Source of the DNA: Ehretia macrophylla
Lineage: Eukaryota; Streptophyta; Magnoliopsida; Boraginales; Ehretiaceae
Direction: 5' to 3'
Length of the DNA: 64,000 bases
Assembly: GCA_037974665.1 (NCBI GenBank)
Contig: CM075766.1
Span: forward strand, 48,287,569-48,351,568
This document shows, in pieces, positions 1 to 64,000 of the stretch. Position 1 is the first letter of the stretch, and every line of letters begins with the position of its first letter. The notes under the pieces are model-generated. The model was not told where the DNA came from. It searched no databases and was given only the letters and a program-made list of their open reading frames with translations. The position numbers were made by a program, and so were the translations under genes.

Positions 1-589
1 TTGTTAGCTGGAAAGTTCGTGGTTACGTGAAAGATCATGCTTGAAGAGTTGTCTTGCGTGCTATGTGGCTTGAGTTGTCAAAGATGCAAAGATGTATATT
101 TTCATGTAATGTATGTGTTTAATGTTAAAAGGAATGTAATTTAAGTTTTACTAGATTATTGAAGTGGTTTGATAAGCTAGTTTATGTATACAGTTAGTAT
201 AGTTTAACTTCAATGCATGTTTGTAATGTCCAAAGGAAAAGAGTTAGAATGGTATGATAGTCTATTTTATGCAATAAGTTAGTTTAGTTTAGTTGCCAAA
301 CATGAATGTATTTGTCAAAGATAAGAAGAGACAGGTTAGCATTTAAACTGGAAATGTATATTTACTTGTGTTCGCTTGTTGAGAACCAAGCCTCGGATGG
401 CCTTGAGGTGTTTATATGGTTGGACACGGTGCTGGTCCACTTATATGCTATTACAGGTTTTACATTTTGCCTAAAAAACAGGGGAGACTCTGTCCGTCTT
501 TCCCTAAAAATTTTGCCCGGGTTTGGAATTGGGTTGTGATTAGATTGATTGACAGAACTCTCGGTCTCGAGAGGGATCAGGGTGTTACA
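1..589 (+). mobile_element. 3' end of a Ty3/gypsy LTR, truncated by window edge
   Basis: The stretch ends in a diverged form of the terminal block seen in the other long LTRs of this window: an 'aggggagactctgtccgt' motif at about 479-496 and a terminal GTGTTACA ending at 589. Satellite sequence starts at the next base. The motif 'cctcggatggcc' near 391-402 is also present in the LTR of element B (about 55656). The 5' end lies outside the window, so it cannot be said whether this is a solo LTR or the right LTR of an element. The target duplication cannot be checked. No gene is seen in it; the two short frames at 306-634 are not supported. Confidence 0.6.
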
Positions 590-3500
590 CAGTTGTACCT
601 ATTTTCGGGACCCAAAATCGAACGTTTTCAATAGTTTTGCGACCTTTTTCTTCTTTTGCGTTGTTTTTTCGTCCCGGATCGTACGTCGTGAGCCGCGAAA
701 ATGACTACAACCTAATCCATCACATTTCTAGTACCGAATCCCAAGGTACCTTGGGCAAGACAACTTCACTTCACGTAGCGGCTGGGCCTACAAACCGAGG
801 GCGTGGTGCTTGTGACCAGGTATACGTCGCTCCAGTGCCCATAACTTTTGATCCATAAGGAGTTACGTGGCGCACAACATACAGTTGGAAAGGTCTCCGA
901 GAGCTCTACGACGGGGGCAGCAAGGATGCTCTGCTACTCCTATTTTCGGAGCCCAAAAGTGAACGTTTTCATCATTTTTGGGACACTTTTTCTCTTTTAC
1001 GTTATTTTTCCGTCCCAGATCATACGTCGTGAGCCGCGAAAAGGACGACAACCTAATCCATCACATTTTTATTACTGAATCCCATGGCACCTTCGGCCTG
1101 ACAACTTCACTTCACGTAGAGGCTGGGCTTGTAAACTGAGGGCATGGGGCTTAGGACCAGGTCTCCGTCGCTCCGGTGCCCATAACTTTTGATCCGCAAG
1201 AAGTTACGCGGCGCACAGCATACCGTTGGAAAGCTCTCCGAGAGCTCTACGACGGCGGCAGCCAGTATAATCGCTGCGCCTATTTTTCGTACCCAAACCG
1301 GCACTTTTTCCACAATTTTGGGATATTTTTCTTCTTTTACGCTATTTTTATATCCCGGATCGTACGTCGTGAGCCGCGAAAAGGACGACAACCTAATCCA
1401 TCACATTTCTATTACCAAATCCCACGGTACCTTAGGCAAGACAACTTCACTTCACGTAGAGGCTGGGCCCGCAAACCGAGGACGTAGGGCTTGGGACCAT
1501 GTCTCCGTCGCTCCGGTGCCCATAACATTTTGTCCGTAAGGAGTGACGCAGCGCACAACATACCATTAGAAGGCTCTCCGAGAGCTCTATGACGGGGGGA
1601 GCAAGCCTGCACGGCTGTGCCTGTTTCAGAGCCCAAAATTGAACGTTTTCATCAATTTTTGGACACTTTTCTGCTTTTGCGCAGTTTTTCTGTCCTGGAT
1701 CGTACGTCATGAGCCGCAAAAAGGACGACAAGCTAATCCATCACATTTCTGTTACTGAATTCCACTGCACCTTCGGCAAGACAACTTCGCTTCATGTAGA
1801 GGCTGGGCTTGCAAACCAAGGGCGTGGGGCTTGAGACCAGGTTTCCGTTGCTCCGGTGACCATAACTTTTGATCCGTAAGGAGTTACGTGGCACACAACA
1901 TACCGTTGGAAAGCTCTCTGAGAGCTCTACGACGGGGGCAGCAAGCCTGCTCAGCAGTGCCTATTTTGGAACCCAAAATCGAATATTTTCATATGTTTCG
2001 GGATACTTTTATATTTTTTCGCTATTTTTCTGTCTCGGATCGTCCGTCATGAGCAGCGAAAAGGACGACAACCTAATCCATCACATTTCTATTACGGAAT
2101 CCCATGGTACCTTGGGCAAGACAACTTCGCTTCACGTAGAGGCTGGGCTCGCAAACCGAGGGCGTGGGGCTTGGGACCAGGTATCCGTCGCTTGGGTGCC
2201 CATAACTTTTGATCCGTAAGAAGTTACGCGGTGCACAGTATACTGTTGGAAAGCTCTCTGAGAGCTCTATGATAGGGGCAACAAGCGTGCTCGACTGTGC
2301 CTATTTTCGGTGACCAAAATCCAACGTTTGAACAGTTTCGGGAAACTTTTCTTCTTTTGCGCTGTTTTTTCATCCTAGATCGTACGTCGTGAGCCACAAA
2401 AAGGACGACAACCTAATCCATCACATTTCTATTACCGAATTCCATGGCACCTTAGGCAAGACAACTTTGCTTCACGTAGAGGCTAGGCCCGTAAACTGAG
2501 GCATGAGGCTTGGGACAAGGTATCCGTCGTTCCGGTGCCCATAACTTTTTATTAGTAAGGAGTTACGTAGCGCATAGCATACCGTTGTAAAACTCTCCGA
2601 GAGCTCTACGATGGGGGCAGCTAGCATGCTCGACTATGCCTATTTTCGGTCCCAAAAATCGAACGTTTTCATCAATTTTAGGACACTTTTATTCTTTTGC
2701 GCTATTTTTCCGTCCCGGATCGTACGTCGTGAGCCACACAAAAACGATAACCTAATCCATCACATTTCTCTTACCGACTCCTATGGCACCTTCAGCAAGA
2801 CAAGTTAGCTTCACGTAAAGGCTGGGCTCACAAACCGAGGGCGTGGGGCTTGGGACCAAGTCTCCGTCGCTCCGGTGCCCATAACTTTTCATCCGTATGG
2901 AGTTACATGGCGCAATGCATATCGTTGGAAAGCTCTCCGAGAGCTCTATGATGGGGGCAGTAAGCCTGCTCGGTTGCGCCTATTTTTGGTGCTCAAAATT
3001 GAACATTTTCAATGGTTTTGGGACACTTTTCATCTTTTGCATTGTTTTTTCATCCCGGATCGTATGTCGTGAGCCTCGAAAAGGATGACAACCTAATCCA
3101 TCACATTTCTACTACCGAATCCCTCGTCACCTTGGGCAAGACAACTTCACTTCACGTAGAGGCTGGGCCTGCAAACCAAAGGCGTGGGGCTTGTGACCAG
3201 GTATCCGTCGCTTCGGTACCCATAACTTCTGATCCGTAAGGAGTTACGCGGTGCACAGTATACCGTTGGAAAGCACTCTAAGAGCTCTACGATGGGGGTC
3301 ACACGCCTCCTCGACTGCACCTATTTTTGGTTCCCAAACTCGAACATTTTCAATAGTTTTGGGATACTTTTCTTCTTTTGCGCTATTTTTTCATCCCGGA
3401 TCGTACATCATGAGCCGGAAAAAGGATGACAACCTAATCCATCACATTTCTATTACCGAATCCCGAGGCACTTTGGGCAAGGCAACTTCACTTCACATGG

Positions 3501-6500
3501 AGGCTGGGCCTACAAACCGAGGGCGTGGCGCTTGGGACCAGGTCTCCGTCACTCCATTGCCCATAACTTTTCATCCATATGGAGTTACATGGCACAATGC
3601 ATACCGTTGGAAAGCTCTCCGATAGCTCTACGACGGGGGCAGTAAGCCTGCTCATTGCGCCTATTTTTTGTGCTCAAAATTGAACATTTTCAATAGTTTT
3701 GGGACACTTTTCATCTTTTGCATTGTTTTTTCATCCCGGATCGTACGTCGTGAGCCTAAAAAAGGACGACAACCTAATCCATCACATTTCTATTACCGAA
3801 TCCCTCGTCACCTTGGGCAAGACAACTTCACTTCACATAGAGGTTGGGCCTGCAAACCAAGGGCGTGGGGCTTGTGACCAGGTATCCGTCGCTTCGATAC
3901 CCATAACTTCTGATCCGTAAGGAGTTACGCGGTGCACAGTATACCGTTGGAAATCTCTCTGAGAGCACTACAACGAGGGTCGCACGCCTGCTCGACCATA
4001 CCTACTTTTTGTTCCCAAACTCGAACGTTTTCAATAGTTTTGGGATACTTTTCTTCTTTTGCGCTATTTTTTCATCCCGGATCGTACATTGTGAGCCGGA
4101 AAAAGGATGACAACCTAATCTATCACATTTCTATTATCGAATCCCGAGGCACCTTGGGCAAGACAACTTCACTTCACGTGGAGGCTGGGCCCGGAAACCG
4201 AGGGCGTGGCACTTGGGACCAGGTCTCTGTCACTCCGGTGCCCATAACTTTTGATTCGTAAGGAGTTACGCGGTGCACAATATACCATTAGAAAGCTCTT
4301 CAAGAGCTCTACGACGGAGGCAACATGACTGCTCAACTGCTCTTGTTTTTGGTGCCCAAACTCGAACATTTTCAATAGTTTCGGGACACTTTTCTTCTTT
4401 TGTGCTATTTTTTCATCCCCGATCGTACGTTGTGAGCCGCAAAAAGGATGACAACGTAATCCATCACATTTCTATTAGCGAATCCCACTGTACCTTGGGC
4501 AAGACAACATCACTTTAAGTAGAGGATGGGCTCGTAAACTGAGGGCATGGGGCTTGTCACTAGGTATCCGTCGCTCCAGTGCCCATAACTTTTGATCCGT
4601 AAGGAGTTACGCGGCGTACAACATACCGTTGAATAGCTCTCCAAAAGCTCTATGACGGGGCCAGCAAGCCTACTCAGCTGTGCCTATTTTTGGAACCCAA
4701 AATCGAACGTTTTCATCAGTTTCAGGATACTTTTCTTCTTTTGCGCTGCTTTTCTAACCCGGATCGTACGTCTTGAGCCGCAAAATGGACGACAACCTAA
4801 TCCATCACATTTCTATTACCGAATCCCACTGCACCTTGGGCAAGACAACTTCACTTCACGTAGAGGTTGGGCCCACAAACCAAGGGCGTGGGGCTTGGGA
4901 CCAGGTCTCTATCGCTCCAATGCCCATAACTTTTGATCTGTAAGGAGTTACGTGTCGCACAGCATACCGTTGGAAAGCTTTCCAAGAGCTCTACAACGGG
5001 GGTAGCAAGCCTGCTCGACTGCATCTATTTTCGGAGCCCAAACTCGAACATTTTCAAAAGTTTCGGGACACTTTTCTTCTTTTGCGCTGTTTTTTTTGTC
5101 CCGGATCGTACGTCGTGAGCAACGAAAAGGACAACAACCTAATCCATCACATTTCTATTAAAGAATCCCACGGCTTCTTGGGCAAGACAACTTCACTTCA
5201 CGTAGAGGCTAGGCTCGTAAACCGAGGGCGTGGGGCTTGACACTAGGTGTTCGTCGCTCTAGTGCCCATAACTTTAGATCCGTAAGGAGTTACGCGGCGC
5301 ACAACATACCATTGGAAAGCTCTCCAAAAACTGTACGACGGAGGCAGCAAGCCTACTCGGCTGTGCCTATTTTTGGAGCCCAAAATCGATCGTTTTCAAT
5401 AGTTTCGAGATACTTTTCTTCGCTTGCACTGTTTTTCTATCCTAGATCGTACGTCGTGAGCCGCAAAAAGGACAACAACCTAATACATCACATTTCTATT
5501 ACCGAATCCAACGGTACCTTGGGCAAGACAACTTCACATCACGTAAAGGCTGGGCCCGCAAACCCAAGGCGTGGGGCTTGGGACCAAGTCTCCGTCGCTC
5601 TGGTGCCAATAACTTTTGATTTGTAAGGAATTATGTAGCACACAGCATACCGTTGGAAAGCTTTCCGAGAGCTCTACAACAGGGGTAGCAAGCTTGCTTG
5701 GCTGCGCCTATTTTAGTTGCACAAAATCAAACGTTTTCAACAGTTTTGGGACACTTTTCTTCTTTTGCGCAGTTTTTTCATCCAGGATCGTACGTCGTGA
5801 GTTGCGAAAAGGACAACAACGTAATCCATCAAATTTCTATTATCGAATCCAACGGTACCTTGGGCAAGACAACTTCAATTCATGTAGAGGCTAGGCCCGC
5901 AAACCAAGGGCGTGGGGTTTATGACTAGGTATCCGTCACTCCGGTGCCCATAACTTTAGATCCGTACGGAGTTACATGGTGCACAACATATCGTTGGAAA
6001 GCTCTCTGAGAGCTCTACGACGAGGGCAGCAAACCTGCTGGGCTGTGCCTGTTTTCGAAGCCCAAAATCTAATGTTTTCATCATTTTTGATATAATTTTC
6101 TTCTTTTGCGCTGTTTTTCTGTTCCAGATCATACGTCGTGAGCCGCGAAAAGGACGATAACCTAATCCACCACATTTTTATTATCGAATCCCACAGCACC
6201 TTGGTCTAGACAACTTCACATCACGTAGAGGCTGGGCCCGCAAACCGAGGGCGTGGGGCTTAGGACCAAGTTATCGTCACTCCGGTGCACATAACTTTTG
6301 ATCCGTAAGGAGTTATGCGATGCAAAGTATACCGTTGGAAAGCACTTTGAGAGCTCTACGATGGGAGCAACAAGCCTGCTCGGCTGCGCCTATTTTTAGA
6401 GCCTAAAATCGAACATTTTCAATAGTTTTGGGACATGTTTGTTCTTTTGCGCTGTTTTTTCATCTTGGATCGTACGTCGTGAGCAGCGAAAAGGACGACA

Positions 6501-9500
6501 ACCTAATCCATCAAATTTCTATTACCGAATCCCACAACACCTTGAGCAAGACAACTTCACTTCACGTAGAGGCTGGGCCTGCAAACCGAGGGCGTCGGGC
6601 TTGGGACCAGGTCTTCGTTGCTCTGGTGCCCATAACTTTTGATCCGTAAGGATTTACACAGAGCACAGCATACCGTTGGAAAGCTCTTTGAGAGCTCTAC
6701 GACTGGGGCAGCAAGCCTGCTTGACTGCACCTGTTTTTGGTGCCCAAACTCGAACGTTTTTAACAATTTTGCGACACTTTTCTTCTTTTGTGCCATTTTT
6801 TCATCCCGAATCGTACGTCGTGAGCTGTGAAATATATGACAACCTAATCCATCACATTTCTATTACCGAATCCAATGGCACCTTGGGCAAGACAACTTCA
6901 CTTCACATAGATGATGGGCCCGTAAACCGAGGGTGTGGGGCTTGTGACCAGGTATCCGTCGCTCTGGTGCCCATAACTTTTGATCCATAAAGAGTTACTC
7001 ACCGCACAGCATACTATTAGAAAGCTCTCCGAGAGCTCTACGACGGGTGCAGCAATCCTTCTCAGTTGTGACTATTTTCGGAGCCCAAAATTGATCATTT
7101 TCATCAATTTCGGGACACTTTTCTTCTTTTACAATGTTTTATTATCCCGGATCGTACGTTGTGAGCTGCGAAAAAGGACGACAACCTAATCCATCACATT
7201 TTTATAACCGAGTCCCACGACACATTGAGCAAGACAACTTCGCATCACGTAGAGGTTGGCCCGCAAACCGAGGGCGTGGGGCTTGGGAGCAGGTCTCCGT
7301 CGCTCCGGTGCCCATATCTTTTGATCCGTAAGGAGTTACGTGCCGCACAACATATCGTTGGAAAGCTCTCCGAGAGCTCTACGACGGGGGCAGCAAGCCT
7401 ACTTAGCTGCGCCTATTTTCGGAGCCCAAAATCGAACGTTTTCATTAGTTTCAAGACACTTTTATTATTTTGCTCTATTTTTTCGTCACGAATCGTACGT
7501 CGTGAGCCGCGAAAAGGATGACAACCTAATCTATCACATTTCTATTACCGAATCCCAAGGTACCTTGGGAAGACAACTTCGCTTCACGTAGAGGGTGGGC
7601 CCGTAAACCGAAGGCGTGGGGCTTGAGACCAAGTCTCCGTCGCTCCGGTGCCCATAACTTTTTATCCGTAAGGAGTTACGCGGCGCACAACATACCGTTG
7701 GAAAGCTATCCGAGAGCTCTACGACAGGGGCAACAAGCCTCCTTGGTTGTGCCTGTTTTTGGAGCCCAAAATTGAATGTTTTTATCAGTTTTGGGATACT
7801 TTTCTTCTTTTGCGCTATTTTTTCTGTCCCGAATCGTATATCGTGAACCGCGAAAGGGACTACATCCTAATCCACCATATTTCTATTACCGAATCTCACA
7901 GCACCTTGGGTAAGACAACTTCGCTTCACGTAGAGGCTGGGCTCACAAACCGAGGATGTGGGGCTTGAGACCAAGTCTCCGTCACTTTGGTGCCCATAAC
8001 TTTTTATCCGTAAGGAGTTACATGCCGTATAGCTTACCATTGGAAAGCTCTCTGAGAGCTCTACGACAGGGGCAGCAAGCCTGCTCGTTTGTGACTATTT
8101 TTGGAGCCCGAATTCAAACATTTTCCATAGTTTTGGGACGTTTTTCTTTTTTTGCGCTGTTTTTTCGTCACAAATCGTACGTCGTGAGCCGCGAAAAGCA
8201 CGACATCCTAATCCATCACATTTTTATTACTGAATCCCACAACACCTTCGTTAAGACAACTTCGCTTCACGTAGAGGCTGGGCCCGCAAACCGAGGGCGT
8301 GGGGCTTGAGACCAGGTCTCCGTCGCTCCGCTGCCCATGACTTTTGATCCGTAAGGAGTTACGTGGTGCACATCATACTGTTGGAAAGCTCTCTAAGAGC
8401 TTTACGATGAGGGTAGCAAGCCTGCTCAGCTGCGCCTATTTTCAGAGCCCAAAATCGAACGTTTTCATTTGTTTCAGGATACTTTTCTTCTTTTACGCTG
8501 TTTTTTCATCCCGAATCGTACGTCGTGAGCCACGAAAAGGACGACAACCTAATCCATCACATTTCTATTACCGAATCCAACGGTACCTTGGGCAAGACAA
8601 CTTCACTTCACGTAGAGGCTTGGCCCGCAAACCGAGGGTGTGGGGCTTGTGACCATGTATCCGTCGCTCCGGTGCCCATAACTTTTGATCCGTAAGGAGT
8701 TACGCGCTGCACAGCATACCGTTGGAAAGCTCTCCGAGAGCTCTACGATGGGGGTAACAAGCCTGCTCGGCTGTGCCTATTTTCGGAGTCCAAAATTGAA
8801 TGTTTCCATCAGTTCCTGGACACTTTTCTTCTTTTGCGATGTTTTATCATCACGGATCGTACGTTGTGAGCCGTGAAAAGGACGACAACCTAATCCTTCA
8901 CATTTTTATTACCGAGTCCCATGGCACCATGAGCAAGAAAACTTCACTTCACATAGAGGCTGGGCCCGCAAACTGAGAGCGTGGGGCTTGGGACTAGGTC
9001 TCCGTCGCTCCGGTGCCCATAACTTTTAATCCATAAGGAGTTACGTGGCGCACAGCATACTGTTGGAAAGCTCTCTGAGAGCTCTACAATGGGGGCAGGA
9101 AGCCTGCTCGGCTGCACCTATTTTTCAATCCCAAAATTGAACATTTTCATCAGTTTTGGGACATTTTTCTTTTTTTGCGTTGCTTTTCTGTCCCGGATCA
9201 TATGTCGTGAGCCGTGAAAAGGACGACAACCTAATCCATCACATTTCTATTAGCGAATCCCATGGCACCATCGGCAACACAACTTCTCTTCACGTAGAGG
9301 TTGAGCCTGCAAACCGAGGGTGTGGGGCTTGGGACCAAGTCTCCGTCGCTCCGATGCCCATAACTTTTGATCCATAAGGAGTTACGCTGCGCAAAGCATA
9401 CCGTTAGAAAGCTCTTCGAAAGCTCTACGACTGGGGCAGCAAACCTACTCTGATGTACCTATTTTTGGAACCCAAAATCGAATGTTTTCATCAATTTTAG

Positions 9501-10407
9501 GACACTTTTCTTCTTTTCTACTGTTTTTCTGTCCCGGATCGTACGTCTTGAGCCGCCAAAAGAACGACAACCTAATCTATCACATTTCTAGTACTGAATC
9601 CCATGACACCTTGGGCAAGACAACTTCACTTCACGTAGAGGCTGGGTGTGCAAACCGAGGGCGTGGGGCTTGGGACCAGGTCTCCATCGCTCCGATGCCC
9701 ATAACTTTTTATCCGTAAGGAGTTACGCGGTGCACAGCATACCATTGGAAAGCTCTCCAAGAGCTCTACAACTGGGGCAGCAAGCCTGCTCAGTTGCGAC
9801 TATTTTTAGAGCCCAAAGTCGAATATTTTTAATAGTTTCGGGATACTTTTCTTCTTTTCTGATGTTTTTTCGTCCTGCATCATACGTCGTGAGCAGCGAA
9901 ACGGACGTCAACCTAATCCATCATATTTCTATTAACAAATCCCACGGCACCTTAGGCAAGACAACTTCACTTCACGTAGAGGCTGGGCTCGTAAACCGAG
10001 GACGTGGGGCTTGAGACCAAGTCTCCGTCGCTGCAGTGCCCATAACTTTAGATCCCTAAGGAGTTACGCGGCGTACAACATACCACTGGAAAGCTCTCCG
10101 ATAACTGTACGACGGGGGTAGTAAGCCTGCTCGGCTGTGCCTATTTTCGGAGCCCAAAATCGAACGTTTTCAATAGTTTAGGGATACTTTTCTTCTTTTG
10201 CGCTGTTTTTCTATCCTGGATCATACGTCGTGAGCTGCGAAAAGGACGGCAACCTAATCCTTCACATTTCTATTATAAAAAACCATAGCACCTTGGGCAA
10301 GACAACTTCACTTCAGGAAGAGGCTGGGCCCGCAAACCGAGGGCGTGAGGCTTGGGACCTGGTCTCCGTCACTCCGGTGCCCATAACTTTTGATCCGTAA
10401 GGAGTTA
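590..10407 (+). repeat. Satellite array, segment 1 (~29 monomers of ~340 bp)
   Basis: The block containing 'gatcgtacgtcgtgagc' recurs at 677, 1018, 1358, 1698, 2038, 2378, 2718, 3058, 3399 and so on to the end, giving a period of 340-341 bp. All copies are head to tail in one orientation. Other constant blocks in each monomer are 'cctaatccatcacatttct', 'gggcaagacaacttc', 'cataacttttgatccgtaag' and a near-palindrome AGCTCTC-C-GAGAGCT. By eye the monomers differ from one another by roughly 10-20%. The last five bases (agtta, 10403-10407) are the left copy of the target duplication of the next insertion. 340 bp is about two nucleosome lengths, common for plant satellites. Many frames in it are open by chance, but 340 is not divisible by three and no frame is conserved. 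Confidence 0.97.
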
Positions 10408-11562
10408 TGTGAGGCCCGACCCCGAATAACGTATGTTACCTTGATTTGCATGCCATAGACCAAGAATGATATGACTGACCTTGGATTATGTGCCATGTCT
10501 TGGTTTTCGTGCATGCCTCGTCATTCGTGCCTTGACCTAGAATTATGTGCCCTAATCCTCGACTTACGTGCCCCGACTTTGAATTGCGTGCGTTGTCTCA
10601 TTTTGTGTGCCCTAACTTTGAATTGCATGTCCTAACCTAGGTTTAAGAGTCATACCTCGATTTACGTGCATTGCATTGAATTACGTGCCTTGTATTGGTT
10701 TACGTACATTTACCTAAGGTTGCGTACATTTGTATTGGAATCCGTGCATTTATCTTGAAGTACGTGCATTAGTCTTGAAGTTCGTGTCTTACCTCGTAGT
10801 TCATGTCTATCTTGTAATTCGTGCCCTAGACCTAGGAATCCGTGCCACCTCGTTAATCAAGAAAGAATCCTACACAAAGCACTAGACTATAAAATAATCC
10901 TACAAACACCACTAACTATTATTATAATCCTAATTCAAATCTCTACAAAATCCACTAACACTTAAATATTATATTTTAAACTCACTACAAGACAAAATCT
11001 CACAAACCTTTAAACACATCCTATATTCTATTCTACCTAAAATCCCTAAATACCCAACATTCTCTTACACACATGCTAAAACAATTCAAAAGATGCTCAA
11101 AAGATGACACAAAATCTGATTTTTGCATGCCCAAGGCCAACATTTGCATCAACAATTGCAAAAGCTTCTATTTTCTCTCATTTCTCTCACTCTCCTCACA
11201 TTTCTCTCTCTCCCTCTCATTCTTCTTTCTCAATCTCGGTTTTGGCTGAGTTCATACACCTCTTAGCTCATCTTCATCATCATATGGTTAATCAAGACAA
11301 GCCACAAGCAAAGGAACTCAACCAAGCTAGCTAGGTTGCAAGAAAAATCACATGCAAGCTCTTGAGTCTTCATTTCGGCCCTAGGTGAGTTACTAAGCTT
11401 CCATTTCTTTTCTTCTTGTTCTAACCACATGCATGTACTAAGAGCTTGGTCACTAAGCTAGGAAAAATAGAGAAAACCAAGTTGGAATCTCGGCTAGGCA
11501 AAGAAGAAGAAGAAAATTGTGCTTCAACAAGTTTTTGTGCATCTTCTTGTTGATTTGCTAAG

Positions 11563-13384
11563 GTGAGGGCTAAAGCCTTTTGAAAATCCTTCAAAAATCC
11601 ACATGCATGCTCTTAAATGTATGTATTTGCTTCTGTACTTAAGTTATATGTTCATTCATAAGCTTCTTCAACCATGCATGGCAAGATTTTGGCTTGAAAG
11701 TGATGATAGGTGAAGTCGGATTATGTGACAGCTCTCTGACCTGTTGTTTTGAGGTGCGTTTGGCTAGGCAAATTATGTTGAAAATACATGAGAATTGGTA
11801 GGTGACTAGTTTGGCCAGTTTTGAACATTTTTCGCAGAAATAGGCCAAAGCTAAGTTTGACTCTAAAGTCCTCAAAATGGAAAATCTTTGAAATGTGTCC
11901 AAATCTGGAAATCTGGAAAAATGAAACAGGTTTTGGCAGATGCACTGACCTTGTAGAACGAACCAGATTTGACTTAGTAAATGATGTCCAAAATGCATAA
12001 AATTTTTGTGTGCTGCTATAGTTTTCAGTTCTGGACATTTTTGTCAGAAATGGAATAAGGCTAAAACTGACCCTAAGGACATCGAAAACGTCAATTATTG
12101 AAATGTGTGCAAATCTGGACAGTTTTGTGCTATCTCACTGTTTCGGCTATAACTAATGATCCCGAACTCCAAATGATGCAAGGTTTGTTTCTGATTTTAG
12201 TTCACTTCTTAAGATTTAATTTGAAATCTTATTCACTAGAATTGGAGATTATTTTCTTATCTTAATGATTGTGGGAAAACAGCCTATTGCAGTGAGGGTT
12301 CACTTGGTTATATGCTTAGAAAAATTGTTGTAACTTCTCGTGTGGTATTAATTGCTTGGGATTGTGACATTGGGATGTTGTGTGGACTGTTTTGAGTACT
12401 TGGGGATGTTTGAATTAATTGATGCATGGCTTGAGATTGATTTTGAGTTGACTTAGGGTTTAATCACACGGGTAAGCATGAAATGGAAACCCTAATGACT
12501 AGGTAGGCTTGTTAAGTGTTGATCATTTAGATATTGTGTGGAATTATATGCTTAGTAGGCTGCCCGTAGTTTCCCTTATAGTCCTAAATGTGATTTTGAT
12601 CATTGCATGTTGACAAATAGGCTTTTCTTGCATCCGAGCCCACGTAGATGTTGCTGCATGCTATATAATCTTGATATTTGATTACGTGGACTTTGAATTG
12701 AGTTATATGGCTTGATTTATGTACGTTACATGGCTGTCCGTTTAATGTTCATATAACTCCAAATGCTTTTCAAGTGAAATTACATGTCTATTCGTGTCTC
12801 GCTTGTTTACTTGTCAATGTGCAATCTTATGACTGTCCGGAGGCAATCTACTTTGTTGTCCTCCTAATGTGATATATTAAATGTCATAAATGTGCATTGC
12901 ATACAAGGTTGCAACCTTTCAGTTCGGCATGGTAGCGATCACGCACACCGCGCAGCATCGGGCTTGCCGGTGCACCCGTGACTACCATGGTCCCATTCCC
13001 TCTCTCGCTTGAGGGCTAGACTTCTTCGGAGAATTGGGTCGTAGGATTTTGGGGTACATCCGGAGTACACCCACTTGGCGTGATATGGGGATGAATTGAG
13101 GCCCGCCGCAACAATTGATACTGGAATTGATTTGAGAGCAAAAGCTCACCGTATCCTTTTACTATGTGTATAAGTACTCTCGCTTGGTCCCTAGAGGACC
13201 TCGGGGAGGAAAGTCTGGTAATTGCGTTCTTTACTATTATATTATGTTATGTACTTGCTTGTGATACATATCATGCTTGCAAAAAGGGTTTTCATAAGAT
13301 TGAACCGGAAAATGAGTTTCAAAACCTATTTCTTGTTCCCCCCTTGCTGAGTTCATAAGGACTCACACTCTTTTATCATCTTAG
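11563..13384 (+). other. Intron-like segment inside the solo LTR
   Basis: It starts at CTAAG/GTGAGGG and ends at a pyrimidine-containing CTTAG/G, 1822 bp in all, almost exactly the length (1821 bp) of the matching segment in the LTR of element D. The acceptor is TAG here and CAG in D. A second donor-like site, CCTAG/GTGAGT, lies upstream at about 11386. Splicing is inferred from sequence only. Confidence 0.45.
12839..12864 (+). other. Conserved LTR stem-loop
   Basis: The arms GGAGGCAAT and GTTGTCCTCC pair with one bulged T and one T-G wobble around the loop CTACTTT. The same loop with different but still pairing arms occurs in the other LTRs of the window. Confidence 0.6.
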
Positions 13385-13446
13385 GTGAAGAAGATCAAGA
13401 ACAGGTACCTGAGGTCGATGTGCCTAATGACGATTCCTTGGAGTGA
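13385..13446 (+). other. Short acidic open frame after the acceptor-like site
   Basis: Read in the phase that uses the G of the acceptor as the first codon base, it encodes GEEDQEQVPEVDVPNDDSLE and then TGA. The equivalent frame in element D differs at two or three residues and stops at the same place. The codon just upstream of the donor in this phase is TAA, so it is not a simple two-exon reading frame. Confidence 0.35.
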
Positions 13447-14080
13447 TTGCCTGTCCTGTGTGCTTTGCTTGATTTATGGCCAATTGTGAAAACTATGCTA
13501 CTTGAAGATTGTTTCTTTCATGTTGCTAATGTTGTAATGTAAAAGACCCCCGTTGTAATTTGGAGTCTAATTTTGGTTTGTATTGATATTTCTAGACAGA
13601 CACTAGATACTGCTATGGTCGTTTTGCTTTTATTATCGCTAGTAGCTATAATAGGATTATGAAGTATTAGGTAAGGGCAAAGTAAGATGAACCATCTAAA
13701 CCTTAAACATGTACTCACTATTAAGCTAAGATCAACAAGTACTTTTATAACGAGGATAAACAAACAAACGAGACATATCACCATGCTAGGTTATAAATCA
13801 AACGAGACGTCGAAATAACCAATAGGCAATTCAATTGATGTTAAATGGTAATCCTAGTTGGAAACGAAATTGAGATTGGAAAATTTTGAGGCGTTTAGAG
13901 AATTAGGCCAAACCAAAGAGCCCAATTACAGCCGTTATGCTGCCGGTTTTTTGAAAAATTTTGGAGTTTAGGCCAAAACGTTAAGTGTTAAATCTTCATG
14001 AACGGTTAAGTACGAGATGTGATTTGAATGTTTAGATCACACCCTAATCTAACCTTTATAGGCCGGGTTGGGGCGTGACA

Positions 14081-15404
14081 AGTTATGCAGCGCACAGCAT
14101 ACTGTTGGAAAGCTCTCCGAGAGCTCTACGACGGACGTAGCAAACTTGCTTGGCTGCGCCTATTTTCATTGGCCAAAATTGAACATTTTCAACAGTTTTG
14201 GGACACTTTTCTTCTTTTGCACAGTTTTTTCATCCCGGATCGTACGTCGTGAGCCGCAAAAAAGACAACCTAATCCATCACATTTCTATTACCGAATCCA
14301 ACGACACCTTAGGCAAGACAACTTCACTTCACGTAGAGGCTGGGCCCGCAAACCAAGGGCGTAGGGCTTGTGACCAGGTATCCGTCGCTCCAGTGCCCAT
14401 AACTTTTGATCCGTAAGGAGTTACGTGGCGCACAACATACCATTGGAAAGCTCTCTGAGAGCTCTATGACAGGGGCAGCAAGCCTGCGCAGCTGTCCTAT
14501 TTTCGAAGCCCAAAATTGAATGTTTTCGTTACTTTCGGGACACTTTTCTTCTTTTGCTCTGTTTTTCTGTCCCGGATTGTACGTGGTGAGCGGCGAAAAG
14601 GACGACAACCTAATCCATCACATATCTATTACCGAATCCCATTGGATTTTGGGCAAGACAACTTCGCTTTACGTAGAGGCTGGGCTAGCAAACCGAGGGC
14701 GTGAGGCTTGGGACCAGGTCTTCGTCGCTCCAATGCCCATAACTTTTGATCCGCTAGGAGTTACGCGGCGCACAGCATACCGTTGGAAAGCTCGCCGAGA
14801 GCTCTACGATGGGATAAGTAAGCCTACTAGACTGTGCCTATTTTCGGAGCCCAAAATCGAACATTTTCAATAGTTTCGGGACACATTTTTTCTTTTATGA
14901 TGTTTTTTTATCCCGGATCGTACGTTGTGAGCAGCGAAAAGGACGACAACCTAATCCATCAAATTTCTATTGTCGAATCCCATGGCACATTGGGCAAGAC
15001 AACTTCACTTCACATAGAGGCTGGGCCTGCAAACCGAGGGTGTCGGTCTTGGGACTAGGTCTCCGTTGCTCCGATGCCCATAACTTTTGATCCGTAAGGA
15101 GTTACGCAGCGCACAGCATACCGTTGGAATGCACTCTGAGAGCCCTACGACAGGGGCAGCAAGCCTGCTCGGCTGCGCCTATTTTCGGTGCCCAAACTCG
15201 AACGTTTTCAACAATTTCGGGACACTTTTATTCTTTTGCGCTGGTTTTTCATCTCGGATCGTAAGTCGTGAGCCGCGAAAAGGACCACAACCTAATCCAT
15301 CTCATTTTTATTACCGAATCCAACGGCACCTTGGGCAAGACAACTTTACTTCACGTAAAGGTTGGGCCCGCAAACTGAGGGCGTGGGGCTTGGGACCAGG
15401 TATC
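14081..15404 (+). repeat. Satellite array, segment 2 (~3.9 monomers)
   Basis: Same ~340-bp monomers and orientation as segment 1. It starts with the right copy of target duplication agtta (14081-14085), resuming the monomer exactly where segment 1 broke off. It ends with gtatc (15400-15404), the left target duplication of element A. This shows that the two segments were contiguous before the insertions. Confidence 0.97.
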
Positions 15405-15915
15405 TGTAATACCCGAGCCCGGAATATGAAAATTCTTTGTTTATTATTTTGAAAATTATATATCCTTAATTCTTTGTGAATTAACTGTTGCTTTCTCGCC
15501 GTCGCAACGTGCATTGCATTTAAGGAGCGATAGCTAGATAACGATTTCCAATCCTCAGCAAATAGTGAAACTAGTATTTAGATGACTTAAATTTTATATT
15601 TTAAATGTTGCTAGCTTTAATTGATCTTACCTTAGCTAAAATGGCTTTAAAACGCGCAAAATAGGGCCCTTTGACCAAGTCTTAAGTTGTTTGACCTTGG
15701 ACCTTTGACTTGTTGACCATTTAACACTTATAAGCTAAAAAAACTAAGCAAAATAAAAAAGAGAAACAGCAGCAAAACAGTGAGGAGCTGGCCGAAACAA
15801 GAGAGAAAGAAAAAAAAATATTCAACCTTCCAAACGATCAATCTTCGCGTGAGCTCATGCGGGGTGATTTTCGAGGTGACTAGCATTGTTTTCCTAGCGA
15901 CTAGGAGTTCCTAAG

Positions 15916-17173
15916 GTGAGGGAAGCATGTTATTTGCGCATTTATACGTTGTATATGTTAACTTTGTCAATTTTTAGATTTATCCGTAGATCGTTATTTA
16001 AAGCGATTTGATGCTTCTAGAATGTTCCTTGGCATTTGTAGAACATGTATTTATAGCTTTGTAACATTTTTTACAGTTAAATGTTGTGATTACAAATTAA
16101 ATTGTTAAATGAATAGTGTTTTATGAATAGTAAAACCTTGAAACGTTGAAGTTGCGCTGTTATGCTTTCTGTTGATGTAGAAATGTGCTAGGTATGCTAG
16201 AATGCTAAAATGTGTGGTTTGTTTGGGTTGCGTAGTAGAAAAAATGAGAATTATGCCTTTGGGAAAGTCGGGGTCGTTTAGGTCGGCTTTAGCGTTTTCT
16301 CGTTTTGCGTGTTGGCATTGCTTTGGGAAGCCATGGAAGCACTTTTGCTGCTATTATGGCGTTGGTTGGGTGTTTGGTTGTTCTAGTTGTAGTTCAAACG
16401 AGAAAGGGGAAAATCGGGGCTTTGCGCGAGTTCTAGGGTAAAGTAAGGTTTCGGGGTCTTTAGACGTGCCTTATGGTGACCTAGGAGGGTTGGCGAAGTC
16501 GGTTTCCAGAACTCGTGGCTCGTTTGGAAATGGTAGCGTTTTGATAGTTGGGGCCGATTTGTGTTTTTGTGTGTTTTCTTGTCTTTATGCCTATAGAATG
16601 CTTAGAATTACTTGAAATACTTGCTTGAGTTGTTTTGGATTGAATTGCTTATCAATTGCTGCTATTGCATGCGAGAGTAACCTACTTTGTTATTCTCCCA
16701 CGTGTGGCTTTATCGCTTGATTATCGCCTTGTATCGAGTCTTGCATTAAATAGTGTCTCGCGCGTGAGTGATGGGCCTCTCTGGGTAGCCTTGGGTTGCC
16801 AGTGTTGGTTGCTCTAGCTCCGTTGTTATTCCCTTTCTCGCTTGGGTTGCCTCCCAGGGAGATTTGGGTCGTAGGTTGATGGATACTTCCGGGGTATTCC
16901 AAACTGGTGTTATAAGGTGGTTTGGGTCGGCGCGTCGTCATCGAATTCGTGTTTGAAAGTTGCTCGTGAAAAGAGTATCGTATCCTTTAATTGAGTGTTT
17001 GCGGCTTTAAATACTTGCCTTGCTTTATTGTTGGCTTTGGATGTAACTTATATGATTTGTATGTATTGCTTGGCTAATTGCATTGCATACTCCTCTCATC
17101 TCCGTCCTTGAGACCAATTGCCCTCGCTGAGCAATAGTTTTTGCTCATTCCTTTCTATACCATGTTTTTACAG
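15916..17173 (+). other. Intron-like segment in 5' LTR of element A
   Basis: Donor CTAAG/GTGAGGG and acceptor TTTTTACAG/G, 1258 bp. The length is identical in the 3' LTR and 1259 bp in element C. It contains the conserved stem-loop. Splicing is not shown, only inferred. Confidence 0.45.
16673..16697 (+). other. Conserved LTR stem-loop
   Basis: Arms GAGAGTAAC and GTTATTCTC around loop CTACTTT, with one G-T wobble. The arms differ from those of the D-family LTR at several positions, yet pairing is kept. Confidence 0.6.
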
Positions 17174-17238
17174 GAGTAGTTGAAGCAGACCCTCTCGAGG
17201 TAATAGAGGATGAGGAGTAGGTGGAGGTGTTTCCGTGA
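17174..17238 (+). other. Short acidic open frame, broken by TAG
   Basis: After the acceptor the frame reads GVVEADPLEVIEDEE, then TAG at 17218-17220, then VEVFP and TGA. The 3' LTR has CAG at that position, so the stop arose in this copy. Confidence 0.35.
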
Positions 17239-17695
17239 TAGCACTTCCCTGCTTTGCTGGTGGTTGGTTACCAGTTTTTGTGCAAACCTTGCTTGATATG
17301 TATATTGCGTGAAGGTCGTTTAATTTTGAGGCTTGTAGCCTTGTATGTATTTTTCTATTTTGAGACCTTTAATGGTCTTATGTTGTAATGGATTAAAAAA
17401 TGTAATATTGTAACTTATACTCGGATGACTAGTGAAGAAATGCATGCTAATAGCTAATGGTTTAGTGGCATAAATACCTGTGTAATATGCATGGCATTTT
17501 TGGTTTGGAAAGTTGGATAATAAGAAATGTATGTTTTATAGAAAGTTGGTTTGTTTTGATTATTATATGGCTTTCGCAAGTGTTATATTGATTTTAGGGT
17601 TTTTGGATCGTCCGCGGTACAGAGGAGACTCCGTCCGTGTGTCGGGTCCGAGCTTGGCCTTTTGCGGGGTCGGGTCGGGGCGTGACATCTTTAGG

Positions 17696-17707
17696 TGGTA
17701 TCAGAGC
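17696..17707 (+). other. Primer binding site, initiator Met tRNA
   Basis: TGGTATCAGAGC, complementary to the 3' end of plant initiator-Met tRNA including CCA. It lies 8 bases after the 5' LTR of element A, the normal place for start of minus-strand DNA synthesis. Confidence 0.93.
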
Positions 17708-17999
17708 ATGATAGTCTTGCATGAGCCGGGATATGATTCTCGGTCTGTGGGGTAAAGGTCCAAAATGCTAGAGTGTTATTGTATAATTGTTAAATGAAAA
17801 GAAAATGTTATAACATGACTTTGTGAACTTGGAATGTTTATGTGTTTAAGTGAAATAGTTTGGCAAGTTAAACTTGTCTTATGTGAATTGTATGATGGAA
17901 TATTGGATTGTTATTGACTTGAGTGTTATCTAATCTTATGTGTTATATTTCTGTCTATAAACTGCTTTTAAATGTTGCCAGCTATTGTGAGTTGCTACT

Positions 18000-19140
18000 A
18001 TGCCGCCACGTCATGGTACTCAAGGTATAGGATCAAATGAAGAGGCAGCAGAACAGGGTCAGCAGCCGTTGCCTGAGCAGTTTATGGCTACTATGACTAC
18101 TGCAGTAGACCGGATCACACAGGTACTACATGAGCAGAGGCAGGACAAGAATAATCCCCAGGGAAATCAAGCTAATCTTGGTGGACAGGGGTACAGAGTT
18201 GAGAACAATCAGCTAGAGAAATTTCTGAGGCACGAGCCGGGAAAGTTCTTCGGAGAGCCAGATGATGAGGCAGCCGAGAGATGGATTAATTGAGTTGAGA
18301 AGATTTTCACCGCATTGAGGTATACTGATGAGGCAAGAATAGACTATGCATCATTTTTATTCGAGGGTGATGCAGAGCAGTGGTGGAATACTATCAGATT
18401 GAGGTGGGATTGTGAGGATGTTCCACACTTATGGGATGATTTTGTAAGTGAGTTCCGGGACAAATATATTCCTGAGATGGCTATGGAGAGGAGGGAAGAT
18501 GAGTTTGTGGCCCTGAAATAGGGAAATATGACTGTTGCTCAGTACGAGGCTAGGTTTGTTAGCCTGTCGAGGTATATGCCCGAGTTGGTACGGCTGGCTA
18601 GGAGGATGATACATAGGTTTGTCCGTGGGCTGAGAATGGACATTCAGTTGCATTTGACTGGGCAGACCTACACTACTTTTCCCGAGGCATTTCAGGCAGC
18701 CTCGAAGTTTGAGAAACGGAAGGCTGAGATGTTAGCTGAGAGCAGTCAGCCGAGTAAGAAGCAGTATTTGGGCCAGAGCAGCCAGAGTCAGCCGAGGCAG
18801 TATCAGGCTTCTGCACAGGGTCCTCAGCAGCGTCCGTATCAGCCACAGCAGCAGATTCAGGCTAGGCCAGCTGTGACTAGACCCCAGTAGGGAGGTACAG
18901 TTCCTACCCTTGCCAGAGCCCCAGCACCTACAGGAAACACTGCGGTTAGGCAAAATCAGCAGTGTAATTATTGTAATCGGCCAGGGCATATTGAGGCTAA
19001 CTGCTGGAGGAAGAGTGGCAAATGTACGGGTTGTGGCAGTGATGACCATAGGGTGAGGGATTGCCCTAAATATAATAATGTTCAGGGCCGTGGTGGAGGC
19101 CAAGGTGTTCAGAATAGAGCAGCAGGTGCACGACCAGCAC
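18000..19140 (+). pseudogene. gag: gag of element A (capsid and two zinc knuckles), three stops
   Basis: Structural protein of the virus-like particle. The ATG at 18000 is followed by MPPRHGTQG. The capsid region (about residues 75-240) has typical plant gypsy gag signatures: FFGEPDDEAAERW, FLFEGDAEQWW, FVSEFRDKYIPE, GNMTVAQYEARFVSLSRYMPE. A Gln-rich linker follows, then two CX2CX4HX4C knuckles near residues 322-335 and 342-355 (CNYCNRPGHIEANC and [14 protein letters not shown]). The frame is continuous with pol. In-frame stops are TGA at 18291, TAG at 18519 and TAG at 18888. Element C reads CAG at the position of 18519. The frame is otherwise unshifted, so these are point mutations in a recently coding gene. 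Confidence 0.93.
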
Positions 19141-19478
19141 AGAGAGTTCAGGCTAGGGTCTTTGCACTAGATGCAGAGGAGCTGCCCGATACTACAGCTA
19201 TTGTGGAATGTACTTTTCTTCTCAATACTCAGCCAATTAAAGTTTTGATTGATCCCGGAGCTACACATTCGTTTATAACTCCTGCATGTGCACGATCTGT
19301 GAATGTTTGCATTGATAAATTGCCTCATGAAGTTGAAGTTAGTACTCCTTTGGGTGCAAAATTTGTTACTGAGTCTATTTGCAAATCTTGTGATATATGT
19401 ATTGAGAACCGTAAATTTCCTGCTGATTTAATTATATTACCATTCCGTGACTTTGAAATCATTTTGGGAATGGACTAG
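19140..19478 (+). pseudogene. Aspartic protease of element A, active site altered
   Basis: The retroviral-type aspartic protease follows gag in the same frame: the lead-in [14 protein letters not shown] is followed by FLLNTQPIKVLID and the active-site loop D418-P419-G420-ATHSF. The usual motif is D-S/T-G; proline in the middle position (codon CCC) should disable or weaken catalysis. Element B keeps D-T-G at this position, and element C has D-L-G. The flap and C-terminal part are recognisable up to [13 protein letters not shown] at 19476-19478 then interrupts the frame; element B has TGG there. The enzyme normally releases capsid, RT and integrase from the polyprotein. Confidence 0.9.
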
Positions 19479-21137
19479 TTGGGGAAGTATTATGCTCAGT
19501 TGGATTGTAGAACAAAGGTTGTTTATCTTAAGGTTCTTGACCTACCGGTACTAGAGATTGTTGGGAACTGCAGGGCTGCCCGCATTCCACTTTTATCAGC
19601 GATCAAGACTTCTAAGTTGTTGAATAGGGGTTGTGAAGCTTACTTAGCCTATTTGATCAATCAGCCTGCTGATAAGTTGAGTTTGAATGAGGTTCTGATT
19701 GTTAGAGACTTCCCTGGTGTATTTCCCGAGGAATTACCGGGTTTACCACCGGATAGGGAGATTGAGTTCGTGATTTATCTTGTGCCAGGCACTGCGCCAA
19801 TTTCTAGGAGTCCTTATAGAATGGCATCGGCTGAACTTCAGGAGTTAAAAATTCAGCTTCAGAACTTGCTTGAGAAAGGGTTTATACAACCTAGTTCTTC
19901 GCCGTGGGGTGCGCCTGTGTTGTTTGTGAGAAAGAAAGACGGCACGCTACGGTTATGCATTGATTACAGGGGACTTAATCAAGTCACGATTAAGAATAAA
20001 TACCCCTTGCCGTTGATTGAAGAATTGTTTGACCAGTTGCAGGGTGCGAGTGTTTACTCCAAATTTGACTTGAGGCAGGGTTACTATCAACTTAGGATTC
20101 GGAGTGACGATATACCAAAGACGGCATTCAGGACTAGATATGGCCACTATGAATTTGTTGTGTTGCCGTTCGGATTGACGAATGCACCAGCCGCATTCAT
20201 GGACTTGATGCAGAGGGTCTTTCGGCCTTACCTTGATCAGTTTGTCGTGATCTTTATTGACGACATTTTAGTGTATTCGAAGAACGAGGCTGAACATGAG
20301 CAACACTTGAGGATTGTGCTTCAGACTTTGCAGGAAAATAAGCTTTTTGCTAAATTCAGCAAGTGTGAGTTCTGGTTGAACCAGATATCTTTTCTAGGCC
20401 ATATCATTTCAGATCGAGGAATTTCAGTGGACCTAGCTAAGATTGAAGTTGTTTCATCTTGGAAGAGACATGAGACGGTGTCAGAGATTCGGAGTTTTCT
20501 TGGATTGGCATGTTATTACCGGAGATTTGTTAAAGACTTTTCTAAAATTTATGGACCTTTGAGCCAGTTGACTCGGAAGAAAGTTGCTTACAACTGGGAT
20601 GCTAAATGTGAATCCAGTTTCCAAGAATTGAAGAAGAGACTAACTACAGCTCCTATACTAGCTTTACCTGAGGGAACAGAGAACTTCATTGTCTACAGTG
20701 ATGCATCTAAAGAAGGTTTGGGTTGTGTTTTAATGCAGAATGGTAAGGTGATTGCCTATGCTTCTAGGAAATTGAAACCTTATGAAGTCAATTACCCTAC
20801 ACATGATCTTGAGTTAGCTGCAGTTGTGTTTGCTTTGAAGAAGTGGCGTCACTACTTGTGGGGTTGCAGATTTGAAATATTTACTGACCACAAGAGTCTC
20901 AAGTATTTGTTTTCACAGAAGGATCTGAATATGAGGCAGCGGAGATGGCTAGAGCTATTGGGTGGTTATAACTGTTCTATTAACTATGTGCCAGGTAAGG
21001 CAAATGTTGTTGCTGATGCTTTGAGCCGAAAGGCTTCTGTTGCAAGCTTGATTATCAAGGATTGGGAAACTTTGGAAGAAATTTCTTCATGGAAGCCAGA
21101 AGCTACTGAGGTAGGGATTCGATTTGCTAGTTTGTAG
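19479..21137 (+). pseudogene. pol: Reverse transcriptase and RNase H of element A
   Basis: An open segment of 552 codons in frame with gag. [71 protein letters not shown] and the catalytic box FIDDIL with Asp754-Asp755 of the joint frame. RNase H follows: YSDAS with catalytic Asp901, then the HDLELAAV glutamate, the FTDHKSL aspartate and the ADALSR aspartate, so all four metal ligands are present. Order and spacing are those of Ty3/gypsy. The enzyme copies the genomic RNA into DNA and removes the template. The segment ends at TAG 21135-21137; a CAG origin is likely but has no sibling copy here to prove it. Confidence 0.96.
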
Positions 21138-22616
21138 ATTCAGTCAGGATTGCTAGCACAGATCAGAGAGGCTCAGAAGACTGATCCTCACATCTTGAAG
21201 ATCCAAGAAAAATCAAAAGGGGGAGAGTCGGAGTTTAAATTACATGCAGATGGCATCTTCAGATTCAGGGATAGAGTATGTGTTCCTGATGATCCGACTT
21301 TAAAGAATGAGATCCTGTCCGAGGCACATAATTCGAGGTATACGATTCACCCGGGTAGTACAAAAATGTATAGAGATTTGAAACAACACTTCTGGTGGAA
21401 CAATATGAAGAGGGAGATTGCTGGGTATGTATCCAGATGTTTGACTTGTCAGAGAGTTAAAGTTGAGCATCAGAGGCCAGCCGGACTTCTACAGCCGTTG
21501 TCGATTCCGCAATGGAAGTGGGTACATATTACAATGGACCTTGTGACTGATCTTCCTAGATCTCCGAGAGGATGTGATTCTGTTTGGGTTGTTGTGGACC
21601 GTTTGACTAAAGTTACACATTTTATTCCCGTGAACAAACAGGATAGCCTTGATAAGCTAGCTGAATTGTATGTTGCTAATATTGTGAGATTGCATGGTGT
21701 GCCACAGAGTATAGTGTCAGATAGGGATCCCAGATTCAGATCTCGTTTTTGGCAGAAGTTGCAAGAGGCCATGGGAACTAAGTTGAGCTTTAGTACTGCT
21801 TATCATCCGCAAACTGATGGCCAGTCTGAGAGAACCATCAGGATCTTGGAAGACATGCTTCGGGCATGTGTGCTTGACTTTGGAAAAAATTGGGAGAAGT
21901 TTTTTCCTTTAGCGGAGTTCGCCTACAACAATAGTTATCAATCTACTATAGGTATGGCTCCCTACGAGTTGTTGTATAGTCGGAAATGCAGATCCCCGTT
22001 ATATTGGGAAGAGGTTGGAGAGATGAGAACAGTTGATCCGACTGTGTTACCTGAGATGATTAAGATGGTAGATAATGTTCACCTTATTTGCCAGTGTATG
22101 CTTACAGCTCAGAGTCGTCAGAAGAGTTATGCAGATAAGCACCGTCGGGATCTTAAGTTTGATTTGGGAGATTGGGTGTTTCTTAAGATTTCTCCACGGA
22201 AGGGATTGATTTGGCACGGTAAGAGCGAGAAGCTTAGTCCCAGGTATGTGGGTCCGTATGAGATCACCGAAAAGGTAGGTCCTTTAGCGTATCGATTAGC
22301 TTTGCCTCCGAGCTTGTCGAGACTGCACGATGTGTTCCATGTGTCTATGTTGAAGAAGTATCATCCAGACCCTTCACATGTACTTGAACCAGAGCCTTTG
22401 CAGATTGAAGAGAAGTTGTCTTATGAAGAGAAACCGATTCAAATTGTGGATCGGAAAGTTCAGGAGCTTTGCAGAAAGAGTATTCCGTTAGTAAAGGTTC
22501 TATGGAATCATCATGGATTTGAGGAAGCGACTTGGGAAAGAGAGGACCAAGTTCGGGATCAGTATCCGGAGTTGTTTGTTGACCAGGTAAGAATTGCGTG
22601 GGCGCAATTGTTTTAA
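21138..22616 (+). pseudogene. pol: Integrase with C-terminal chromodomain of element A
   Basis: An intact stretch of about 490 codons in the same frame. There is an N-terminal zinc-binding HHCC region (HPGSTKMYRDLKQHFWW ... CLTCQ). The catalytic core has Asp1180 (MDLVTDLP), Asp1241 (SDRDPRF) and Glu1277 (GQSERTI), exactly the D-D-35-E spacing. A GPY/F-type module follows (RYVGPYEITEKVGPLAYRL). A chromodomain-like tail spans about residues 1476-1533 (YEEKPIQIVDRKVQEL ... VKVLWNHHGFEEATWE ... YPELF). Chromodomains of chromoviruses bind or recognise heterochromatin marks and steer integration; the insertion of this copy in satellite DNA fits that. It ends at TAA, just before the purine tract. 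Confidence 0.96.
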
Positions 22617-22627
22617 GAGGGAGAGGG
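22615..22627 (+). other. Polypurine tract of element A
   Basis: The purine run aagagggagaggg lies directly before the TG of the 3' LTR and is the expected primer for plus-strand DNA synthesis. It overlaps the stop codon of the polyprotein. Confidence 0.85.
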
Positions 22628-24911
22628 TGTAATACCCGAGCCCGGAATATGAAAATTCTTTGTTTATTATTTTGAAAATTATATTTCCTTAATTCTTTGT
22701 GAATTAACTGTTGCTTTCTCGCCGTCGCAACGTGCATTGCATTTAAGGAGCGATAGCTAGATAACGATTTCGAGTCCTCAGCAAATAGTGAAACTAGTAT
22801 TTAGATGACTTAAATTTTATATTTTAAATGTTGCTAGCTTTAATTGATCTTACCTTAGCTAAAATGGCTTTAAAACGCGCAAAATAGGGCCCTTTGACCA
22901 AGTCTTAAGTTGTTTGACCTTGGACCTTTGACTTGTTGACCATTTAACACTTATAAGCTAAAAAAAACTAAGCAAAATAAAAAAGAGAAACAGCAGCAAA
23001 ACAGTGAGGAGCTGGCCGAAACAAGAGATAAAGAAAAAAAAATATTCAACCTTCCAAACGATCAATCTTCGCGTGAGCTCGTGCGGGGTGATTTCCGAGG
23101 TGACTAGCGTTGTTTTCCTAGCGACTAGGAGTGCCTAAGGTGAGGGAAGCATGTTATTTGCGCATTTATACATTGTATATGTTAACTTTGTCAATTTTTA
23201 GATTTATCCGTAGATCGTTATTTAAAGCGATTTGATGCTTCTAGAATGTTCCTTGGCATTTGTAGAACATGTATTTATAGCTTTGTAACATTTTTTGCGG
23301 TTAAATGTTGTGATTGCAAATTAAATTGTTAAATGAATAGTATTTTGTGAATAGTAAAACCTTGAAACGTTGAAGTTGCGCTGTTATGCTTTCTGTTGAT
23401 GTAGAAATGTGCTAGGTATGCTAGAATGCTAAAATGTGTGGTTTGTTTGGGTTGCGTAGTGGAAAAAACGAGAATTATGCCTTTGGGAAAGTCGGGGTCG
23501 TTTAGGTCGGCTTTAGCGTTTTCTCGTTTTGCGTGTTGGCATTGCTTCGGGAAGCCATGAAAGCACTTTTGGTGCGATTATGGCGTTGGTTGGGTGTTTG
23601 GTTGTTATAGTTGTAGTTCAAACGAGAAAGGGGGAAATCGGGGCTTTGCGCGAGTTCTAGGGTAAAGTAAGGTTTCGGGGTCTTTAGACGTGCCTTATGG
23701 TGACCTAGGAGGGTTGGCGAAGTCGGTTTCTAAAACTCGTGGCTCGTTTGGAAATGGTAGTGTTTTGATAGTTGGGGCCGATTTGTGTTTTTGTGTGTTT
23801 TCTTGTCTTTATGCCTATAGAATGCTTAGAATTACTTGAAATACTTGCTTGAGTTGTTTTGGATTGAATTGCTTATCAATTGCTGCTATTGCGTGCGAGA
23901 GTAACCTACTTTGTTATTCTACCACGTGTGGCTTTATCGCTTGATTATCGCCTTGTATCGAGTCTTGCATTAAATAGTGTCTCGCGCGTGAGTGATGGGC
24001 CTCTCTGGGTAGCCTTGGGTTGCCAGTGTTGGTTGCTCTAGCTCCGCTGTTATTCCCTTTCTCGCTTGGGTTGCCTCCCAGGGAGATTTGGGTCGTAGGT
24101 TGATGGATACTTCCGGGGTATTCCAAACTGGTGTTATAAGGTGGTTTGGGTCGGCGCGTCGTCATCGAATTCGTGTTTGAAAGTTGCTCGTGAAAAGAGT
24201 ATCGTATCCTTTAATTGAGTGTTTGCGGCTTTAAATACTTGCCTTGCTTTATTGTTGGCTTTGGATGTAACTTATATGATTTGTATGTATTGCTTGGCTA
24301 ATTGCATTGCATACTCCTCTCATCTCCGTCCTTGAGACCAATTGCCCTCGCTGAGCAATAGTTTTTGTTCATTCCTTTCTATACCATGTTTTTACAGGAG
24401 TAGTTGAAGCAGACCCTCTCGAGGTAATAGAGGAGGAGGAGCAGGTGGAGGTGTTTCCGTGATAGCACTTCCCTGCTTTGCTGGTGGTTGGTTACCAGTT
24501 TTTGTGAAAACCTTGCTTGATATGTATATTGCGTGAAGGTCGTTTAATTTTGAGGCTTGTAGCCTTGTATGTATTTTTCTATTTTGAGACCTTTAATGGT
24601 CTTATGTTGTAATGGATTAAAGAATGTAATATTGTAACTTATACTCGGATGACTAGTGAAGAAATGCATGCTAATAGCTAATGGTTTAGTGGCATAAATA
24701 CCTGTGTAATATGCATGGCATTTTTGGTTTGGAAAGTTGGATAATAAGAAATGTATGTTTTATAGAAAGTTGGTTTGTTTTGATTATTATATGGCTTTCG
24801 CAAGTGTTATATTGATTTTAGGGTTTTCGGATCGTCCGCGGTACAGAGGAGACTCCGTCCGTGTGTCGGGTCCGGGCTTGGCCTTTTGCGGGGTCGGGTC
24901 GGGGCGTGACA
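22628..24911 (+). repeat. 3' LTR of element A
   Basis: Colinear with the 5' LTR and followed by the target duplication gtatc, after which the satellite resumes. It contains an intron-like segment at 23140-24397 (1258 bp, CTAAG/GTGAGGG to TTTTTACAG/G), the stem-loop at 23897-23921 (last pair lost by a C-to-A change), and the acidic frame at 24398-24462. That frame is open here to TGA, with CAG at 24442-24444 where the 5' LTR has TAG. Confidence 0.95.
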
Positions 24912-27900
24912 GTATCCGTCGCTCCGATGCCCATAACTTTTGATCCCTAAGGAGTTGCACCGCACAGCATACAATTGGAAAGCTCTCCGAGAGCTCTACG
25001 ACGGGGGCAGCAAGCCTGCTCGGCTGTGCCTATTTTCGGAGCCCAAAATTGAACGTTTTCATTAGTTTCGGGACACTTTTCTTATTTTTGCGATGTTTTA
25101 TTGTCCCGGATCGTACGTTGTGAGCCGCGAAAAGTACGACAACCTAATCCATCATACTTCTATTACCGAGTCCCACGACACCTTGAGCAAGACAACTTCG
25201 CTTCACATAGAGGCTGGGCTTGCAAACCGAGGGCATAGGGTTTGGGACTAGGTCTCCGTCGCTCCGTTGCCCATAACTTTTGATCTGTAAGGAGTTACAA
25301 TGCGCACAGCATACCGTTGGAAAGCTCTCTGAGAGCTTTACAACGGGGACAGCAAGCTTGCTTGACTGCGCCTGTTTTCAGAGCGCAAAATTGAACATTT
25401 TTAATAGTTTCGGGACACTTTTCTTCTTTTGTGCTATTTTTTCGTCACGGATCGTACGTCGTGAGCTGCGAAAAGCACGACAACCTAACCCATCACATTT
25501 CTTTTAACGAATCCCATGGCACCTTGGGCAAGACAACTTCACTTCACGCAGAGGCTGGGCCCGTAAACTGAGGGCGTGGGGCTTAGGACCAGGTCTCCGT
25601 CTCTCCGGTGCCCATAACTTTTGATCCGTAAGAAGTTACGTGGTGCACAACATGCCGTTGGAAAGCTCTCCGAGAGCTCTACGACAGGGGCAGTAAGATT
25701 GCTTGGCTGCGCCAGTTTTTGAGGCCGAAACTCTATTGTTTTCCACTATTTTGGGATTTTTTTTTTCTTTTGCACTGTTTTTTCATCCCGGATCGTACAT
25801 CGTGAGCCGCGAAAAGGATGACAACCTAATCCATCACATTTCTATTACCGAATCCCACGGCACCTTGGGCAAGACAACTTCACTTCATGTAGAGGCTGGG
25901 CCCGCAAACCAAGGGCATGGGGCTTGGGACCAGGTCTCCATTGCTCCCGTGCCCATGACATTTTATCCGTAAGGAGTTACGCACCGCATAGCATACCGTT
26001 GGAAAGCTCTGTGAGAGCTCTACGACTGGGGGTGCAAGCCTGCTCAGCTGTGCCTGTTTTCACAGCCCAAAATCAAACGTTTTCATCAATTTTGGGAAAC
26101 TTTTCTTCTTTTGCGCTACTTTTCTATCCCGGATCGTACGTCGTGAGCCTCGAAAAGGACGATAACCTAATCCATCACATTTCTATTACCAAATCCAATG
26201 GCACCTTGGGCAAGACAACTTCACTTCACGTAAAGGCTTGGCCCGCAAACCGAGGGCGTGGGGCTTGGGACCAGGTCTTTGTCGCTCTGGTACCCATAAC
26301 TTTTTATCCGTAAGGAGTTACGCGCCGCACAGCTTACCGATGGAAAGCTCTCCGAGAGCTCTACTAAGGGGGCAGCAAGCCTGCTCTGCTATGCCTATTT
26401 TTAGAGCCCAAAATCGAACGTTTTCATCAATTTCAGGACCATTTTCTTCTTTTACGATGTTTTTGCATCCTGGATCGTACGTCGTGAGCTGCAAAAATGA
26501 CGACAACCTAATCCATCATATTTCTATTACCGAATCCCACAGCACCTTGGGCAAGACAACTTTACTTCACGTAGAGGCTAGGCCCGCAAGCCGAAGGCGT
26601 GGGGCTTGTGACCAAGTTTCCGTCGCTCTGGTAACCATAACTTTTGATTCGTAAGGAGTTACGCGACGAACATCATACCGTTGGAAAGCTCTCTGAGAGG
26701 TCTACGACGAGGGAAGCAAGTCTGCTCGGCTGCGCCTATTTTTGGATCCCAAAATCGAATGTTTTCATCAGTTTCGGGACATTTTTCTTTTTTTTGCGTT
26801 GTTTTTCCATCTCGGATCATACGTCGTGAGCCGTGAAAAGGACGATAACCTAATCCATCACATTTCTATTAGTGAATCCCATGGCACCATCGGCAACACA
26901 ACTTCGCTTCACGTAGAGGCTAGCCTGCAAACCGAGGGCGTGGGGCTTGGGACCAAGTCTCCGTCGCTCCGCTGCCCATAACTTTTGATCCGTAAAGAGT
27001 TACGTGGCGTACAGTATACCGTTGGAAAGCTCTATGAGACCTTTACTACAGGGGTAGCAAGCCTGCTTGGCTGCACCTCTTTTCAGAGTCTAAAATCGAA
27101 CGTTTTTATCTATTGTAGGACACTTTTCTTCTTTTACGCTATTTTTTCGTCCCGGATCGTACATCGTGAGCTGCGGAAAGGACGACAACCTAATCCATCA
27201 CATTTCTATTATTGAATCCCACTGCACCTTCGGCAAGACAACTTCACTTCATGTAGAGGCTGGGCCCGCAAACCGAGGGCTTGGGGCTTGAGACTAGGTT
27301 TCTGTTGCTCTAGTGCCCATAGCTTTTGATCCGTAAGGAGTTCCGCGGCACACAACATACCGTTGGAAAGCTCTCCGAGAGCTCTAAGACAGGGGCAAAA
27401 AACCTGCTCAGCTGTGCCTATTTTTGGAACCCAAAATCGAATGTTTTCATCAGTTTTGGGACACTTTTCTTTTTTTGCGTTGTTTTTCTGTCTCGGATCG
27501 TCTGTCGTGAGCCGTAAAAAAGGACGACAACCTAATCCATCGCATTTCTATTACGGAATCCCACGACACCTTGGGCAAGACAACTTCGCTTCACGTAAAG
27601 GCTGGGCCCACAAACCGAGGGTGTGGGGCTTGGGACCAAGTCTCCGTCGCTCCGGTGCCCATAACTTTTGATCCGTAAGGAGTTATGCGGCATACAACAT
27701 ACCGTTGGAAAGCTTGCTCGGCTGCGCCTATTTTCGCTGCCCAAAATCGAATGTTTTCAATAGTTTTGGGACACTTTTCGTCTTTTGCATTATTTTTTCT
27801 TCCCGGATCGTACGTCGTGAGCCACGAAAAGGATGACAACCTAATCCATCACATTTCTATTACTGAATCCCACTGCACCTTGGGCAAGACAACTTCACTT

Positions 27901-30665
27901 CATGTAGAGGCTGGGTCCGCAAACCGAGGGCATGGGGCTTGTGACAAGGTATCCGTTGCTCCGGTGCCCATAACTTTTGATCCGTAAGGAGTTACGTGGC
28001 GCACAGCATACCGTTGGAAAGCTCTCTAAGAGCTCTACGATGGGGCTAGCAAACCTGCTCGGCTGTGCCTGATTTTGGAGCCCGAAATAGAATGTTCTCG
28101 TCACTTTTGGAGCACTTTTATTCTTTTGTGATGTTTTATCATCCCGGATCGTACGTCGTGAGCAGCGAAAAGGATGACAACCTAATCCATCACATTTCTA
28201 TTAGCGAATCCCATGGCACCATCAGCAACACAACTTCGCTTCACGTAGAGGCTGGGCCCGTAAACCGAGGGCGTGGGGCTTGGGACCAGGTCTCCGTCAC
28301 TCCGCTGCTCATAACTTTTGATCCGTAAGGAGTTACGTGGCGCACAGCATACCGTTGGAAAGCTCTCTGAGAGCTTTACGACGAGGGTAGCAAGCCTGCT
28401 TGGCAAAACCAATTTTCGGAGCCCAAAATTGAACGTTTACATCTGTTTTAGGACACTTTTCTTCTTTTACGCTATTTTTTTGTCCCGGATCGTACGTCAT
28501 GAGTCGTGAAAAGGACGACAACCTAATCCATCACATTTCTATTACCGAATCCCACTGCACCTTAGGCAAGACAACTTCACTTCACGTAGAGGCTGGGTCC
28601 GCAAACCGAGGGCATTGGCTTGTGACAAGGTATCCGTCGTTCCGGTGCCAATAACTTTTGATCCGTAAAAAGTTACGTGGCGCACAACATACCGTTGGAA
28701 AGCTCTCTAAGATCTTTACGACGGGGGCAGCAAGCCTGCTCGACTGTGCCTGTTTAAAGAGCCCTAAATCGAATGTTTTCATCACTTTTGGAGCACTTTT
28801 CTTCTTTTGTGATGTTTTATCGTCCCGGATCGTACGTCGTGAGCCACGAAAAGGACGACAACCTAATCCATCACATTTCTATTAGTGAATCCCATGGCAC
28901 CATCGGCAACACAACTTCGCTTCAAGTAGCGGCTGGGCCTACAAACCGAGGGCGTGGGGCTTGGGACCAGGTCTCCGTCGCTCTGCTGCCCATAACTTTT
29001 GATCCGTAAGGAGTTACATGGCGCACAGCATAACGTTGAAAAGATCTCTGAGAGCTTTACGACAGGGGGAACAAGCCTGCTCAGCTGTGCCTATTTTCGG
29101 AGCCTAAAATTGAACATTTTCATTTCTTCTTTTACGCTATTTCTTCGTCCCGAATCGTACGTCGTGAGCCGCGAAAAGGATGACAACCTAATCCATCACA
29201 TTTCTATTACCGAATCCCACTGCACCTTCGGCAAGACAACTTCGCTTCATGTAGAGGCTGGGCCAGCAAATCGAGGGCTTGGGACTTGAGACCAAGTTTC
29301 CGTCGCTCCGGTGCCTATAACTTTTGATCCGTAAGGAGTTACGTGGCACACAACATACCATTGGAAAGCTCTCCGAGAGCTCTACGATGGGGGCAGCAAG
29401 TCTGCTCGGCTGTGCCTATTTTTGGAACCCAAAATCAAATGTTTTCATCAGTTTCGGGACACTTTTCTTTTTTTGCGCTGTTTTTCTGTCTCGGTTCGTC
29501 CGTCGTGAGCCGCGAAAAGGATGACAACATAATCCATCGAATTTCTATTATAGAATCCCATGCCACCTTGGGCAAGACAACTTCGCTTCACGTTGAGGCT
29601 GGGCCCGCAAACCGAGGGCGTGGGGCTTGGGACCAAGTCTCCGTCGCTCCGATGCCCATAACTTTTGATCCGTAAGGAGTTACACGGCACACCACATACC
29701 GTTGGAAAGCTCTCCGAGAGCTCTACGATTGGGGCAGCAAGCCTGCTCGGCTGCGCCTATTTTTGATTCCCAAAATCCAACATTTCAACAGTTTCGAGAA
29801 ACTCTTCTTCTTTTTTGCTATTTTTTCATCCCGGATCGTACGTCATGAGCCGTGAAAAGGACGACAACCTAATCCATCACATTTCTATTACCAAATCCCA
29901 TGGCACCTTGGGCAAGGCAACTTCGCTTCACGTAGAGGCTAGGCTCACAAACCGAGGCATGGGGTTTAGGACCTGGTGTCCGTCGTTTCGGTGCCTATAA
30001 CGTTTTATCCTTAAGGGGTTACGTAGCGCACAACATACCGTTAGAAAGCTCTCCAAGAGCTCTACGATGGAGGCAGCTAGCCTGCTCGACTGAGCCTATT
30101 TTTTATGCCAAAAATTGACTATTTTTATCAGTTTTAGGACACTTTTCTTAATTTACGTTGTTTTTCCGTCTCAAATCGTACGTCGTGAGCCACGAAAAGG
30201 ACGATAACCTAATCCATCACATTTCTTTTACAGAATTCCACGGTACCTTTGGTAAGACAACTTCGCTTCACGTAGAGGCTGGGCTCGCATACCAAGGGCG
30301 TGGGGCTTGGGACCAAGTCTCCATCTCTCCGGTGCCCATAACTTTCGATCCATAAGGAGTTATGTGGTACACAGCATACCGTTGGAAAGCTCTCCGAGAG
30401 CTCTACCACAGGGGCATTAAGCTTGCTCGGCTGCGCTTATTTTCATTGCCCAAAATCGAATGTTTTCAATAGTTTTGGGACACTTTTCATCTTTTGCATT
30501 ATTTTTTCATCCCGGATCGTACGTCGTGAACCGCGAAAAGGACGACAACCTAATCCATCACATTTCTATTACCGAATCCCACTACACCTTGGGCAAGACA
30601 ACTTTACTTCACGTAGAGGTTGGGTCCGTAAACTGAGGGCATGGGGCTTATGACCAGGTATCCGT
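24912..30665 (+). repeat. Satellite array, segment 3 (~17 monomers)
   Basis: The same satellite resumes after the right target duplication gtatc and runs in the same direction to 30665, where element D begins in mid-monomer. One monomer near 27710 lacks about 42 bp around the AGCTCTC palindrome, and one near 29118 lacks about 15 bp. Two blocks about 2.0 kb apart (27274 and 29273) share private variants, as do neighbouring blocks about 680 bp apart (28100 and 28784), indicating local higher-order duplication. Confidence 0.97.
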
Positions 30666-31063
30666 TGTGAGGCCCGATCTCGATTTACGTGTGATATGTC
30701 GTTTCATGTGCCATAACCTAGAATTGTGTGCCTTGACCTAGGTTCAAGAGTCATGTCTCTTTTTATGTGCCTTGCATCAAATTACGTGCATTCATTTAGA
30801 GTTGCATGCATTTACTTGGAAAACGTGCATTTATCTCGTAGTTTGTGCTTTACCTCATAGTGCGTGCCCTAAATCTAGAAAAGTGTACCCGCACGCTAAT
30901 CAAGAAAGCATCTTACACGAAGCACTAGGTTATTAATTAATCCTACAAACTCTACTAACTAATATTAAAATGCTAAGTCAATGCACTAGAAGACAAAATT
31001 TCACCAAAAGCTAAACATTCTTATTCTTTATTCTTTATTCTTTTGCATATTCCAAGCACATAC

Positions 31064-31314
31064 TGTAACGCCCCGAACCAACGCACCCACGCCTGCAGGA
31101 TACACCTCGCCCTTAACGGTACGAGCATGCACCGAGGCCATGGCGTACGGGCCCGGAAGCGCACTATGCACGTATTGTCCGCTTTGGTGCCCATACACCT
31201 CACGGTTTTGTCGTCTCCCAGCCACTGCCAGGAAAACGCGCGTGCACGATACAAGGAGACATCCCCTTATATCAAGCAGCCCAAAGACCTCCGCGTCCGA
31301 TGTGGGATATTACA
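31064..31314 (-). repeat. 3' LTR (in element orientation) of the miniature element
   Basis: 251 bp. It adjoins the polypurine-tract complement, so on the minus strand it is the downstream LTR. Confidence 0.93.
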
Positions 31315-31381
31315 CCCGCCCCCCCTTGGGGACCCAGCGTCCTCGCTGGCCATGCGAACGCGTCGGCTCTGATACCACCTT

Positions 31382-31632
31382 TGTAACGCCCCGAACCAAC
31401 GCACCCACGCCTGCAGGATACACCTCGCCCTTAACGGTACGAGCATGCACCGAGGCCATGGCGTACGGGCCCGGAAGCGCACTATGCACGTATTGTCCGC
31501 TTTGGTGCCCATACACCTCACGGTTTTGTCGTCTCCCAGCCAGTGTCAGGAAAACGCGCGTGCACGATACAAGGAGACATCCCCTTATATCAAGCAGCCC
31601 AAAGACCTCCGCGTCCGATGTGGGATATTACA
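31382..31632 (-). repeat. 5' LTR (in element orientation) of the miniature element
   Basis: 251 bp, adjoining the primer-site complement. It is identical to its partner except at two positions, consistent with a recent insertion. Confidence 0.93.
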
Positions 31633-32330
31633 CATACAATTAAATAAGGCATAAAGAATGACAAAATTCAGAAATTTCACAAGCTTGCCCAACCATGTGA
31701 AGAGCTTGAGCATGCTTTGCAATTTCAAAACCAAACCATGCTAAAAGATGATACAAAATCAGAATTTTTGCCAAGCCCAAGGCCGAGACAAGCATGCAAC
31801 AATTTTCTAACAATTTCACCTTCCTTTTTGCCCTCAAATTCTCTCTCATTCTCGGCCCACTCAATTTCCCATGCTAAGATAATTCAAATGCTAAAAAGAA
31901 ATGGCACAAATCAGATTTGTAGAAGCTCAAGGCCGACCATATGCTCAAACACATCATTGTCTTTCTCTCAACTCTCATTCTCTCATTTTATCTCTCTCTC
32001 TCTCTCGGCCAAAGCTGCACCCTCAAGTTCCATAGCTTAAGCTCATCTCCTAAAGCTCACCAAGACACTCAAGGACCCTAGGAAGCCCGACCAAGCAAGC
32101 TAGAAGCAGGAAAAGTTGCATGCAAATTCATAGAACTCTCATTTCGGCTTAGGTATGTTTGATAGCTTCTATTTCATTTCCCTTTTGTTCTAACCACATG
32201 CACATACTAAGGATAGGTAACTCAGCTAGGAATTAAGGAAATCAAGCAATATCTCTCGGCCAAACGAGGAAAGAAGACCATTTGTGCATCTTCAAGAGTT
32301 TTGAGCATCATTTGTTGTCAATAGGCTAAG

Positions 32331-34151
32331 GTGAGGGTTAATCCTTTTTAAAAGCTTTCAAAAACCACATGCATGTCTTCATATGTCTAGATTTACATCT
32401 GTACTTGTTGTATATGTGTGTGCATGAGCTTATATGACCATGCATGGCAAGATATTCGGTTAAAACTTGAAGATAGGCAAAATCGCGTAGCTGGCAGATT
32501 TCTGACTTGTTAGAATGAAGTGTATTTGGCTTGGTAAATGATGTTGAATATGTGTGAAAATTGGTAGTTGACTAGTGTTGCCAGTTATGAGCATTTTTCG
32601 TAGATATAGGCCAAGGCCAATTTTGACTCTAAGGTCTCCAAAATGGCAAAACATCGAAAGGTGTCTAAATCTAGAGAGTCTGGGAAAATGGAGCAGGTTT
32701 TGACAGTTCACTGTCCTTGTAGAACGAAATAATTTTGACCTAGTAAATGATATCTAAAATGAATGAAATTTGGTAGGTTACTATATTTTTCAGTTCTGGA
32801 CATTTTTGTCAGAAATAGACTAAAGCTAAATCTGATCCTAAGACCCTAACAAATGGCAAGTATTGAAATATGTACGAATGTAGACAGTTTTGTGTAGTCT
32901 CACGGTTTTAGCTATAACTCTTGAATCCGAACTCCAAATGATGCGAGGTTTGTTTCTGGATTTAGATCACTCATTAAGATTTAATTTGAAATTTTGTTCA
33001 CTGGAATTGGAGATTTTTTGCTTGTCTAAATGATTGTGGGAAAACAGACCATTGCAGTGAGGTTTTTATCTAGTGGTATGCTTTGAGAATTATTGTAACT
33101 TCTCTTGTGGTATTGAATGCTTGGGATTGTGGCACTTGGATGTTGTGTGGACTGTTTTGGATGATTGTGGATGTTTTAATCAATCGATGCATGGCTTGGG
33201 TTAGTTACGTGACAACTTGTGGCTTAAATCGCACGTGTAAGCATGAATTGAAACCCTATTGAATATAAAAACTAGCTAAGTGTTGATCCTATAGTTATTG
33301 TGTCTAATTGTGTGATTAGTGGGCTGCCTAATAAATGTTAAGTATGCTTGAAATGTGATTCCAATGATTACATGTTGATAAGTAGACTTTGCTTGCACTC
33401 GGTCTCATGTAGACGTCGTTGCATTTTTGTATAAACTTATTACTTGATTACGTGTTCCCGAAATGAGTTATATGACTTGATTTACATGTGTTACATGGCT
33501 GCCCGTTTAATATTCATATAACTCCATGTATTTTACAAGTGAAATTACATGTCAAAGCATGCCTTGTGTGTTTACTTGTCAATGTGCGATCTTATAACTG
33601 CTCGGAGGCAACCTACTTCGTTGTCCTCCTAATGTGATATGTTAAATGTTATAAATGTGCATTGCATACAAGGTTGCAACATTTCATTTTGGTGTGGTAG
33701 TGTTTCACGCACACCGGGCGGCATCGGGCTTGCCGGTGCAACCGTGACTACCATTGTCCAATTCCCTCTCTCGCTTGGGGGCTAGACTTCCTCGGAGAGT
33801 TGGGTCGTAGGATTTCGGGGTACATCCGGAGTACACCCATTTGGCATGATAAGTAGATGATTTGAAGTCGGCCGCAACAACTGAAACTGGAAATGAATTG
33901 AAAGCAAACGCTCACCGTATCCTTTTCACTATGTGTATAAGTACTCTCGCTTGGTTCCTAGAGGACCTTGGGGAGGAAAGACGGGTAATTGTGTTCCTTA
34001 GCTTTTATATTACATTATGAACTCACTTGTGTTATATGTCATGCTTTCAAAAAGGGGTTTTCATAAGTTGAACCGGAAAAAGAGTTTCAAAACTTATTTC
34101 TCGTTCCCCCTCGCTGTGTTCATAAGGACTCACCCTCTTGTATCATCTCAG
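32331..34151 (+). other. Intron-like segment in LTR of element D
   Basis: Donor CTAAG/GTGAGGG, acceptor ATCTCAG/G, 1821 bp. As in the solo LTR, a further donor-like site (GCTTAG/GTATGT) lies upstream at about 32153. Confidence 0.45.
33604..33629 (+). other. Conserved LTR stem-loop
   Basis: Arms GGAGGCAAC and GTTGTCCTCC pair fully, apart from one bulged T, around loop CTACTTC. This is the most stable version in the window. Confidence 0.6.
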
Positions 34152-34213
34152 GTGAAGAAGATCAGGAACAGGTACCTGAGGATAACGTGCCTATTGATGA
34201 CTCCTTGGAGTGA
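34152..34213 (+). other. Short acidic open frame after the acceptor-like site
   Basis: Encodes GEEDQEQVPEDNVPIDDSLE and then TGA, in the same phase relative to the acceptor as in the solo LTR and in element A. Confidence 0.35.
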
Positions 34214-34858
34214 TTGCATACCCTACGTGCCTTACGTGGTTGTCGATGTTTTCTGAACGATATGTTGTTTGAAGATCATCTCTTTTGTTGTTTTTCATTG
34301 CTATTGTAAATGACCCCCGTTGTAATTTGGGGTCAAATTTTGGTTTGTACTGATCGTAACTAGATAGACACTCTTCTGGTCATTTTGCTATCGCTACTTT
34401 GGGTTAGTATCTATCACAGGCTTATGAAGTATTAGGTAAAAGGGTTAAATAAAATGAATCTATCCAATCTTAAGCAGGTACTCATTGGTAAGCTAAGATC
34501 AACAGGTACTTTTGTAACAAGGATTGACAAACAAACAAGACATAGTTATTATGCTAGGTTGTTAATCAAACGAGACTTCGAGATAACTAGTAGGCATTTC
34601 AATTGGTGATAAATAGTAATCTTAGTTGAAATCGAATTTGAGGTTGAAAGTTTTGAGGCGTTTAGAAAATTAGGTCAAACTAAAGAGCCAATTACAACCG
34701 TTATGCTACCGATTTTCCGAAGAATTTTTGGAGTTCTAGTCTAACGGATAAGCTTATTCTTCGATAATCAGTTATAGTTATAAAAGAACGTGAATGCTTA
34801 GATCATACCCTAGTCTAACCTCTATAGGTCTGGTTGGGGGCGTGACACCTTATATTAA

Positions 34859-34870
34859 TGGTATCAGAGC
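34859..34870 (+). other. Primer binding site of element D, initiator Met tRNA
   Basis: TGGTATCAGAGC, 11 bases after the LTR end. The leader from here to the gag ATG at 35127 has no other recognisable feature. Confidence 0.92.
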
Positions 34871-35126
34871 TTAGATTGCTTAAGCTAGGTTTAACTCTCG
34901 GACCATGGGTAGAAGCCCTAAGGTTATTGGGATGACTTGTTTATGTGTGTTAAGGTGTGACAATATCAGTTGTGCCTTCTCTGTTTCTACGTGCTTATGT
35001 GATTAACATGTCTTAATTGTTTCGAGAATTGTATGTCTATGTAAAATTATATGTTGCATATCTTATACATTAAATTCTTGTCTTGTCGTATTCCAATAAA
35101 TAGTGCATCATAATCTGTGCCTATAG

Positions 35127-35692
35127 ATGGCTGGCCCTAGTATTCAAAATACCAATAGAAGCGATGAGCCTCAAGGAACCGGAGATACTCATCAAACTAA
35201 TCCCGGCATAGCCATGTTTAACATGATGGCGAATGCTATAGATCGCGTGTCGCGAGTGATGCAACGTCAAGATGCACATGAAGCAAACAACAACAACAGG
35301 AATGGTGGTAACAATGGGAGAAACAGCAGAATGCAGGAGTTCCTCGACTTTCACCCATCCAAATTCTACGGGGAAACTGATAATGAAAAGGCAGAGGCTT
35401 GGCTGTCTGAGATTGAAAGGATTTTCAGGCCACTTGACTATACTGATGAGGAAAAGATTGAGTTCGCTGTGTTTCTGTTGCACGGGGATGCTGAGCATTG
35501 GTGGCACACTGTGGAGGCACTTTGGGAAACTGATCATACACCTCGCTTGTGGGGTAATTTCGTTAAGGCATTCAAGGAGAAATACGTACCTACAGTCTCT
35601 AGACAGAGGCGAATTGAAGAATTCATGCACTTGAACTAGGGTAACATGACGGTGGCTCAGTATGAGGCTCGCTTTGACAGACTGTCCCGTTA
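35127..35692 (+). pseudogene. gag: gag fragment of element D
   Basis: The N-terminal part of a gypsy gag. It begins MAGPSIQNTNRSDEPQG, followed by an Asn-rich linker and the capsid signatures FYGETDNEKAEAWLSEIERIF, FLLHGDAEHWWHTVE and FVKAFKEKYVPT. The start is the first ATG after the leader. A TAG at 35637-35639 interrupts it; the reading continues as GNMTVAQYEARFDRLSR, with the same motif as gag of elements A and C. Homology then stops abruptly at about 35692, in the middle of the capsid domain, and unrelated DNA follows. The rest of gag and all of pol are missing from the window. The protein is related to, but clearly diverged from, the gag of element A. Confidence 0.88.
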
Positions 35693-36580
35693 AAGCACTG
35701 TGCCCATGGTGTGAGAAAGCTTGGCACGCACCGACCAAGAAAGGACTACAGCTAGACGTAGGCCCTAAAACACTCTCTCAAAAACAGTTCCTTCTTTCTT
35801 TCCTGCCTTCAACTTAGAGTTGAAATTCAATTCCCCAACTTCATGTTGACTGACTTCTTGGCTTCCTGAAGTGAATGCTTAATCTTATCTTGCCTTGTTG
35901 AATCTGTCTTTGATTCGGTAATAGAGAAAATTTAGTATAAAAGAAGATGCAAGTATATCTGAACTCGATTCCGTGAACACCGGATCTTGCGAATGAGAAG
36001 TGGATCTATATTGCTATTTTGCGAGGGGACTAATTGAATTTCATTCTTGTCCGCTAAGAGAATTATTCTTCCGATGCTTATGATTCAATTCTAACAGGGC
36101 ATTCAATTAACTAGTCTTATTTGGTCCCCCTATCGGGAGTAAAGGATTCTAAACCTTGCCCTTTTTTTTCTTTCTAATGTCAAACCGCCTTTTTTGCTGG
36201 AAAGCCCTAGCCCTTAAGGCCCTATTAGCCCTTCTAGCCTTTGAAAGCAATTACCACGTCTTAGAAGGAAAGTCATCGGGGTTCGCCAAAGAAGAAGATC
36301 GGCTAATTGAACACTTACCTATTCTCTATGATAAACAGATAAGATCCCAAAGGCTTATTCTGATTCACTTCCTCTACCACTGGTCAGTAATGAAAGAGCG
36401 GCAAGAGTCAGAGCTGCTATAGATTCAGTTCCCTTTCTTGTATCGGTTGACTCTCTTTCTAAGAGTAGAGCAGGGACAAATATAGTGGTGTACTTTTGCC
36501 ATGGTAAACTACCAAAGCTTCTACTTCAAGCCCTTTTTAATACCTCTCTTACCTCTCTCTATTTGTAACTGTCTTGTGTT
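35693..36580. other. Unassigned, possibly mitochondrial-derived DNA
   Basis: No similarity to the satellite or to any LTR here. Base composition and short low-complexity tracts (tttctttcctgcc, cccttttttttctttc) resemble plant mitochondrial spacer. It is linked, once the solo LTRs are removed, to DNA containing plastid ycf2. The 88-codon frame at 36156-36422 has no recognisable domain and is not called a gene. Organelle origin is an inference. Confidence 0.4.
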
Positions 36581-37481
36581 ACCTGAGTGAAATCCCAGAT
36601 TTTACCTTATGCATAGAATTGCGTGTTTTGACCTGTTTATGTGTTATATGAGTTAGAATGCACTAATTCTGTGATTTATATTCCTATTACATGCTATATG
36701 TGCATCCCTGAAACTTTCATCAAAATCGGCATCAAAAATTTTATCATCGGTTTTTGTGAATAGTATTTTGAACGCACGTCCGCTAAAATTTGACACTGGT
36801 GTTTTTAGGGTTTGAAATCCTAGTCCTCTGTTATTAATAAATCCATGTTTGATAAAAATTGATTCTAAAACGTAATAGGAATTTAAATAGACTTTTCAGG
36901 CGAAAAGTAGCGTTTTTGAGTTAAATAGTGATTTCTGCTAAACCCAATTCTTGCATTGACTTTTGTTGATCTAGTATATATTAATATAAATGTATTTATA
37001 TGTGGTATTAAATGATTTTCGATTAATTGTGCATTCAAAAGACATTTGAAAACAAATAATATGACTTTTCACCTTCTTTTACAAAAATCGAGTTTTTAAC
37101 CGAGTCGGGTGTTAATGTATGCAAATGAAAATTTTTGTCACCTAAAATAAACTACCTAAAAATAGTCTAAGTGTTAAATGCATGTTGGTGAGCAAAATAG
37201 TCAAGAAAAACAATTAAAAGACTAAAAATACTAATTAAAAGACTAGAAAATCAACTTTGACTTTTATTATTTTTGTTAACCTTGAGCTTATATCATCAAC
37301 ACACACTAACATAGAACAAAAACACCTCCAAAAACACCAGCAAAGGGAAGGCATTTTTCTATGGTTTTCAAATGATTTTCTCATAGATTTTGCAATTCAA
37401 GTCCAAATCACTTCATTCAAAGTTTGCAATTGCTTGTTGGGCATCAATTCTACCTATTTCTTACCTTAGTTTGCATCAAAG

Positions 37482-38641
37482 GTGAGCGAAAAATTATAGA
37501 TCTCAAAATGCTATTTTTATGTCAATTCATATAATTGAATTTTTAGCCATTGAAATGTTGAATTGATGTTAGAATCTTGCTCAGTAGATGCTAAGGATCA
37601 CTTATATGAGTTTATAGCTATTTTGAACCATGATAGCATGTATTTCTATTTTTCGGGTATTAAAGTTGAGTTTTTTGGCTTGTTGTTGAATAATTGTTGT
37701 TGTAGTGGTTGGAATTGGTTGGTTATAGCTTCTAAAAGTTTGTTAAATACGTGGTGGTAATGTTGTAATGCAGAAATTTTGATTATGATATCGTAGTGAA
37801 AGTCCGGAAAAATCAGCCATGGTGCATTGAAGTTTTAGGGTTGTTGGGCTTGTTTTGGATGGATTGTGGTTGGTTTTGGAGGGGCTTATTGTAGTTGCTT
37901 GAGTGGGTGAGTGATAGAAGCCGGTTTGGAGGTTATTGGATTAGTAGATTGTAAGTTATGACCTTTAGAAGTTTGAGTAGTCGTTCTTTAAATGTTGAAG
38001 TAATGTCTTTAGTTGTTTGGGTGGTGTTTGAGTGGTTGAATCATGGGTTGTTGGTGGTTAAATTCGGGATTGGTTGTGTGGTTTAATGCATGTTAAGTTG
38101 GGTGGCATACTTTATCATCTAACTTAGTCGTTAGTTGTTTATTTGTTTAATTGTTGTTATGTTGTTGAATGATAACTGATTGATTATTGATGAACCGGGA
38201 GATAGGAAACCTACTTTTATTGTCCTCATGTGATATGAATGTTTAATATTATTGTCATGAGTCTTGATATGTGTGTGCCACCTCTCGGGCAGCATCAGGC
38301 TATCGGGTTGAAAACGGCATGACCATCATAGACTATCCCCAGCTCGCATGGGCGGAGGTGCCATGGAGGGAGAGGCTAGATGAGGTACCTCAGGTGCGTG
38401 AGTAATGGAGAGTTATAAGAAGATGGTTAAGATCGTGATGGCATTTGGAGCTACACCAACTAGAGTATCCTTATTGATTGGTTATTACTATTGGTGTGCT
38501 TATATTGTTATTGATGTTTATTATGTGTTTACTACTCAAAGGATGATTTCCAAGGAGTATAGTAAATACTTGTAAAAGATCTATCGAACCTCAATGGGCT
38601 TGTTTTATATAAGCTCATTCTCATTCATTATTTGCATTCAG
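37482..38641 (+). other. Intron-like segment in third-family LTR
   Basis: Donor TCAAAG/GTGAGC and acceptor GCATTCAG/G, 1160 bp. Unlike the other families, the codon before the donor in the exon-2 phase is not a stop, but a TGA lies further upstream and no in-frame ATG was found. Confidence 0.4.
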
Positions 38642-38733
38642 GTGTTACTAAGCCAGACTTTGTGTACGTTCCTCAGGAAGCTAAGTATGTGCCTTCTGTA
38701 GAGAAGTCTTATGTGCCGGAGTCATATCCATGA
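38642..38733 (+). other. Short open frame of 30 codons after the acceptor-like site
   Basis: The frame ends ...VEKSYVPESYP and TGA. The minus-strand copy at 40462-40553 has exactly the same length and ends ...VDESYMPDSCP, with most differences at the DNA level leaving Tyr, Val and Pro positions in place. The content is acidic and Tyr/Pro-rich. Coding function is not proven. Confidence 0.4.
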
Positions 38734-39131
38734 GTTTGTCTTAGTTTTTGTAGTATGATGTATTGTATAACTTATTTAAAGATAAAGAATTATATAACTC
38801 TAATTTAGTAGTCTTTCTTTTGAACATGATTAGATTGCTAGACTGGTTATAATCTATTTTGTAGATGTATGTTATAGCCTATGGATTGATATTGGAACAG
38901 AGGCGTATAACTTATGAATGAACTAATGAATGGATATTTAATATATGGGAATGGTTGTATTGTATGTTGTTGGTTTGGTTGTGGAGTTGTTGTTGATCTT
39001 TGGAGTTGGTTGTATGAAATTATGAGGGTTGGATTAGAGCCCTGATGTCCGTGTTACTGTCATTATACTGCTAAAATTATGTTGCGTCCTGACTGATCGT
39101 AAATGGGGTCGAGTTGGGGTGTTACAACCTG

Positions 39132-40039
39132 CTATTACTCCTCTAGGAGCGAAACTAGCATTCCAATACAGATCCTTTATAGATATTGTCCTATAATAGC
39201 TCTTACTAAGGCCGCTATTCCTGTTAAGGAATAGAGTAGGCCTTAACCTTCTATATTACAGTGTTAACAGCGCATCTACGACATCAATAAGGAAAGGGGA
39301 TAAGATTTATAGATCCTAAGATGTATAGATCAAGTACAGACTAGTAGTGGTGTCGTATGTTCGCTGAGGCTCCTCCTTGGGCCCAAGGAGATATGATTAG
39401 TTATAGCCAGCTGACGACACAAGGATGACGGACTTCTCTTTAGGAAGCTATGGGAACCTCCCGATTGGTCTCTTAATGGACCTACGCCATATACTAAGAC
39501 CAGAGCACAAGAGAACAAGATAACTTGGCCAGAAGAAAGGTTCAACCGCAGTAGGAGGGCTGAGACCGAAAGGGGATCTGGATACCCGCCCCTAGCCCAT
39601 ATGAGAAATAGAAAAGAACAAGATGGACTAGGCCTGGCAAGCTTACGTCAAACACCTCGGTGGTACATCCAGGGTGACATGACGCAGAAGGATGAGACGC
39701 TGGACAAACCAGGCGGTCGTTGGGACATACGTTGCCCGGTGAGTGCGCTTGGCCTTACACTCATACGCCTTTCGGGGAACACGAGGAAAAAACTTCAAGT
39801 CAATCGATCGAAACTCACAATGGAACTAGCTCGCAAAGAAGGAGCAAGAATGTCACTGGCTAACAAAAGGGGAAGCCTAATAGTCCTAATCAAAAGAAAT
39901 CCTGGAAAGCCAAGGGAAAACCATCCAATTCTCTAGTGTAACAACCCCTTATTGAATATTAGATCTCAAATTTCTTGTAATTGTATATTTGAGAGATGAG
40001 CTATTCCCCTCCTGGGACAATGGCAAAGCAAAAAAGGGA
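39132..40039. other. Unassigned, possibly mitochondrial-derived DNA
   Basis: Continues the sequence interrupted at 36580. A 111-codon frame at 39601-39936 is open, but I recognise no domain or motif in it. No satellite or LTR similarity is seen. The last five bases before 40045 (actca) are the target duplication of the next solo LTR. Confidence 0.4.
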
Positions 40040-40044
40040 ACTCA

Positions 40045-42688
40045 TGTCATGCCCCAACTCGACCCCCCTTAAGATCAATCAGGATGCAATAGAATTTCGG
40101 CAGTATAACGATTGTAACCCGGATACTGAGGCTCTCAACCAACCTCTTCGAAACTCATACATCCAACTCCACAATAATTCAACAATTAACAACACAACCA
40201 CAACATACAATAAACATTCTTTACCATTGCATCCATAGGTTATACGCATCCGTTCCAACATCATACTTTTACTATATAACATACATTCCCAAAATAGATT
40301 ATGACCAATCTAGTAGCCTAATCATATTCAAAAAACGGGACCACTAAACTAGCAACTTTTATTCTATTATCTTTACAACATCTCATATATCATAAACTTC
40401 TAAATAAATACAAACCAACTAGTTTTAATATACAATATAACAAAAAGTACAACATCAGATATCAAGGACAAGAATCTGGCATATAAGACTCATCCACATA
40501 TGGCACATTATCCTCTTCTGGAGGCACGTACCCGTAATATGGATCGGTAACACCTGTATGCATGCAATAATTGAGAGTAAGCTTATATAAAACAAGCCCA
40601 GTGAGGATTCGATAGATCTCTAACAGTATTTACTATACTCCTTAGAAATCATCCTTTGAGCATTAAACACACAGTAATCATCAATAACAATATAAACACA
40701 TTAACTATAATGACCAATCAATAAACGATACTCTAGTTGGTGTAGCTCCAAATGCCATCACGATCTCAACCGTTCTTCTTGTAACTCCCCATTACTCACG
40801 CACCCGAGGTACCTCTCTAGCCCCTCCCTCCATGACACCTACATCATGCGAGCTGGGGGTAGCCTATGGTAGTCATGCCGGTTTCAAGTCGACAGCCCGA
40901 TGCTGCCTGAGAGGTGGCACACACATACCAAGATTCAACAATAATAATAAACATTCAATCACAGGAGGACAACCTTTTTCCGTTGACTATCTCCTAGTTC
41001 ATCAATAATCAATTATCACAGGAGGACAACAAAGTAGGTTGTCTATCTCCCGATTCAACAATAATCAATCAATAATCATCAATTCAACAACATAACAGCA
41101 ACTAATCAATTAAACAACAAACAACTAAGTTAGATGACAAAGTAGACCACCCAACTTAACATGCATTAAACACACAACCAAAGCCTAGTCTAACCATCAA
41201 CAACTCACAATTCAATCACTTAACACCACCCGATCAACCAAAGGCGTAAATCAAGATTTTAAAGAAAGACAACCCAAACTTCTAAAAGTCATAACTTACA
41301 TCCTACTAATCCAATAACCTCCAAACCAATTTCTATCACTCACCCACTCAATCAACAACATTAACCCCCTCGGAAACCAACCATAAATCATCCAAATCAA
41401 GCCCAACAACCCTTAAACCTCAATGCACCTAGACTGAAATTTCTGGACTTTCACACTGACATCACAATCAAAATTTCGGCATTACAACATTACTACCACG
41501 TATTTAACAAACTTTTACAAGCTAACAGTAATCGATTCCAGCCACCACAACTTCAGATATTCAACAAATAGCCAACAACTCAACTTTTAATACCCGAAAA
41601 ATAAAATTCATGCTACAATGGTTCAAATCTTATATAAACACATATAAACGATCCTTAGCATGCATTGAGCAATAATATAACATCAATTCAATATTCTAAC
41701 GGTTCAAAAATTCAATTATATGCAAAAACATAAAAATGACATTTTGAGATCTAGAATTTTTCTCTCACCTTTGATGTGTTTTGATGCAAGAAAGATGTAG
41801 AATGGACGCCTAACAAGTGAAATCAAGCTTTGAATGAAGTGATTTAGACTTGAATTGCAAAATTTATGTGAAAAATGCTTTGAAAAACCTTGAAAATGCC
41901 TTCTTTCTTTTCCCTCATGGATTTTCGGTAATGTGTGTGTTTTTTGAGTATGTTTGCTTTGTTTTTAATGTGTGTTGATGATATAAGCTGAAGGTCAACA
42001 AAATTTGCAAAGTCAAAGTTACTATTTTTAGTCTTTTAACTAGTATTTTTAGTCTTTTAATTGTTTTTAGACTATTTTTGTTCACCCAAATGCAATTAAC
42101 ACTTAGACTATTTTTAAGTAGTATATTTTTAGTTGACAACAAGTTTCACATGCATAGACTTACACCCGACTCTGTTAAAAACTCGATTTTTGCAAAAGAA
42201 TGTGAAAAGTCATATTATTTGTTTTCAAATGTCTTTTGAATGCAAAATTAATCTAAAATCATTTAATACCACATATAAATACATTTATATTACTATATAC
42301 TAGGTCAACGAAAGTCAATACAAGAATCGGGTTTAGAAGAAATCACTATTTGGCTCAAAAACGCTACTTTTCGCCCGAAAAGTCTATTTAAATTACTATT
42401 ACATTTCAGAATCAATTTTTATCAAACATGAGTCTATTAATAATAGAGGACTAGGTTTTAAGACGTTTAAAACACCCGTGTAAAAATTTTAGTGGACGTG
42501 CGTTCAAAACACTATTCACAAAAACCGACAATAAAATTTTCAATGCTGTTTTTTATGAAAATTTCATGAATGCACACATAGCATGTATTAGAAATATAAA
42601 TCACATATTTAACACATTCTAACTCATATAACACATAAACAGGTCAAATCACGCAAATCGAGGTAAAGAAAAAAACTGGGATTTCACA
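40045..42688 (-). mobile_element. Solo LTR, third family, 2644 bp, minus strand
   Basis: Starts TGTCATGCCCCAACTCGACCC (complement of the LTR 3' end) and ends CTGGGATTTCACA. The target duplication actca is at 40040-40044 and 42689-42693. It contains an intron-like segment at 40554-41768 (minus; AAAG/GTGAGAG to TACAG/G, 1215 bp), an acidic frame at 40462-40553 (minus), and the stem-loop at 41021-41050. A second, imperfect copy of the stem-loop lies at about 40965-40996, as if that stretch was duplicated. Confidence 0.92.
41021..41050 (-). other. Conserved LTR stem-loop
   Basis: On the minus strand the arms GACAAC and GTTGTC pair perfectly around CTACTTT. They are flanked by further pairing GGAG and CTCC segments. 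Confidence 0.55.
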
Positions 42689-42693
42689 ACTCA

Positions 42694-43207
42694 CACTCAA
42701 AGGAAAAAGAGATAGCTGGATTGGGGACTGCTACTAAAGAAAGAACCCCATATAAAAGGACCACTCCAACTACATATATCCCAATGGCTAGAACAGAACT
42801 CAGTTGTACATATGCGCTATATTCTCAATCTATCTTACGCTGTCTTGACTACTCGCTTACCCGAGAAAAGAATCTGCTATCCCAGAGGCTACTACTATAA
42901 GTATTAACTGGGGACAGGTATGAAGACTGGTGGAAAGAAAATAGCGATATGGGGAATTCACCTATTGATATGAGGACTACTGTTACGTGGAATACGGAGA
43001 CAGGGACTCTAACTCAATCCCCATCGAAAGGAACTACAAATGTATTCAAAGGAGCTCATACTCCAACAGAATTGAAGGCATAAATTCTTGATGCCCTTAT
43101 TACTCGAAATGCAGGGGAGTATCTTATGACTCCAGCTTGGCTTGGGAGAATCCTACAACAGACAACAAGAAGAAATTTGTGACTTCCAACGAGCTCGGGT
43201 CTAAACA
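42694..43207. other. Unassigned, possibly mitochondrial-derived DNA
   Basis: About 510 bp between two minus-strand solo LTRs. It has no recognisable gene and no similarity to the satellite. It ends with ttgac (43208-43212), the target duplication of the next LTR. Confidence 0.35.
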
Positions 43208-43212
43208 TTGAC

Positions 43213-45831
43213 TGTCACGCCCCAACTCGACCCCTCCTATAATCAGTCAGGACGCAACGGAATTTCGGCAATATAATAACAGTGAATAGGATACCGAGGC
43301 TCTAAACCAACCTCAATAGAACATCATACATCAACTCCACAAACCATACAACAAACAACTCCTCAATAAAATAACCACATACATCATAATATGACATTCC
43401 TCGTTATATGCCTCCGTTCCAACATAATACATGAACCTCAATATACATTACAAAATCATATTGAGCCCATCTAGCAACCTAATCATAAACAAAAGAAAGG
43501 CTACTAAGACAACATCAATTAATTCATTATCTTTTCAACATCTTTTACATTATGAACTACAAAGCATATAAAAGTCTACTAAGTTAATTTACAAGATAGA
43601 AAACAATACAACATTAAGGATAAGACTCCAGAACATAAGACTCATCCACGTAAGCCACATTTTCCACATTCTCCTCTTCAGGAGGCACATACCCGTAATC
43701 TTGCAAAAGAACACTTGAAAGCATGCAATAATAGAGAGTGAGCTTATATAAAATAAGCCTAGTGAGGATCCGATAGATCTCTACAGTATTCACTATGCTC
43801 CTTGGATTTAATCCTTTGAGCAAGTAAACACATAATAACATCAATGATACTATCATCACATAATCTATAATGACCATTCAATAAAGGATACACTAGTTGG
43901 TGTAGCTCTAATCACCATCACGATCATAACAGCCTTCTTGTGACTCCCATAAACTCACGCACCCAAGGTACCCCAATAACCTCTCCCTCTATGACACCTC
44001 CGTCATGCGAGCTGGAGGCAGTCTCTGGTAGTCATGCCGTTATCAACCCGATAGCCAGATGATGCCCGAGATGTGGCATACACATACCAAAGACTCAACA
44101 ATAATAATAAACATCAATCATTCACAGGAGGATAGTCTAGCAGAACTGCCTACCTCCCGGCATCAATCATCAATCAATAATCATCAATCATCATCAATAA
44201 TCATATTATCATCATAATAACATCAATAATCAATTTAACAACAAATAACTAAGTTAGATGACAAAGTAGGCCATCCAACCGAACATGCATTAAACACACA
44301 ATCAAACCCTAGTTTACCCATCAATAACTCACAATTCAATCACTCAAACCACACCCGATCAACTAAGGCTCAATTCAATAATTTAAAGAAAGATAACCTA
44401 AACTTCAAATAATCATATCTTACATTCTACTAATCCAAACAACTCCAAATCAGTTTCAAATACTCACTCATTCGATCAACTACATTAGCCTTCTCGGAAA
44501 CCAACCAAGACACCTCAAAATCAAGCCCAACAACCCTAAAACCTCAAGGCACCTAGGCTGAAATTTTTGGATTTTCACCCAAACATTGCAATCGAAAATT
44601 CGGCATTATAATGGCGTTACCACGTAATTAAAAAACTTTTAGAAATTGACGGCAATCGATTCCAACCACAACAACTCAAAATAATCCTCAAAAAGCCATT
44701 CTATCAACTTTAAATACCCGAAAATAAAAAATTTCACTACAATGGCTCAAATCTTGTAGTAATACACATAAACGATCCCTAGCATGCATGGATCAATAAT
44801 CTAACATCATATTAATATTTTAACAGTTCAATAATTATTTATACGCATAAACACAAAATATGAGTTTTGAGATCTAGAATTTTTCTCTCACCTTTGATGT
44901 GTTTTGATGCAATAAATGTGTAGAATGGATGCCCAACAAGTGAAATCAAGCTTTGAATGAAGTGATTTGGGCTTGAATTGCAAAATCTATGTGAAAAATG
45001 CTTTGAAAAGCCTTGAAAATGCCTTCATCTTTCTCCTACAAAGAACCACGGTTTTGTGTGTGTTTTTGGTGGTTTTTTGCTTTGTTTTTAATGTGTGTTG
45101 ATGATATATTAAGCAAAGGTCAAATAAATAAAAGAAAGTCAAAGTGGAAACTAATTATTTTTAGTGTTTTCTTGTCTTTTAATTCATTTTCTTGACTACT
45201 CTTGCTCAAATTAATTATGCAACACCTAAAATATCTCAAGTAGTTTATTTTTAGATGACGAGAAGTTTTATATTCAAACAATTTCACCCGAGTCAGCTTA
45301 AAACGCGATTTTTGCAAAAGAAGGTGAAAAGTCATATTATTTATTTTCAAATATCTTTTGAATGCACAATTAATCTAAAATCATTTAATACCACATATAA
45401 ATATATTTATATTAATATATACAAGGTCAACAAAAGTCAATGCAAGAATCGGGTTTAGTAGAAATCACTATTTGGCTCAAAAACGCTATTTTTTGCCCGA
45501 AAAGTCTATTTAAATTACTATTCTATTTCAGAATCAATTTTTATCAGACATGGGTCTATTAATAATAGAGGACTAGTTTTTAAGACGTTTAAAACACCCC
45601 TGTAAAAATTTTAGCGGACAGGTGTTCAAAAATACTATTCACCAAAATCGACGATAAAATTTTCAATGCCATTTTTTATGAAAATTTCATGAATGCACAC
45701 ATAGTATGTATTAGGAATATAAATCACATATTTAGCACATTCTAACTCATATATCACATAAACAGGTCAAATCACGCAAATCGAGGCAAAGACACGCAAA
45801 TCGAGGTAAAGACGAAAACTGGGGTTTCACA
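43213..45831 (-). mobile_element. Solo LTR, third family, 2619 bp, minus strand
   Basis: Starts TGTCACGCCCCAACTCGACCC and ends CTGGGGTTTCACA. The target duplication ttgac lies at 43208-43212 and 45832-45836. It aligns along its length with the LTR at 40045-42688 but is diverged. The donor-like AAAG/GTGAGAG is kept (near 44892), while the acceptor is degraded (AAG/T near 43712). The short frame ending ...YVDESYVLESYP is still readable on the minus strand down to 43614. The stem-loop is degraded (about 44127-44158). Confidence 0.92.
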
Positions 45832-45836
45832 TTGAC

Positions 45837-48800
45837 GAGAAAGGGGTTAACTGCCATAACCCATATATATCAGGAGGATACCACACATAACCCACATACT
45901 TATCATGCGGTGACAAAGCCCAGGGCAAAAATGAGAGGAAAATCCTCTGACATAAGTAACAACAGCCATCTCGGCGGACAAACATAGCATTCCTCATAGG
46001 AGAATAACCTTTCTTTTCTTTACATCACTACCAAAGGATTACCCTTTAGCCCTTCCATATGAACTTGTAATACAACCTTAACTGGAAGATAAAGATACTC
46101 GCGGAAGAGGTGAGGTACTTCCATTCCACTAGCTTTCCCTTTCCTTTTAGTCGAGCTACTTTAGGACCATTTTACTTTGATATTCTCTTAACTTAAAATA
46201 CAAAATATGTATATATCTTATTAGAATCTTAAGATGATATTAATACCCTATTAATAGAACACTAACTAGTTAAGTAATACTCAGTAATACTAAGAAATAG
46301 AAAATAGTCGAGCATCTACGGACCTTTCCCTGCTCGCCCAAAAATGATTGATGGCACTTGATCTAAAACCAACAACAATGGAACAGAACTCTCAGGGAAA
46401 TATAGCCCCGCCCTCGAAAAGAAAGAAAGATTCCGACTCCCCATAGGAAAACTAGAATCAAGCCCTAGATTCTATCTGTCTTAGGACTAAATGCATGAGG
46501 GCAACGGGATAGAAGACAACTCAATTATCTACAAGGAAACTCTCAAGAGAACTTCTAATAGTTGGCAGGGAAGCTGCCTAGAAGAGAACACATTTTCCTT
46601 ACAATGGAAGGTACGTAGCGTCACTGATGGAGAAACTACTTATCATATAATAATCTGGAAACAAAGGATTATCCAACAAAAACAAGCGAAAAATACGGTC
46701 TTTCGTGATCGAATGCACCCTTTTTCCGGCTTGAAGGAGTCACCCCTTGCTTCACTTCAGACAATTCATTAACAGCTCCTTCTTCATTGACAAAGTCTCG
46801 AGTCATTCCTGGGGCTGGTCTTGGCATATCCGAGGTGTCATAGATTGGAATTCTTCTACCATTCCCCTAACATCGGGGGATTAGGGGAATGGAATGCTTA
46901 AACCTTGTTTTCCCCCGAGGATCCCTCAATACTCAATGCTTCATCAATACGCGAGGCAGCCCATATATAGTTAAAGTACCAGTATACTGCATCCATCCCT
47001 TAGGGCATTTTATTTAACCTTTCTCGTTGCTCACTACAACCGCAGAAAGACTCTTGCCTAAGCCGATAGCAATGCCTGCTCCTAGTTCTCTTGCTGCCTT
47101 AGCGCATCAATTACTTGGCTCAGGGGCTATGAGAAGAATTGATTCTAGACCATCCTCATTCCCCTTTTATTTGCCTCGACGTCTCCCAAACCTCTAGGGT
47201 TTGTTTTGTTTCGAGATTATATGCTCTGTTCTAGGCTCATACTTCCTCTCTCTTTGCAGCGATATGCCATCAAGCAGTTTTAATCCTTCCTGGCCTACCT
47301 TTACCGCTTTAATTGACTGCTTTGAATTGAAAGACCTTTCGCAGCGCCTTTCGCCTAATGGCTCTTATTAAAATCCTTGAGTTGAGAACAAACTAAAAAC
47401 AACCCCCTTGCAGATCTCATGTTGCATATAGTAATTGCAGAAATTTCTAACGACCAATTTTGATGTAGTGAGTCCAGATAAGTTATCGAAGCCAGCTTTC
47501 CATGGCAATTCCCAGAGTCAAACTAAAACACGAGGTCTAGTGCCCTAGACCGGGGACTCAAAGAAAGCACAATTGGAGGACTAACTACGTAATAACAAAT
47601 TCCATTCCAAAACAGTGGATTAAGTCCCTCATCATAGAATGATACAGGCTAAATCGGGATGAGAAGGTAGAGTTAGTTTCCGAATGAGACAAGACGGCTG
47701 CAATTGTGGAATAAAAGGACGGGCTGGTAAGAGCCTTTTTCCATGGAAGGTACCCTTTAGAAAGGTAACTAAAAGACATGTTCGTACTCAACACGACGCC
47801 ATGCCGAATACATATGGATACCTGGTTGGTAGGCGAATAGATGTTGAGATAATGGTTTTGTGTCGCGCTAAAACACAGGATTGAGTTAGTGTAAAGTAGC
47901 AGCGGATATGCGACTGGATTAGGATTATGTATTAGTGCTCTCCGAGGGTAGCTACAAGGTCCAATCCAAACTACCAATACAAGCAACAAACAAGACTAGA
48001 TTTGCACCCTAACCCCCTCTTCCCTCTAGGTGGATGAAAGGTTAAAAGCAATTCTTCTCTTGTTGTGCCAATATCTCTAACATCTTTTGTTGAGAAAACT
48101 AGGCATCCGCAGAGGAGAGAGGTGAATGGCCCTCATGCCTAAGCGCTTATCCTGCCTTAAGGCGAGGAAAGAAGAATACTAAAAAAAGCCAAAGACCAAG
48201 GGTAAAAGGAGAAGTTCCTAGATATGGGTTCAGTGATTTTTTTCTCTCTTTACTTCATGCTTTCTCTTCGAGAGATTGCCTTCCCCGGGGTTTGAGTTGA
48301 AGTTGAATAAGGATTGGAGTTAGATTACCTTAAACGGTAGGAGTCTGTGAATGCCATTGAGCAAGGGAGTTTTCAATCCAGATAGAAAGTCAAATTGAGT
48401 GAGCAAGCTTGTTGAGTCTGTGATACAGGCAGTTTGAAAGCAGGACATTTATTTGGAGTTTCTTTCTACAAAAAAACCTTCTCTTAGGTGCGGAAGTACT
48501 CTTTCTAATGCAAGATAAGGAGAGTCAATATCAAAAAGTGCCTTTCCCTCTCTTCTGTATGTGAGGGGAAAAAAAGAGTATTCCACTTAGCTGACTTCTT
48601 TTCTTTTCCTCTTGGGCCGCCTGGGCCGCCTAGGCCATCTAGGGCCAGATTGACTTTTCTAGTTGCATGCAAGCCAGTTTCTTTCGCTTAATTGGAAAGT
48701 CTAAGTAAGGAAAGTCATCTGGGATGGAATTTACACCAGCAGTAGACCTATCTTATCCATCCCTTCTTCCTCAAGTGTAGTGTTGAGCTGCGTTAGTGAA

Positions 48801-50206
48801 TGAATAAGCAGTTTTCCGCTAGAGAATAGATTCCGAATGTAGCATTTTTCCTTTTGTTGGCTGGGGCTTAGTTGACATCCTCTGGAGAGGCAGTTCCTAT
48901 TGATTTCAGGCCAATTGATGCCTGTGTGAGCTAGATTCCTCAGCAGGAAAATGAGTCTATTTAGGAGTAGAAACAAGAGGATAGCTTGGAGCAAGGATCA
49001 ATTTCATCCATTTTGGCAGGTGCTTACTGACCAGATACCTTAATTGCTTCGAAGTAGGCTGGGTCACCTTTTTCCGGGTATGAAATAAACACTTTAGAAA
49101 AGGGAACAATAGTTTTAACTAAACCAGCAGTTCCTAGGCTGGTTTCAGCGGATTGGCTGGTTGGTAGGGAAGGAAGGCTAGCTGTTGGATTAGAGTACAG
49201 AGTTCAAGCAATAGTTATCGCCACCGCCCTTGTTTTAGGCCAAACTATTGATGGAGCCAGCAAAACAAATAGAAAGTTATTGGCTCATTGATCTTTGATT
49301 CGAGAGTCTTCCCAGTTGGCCTATATAGTTTAACCCCTGAGCATTAATCCATCAAGATCGTAGCTAAGAGAAAAGCTCCCCGGCTATCCACTTATCGTAG
49401 TAATCAAGCTCGGTCGGGCTGAGACTGAGGTACTGATGACCCGATGGTTTGCGAGTTGCGTGCCTTCCTATGGACCCAAGTCCTTATACGTAAAACTATT
49501 CCTGCTTCAAGGAGAGGTTCAAATAGATTCTTCACTTCAACAGTTGATCCCTGTAACTAGAAATTTCATAAGAGAAGAAAGCATAGCCATAGAAAAGAAT
49601 TTGATTTAAGGCTTTTTTTCCTTGCCTTTGTCACTGACTGGAGCCCAGCAATGAGAAAGCGGCTGTTCACGTCACGGTGAATGAGGCTTGTACTTTTATC
49701 GAGAATGGCTATCAGTATTTAAAAGTCCAACTCAACTAGCACATGACTACCACCACAACTCAACCCTGGTACGCGAGAATTTGAAAAGTGTTGTGAGTGT
49801 TGACCACTACCGTCAAACTCTACATCATGAACTTTTCGAACTCAGAGTCATGGAGCTAAAAAAGGATTTCAAAGAAAAACTTTTCAATAGGCTGAAAAGA
49901 TTTTGAAAAAAGATTTCTTGCATCCACTCATCCACTTATTGGTATTGTATTTCCTATTCTCCCGAACCCAATGACATTGACTAGATTCCCTTTTTGCAAT
50001 CAGAATTAAGGGTATACGAAACTGTATTTTACATGGCTGAGTGGAGGGTAACTCTACTGACCGGAACTGGCATAAGTCCCTCCAAATAGGGACTGGAGCT
50101 GCTCCACATATATCTCTTTCGGAACTAGCCTTAACTGATGCTGCTGGTGCTATTGATCTGGACACAAAAAATGCTGTCGATAGAGTTAAAGCAAGCATGC
50201 CGAGCC
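45837..50206. other. Unassigned 4.4-kb tract, probably organelle-derived
   Basis: No satellite or LTR sequence is found here. It runs directly into a plastid ycf2 fragment at its right end. Spacer-like composition, short polypyrimidine and polypurine runs and a strong hairpin at 46859 resemble plant mitochondrial intergenic DNA, which often carries plastid pieces. Open frames at 46491-46772, 47585-47989 (minus), 48731-48994 (minus), 49688-49906 and 50041-50268 have no motif I recognise; I do not call them genes. The decisive test is a nucleotide search against plant mitochondrial genomes. Confidence 0.45.
46859..46892. other. Perfect 12-bp inverted repeat
   Basis: The arms CCATTCCCCTAA and TTAGGGGAATGG are fully complementary around a 10-base loop. 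Such hairpins mark transcript ends in plant mitochondria, but no adjoining gene is visible here. Confidence 0.6.
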
Positions 50207-50572
50207 GGGAAAAAGCCATCTTTTTCTCGACAATGTCTTTGTCATTTGATCCAATAGCGTTCTGTTAGATAGGAGCAGCTTTGATAAATACTGATAACTC
50301 TCGGATGGAGTATTAGAACGGAAAAATCCATTAGATAATGAACTATTGGTTCTAAGCCATCTCTGGCAATGAATCAACAATTTGAAGTACCTTTCTTGCG
50401 TATTCTTGATAAACCAGCATTTATATATAGATGTAGGAAGATCTGTTTGGGAAGTAAGTAGCCCATTTGACATCTCTTCATCTGCAAAGAATTCTCGATG
50501 TGAAAACACAGAAATAAAAGGCTGATCTTTGAATAGAAAAAAGAGTGGATCCACAGGGTCCCAAATGAATTG
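50207..50572 (-). pseudogene. ycf2: Plastid ycf2 3' fragment, part 2 of 2
   Basis: The minus-strand translation matches the C-terminal region of plastid Ycf2, an essential plastid protein of the 2-MD AAA-type complex. [31 protein letters not shown] and [14 protein letters not shown] are followed by [12 protein letters not shown] and [17 protein letters not shown]. Similarity stops at about 50207, a few codons before the normal end of the protein. The right edge is the insertion point of the solo LTR; the duplicated aattg (50568-50572, 52876-52880) joins this part in frame to part 1 at 52876-53276. This is a non-functional nuclear copy, either moved directly from the plastid or carried inside mitochondrial DNA. 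Confidence 0.93.
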
Positions 50573-52875
50573 TGTCACGCCCCGACCCGACCCCGCAAAA
50601 GGCCAAGCCCAAACTCGACACACGGACGGAGTCTCCTCTGTACCATGGATGATCCGAAAACCCTACATACAACATAATACTCGCTAAAACCACAATAATC
50701 ATTTGAAACAAGTCAACTTTCTTTTAGAAACATACATCTTCTTATTAACCAACTTTGCAAACCAAAATGTCATGCATACTACACAAGTATTCATGCCACT
50801 AAGCAGTTAAACCATTAGCATGCAGTTCTTACTAGTCACATGAGTATATCTTTACAACTTTACAATCTTTCAACTTTTACAACATAAGACCATAAAGGCC
50901 TCAAAATAGAAACTACATACAAGGCTACAAGCCTCAAAATGAAACGTCAACCATGCAATATACACATCAAGCATGGCCTGCACAAAAGTCTAGCAACCAA
51001 CCACCAGCTAAGCAAAGAAAGTACTATCAAGGAAACACCTCCACTTACTCCTCCTCCTCAACTACCTCAATAGGATCAGCTTCAACTACTCCTGTAAAAA
51101 TATAGTATAGAAAGGAATGAGTAAAAACTATTGCTCAGCGAGGGTAATTGGTCTCAAGGACAGAGGTGAGAGGACAATGCAATGCAAATAGTCAAGTAGA
51201 TCAGTCAATTGTCATATAGAGATTCAAGCAAAGCCAACAATATATCAAGACAAGCATTAAAGCTATAACCAATCAATTAAAGGATACAATTCACTTTCCA
51301 CGAGCAACTTTCAATCACGAATCCGATGACGACGCGCCGGCCCAACCACCTTATAACTTCAGTTTGGAATACCCCAGAAGTATCCAATCAATTCTACGAC
51401 CCAAATCTCCCTGGGAGGCAACCCAAGCAAGAAAGGGAATAGGACACGGAGCTAAGGCAACCAACCTTGGCAACCCAAGGCTACCCTGAGAGGCCCATCA
51501 CACCACCCCTGACTCTATGAATGCAATACAATATACAATGCAACAATCGAGCAATCGAGCAATAGAGCCACACGTGGGAGAATAACAAAGTAGGTTACTC
51601 TCGCACGCAATAGCAATAGTTGATAAACATTTCAATCATAATCAACTATAATAAGCACAATAAGCAACAATAAGCATTGTACAAGCATAACACTATGAAA
51701 ACCAACAAAATCACACACGACCCCAACTTTCAAAATGCTACTACTTCAAAACGAGCTACGAGTTTTGGAAACCGACTTCACCATTCCTCCTAGGTCACCA
51801 TAAGGTACGTCTAAAGACCACAAAACCCTACGTTACCCTAGAATCCCGCAAAGCCCTGATTTCTCCCTTTGCTCATTTGAACTACAGCTACCCTAACCAA
51901 ACACCCAATCAACTCCATAACCACACCAAAAGTGCTTCCATGGCCTCCTGAGACAACGCCATCATGCAAAACGAGGAAACACTAAACTTGACCGAAACGA
52001 CCCCAATATGTACCAAGCCATTTTTCTCCATTTTTCCATTACACAACCCAAACAAATCATGCATTTAGGCATTCTAACATATCTAGCATCTTTTCACATC
52101 AACAGAACGTAAAACGGGGCAACTTTTACGAAACGGGGGTTTACTATTCATAATTTACTATTCCATTATCAATTTAAATTGCAATTTCTATATTCAACCG
52201 CGGAAAATGCTAAAAAAGCTACAAATACATGTTCTACAATTGTCAAGGAACATTCTTCAAGCATCAAAACAGATAAAATAACGATCTATGCAAAATTCCT
52301 AAAAATTAAAGTTTGTATAACATTTATTCAAATGCGCAAATAAAGATGCATCCCTCACCTTAGACGTTCCTAAACGCTAGGAAAACCACGTTGGAAGCCT
52401 CGGAAACAACCCCGTGCAAGCTCTCGCGAAGATGTGAAGATTTGGCTTGAAAATCTTTTTTTTTTCTTTCTCCTTGGACCTCTCGGTTTTGCCTTCTTTT
52501 TTTTCAGCTTTTGTGTGTGTTTTTTTTTCTTATGTATTATGCTTAAATAAGATGACAACTCAAGGTCAAAGGTCAAGGTCTTGGTCAAACTAATTAAAAT
52601 TGGTCAAGCTAGGTTATTTTGTAGGCAAATTAAGCTTAAAACAAGTCAACAATTGCAATTGAATTAAAGCTAACTAACAAGAAACACTAAAACTCTAAAA
52701 ATACTATTTTTACTATTTGCTGAGGACTAGAAATCATTTTCTAACTATCATTCTCGAAATACAATGCACTTTGCGACGATAAACGAATAACATTTAAATT
52801 TCAAAGAATTTAAGAAAAATATAATTTTCAGAAAATAAACAGAAAAGATTTCACGTTTCGGGCTCGGGTATTACA
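50573..52875 (-). mobile_element. Solo LTR of the element A family, 2303 bp, inside ycf2
   Basis: Reads TGTCACGCCCCGACCCGACCC to GGGCTCGGGTATTACA, the complement of the element A and C LTR ends. The target duplication aattg is at 50568-50572 and 52876-52880. The intron-like segment is at 51092-52358 (minus, 1267 bp, CTAAG/GTGAGGG to TTTTACAG/G), and the stem-loop at 51578-51602 has the same arms as element A. The acidic frame at 51045-51091 (minus) reads GVVEADPIEVVEEEE and stops at TAA, at the very codon where element A's 5' LTR has TAG. Confidence 0.94.
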
Positions 52876-53276
52876 AATTGGCTTATTTGAAAAAAGCCTT
52901 GTTCTTTGGAAGATCTATCTCGTGTATGGTACTGCATGGTTCTACTCTGCAAGAACTCTGAATCATGCTCTTGAAGCCCATCTTCTTCATCATAAATGAT
53001 CCGTTTGCCCCGAAATGACCTGACCTAATAGGGAAATCCCAATGAATTGGGCTTTTTGACACAATCAAATAGAAAGCCCCAAGGGCGCCATATTCTAGGT
53101 GCCCAAACTATGTGATTGAATAAATCTTCCTCTATCCGTTGTGGGTCGATAAATCATTCCCCTTCTTCAAACTCAAACTCCGATTCGTATTGTTCACAGA
53201 GAAATCTCTGAACAACAATAGAACAAGATCCATTTTGCATCATATCTAAGGGATTCCTTGGTTCGGGCCGAAGAAG
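52876..53276 (-). pseudogene. ycf2: Plastid ycf2 fragment, part 1 of 2
   Basis: The minus-strand frame is continuous with part 2 and begins at about 53276 with [14 protein letters not shown]. It goes on with [17 protein letters not shown], then [13 protein letters not shown] and [11 protein letters not shown], all hallmarks of Ycf2 near its C-terminus. There is a TGA at 53154-53156 and a TAG at 53025-53027 in frame. The reading frame is otherwise kept, suggesting a moderately recent transfer with point decay. The sense strand is the same as for part 2. Confidence 0.94.
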
Positions 53277-53907
53277 CCTTTCAACCCCTCAAAAAGACCT
53301 CGGTAAGCCTCCTATCATATTCACGCCAGTCCCCTATGAGGTCCCAGGTATGACGCCTGAGTTTTTAGCCGTACATTTTTCTACTGTTGCATCCACTATT
53401 TGCGCATTTCTTGTGTGCTTTACTTGTTGTCTTCTTTGGTTACTATTCATTCCGTTTTTCAACCGCATAATTCCCATGAATTATCATTTTTCTTAAATCA
53501 TAATAATTGTTTAAGGAATGAATTAAATATGCATTTGAACTAAGTGTGTTAGGAGCGCCTATTTAGAAAATGCTTTACCAATCTAGTGAATAGTATTACG
53601 AATGAAACATTTTGTTTTAGTTAGCTGACTTAAATTATGAACAATAGACTCATTTAAAGCTAACTAGGCTCATTCTAATAGACCATATATGTACCCAACT
53701 AGACCCCACCCATTATATTACTCAACATAACACCTTAGCTCACAAAAAAAAAGAACAAAACCTGAAAAATCTTGTAGCAAACCTGACAGCCCTTCTTTTG
53801 TTTGAGGAAGAATTTTGCTTCATCAACTCACCAAATCAAGCCAAGCCAAGCTAGGAGCAAGTGCTTTAGGGTGTCTACTAGCCTCCTACGAGTTCCTACG
53901 CGCTTTG

Positions 53908-55227
53908 GTGAGGGATTTCATACCTATTTTTGCATTTGAAAAATGTTGCTCATTTCTTGAATTCTTAGATTTGCGATCAAATTCCTGTGCAATGCTTAAA
54001 TATGCTTATGTATGTTGTATATAAGTAGTAGAGACCTTATTTATTCTATTGTTTCGTAGTTTATAGATGAAATTGCTCGTTGAATATATGGCATGAATAG
54101 TGATGGAAAAAGTAGGGTTTTGTGAAATCGGACCTTATAGCTTGAATTAATTGTTCTAGTAGATGTTTTAAGTGCTAATGAAGTTAGTGTAAAGGTCCCG
54201 TAGGGTTTAATTGCTCGTAACCTAATAAAAACATGAAATAGTCGACTTTTAAAAAGGGGTTTCGAGGTTATCGCGAATCCGGGTTGAATTGGCCTCCACA
54301 TTTAGTATTCCTAGGCTATATAGGTTCTAATTAAGCTTTTCTAGCTTCCATTTGAGTCCCGTTTAAGGTACGTGTAGTACAAAGTCATAAGGGAAAAATT
54401 GGGACTTTCGGGTGAAATACGGGTAATTGCGTGACTTTGAGAGACCTAAGGGTGCCTAAGGGGTTAATTAGAAGCGTGGAATAGACCGCTTACTAATCTA
54501 GAACCATAATATGAGTTTGGAAGGAAAACAGGTTGAGCTACAAAGGGGTTTAAGTACGAATTCGATTGTCTCACGCTTCTAAGACCTTGTCATGATTCCC
54601 TGAGTGTTAAATGTGTTTTCATGATGTTCTGGAGCTTTTGGTATAGTTTTATGTGAATGTTGTAGATGTCCTTTGTAAAATGCTTAGTTACTTATATGTT
54701 AATGCTTATATTCTAACTATTCTGAGGTCAACCTACTTTGTTGATCCTCCTATGTGTTAATGCTTCCATTATTGTTATTGTGTTGCCATTGATAAGTACA
54801 TTGCATAGTGGTTGCACAACCATAGTGTCAGAGGCAATTGTATTGACTATCAGTTGGGCAGCAGCGGGCTTGTCAATGAATATTCGATCTCTGTGCCCTA
54901 TTCCCTCATTCGCCTAGTCCAGAGATTGCTAGGGGGTGTTAGGTCGTAGGATTATCGGGGTACATCCGGAGTACACCCACTGGAGTGATCGGGGATTATG
55001 CCGGCACATCGATCGTGATTCGTGGTTCGTGATCAAAGATAAGAGAATTCGGAAGTGTTGGGGTCAAGTGTATCGTATCCTTTTAAACATGTGATTATTT
55101 TCCATTATTGTTGCTTTTAAACTGCTTCTATTGCTTAAATGCTTTATCTGTTGCATTGCACGTCCTGGTAGGCCTTTATCCCTCACTGGGAAATAGTGGT
55201 TGCCCATACCTCGCTAACATGTTTCAG
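53908..55227 (+). other. Intron-like segment in LTR of element B
   Basis: Donor CTTTG/GTGAGGG and acceptor GTTTCAG/G, 1320 bp. It is followed by the short acidic frame 55228-55277, which reads GDAMVDPQLDLVEGEE and ends at TAG. Confidence 0.4.
54724..54749 (+). other. Conserved LTR stem-loop
   Basis: Arms GAGGTCAAC and GTTGATCCTC pair with one bulged T around loop CTACTTT. The inner pair sequence TCAAC/GTTGA differs from both the A and D versions. Confidence 0.6.
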
Positions 55228-55832
55228 GAGACGCTATGGTTGATCCCCAACTAGATTTGGTTGAGGGGGAAGAATAGGAGGTTCAGACTGATCTGTTGCC
55301 TTAGTTACTGTGTCTAGTAGCTTGAGGTGGATTACGTTCTTGTTGATAAGTGAAGAACTTGCTTGTTCTACTTTATGTTCTATTTTGTAGCCTTAGTGCT
55401 ATGTACATGTTTATGTAATTATAAGATGAAAGATAGATAATTGTAGTAGAAGATATGGAACTATGGCATGTAATAACTTTTATTTATGCTTTTAGCTACT
55501 TTGCATGCTTAGGGGTGAATGACTGGTTGAATGGTTGTCCTTCATTTCTAAGAATGTTTCAATGCTATCATGGAGTGGCATGATAAGTGGTTTTGTAAAG
55601 AAGTATATTGTGAATGCATGCTTGTGTGTGTTCCTAAACTGGTTGTATGCTTAAGGCTCGGATGGCCTTAATGCTAGGTTTTCTTCTATTAACAATGATA
55701 TCCTTGTATCTTGTGATTGTATAGAATGTTTACAGGTTTTCAGAATGTCTACAGTACAGAGGAGACTCTGTCCGTTTGTCATGTCCGGACTTAAGCATTA
55801 GTGTAGGGTTGGGTCGGGGCGTGATATTTAGG

Positions 55833-55844
55833 TGGTATCAGAGC
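55833..55844 (+). other. Primer binding site of element B
   Basis: TGGTATCAGAGC, intact although the adjoining LTR end is mutated. The leader to about 56200 shows no other feature. Confidence 0.9.
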
Positions 55845-56199
55845 TTATAGTATGCATGAGCCAGGATAGGTTTCTCGGTCTATGGGTAGAGGTCTATTAT
55901 GTGATTGTGTGGTTGCATGAATTAATGACTCTTTGATTGATTAAGCTGAAATTGAAATAGTAATGATCATGCTAGCATGGAAATGGGAATATGAAAGGTC
56001 TTTTTAAGTGTTAATGATTGAATTTGGGTAGTCTAGGTTGTAAAGTATGATTAGGTGACTTATATGTATCTCTTTTATATGAAATACTCTTATGATCTTA
56101 TGTGTGACTCTATGTGAATTAATTTGGACTTCTTATTTTGTGTTTTACTTGTAAACTGCATATATACCTGTCATAACACTTTGCATTCTAGCTGCTTGA

Positions 56200-57234
56200 G
56201 ATAGGGCCTTGTCGACAAAATAGAAATCAGAATGTAGAGGAAGATGAAGTTGACCAGCGGACAATTAATGCGCAGCTAACAATTGCTATAGGCCAGATTG
56301 TAGAGGTATTATGGAGGCAGGGAGATGATGCACCTGCAGGTAATCTTGGTCAGGGCCAAGTTGGAGGAGTGGGCGGTGGTAAAACTATCTTGAGAAACTT
56401 CTAAATCGTGGACCATCTAGTTTCTTCGGGGAGCCCGATGATATGCAGGCTGAACAGTGGTTGAACAAGGTAGAAAAGACTCTTACGGGCCTCGAGTATA
56501 CTGATGCGAGGAGAGTTGCATGTGCTGAATTTTTGCTTGAAGGAGATGCCGAGCAGTGGTGGTACACCGTGAAATCTAGATGGGCGGTAGAGGCAGTACC
56601 ACGGACTTGGGATGAGTTTGTTAGAGAATTCCATGAGAAGTACATTACCGAAACAGCTATTAAGAGGCGAAAGCAAGAGTTCATTAATCTGAAATAGGGC
56701 AACATGACTCTTGACCAGAATGATGCTGCTTTCACCCGTCTGTCCCGTTATGTGCTTGCACTGGTTCAGCTAGAGAGCAAGAGAATTCATAAGTTCGTTA
56801 TGGGGCTGAGACTTGATATTTCCTTGAATCTGTCCACTCAAGACTATCTTTCCTATGCAGCAGTTGTCAAAATATCTGCCAGATATGAGAAACATAAGGC
56901 AGACCTGTTTGGAGAACCGAGCCAACCGACTAAACAACCATACCAAACTCAGAGTCAGGGATTTCAGAGCCAGACTATTTCAGTTGGTCAGAGTCAGCAG
57001 CCGAGACAAACTCAGAGTTATACAGGACCTATACAGACTCAAGCACGACCAGTTGAGAGTCAGAGTCAAGGGCAGCCTCATCCAGCTGCAGCTCGATCTC
57101 AGCAGGGTAGTTCAGCTACTTCTTCTTAAAGAGCTCATTCGGGAGGCACTGTTGCAAGATGTCACCAGTAGTGTAGCTTCTGTCAATGTCAGGGCCATAC
57201 TAAGGAGGTTTGCTGGAGGAAACTAAACAGGTGT
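56200..57234 (+). pseudogene. gag: gag of element B, decayed
   Basis: The N-terminus is damaged: no clear ATG, and at least one frame change before 56383. From there the capsid motifs are readable: FFGEPDDMQAEQWLNKVEK, FLLEGDAEQWWYTVKSRW, FVREFHEKYITE and, after a stop, a diverged GNMTLDQNDAAFTRLSRY. A Gln/Ser-rich linker follows. The first zinc knuckle keeps its ligands (CSFCQCQGHTKEVC); the second has lost its last cysteine (CMGCGSIQHRVKDR). In-frame stops are TAG at 56695, TAA at 57127 and TAG at 57169; the two TAGs stand where sibling copies have CAG. Confidence 0.88.
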
Positions 57235-57972
57235 ATGGGTTGTGGGAGTATCCAGCACAGGGTTAAAGATCGCTTGAAATTTACGAACACCAAGGGTCAG
57301 ACATCGGCTCAGAATTCTCAGACCAGGGCACCAGCTGCAGCACCAGCACCACCGGGGCAGGCCCGAGTATTTGCTTTGGATGCTGAGGAACTTCTTGATA
57401 TGATGGCAGTTGTTGAAAGAACTTTTCTTCTCAATAATAAATCAGTTACAGTTTTAATTGATACCGGGGCTACACACTCATTTATCATACTTATGTGCGC
57501 TCAACCTTCTGCATTGAAAATTGATAAGTTGCCTTATAAGATTGAGGCGGGTTCGCCAGTAGGCATTAAAATTTCCACTGAATCTATGTGTAAAGCTTAT
57601 GAATTGTGCATTGGGGGTCGAGTCTTTCCTATTGATTTGATTATCTTGCCTTTTAAAGACTTTGAAATAATTCTATGTATGGACTGGTTGAGTAAATATT
57701 ATGCTTATCTAGCTTGTAGAAGAAAAATTGTGAAGCTAGATTTGCCTAATCAACCCGTAATTGAGATTGTCGGTAGTCGTAAATCTACGGGTACTCGTAT
57801 AATTTCTTCTCTTAAGGCAACCAAAATGATGGGTAGAGGTTGTAATGCTTATTTGGCCTATTTGATTAATCAACCTACGGATAAGCTAAAACTGAATGAT
57901 GTGCCTATTGTGAGGGAGTTTCCCGGGGTTTTTCCAGAGGAATTGTCTGGTTTACCGCCGATAAAGAGATAG
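57235..57972 (+). pseudogene. Protease and start of RT of element B
   Basis: A 245-codon open stretch with lead-in [13 protein letters not shown] and an intact catalytic loop VLIDTGATHSFI, unlike the altered loops of elements A and C. It continues through FEIILCMDWLSKYYA to the RT lead-in VFPEELSGLPP. There a single-base deletion near 57960 shifts the frame and produces an early TAG at 57970-57972. Keeping D-T-G in the oldest-looking copy suggests the altered loops in A and C are later losses. Confidence 0.88.
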
Positions 57973-59208
57973 AGTTCATGATTGACATGTTACCAAAGAC
58001 AACACCTATCTCTAAAACTCCGTATAGAATGGCTCTACCCGAATTGCAAGAATTGAAAGTTTAGTTGTAGGGTTTACTTGAGAAAGGATTCATTCAGTCG
58101 AGCTCTTCACCTTGGGGTGCACCGGTCCTATTTGTTAAGAAAAAAGACGGATCTCTTCGCTTATGCATCGATTATCGGGGTCTTAATCAAGTGACTATTA
58201 AGAACAAATATCCTTTGCCTTTAATTGAGGAGTTATTTGATCAGTTGCAAGGTGCCAGGGTATTTTTTAAATTTGATCTGACACAGGGTTATTATCAATT
58301 GAGGATTAAGAAGGATGATATACCTAAAACTGCTTTCAGAACTCGCTATGGTCATTATGAGTTTGTTGTTCTACCATTTGGTTTGACTAATGCTCCCGCT
58401 ACATTCATGGATTTAATGCAGAGGGTATTTTGTCCTTATCTGGACCAATTTGTGGTTATCTTTATTGATGATATTCTTATATATTCCAAATCTGAGGCGG
58501 AGCATGAACAACATCTTAGGATTGTATTGCAGACACTTCAAGAGCATCAATTATTTGCAAAGTTTAGCAAATGTGAATTCTGGCTAAAGCAAGTTGCTTT
58601 TCTTGGTCATATTATCTCGCAGGATCGTATTTATGTTGATCCAGTGAAGATTGAAGTTGTATTAACTTGGAAACGACCTAAAATTGTTACTAAGATCCAT
58701 AGTTTTCTTGGCTTAGCTGGATATTATCGGAGATTTGTCAAAGATTTCTCTAAAATTGCACGGCCTTTAACTTAGCTCACTCAAAAGAAGTCAATGTTTG
58801 ACTGGAATGATAAGTTTACGGCTAGCTTCTAGGAATTGAAGAAGAGATTGACCACAGCTCATGTTCTTGCTTTGCCTGAGAGTTATGATAATCTGGTAAT
58901 CTATAGTGATGCTTCTAAGGAAGATCTTGGCTGTGTTTTGATGCAGAATGGAAAGGTTATTGCTTATGTTTCCAGGAAACTGAAACCTTATGAACTCAAC
59001 TATCTGATACACGATCTTGAGCTCGCAGCTATTATTCTTACGTTAAAGAAATGGCGTCATTATCTTTGGGGCAACAAATTTGAAATCTTTACAGATCATA
59101 AGAGCTTGAAATATCTATTTTCATAGAAAGAGTTGAACATGAGGCAGAGGCGTTGGCTAGAATTACTTGAAAACTACAACTGTACTATTAATTATCTTCG
59201 AGGCAAGG
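57973..59208 (+). pseudogene. pol: RT and RNase H of element B, truncated by element C
   Basis: RT is recognisable from [20 protein letters not shown] to the FIDDIL catalytic box (about 58464) and LGHIISQ. RNase H shows YSDAS, DLELAA and [12 protein letters not shown]. Stops are at 58062, 58068, 58773, 58830 and 59124, all TAG; element A has CAG at four of the five and CAA at 58830. The domain is cut after INYLRGK at 59208 by the LTR of element C, just before the fourth RNase H ligand. The rest of pol should resume beyond the window. Confidence 0.92.
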
Positions 59209-61469
59209 TGTAATACCCGAGCCCGGAATGTGAAATTTTCTTGTTTATTATTCTGAAAATTATATTTTCTTAGATTCTTTGAGATTTAATTGTTACTTCT
59301 TTGTTGTCGCAACGTGCATTGCATATCGGGAGCGATAGCTAGAGAGTGATTTCTAGTCCTCAGCAAATAGTGAAACTAGTTTTTAGGTGACTTAAATTTT
59401 ATATTTTAATTGTTGTTAGCTAGAATTAATTTTTCCTTAGTTAATATGGCTTTAAAATGCACAAAATAGGCTAAATTGACCAATTCTAAGTTAGTTGACC
59501 AAGTTGCCTTGACTTTTGACCAACTTATCACCTTAATTAAGCTAAAACAATGTAAAAAAAAAAATAGAAGTTGAAACAGCCAAGAGCAGGCCGAAAGGTT
59601 AAGGAGAAAAAAAAATATTTCAAATCTTCAAAAATTCAAATCTTCGCGTGAGCTCGTGCGAGGTTGTTACCGAGCCATCCAGCGTTGTTTTCCTAGCGAC
59701 TAGGAGTGCCTAAGGTGAGGGAAGCACGTTATTTGCACATTTAAATGTCAAGTATATTAACTTTGTGATTTTTAGATTTTATTCGTAGATTGTTGTTTTG
59801 ATCGTTTTGAAGCTTCTAGAATGTTCCTTGACAATTGTAGAACATGTATTTATAGCTTTTTAACATTTTCTATGGTTAAATGTTGAGATTGCAATTTAAA
59901 TTGGTTGTTGAATAGTAGTTTATGAATAGTAAACCCTTGAAACGATGAAGTTGTGCTGTTATGCTTTCTGTTGATGTAAAAATGTGCTAGGTATGCTAAA
60001 ATGCCTAATTGCATGGTTTGTTTAGGCTGCGTAATGGAAAAATCGAGAAAAATGCCTTGGTGAAAGTCGGGGTCGTTTAGGTCGACTTTAGCTTTTTCTC
60101 GTTTTGCATGTTGGCATTGTTTCGGGAGGCCATGGAAGCACTTTTGGTGCGATTATGGCGTTGGTTGGGAATTTGGTTGGTATAGTTGTAGTTCAAACGA
60201 GCAAAGGGAGAAATTGGGACTTTGCGTGAATTCTAGGGTAAAGTAGGGTTTCGGGGTCTTTAGACGTGCCTTATGGTGACCTAGGAGGATTGGTGAAGTC
60301 GGTTTCCGGAACTCGTGGCTCGTTTGGAAGTAGTAGCGTTTTGATAGTTGGGGCCGATTTGTGATTTTGTTTGTTTTCTTGATATTATGCCTATAGAATG
60401 TTTAAAATAGCTTGATATGCTTGTTAGAGTTGATTTGGTTGAAATGTTTATCAATTGTTGCTATAGGGTGCGAGAGTAACCTACTTTGTTATTCTCCCAT
60501 GTGTGGCTTTATTGCTCGATTGTTGCATTGTATATTGTGTTGCATTCATAGAGTCAGGGCGGTGTGATGGGCCTCTCTGGGTAGCCTCGGGTTGCCAGTG
60601 TTGGTTGCTCTAGCTCCGTGTCCTATTCCCTCTTTTCGCTTGGGTTGCCTCCCAGGGAGATTTGGGTCGTAGATTGATGGATACTTTCGGGGTATTCCAA
60701 ACTGGTGTTATAAGATGGTTTGGGCCGGCGCGTCGTCATCGAATTCGTGATTGGAAGTGGCTCGTGAAAAGAGTATCGTATCCTTTGAATGAGTGTTTAT
60801 AGCTTTAATGCTTGCCTTGCTTTATTGATGGCTTTGTTTGTATCTCTATATGATATCTGTATGAATTGCTTGACTAGTTGCATTACATACTCCTCTCATC
60901 TCCGTCCTTGAGACCAATTGGCCTCGCTGAGCAATAGGTTTTGCTCATTCATTTCTATACTATATTTTTACAGGTGTAGTTGAAGCAGACCCTATTGAGG
61001 TAATAGAGGAGGAAGAGCAGGTGGAGGTGTTTCCGTGATAGCACTTCTTTGCTTTGCTGGTGGTTGGTTGCCAGACTTTTGTGCGAGCCATGCTTGATGT
61101 GTTTAATTCTTGGTTGTTGCTTTATTTTGAGGCTTATAGTCTTGTATGTAGTATCTATTTTGAGCCCTAGATGGACTTATGTTGTAAAGGATTAAAGGTT
61201 GTAATGTTGTAAATATATACTCATGTGACTAGTAAGGAAATGCATGCTAATGGTTAATTGTTTAGTGGCATAAATAATTGTGTAGTATGCATAACATTTT
61301 TTGGGTTGCAAAGTTGTTAATGAAAAGATGTATTTGTCTTAAATGAATGTTGTGGTTTCTCGAATATTATATTGAATGTAGGGTTTCGGAACGTCCACGG
61401 TACAGGGGAGACTTCGTTCGTGTGTCGGGTCCGGGCTTGGCCTTTGCGGGGTCGGGTCGGGGCGTGACA
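59209..61469 (+). repeat. 5' LTR of element C
   Basis: 2261 bp, ending GGGGCGTGACA. Intron-like segment 59715-60973 (1259 bp, CTAAG/GTGAGGG to TTTTTACAG/G), stem-loop 60472-60496, acidic frame 60974-61038. The acidic frame is uninterrupted here, with CAG at 61018-61020 where element A's 5' LTR has TAG. Confidence 0.94.
60472..60496 (+). other. Conserved LTR stem-loop
   Basis: Identical arms and loop to the element A 5' LTR (GAGAGTAAC, CTACTTT, GTTATTCTC), although the flanking bases have changed. Confidence 0.6.
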
Positions 61470-61477
61470 TCTTTAGG

Positions 61478-61489
61478 TGGTATCAGAGC
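61478..61489 (+). other. Primer binding site of element C
   Basis: TGGTATCAGAGC, 8 bases after the LTR, as in element A. Confidence 0.93.
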
Positions 61490-61782
61490 ATGATAGTCTT
61501 GCATGAGCCGGGATATGTTTCTCGAACTGTGGGGTAAAGGTCTAAAATGCTAGAGTGTCATTGTGTGATTGATAAGTGAAAAGAAAATGTTATAGCATAA
61601 CTTTGTGAACTTACAGTGCTTATGTGTTTAAAGTGAATTAGTTTGGCATGTCAATCTTGTGTTATGTGAATTGCGTGTTAGAATGTTTGATTGTTATTGA
61701 CTTGAGTGTTATCTAATCTTACGTGCTATATTTCTGTCTATAAACTGCTTTTATATGCTGCCAGCTATTGTGAATTGCTACT

Positions 61783-62700
61783 ATGCCACCACGTCGTGGT
61801 ACTCAAGGTCTAGGGTCAGATGAAGAGGCAGTAGAACAGGGTCAGCAACCGTTGCCTGAGCAGTTTATGGCTACTATGACTACAGCGGTTGACCGGATTA
61901 CCCAGGTACTGCATGAGCAGAGGCAGGACATAAATAATAATCCCCAGGGAAATCAAGCTAATCCTGGTGGACAGGGGTATAGGGTTGAGAATAACCAGTT
62001 GGAGAAATTTCTGATGCACGAGCCGGGTAAGTTCTTCGGAGAGCCGGATGATGAGGCAGCCGAGAGATGGATTAACCGTGTTTAGAAAATTTTCACCGCT
62101 TTGAGGTACACTGATGAGGCAAGAATAGATTATGCGTCATTCCTGTTTGAGGGTGATGCAGAGCAGTGGTGGAATACTGTCAGATTGAGGTGGGATTGTG
62201 AGGATGTACCGCATTTATGGGATAATTTTGTAAGTGAGTTTCAGGACAAGTATATTCCCGAGATGGCTATGGAAAGGCGGGAGGACGAGTTTGTGGCCCT
62301 GAAGCAGGGAAACATGACTGTTGCACAGTATGAGGCTAGGTTTGTCAGCCTGTCGAGGTATATGCCCGAGCTGGTACGGCCAGCTAGGAGGATGATTCAT
62401 AGGTTTGTTCATGGGCTGAGAATGGATATTCAGTTGCATTTGACTGGGCAGACCTACACTACTTTTCCCGAGGCATTCCAAGCAGCCTCGAAGTTTGAGA
62501 AACGGAAGGCTGAGATGTTAGCTGAGAGCAGTCAGTCGAGTAACCGCCAGAGCACCAGCACCTACAGGAAACATTGTTGTAAGGCAAAATCAGCAGTGTA
62601 ACTATTGTAATCGATCGGGACATATTGAGGCTAATTGTTGGAGAAAGAGTGGTAAATGCACTGGTTGTGGGAGTGATGACAACAGGGTGAGAGATTGCCC
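61783..62700 (+). pseudogene. gag: gag of element C, stop and internal deletion
   Basis: Starts with MPPRRGTQG at 61783. The capsid is nearly the same as in element A and has CAG (Gln) at 62305-62307, where A, B and D have TAG. A TAG at 62083-62085 breaks the frame early (element A has GAG). After LAESSQSS a net deletion of 152 bp relative to element A removes most of the Gln-rich linker and shifts the frame, ending the open stretch at 62601. The two zinc knuckles are still readable in the shifted frame (about 62597-62700). Confidence 0.92.
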
Positions 62701-64000
62701 TAAATATAGGAATGTTCAGGGTCGTACTAGAGGCCAAGGTGTGCAGAATAGGGCTGCAGGTGCAGGTCCAGCACAGAGGGTACAGGCTAGGGTCTTTGCA
62801 CTGGATGCAGAGGAGCTACCCGACACTACAGCAATAGTGGAAGGTACCTTTCTTCTCAATACTCAGCCAGTTAAAGTTTTGATTGATCTCGGAGCTACAC
62901 ATTCGTTTATAACTCCTGCATGTGCACGATCTGTGAATGTTTGCATTGATAAACTGCCGCATGAAGTTGAAGTTAGTACGCCTTTGGGTGCAAAATTTGT
63001 TACTGAGTCTATTTGCAAATCTTGTGATATATGCATTGAGAACCGTAAATTTCCTGCTGATTTAATTATACTGCCATTCCGTGACTTTGAAATCATTTTG
63101 GGAATGGACTTGTTGGGGAAATATTATGCTCAGTTGGATTGTAGAACAAAGATTGTTTATCTTCCGGTTCCTGACCTACCGGTACTAGAGATTGTTGGGA
63201 ACTGCAGGGCTGCTCGAATTCATCTTTTATCATCGATCAAGACTTCTAAGTTGTTGAATAAGGGTTGTGAGGCTTACTTAGCTTATTTGATCAATCAACC
63301 TACTGATAAGTTGAATTTGAATGAGGTTCCGATTGTTAAAGACTTCTCTGGTGTTTTTCCTGAGGAATTACCGGGTTTACCACCGGATAGGGATATTGAG
63401 TTCGTGATTGACCTTATGCCAGGCACTGTGCCAATTTCTAGGAGTCCTTATAGAATGGCATCAGCTGAACTTCAGGAATTGAAAATTCAGCTTCAGAACT
63501 TGCTTGAGAAAGGGTTTATACAACCTAGTTCTTCGCCGTGGGGTGCACCTGTGTTGTTTGTGAGAAAGAAAGACGGCACGCTATGGTTATGTATTGATTA
63601 CAGGGGACTTAATCAAGTCACGATTAAGAACAAATACCCATTGCCGTTGATTGAAGAATTGTTTGACTAGTTGCAGGGTGCGAGTGTTTACTCTAAATTT
63701 GACTTGAGGTAGGGTTACTATCAACTTAGGATTCGGAGTGACGATATACCAAAGACGGCATTCAGGACTAGATATGGCAACTATGAATTTGTTGTGTTGC
63801 CGTTTGGATTGACGAATGCACCAGCCGCATTCATGGACTTGATGCAGAGGGTTTTTCGACCTTATCTTGATCAGTTTGTCGTGATCTTTATTGACGACAT
63901 TTTAGTGTACTCAAAGAATGAGGCTGAACATGAACAACACTTGAGGATTGTGCTACAGACTTTGCAAGAAAACAAGCTTTTTGCTAAATTCAGCAAGTGC
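62687..64000 (+). pseudogene. pol: Protease and RT of element C, cut by window end
   Basis: Open from the second zinc knuckle to 63670. The protease loop reads [10 protein letters not shown], with Leu in place of the Ser/Thr of D-S/T-G, so catalysis is doubtful. RT follows with [16 protein letters not shown] and [22 protein letters not shown] codons at 63668-63670 and 63710-63712 replace CAG of element A. The frame then continues through [16 protein letters not shown] and the FIDDIL box (about 63888-63905) to the window edge at FSKC. Confidence 0.93.

Follow-up and report, generated by a model that had tools for sequence, protein, structure and literature searches.

The window, that is, the whole stretch of 64,000 nt of Ehretia macrophylla DNA that was analysed, lies 48.29 Mb along its contig, in a genome of 1.58 Gb distributed over 20 contigs. 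Most of positions 598-10440, 14156-15400 and 24911-30665 consists of a satellite of 340-341 bp, the arrays of which, as seen in self-comparison, are interrupted by long terminal repeat (LTR) elements; such satellite-rich stretches appear to resemble plant centromeres. Ty3/gypsy elements with protease, reverse transcriptase (RT), RNase H and integrase domains sit within the satellite, and their LTRs are assigned to groups A (four LTRs in the window), B (two), C (two and a degraded one) and D (one). The initial annotation had counted four sequence groups, and four are indeed present, but they are related rather than independent because sequence comparison finds short blocks of the putative intron discussed below to be common to them. 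The full-length element of group A (element A) is organized as follows.

15405..17687, plus strand: 5′ LTR, group A copy A1, with TGTAATACCC ... GGGGCGTGACA ends as read and a partner in self-BLAST
15729..15734, plus strand: TATA-like box of A1, recognized from sequence only, about 190 nt upstream of the donor
17696 (start), plus strand: primer-binding site (PBS) TGGTATCAGAGC, as read, adjoining the LTR that ends GGGGCGTGACA
18000..22616, plus strand: gag-pol with RVP_2, RVT_1, RNase H and integrase, internal stops, and the gag ATG at 18000
22628..24911, plus strand: 3′ LTR (A2), 98.4% identical to 15405-17687 in self-BLAST

Pfam matches run along 18891-22613, with gag, protease and RT matched also in the open reading frames of 57172-63667, and they give gag, aspartic protease, RT, RNase H and integrase in the order of Ty3/gypsy elements. 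In 21138-22613 Pfam returns SH3_Tf2-1 and no Chromo domain, PF00385 being present in some homologues, and the named organisms among the best 120 integrase relatives listed are plants. On the basis of LTR length, protease type and PBS, the elements of the window are presumably of the Del/Tekay type. Most CRM elements have, according to the available part of the CRM report, LTR termini TGATG and T/CATCA (PMC3059260), which were not found in the group A LTRs, as these start TGTAA and end GTGACA. In the same text, the polyprotein of group A of the CRM clade reaches into the 3′ LTR (PMC3059260); the pol of element A ends at 22616, short of the LTR at 22628, and the pol frames of the group C and D elements, each a single decayed copy, continue into the LTR. 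A first look at the genome gave 6,928 candidates with a group A LTR as query and 16,242 with a group C LTR, the matches of both groups being spread over many contigs and not over one centromere only.

Candidate splice sites in the LTRs

The initial annotation had proposed that nearly all long LTRs carry an intron of their own, with a conserved donor and acceptor. The nine pairs lie where they had been placed, with G/GTGAG at 9 of 9 donors and AG/G at 9 of 9 acceptors, and the lengths of the intervals are those reported. The loss of the acceptor in the LTR at 43213 was also borne out.

15916..17173, plus strand: putative LTR intron A1, 1258 nt, CTAAG/GTGAGGG ... TTTTTACAG/G
23140..24397, plus strand: putative LTR intron A2, 1258 nt, RNA domain 24004-24160
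51092..52358, minus strand: putative LTR intron A3, 1267 nt, RNA domain 51331-51489
59715..60973, plus strand: putative LTR intron A4, 1259 nt, RNA domain 60576-60734
11563..13384, plus strand: putative LTR intron B1, 1822 nt, RNA domain 12947-13107
32331..34151, plus strand: putative LTR intron B2, 1821 nt, RNA domain 33713-33873
37482..38641, plus strand: putative LTR intron C1, 1160 nt, no CTACTTTG hairpin or model match found
40554..41768, minus strand: putative LTR intron C2, 1215 nt, CTACTTT hairpins at 41037 and 41145
53908..55227, plus strand: putative LTR intron D1, 1320 nt, weakest donor, RNA domain 54853-55010
43213..45792, minus strand: degraded group C LTR C3, donor intact, acceptor changed from CAG to CAA, hairpin at 44269 intact

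Conservation of the two sites was followed in 28 LTR rows (12 of group A, 2 of B, 10 of C and 4 of D) drawn from the window, 152 kb of chromosome next to it and six group A loci in other places. The donor GT is kept in 28/28 rows, and three further group C LTRs, outside the 28 rows, also have GT donors; of the 25 rows that extend over the acceptor, 22 keep its AG. C3 (43213-45792), L017 and L009 (group A) have each lost it by a change of CAG to CAA, which is what deamination of a methylated CHG site would produce in plants. The initial annotation had also suggested that conservation of GT and AG be compared with that of the surrounding sequence. In group C it is above background, the 6-mer G/GTGAG being identical in 9/9 other rows (the mean 6-mer is identical in a fraction of 0.335, and 1.6% of windows are as conserved as the donor), but in groups D (2/3 rows, 19% of windows doing as well) and B (1/1 row, 29%) it is not significant when each is taken alone, the test having no power there. 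Site conservation within a family says in any case little, because decay after insertion is neutral. Across groups, 7 of 8 bases from position -1 of the donor are identical in the four group representatives versus 2.9% of flanking positions, and AG/G at the acceptor is invariant versus 5.3%, figures that overstate the case because the anchors were chosen for matching. The G/GTGAG donor context is common to groups the flanks of which are 28-34% identical without gaps. The motif AGGTGAG occurs exactly once in 7/9 LTRs, twice in B1 and nowhere in D1, and a simple consensus score makes the donor the best or tied-best GT in 8/9 LTRs, D1 being the exception.

The LTRs have the GT and AG borders, within a conserved exon-like context, of spliceosomal GT-AG introns, and in element A the putative intron sits after a plausible start and before U5, PBS and gag. 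Transcription would presumably start upstream of the donor, and exon 1 of A1 would span from about 30 nt downstream of the TATA-like box to 15915. The T content of the putative intron, which is similar to that of exon 2 and above that of exon 1, counts against an intron.

A conserved fold within the putative intron

The strongest feature of these LTRs is a conserved RNA structure inside the putative intron, which is absent from the initial annotation. It belongs to an island of about 300 nt that is common to groups A, B and D and, in part, to group C, and that starts 484-539 nt upstream of the acceptor. Two parts of it are located in A1 as follows.

16673..16697, plus strand: A1 hairpin with a 9-bp stem GAGAGTAAC/GTTATTCTC and the invariant loop CTACTTT
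16780..16936, plus strand: conserved structured RNA domain of A1, region of model R1

RNAalifold, run on eight rows drawn from A, B and D, predicts 56 pairs, and in 17 of these both partners change. Paired cells amount to 93.8% versus 84.8 (s.d. 1.0) in shuffles, double-change pairs to 17 versus 11.2 (s.d. 1.7; reached in 0/500), and covariation to 0.410 versus 0.245 (s.d. 0.016; 0/500), in a comparison in which related rows can beat shuffles even without structure; further pair types are not above shuffles (46 versus 43.4, 62/500). Control structures slid along the same rows pair at most 49.4% of cells and contain 0-6 double-change pairs, the actual structure having the advantage of being derived from those eight rows. 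A covariance model of the 165-column core, built on A, B and D with group C left out, was searched against the window and 14 of 20 neighbour loci. It recovers domains in group C copies, two scoring 50.1 and 49.7 bits and others, weaker, with E 0.013-0.4. The matches listed to E 0.4 are 23, at 20 distinct places, and all lie in LTR intron sequence, the E-values being rough and the acceptor side being missing or rearranged in two of the matched copies; the window copies C1 and C2, like the group C copies of L016 and L017, were missed. Taken together, the window and the 20 neighbour loci contain the hairpin motif CTACTTTG at 31 distinct places, of which 23 have stems of 6-9 bp and 8 have 0-1 bp, not counting B2, which reads CTACTTCG; all 23 stemmed places fall in LTR intron sequence. 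The invariant CUACUUU loop is carried by group-specific stems, namely GAGAGTAAC/GTTATTCTC in A, TTAGATGGC/GTCATCTAA in C and GAGGTCAAC/GTTGATCCT in D. Rfam has nothing at gathering score within 10400-25000, and no relatives were found in viral and prokaryote contigs. The fold is very probably real, and its place inside the putative intron speaks for a real intron.

The conserved island could alternatively work as DNA, as a promoter element or a centromeric cruciform, in keeping with its palindromic segments and with a centromeric window; many of the pairs are, however, G-U in some rows, which only RNA tolerates, and the matches of groups A and C on many contigs, rather than in one centromere only, also speak against a role of this kind, which we consider very improbable. 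A second alternative accepts the intron and sees in it a plain 5′ leader intron, which removes dozens of upstream ATGs and raises expression and export with no part in packaging, the fold being put to some other use such as the control of intron retention. The conserved donor and acceptor agree with it, as do the ATGs, of which there are 26-57 per LTR intron versus 0-2 in the last 150 nt of exon 1, but the stretch from exon 2 to the LTR end has 9-26 of its own, and it is left unexplained why an intron that is discarded keeps a fold with paired changes. A leader intron with such a use of the fold is, in our judgement, unlikely without being far-fetched.

Coding signal after the acceptor

An open stretch continues past the acceptor in the same phase in all groups, and it is acidic in A, B and D. 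The two group C tails, together with a conserved motif at the end of pol to which the acceptor might be joined, are located as follows.

38642..38733, plus strand: start of exon 2 of C1, coding tail GVTKPDFVYVPQEAKYVPSVEKSYVPESYP up to a stop codon, phase 1
40462..40553, minus strand: start of exon 2 of C2, coding tail GVTDPYYGYVPPEEDNVPYVDESYMPDSCP up to a stop codon
22587..22627, plus strand: conserved GTAAGAATT and hairpin directly before the polypurine tract, end of pol

The group C tail is protein-like and is the top coding window of the LTR, with a score of 170 against an all-window mean of 9.4 (s.d. 35), in a ranking of windows without a stop in the reference row. In the frame of the tail, scores of successive blocks are -3.9 just before the acceptor, then 39.6, 79.4 and 106.7, and 5.4 past the stop, and the differences to C2 are distributed over the three codon positions as 24:24:69 in six rows, with rows L17, L25a and L25b left out for an indel, an insertion or no cover. 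Whichever of three rows serves as reference, the last tail block scores highest of any frame over about 1 kb around the acceptor; with C1 or L13, some other blocks nevertheless attain 83 and 105, and the middle tail block drops, with C1, under the printing limit of 35. The coding signal of group C begins at the acceptor and ends with the next stop codon, which supports a real intron. The claim of a coding tail is limited to group C because in the other groups the tail does not stand out in the scan, windows that score as high amounting to 8.6-10.5% in A, 24-41% in D and 6-19% in B.

Several coding partners or positions were discarded. LTR exon 1 is ruled out as partner of the tail in A, B and two C copies by a TAA at the junction; exon 1 of C1, C2 and D1 has no in-frame ATG after the last stop, and a peptide query of exon 1 plus tail gave no match in the protein collection. 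A coding exon inside the intron was rejected as no window is as strong as the tail in C, and a candidate coding exon 70-123 nt upstream of the acceptor was ruled out by 1-nt indels. No convincing donors were found in gag.

At the end of pol, GTAAGAATT and its hairpin are present in the window element, L009, L013, L024 and L028, that is, in groups A, C and D, the hairpin arms being AATTGCG/CGCAATT in A and AATTTCG/CGAAATT in C, which is a paired change. The GTAAGA of this site, conserved in the same three groups, is the best conserved donor-like site in the RT/integrase pieces scanned. The LTR acceptor might therefore serve primarily this pol-end donor (GTAAGAATT), so that the 3′ LTR would give pol a new C-terminal tail and the LTR donor would be secondary. 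The phase of such a junction fits the coding tail in C only, the junction of D producing TGA and the phase of A being different; 120 pol homologues, read by eye over their final 90 residues, show no tail of this type, and the motif may simply belong to the hairpin beside the polypurine tract. We find this use of the acceptor distinctly doubtful. In 11 single folds, the acceptor-side and pol-end hairpins have z from -2.2 to +0.7 and, as a set, do no better than shuffles. A combined form, in which the lineage has a packaging or export signal in an LTR intron and the group C acceptor is also reached from a different donor, so that an element protein gains a tail encoded by the LTR, is somewhat unlikely.

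Search for spliced copies in the genome

The 1.58 Gb genome was searched with a group A junction pattern, allowing at most 2 mismatches, and with an unspliced acceptor pattern of the same length. Unspliced group A acceptor contexts occur at 6,538 places (backward control, 1). The junction pattern occurs at 2, both the same 22-mer with 2 mismatches and neither a verified junction, and by eye one of them, L029, has no LTR around it. The group C junction pattern has one place, with a mismatch, known from the pattern match alone. All of the 25 LTR donors found (10 in the window and 15 in neighbour loci) continue into intron sequence. No joined exon junction being recognized in the genome, spliced RNA, if made, would not be copied back. 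The lack of intron-less copies fits selective copying of an intron-bearing RNA and fits equally well an RNA that is never spliced.

In the latter case the LTR would encode a structured RNA, a packaging or dimerization domain within a long R-U5, and GTGAG and CAG would be kept as motifs or protein-binding sites. The fold is well supported, no spliced copies are recognized and a never-spliced element would look the same; however, the group C coding signal starts at the acceptor, and G/GTGAG is common to the groups in spite of flanks with 28-34% identity, which makes this explanation rather unlikely. The proposal of the initial annotation is therefore retained to the extent that an intron best explains the conserved sites together with the coding edge of group C, with the reservation that no intron-less LTR is recognized; the LTR intron is likely to be real, its splicing being predicted from these features.

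Proposed mechanism and comparison with known systems

The mechanism that we put forward, and for which confidence and doubt are evenly balanced, is that a spliceosomal GT-AG intron contained in the LTR separates an intron-bearing genomic RNA from a spliced mRNA. The intron, of 1.2-1.8 kb, would follow the LTR promoter, precede U5, the primer-binding site and gag, and enclose the conserved folded RNA domain. Transcripts that keep it would be full-length genomic RNAs with the fold, and those that lose it would be gag-pol mRNAs with a shorter leader. Copying of spliced RNA would shrink the LTR itself; such sorting requires that shrunken LTRs be absent, and none is recognized among the thousands of group A. 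The fold might then mark the genomic RNA, much as the packaging signal that follows the major splice donor does in retroviruses; a role of this sort in packaging or export, suggested by analogy, is tentative, doubt slightly prevailing.

In retroviral leaders, the major splice donor lies upstream of the packaging signal. The LTRs described here would resemble them in that a donor precedes a structured RNA retained by unspliced RNA only; they differ in that the acceptor is also inside the LTR, before PBS and gag, so that the spliced RNA would still encode gag-pol.

How one retrotransposon RNA can be both message and template is, in the accessible text of the BARE1 study, a major question (PMC3735527). 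The same text describes for BARE1 separate RNA pools, with a 104-nt intron at the end of gag the removal of which yields a Gag-only mRNA, and notes that spliced RNA must be kept from being copied (PMC3735527). The likeness to the proposed mechanism is that translation and copying use separate RNAs in a plant LTR element and that spliced RNA is not copied back; the difference is that the BARE1 intron is described outside the LTR and the putative intron of the window is inside it. If the proposed mechanism is true, a conserved fold enclosed by an LTR intron would answer the question simply, in a lineage present in thousands of copies in this genome.

Plant LTR elements are generally without introns, Ogre and EVADE being given as exceptions in the available part of a review, and EVADE splicing takes out the protease region (PMC12786077). 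Functional introns in plant LTR elements are what they would have in common with ours, but in the same portion of text neither is described as having one inside the LTR (PMC12786077). The Del LTR survey (PMC4029996) likewise compares plant chromovirus LTRs across species, and the words intron, splic-, exon and hairpin are absent from it. CRM elements are similarly centromeric Ty3/gypsy elements, but have other LTR termini, and the accessible parts of two reports describe no LTR intron in them (PMC3059260, PMC7010299); neither intron nor splic- occurs in the text of the former (PMC3059260), and some normally spliced CRM reads are counted in the available part of the latter (PMC7010299). Spliced elements have been found in sunflower, with no Tekay element in the expressed set as far as the available text goes (PMC7730604), and a composite rice element, in the part of the article at hand, has a solo LTR joined to another element by splicing (PMC5599236). 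The statement of the initial annotation that there is no standard description of a spliced LTR transcript in this clade agrees with the titles and abstract openings searched, a collection in which subscription journals are thinly covered. If the proposed intron is true, LTR-derived spliced transcripts and tail exons can be features of the element rather than host genes, which matters for annotators.

Further observations on the LTRs

Six listed group C hits (e.g. C7:11198105 with C7:11200166) match the query over 19-1610 (to 1631) and again from 1930/1992, the stretch in between being replaced, and in L024/L025 the replaced stretch holds an RNA domain like that of A, B and D; the domain may be swapped between LTRs as a module.

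The 9-mer GTATCCTTT, which we take to be U12-donor-like, is found at 16980-16988 and in B1, B2 and D1, and precedes the A acceptor by some 190 nt; its reading as a U12-type donor in A, B and D1 was dropped, as by eye there is no matching branch site. In group B, a further donor-like site, AG/GTGAGT in B1 (11385) and AG/GTATGT in B2, precedes the main one by about 178 nt and perhaps belongs to an extra leader intron.
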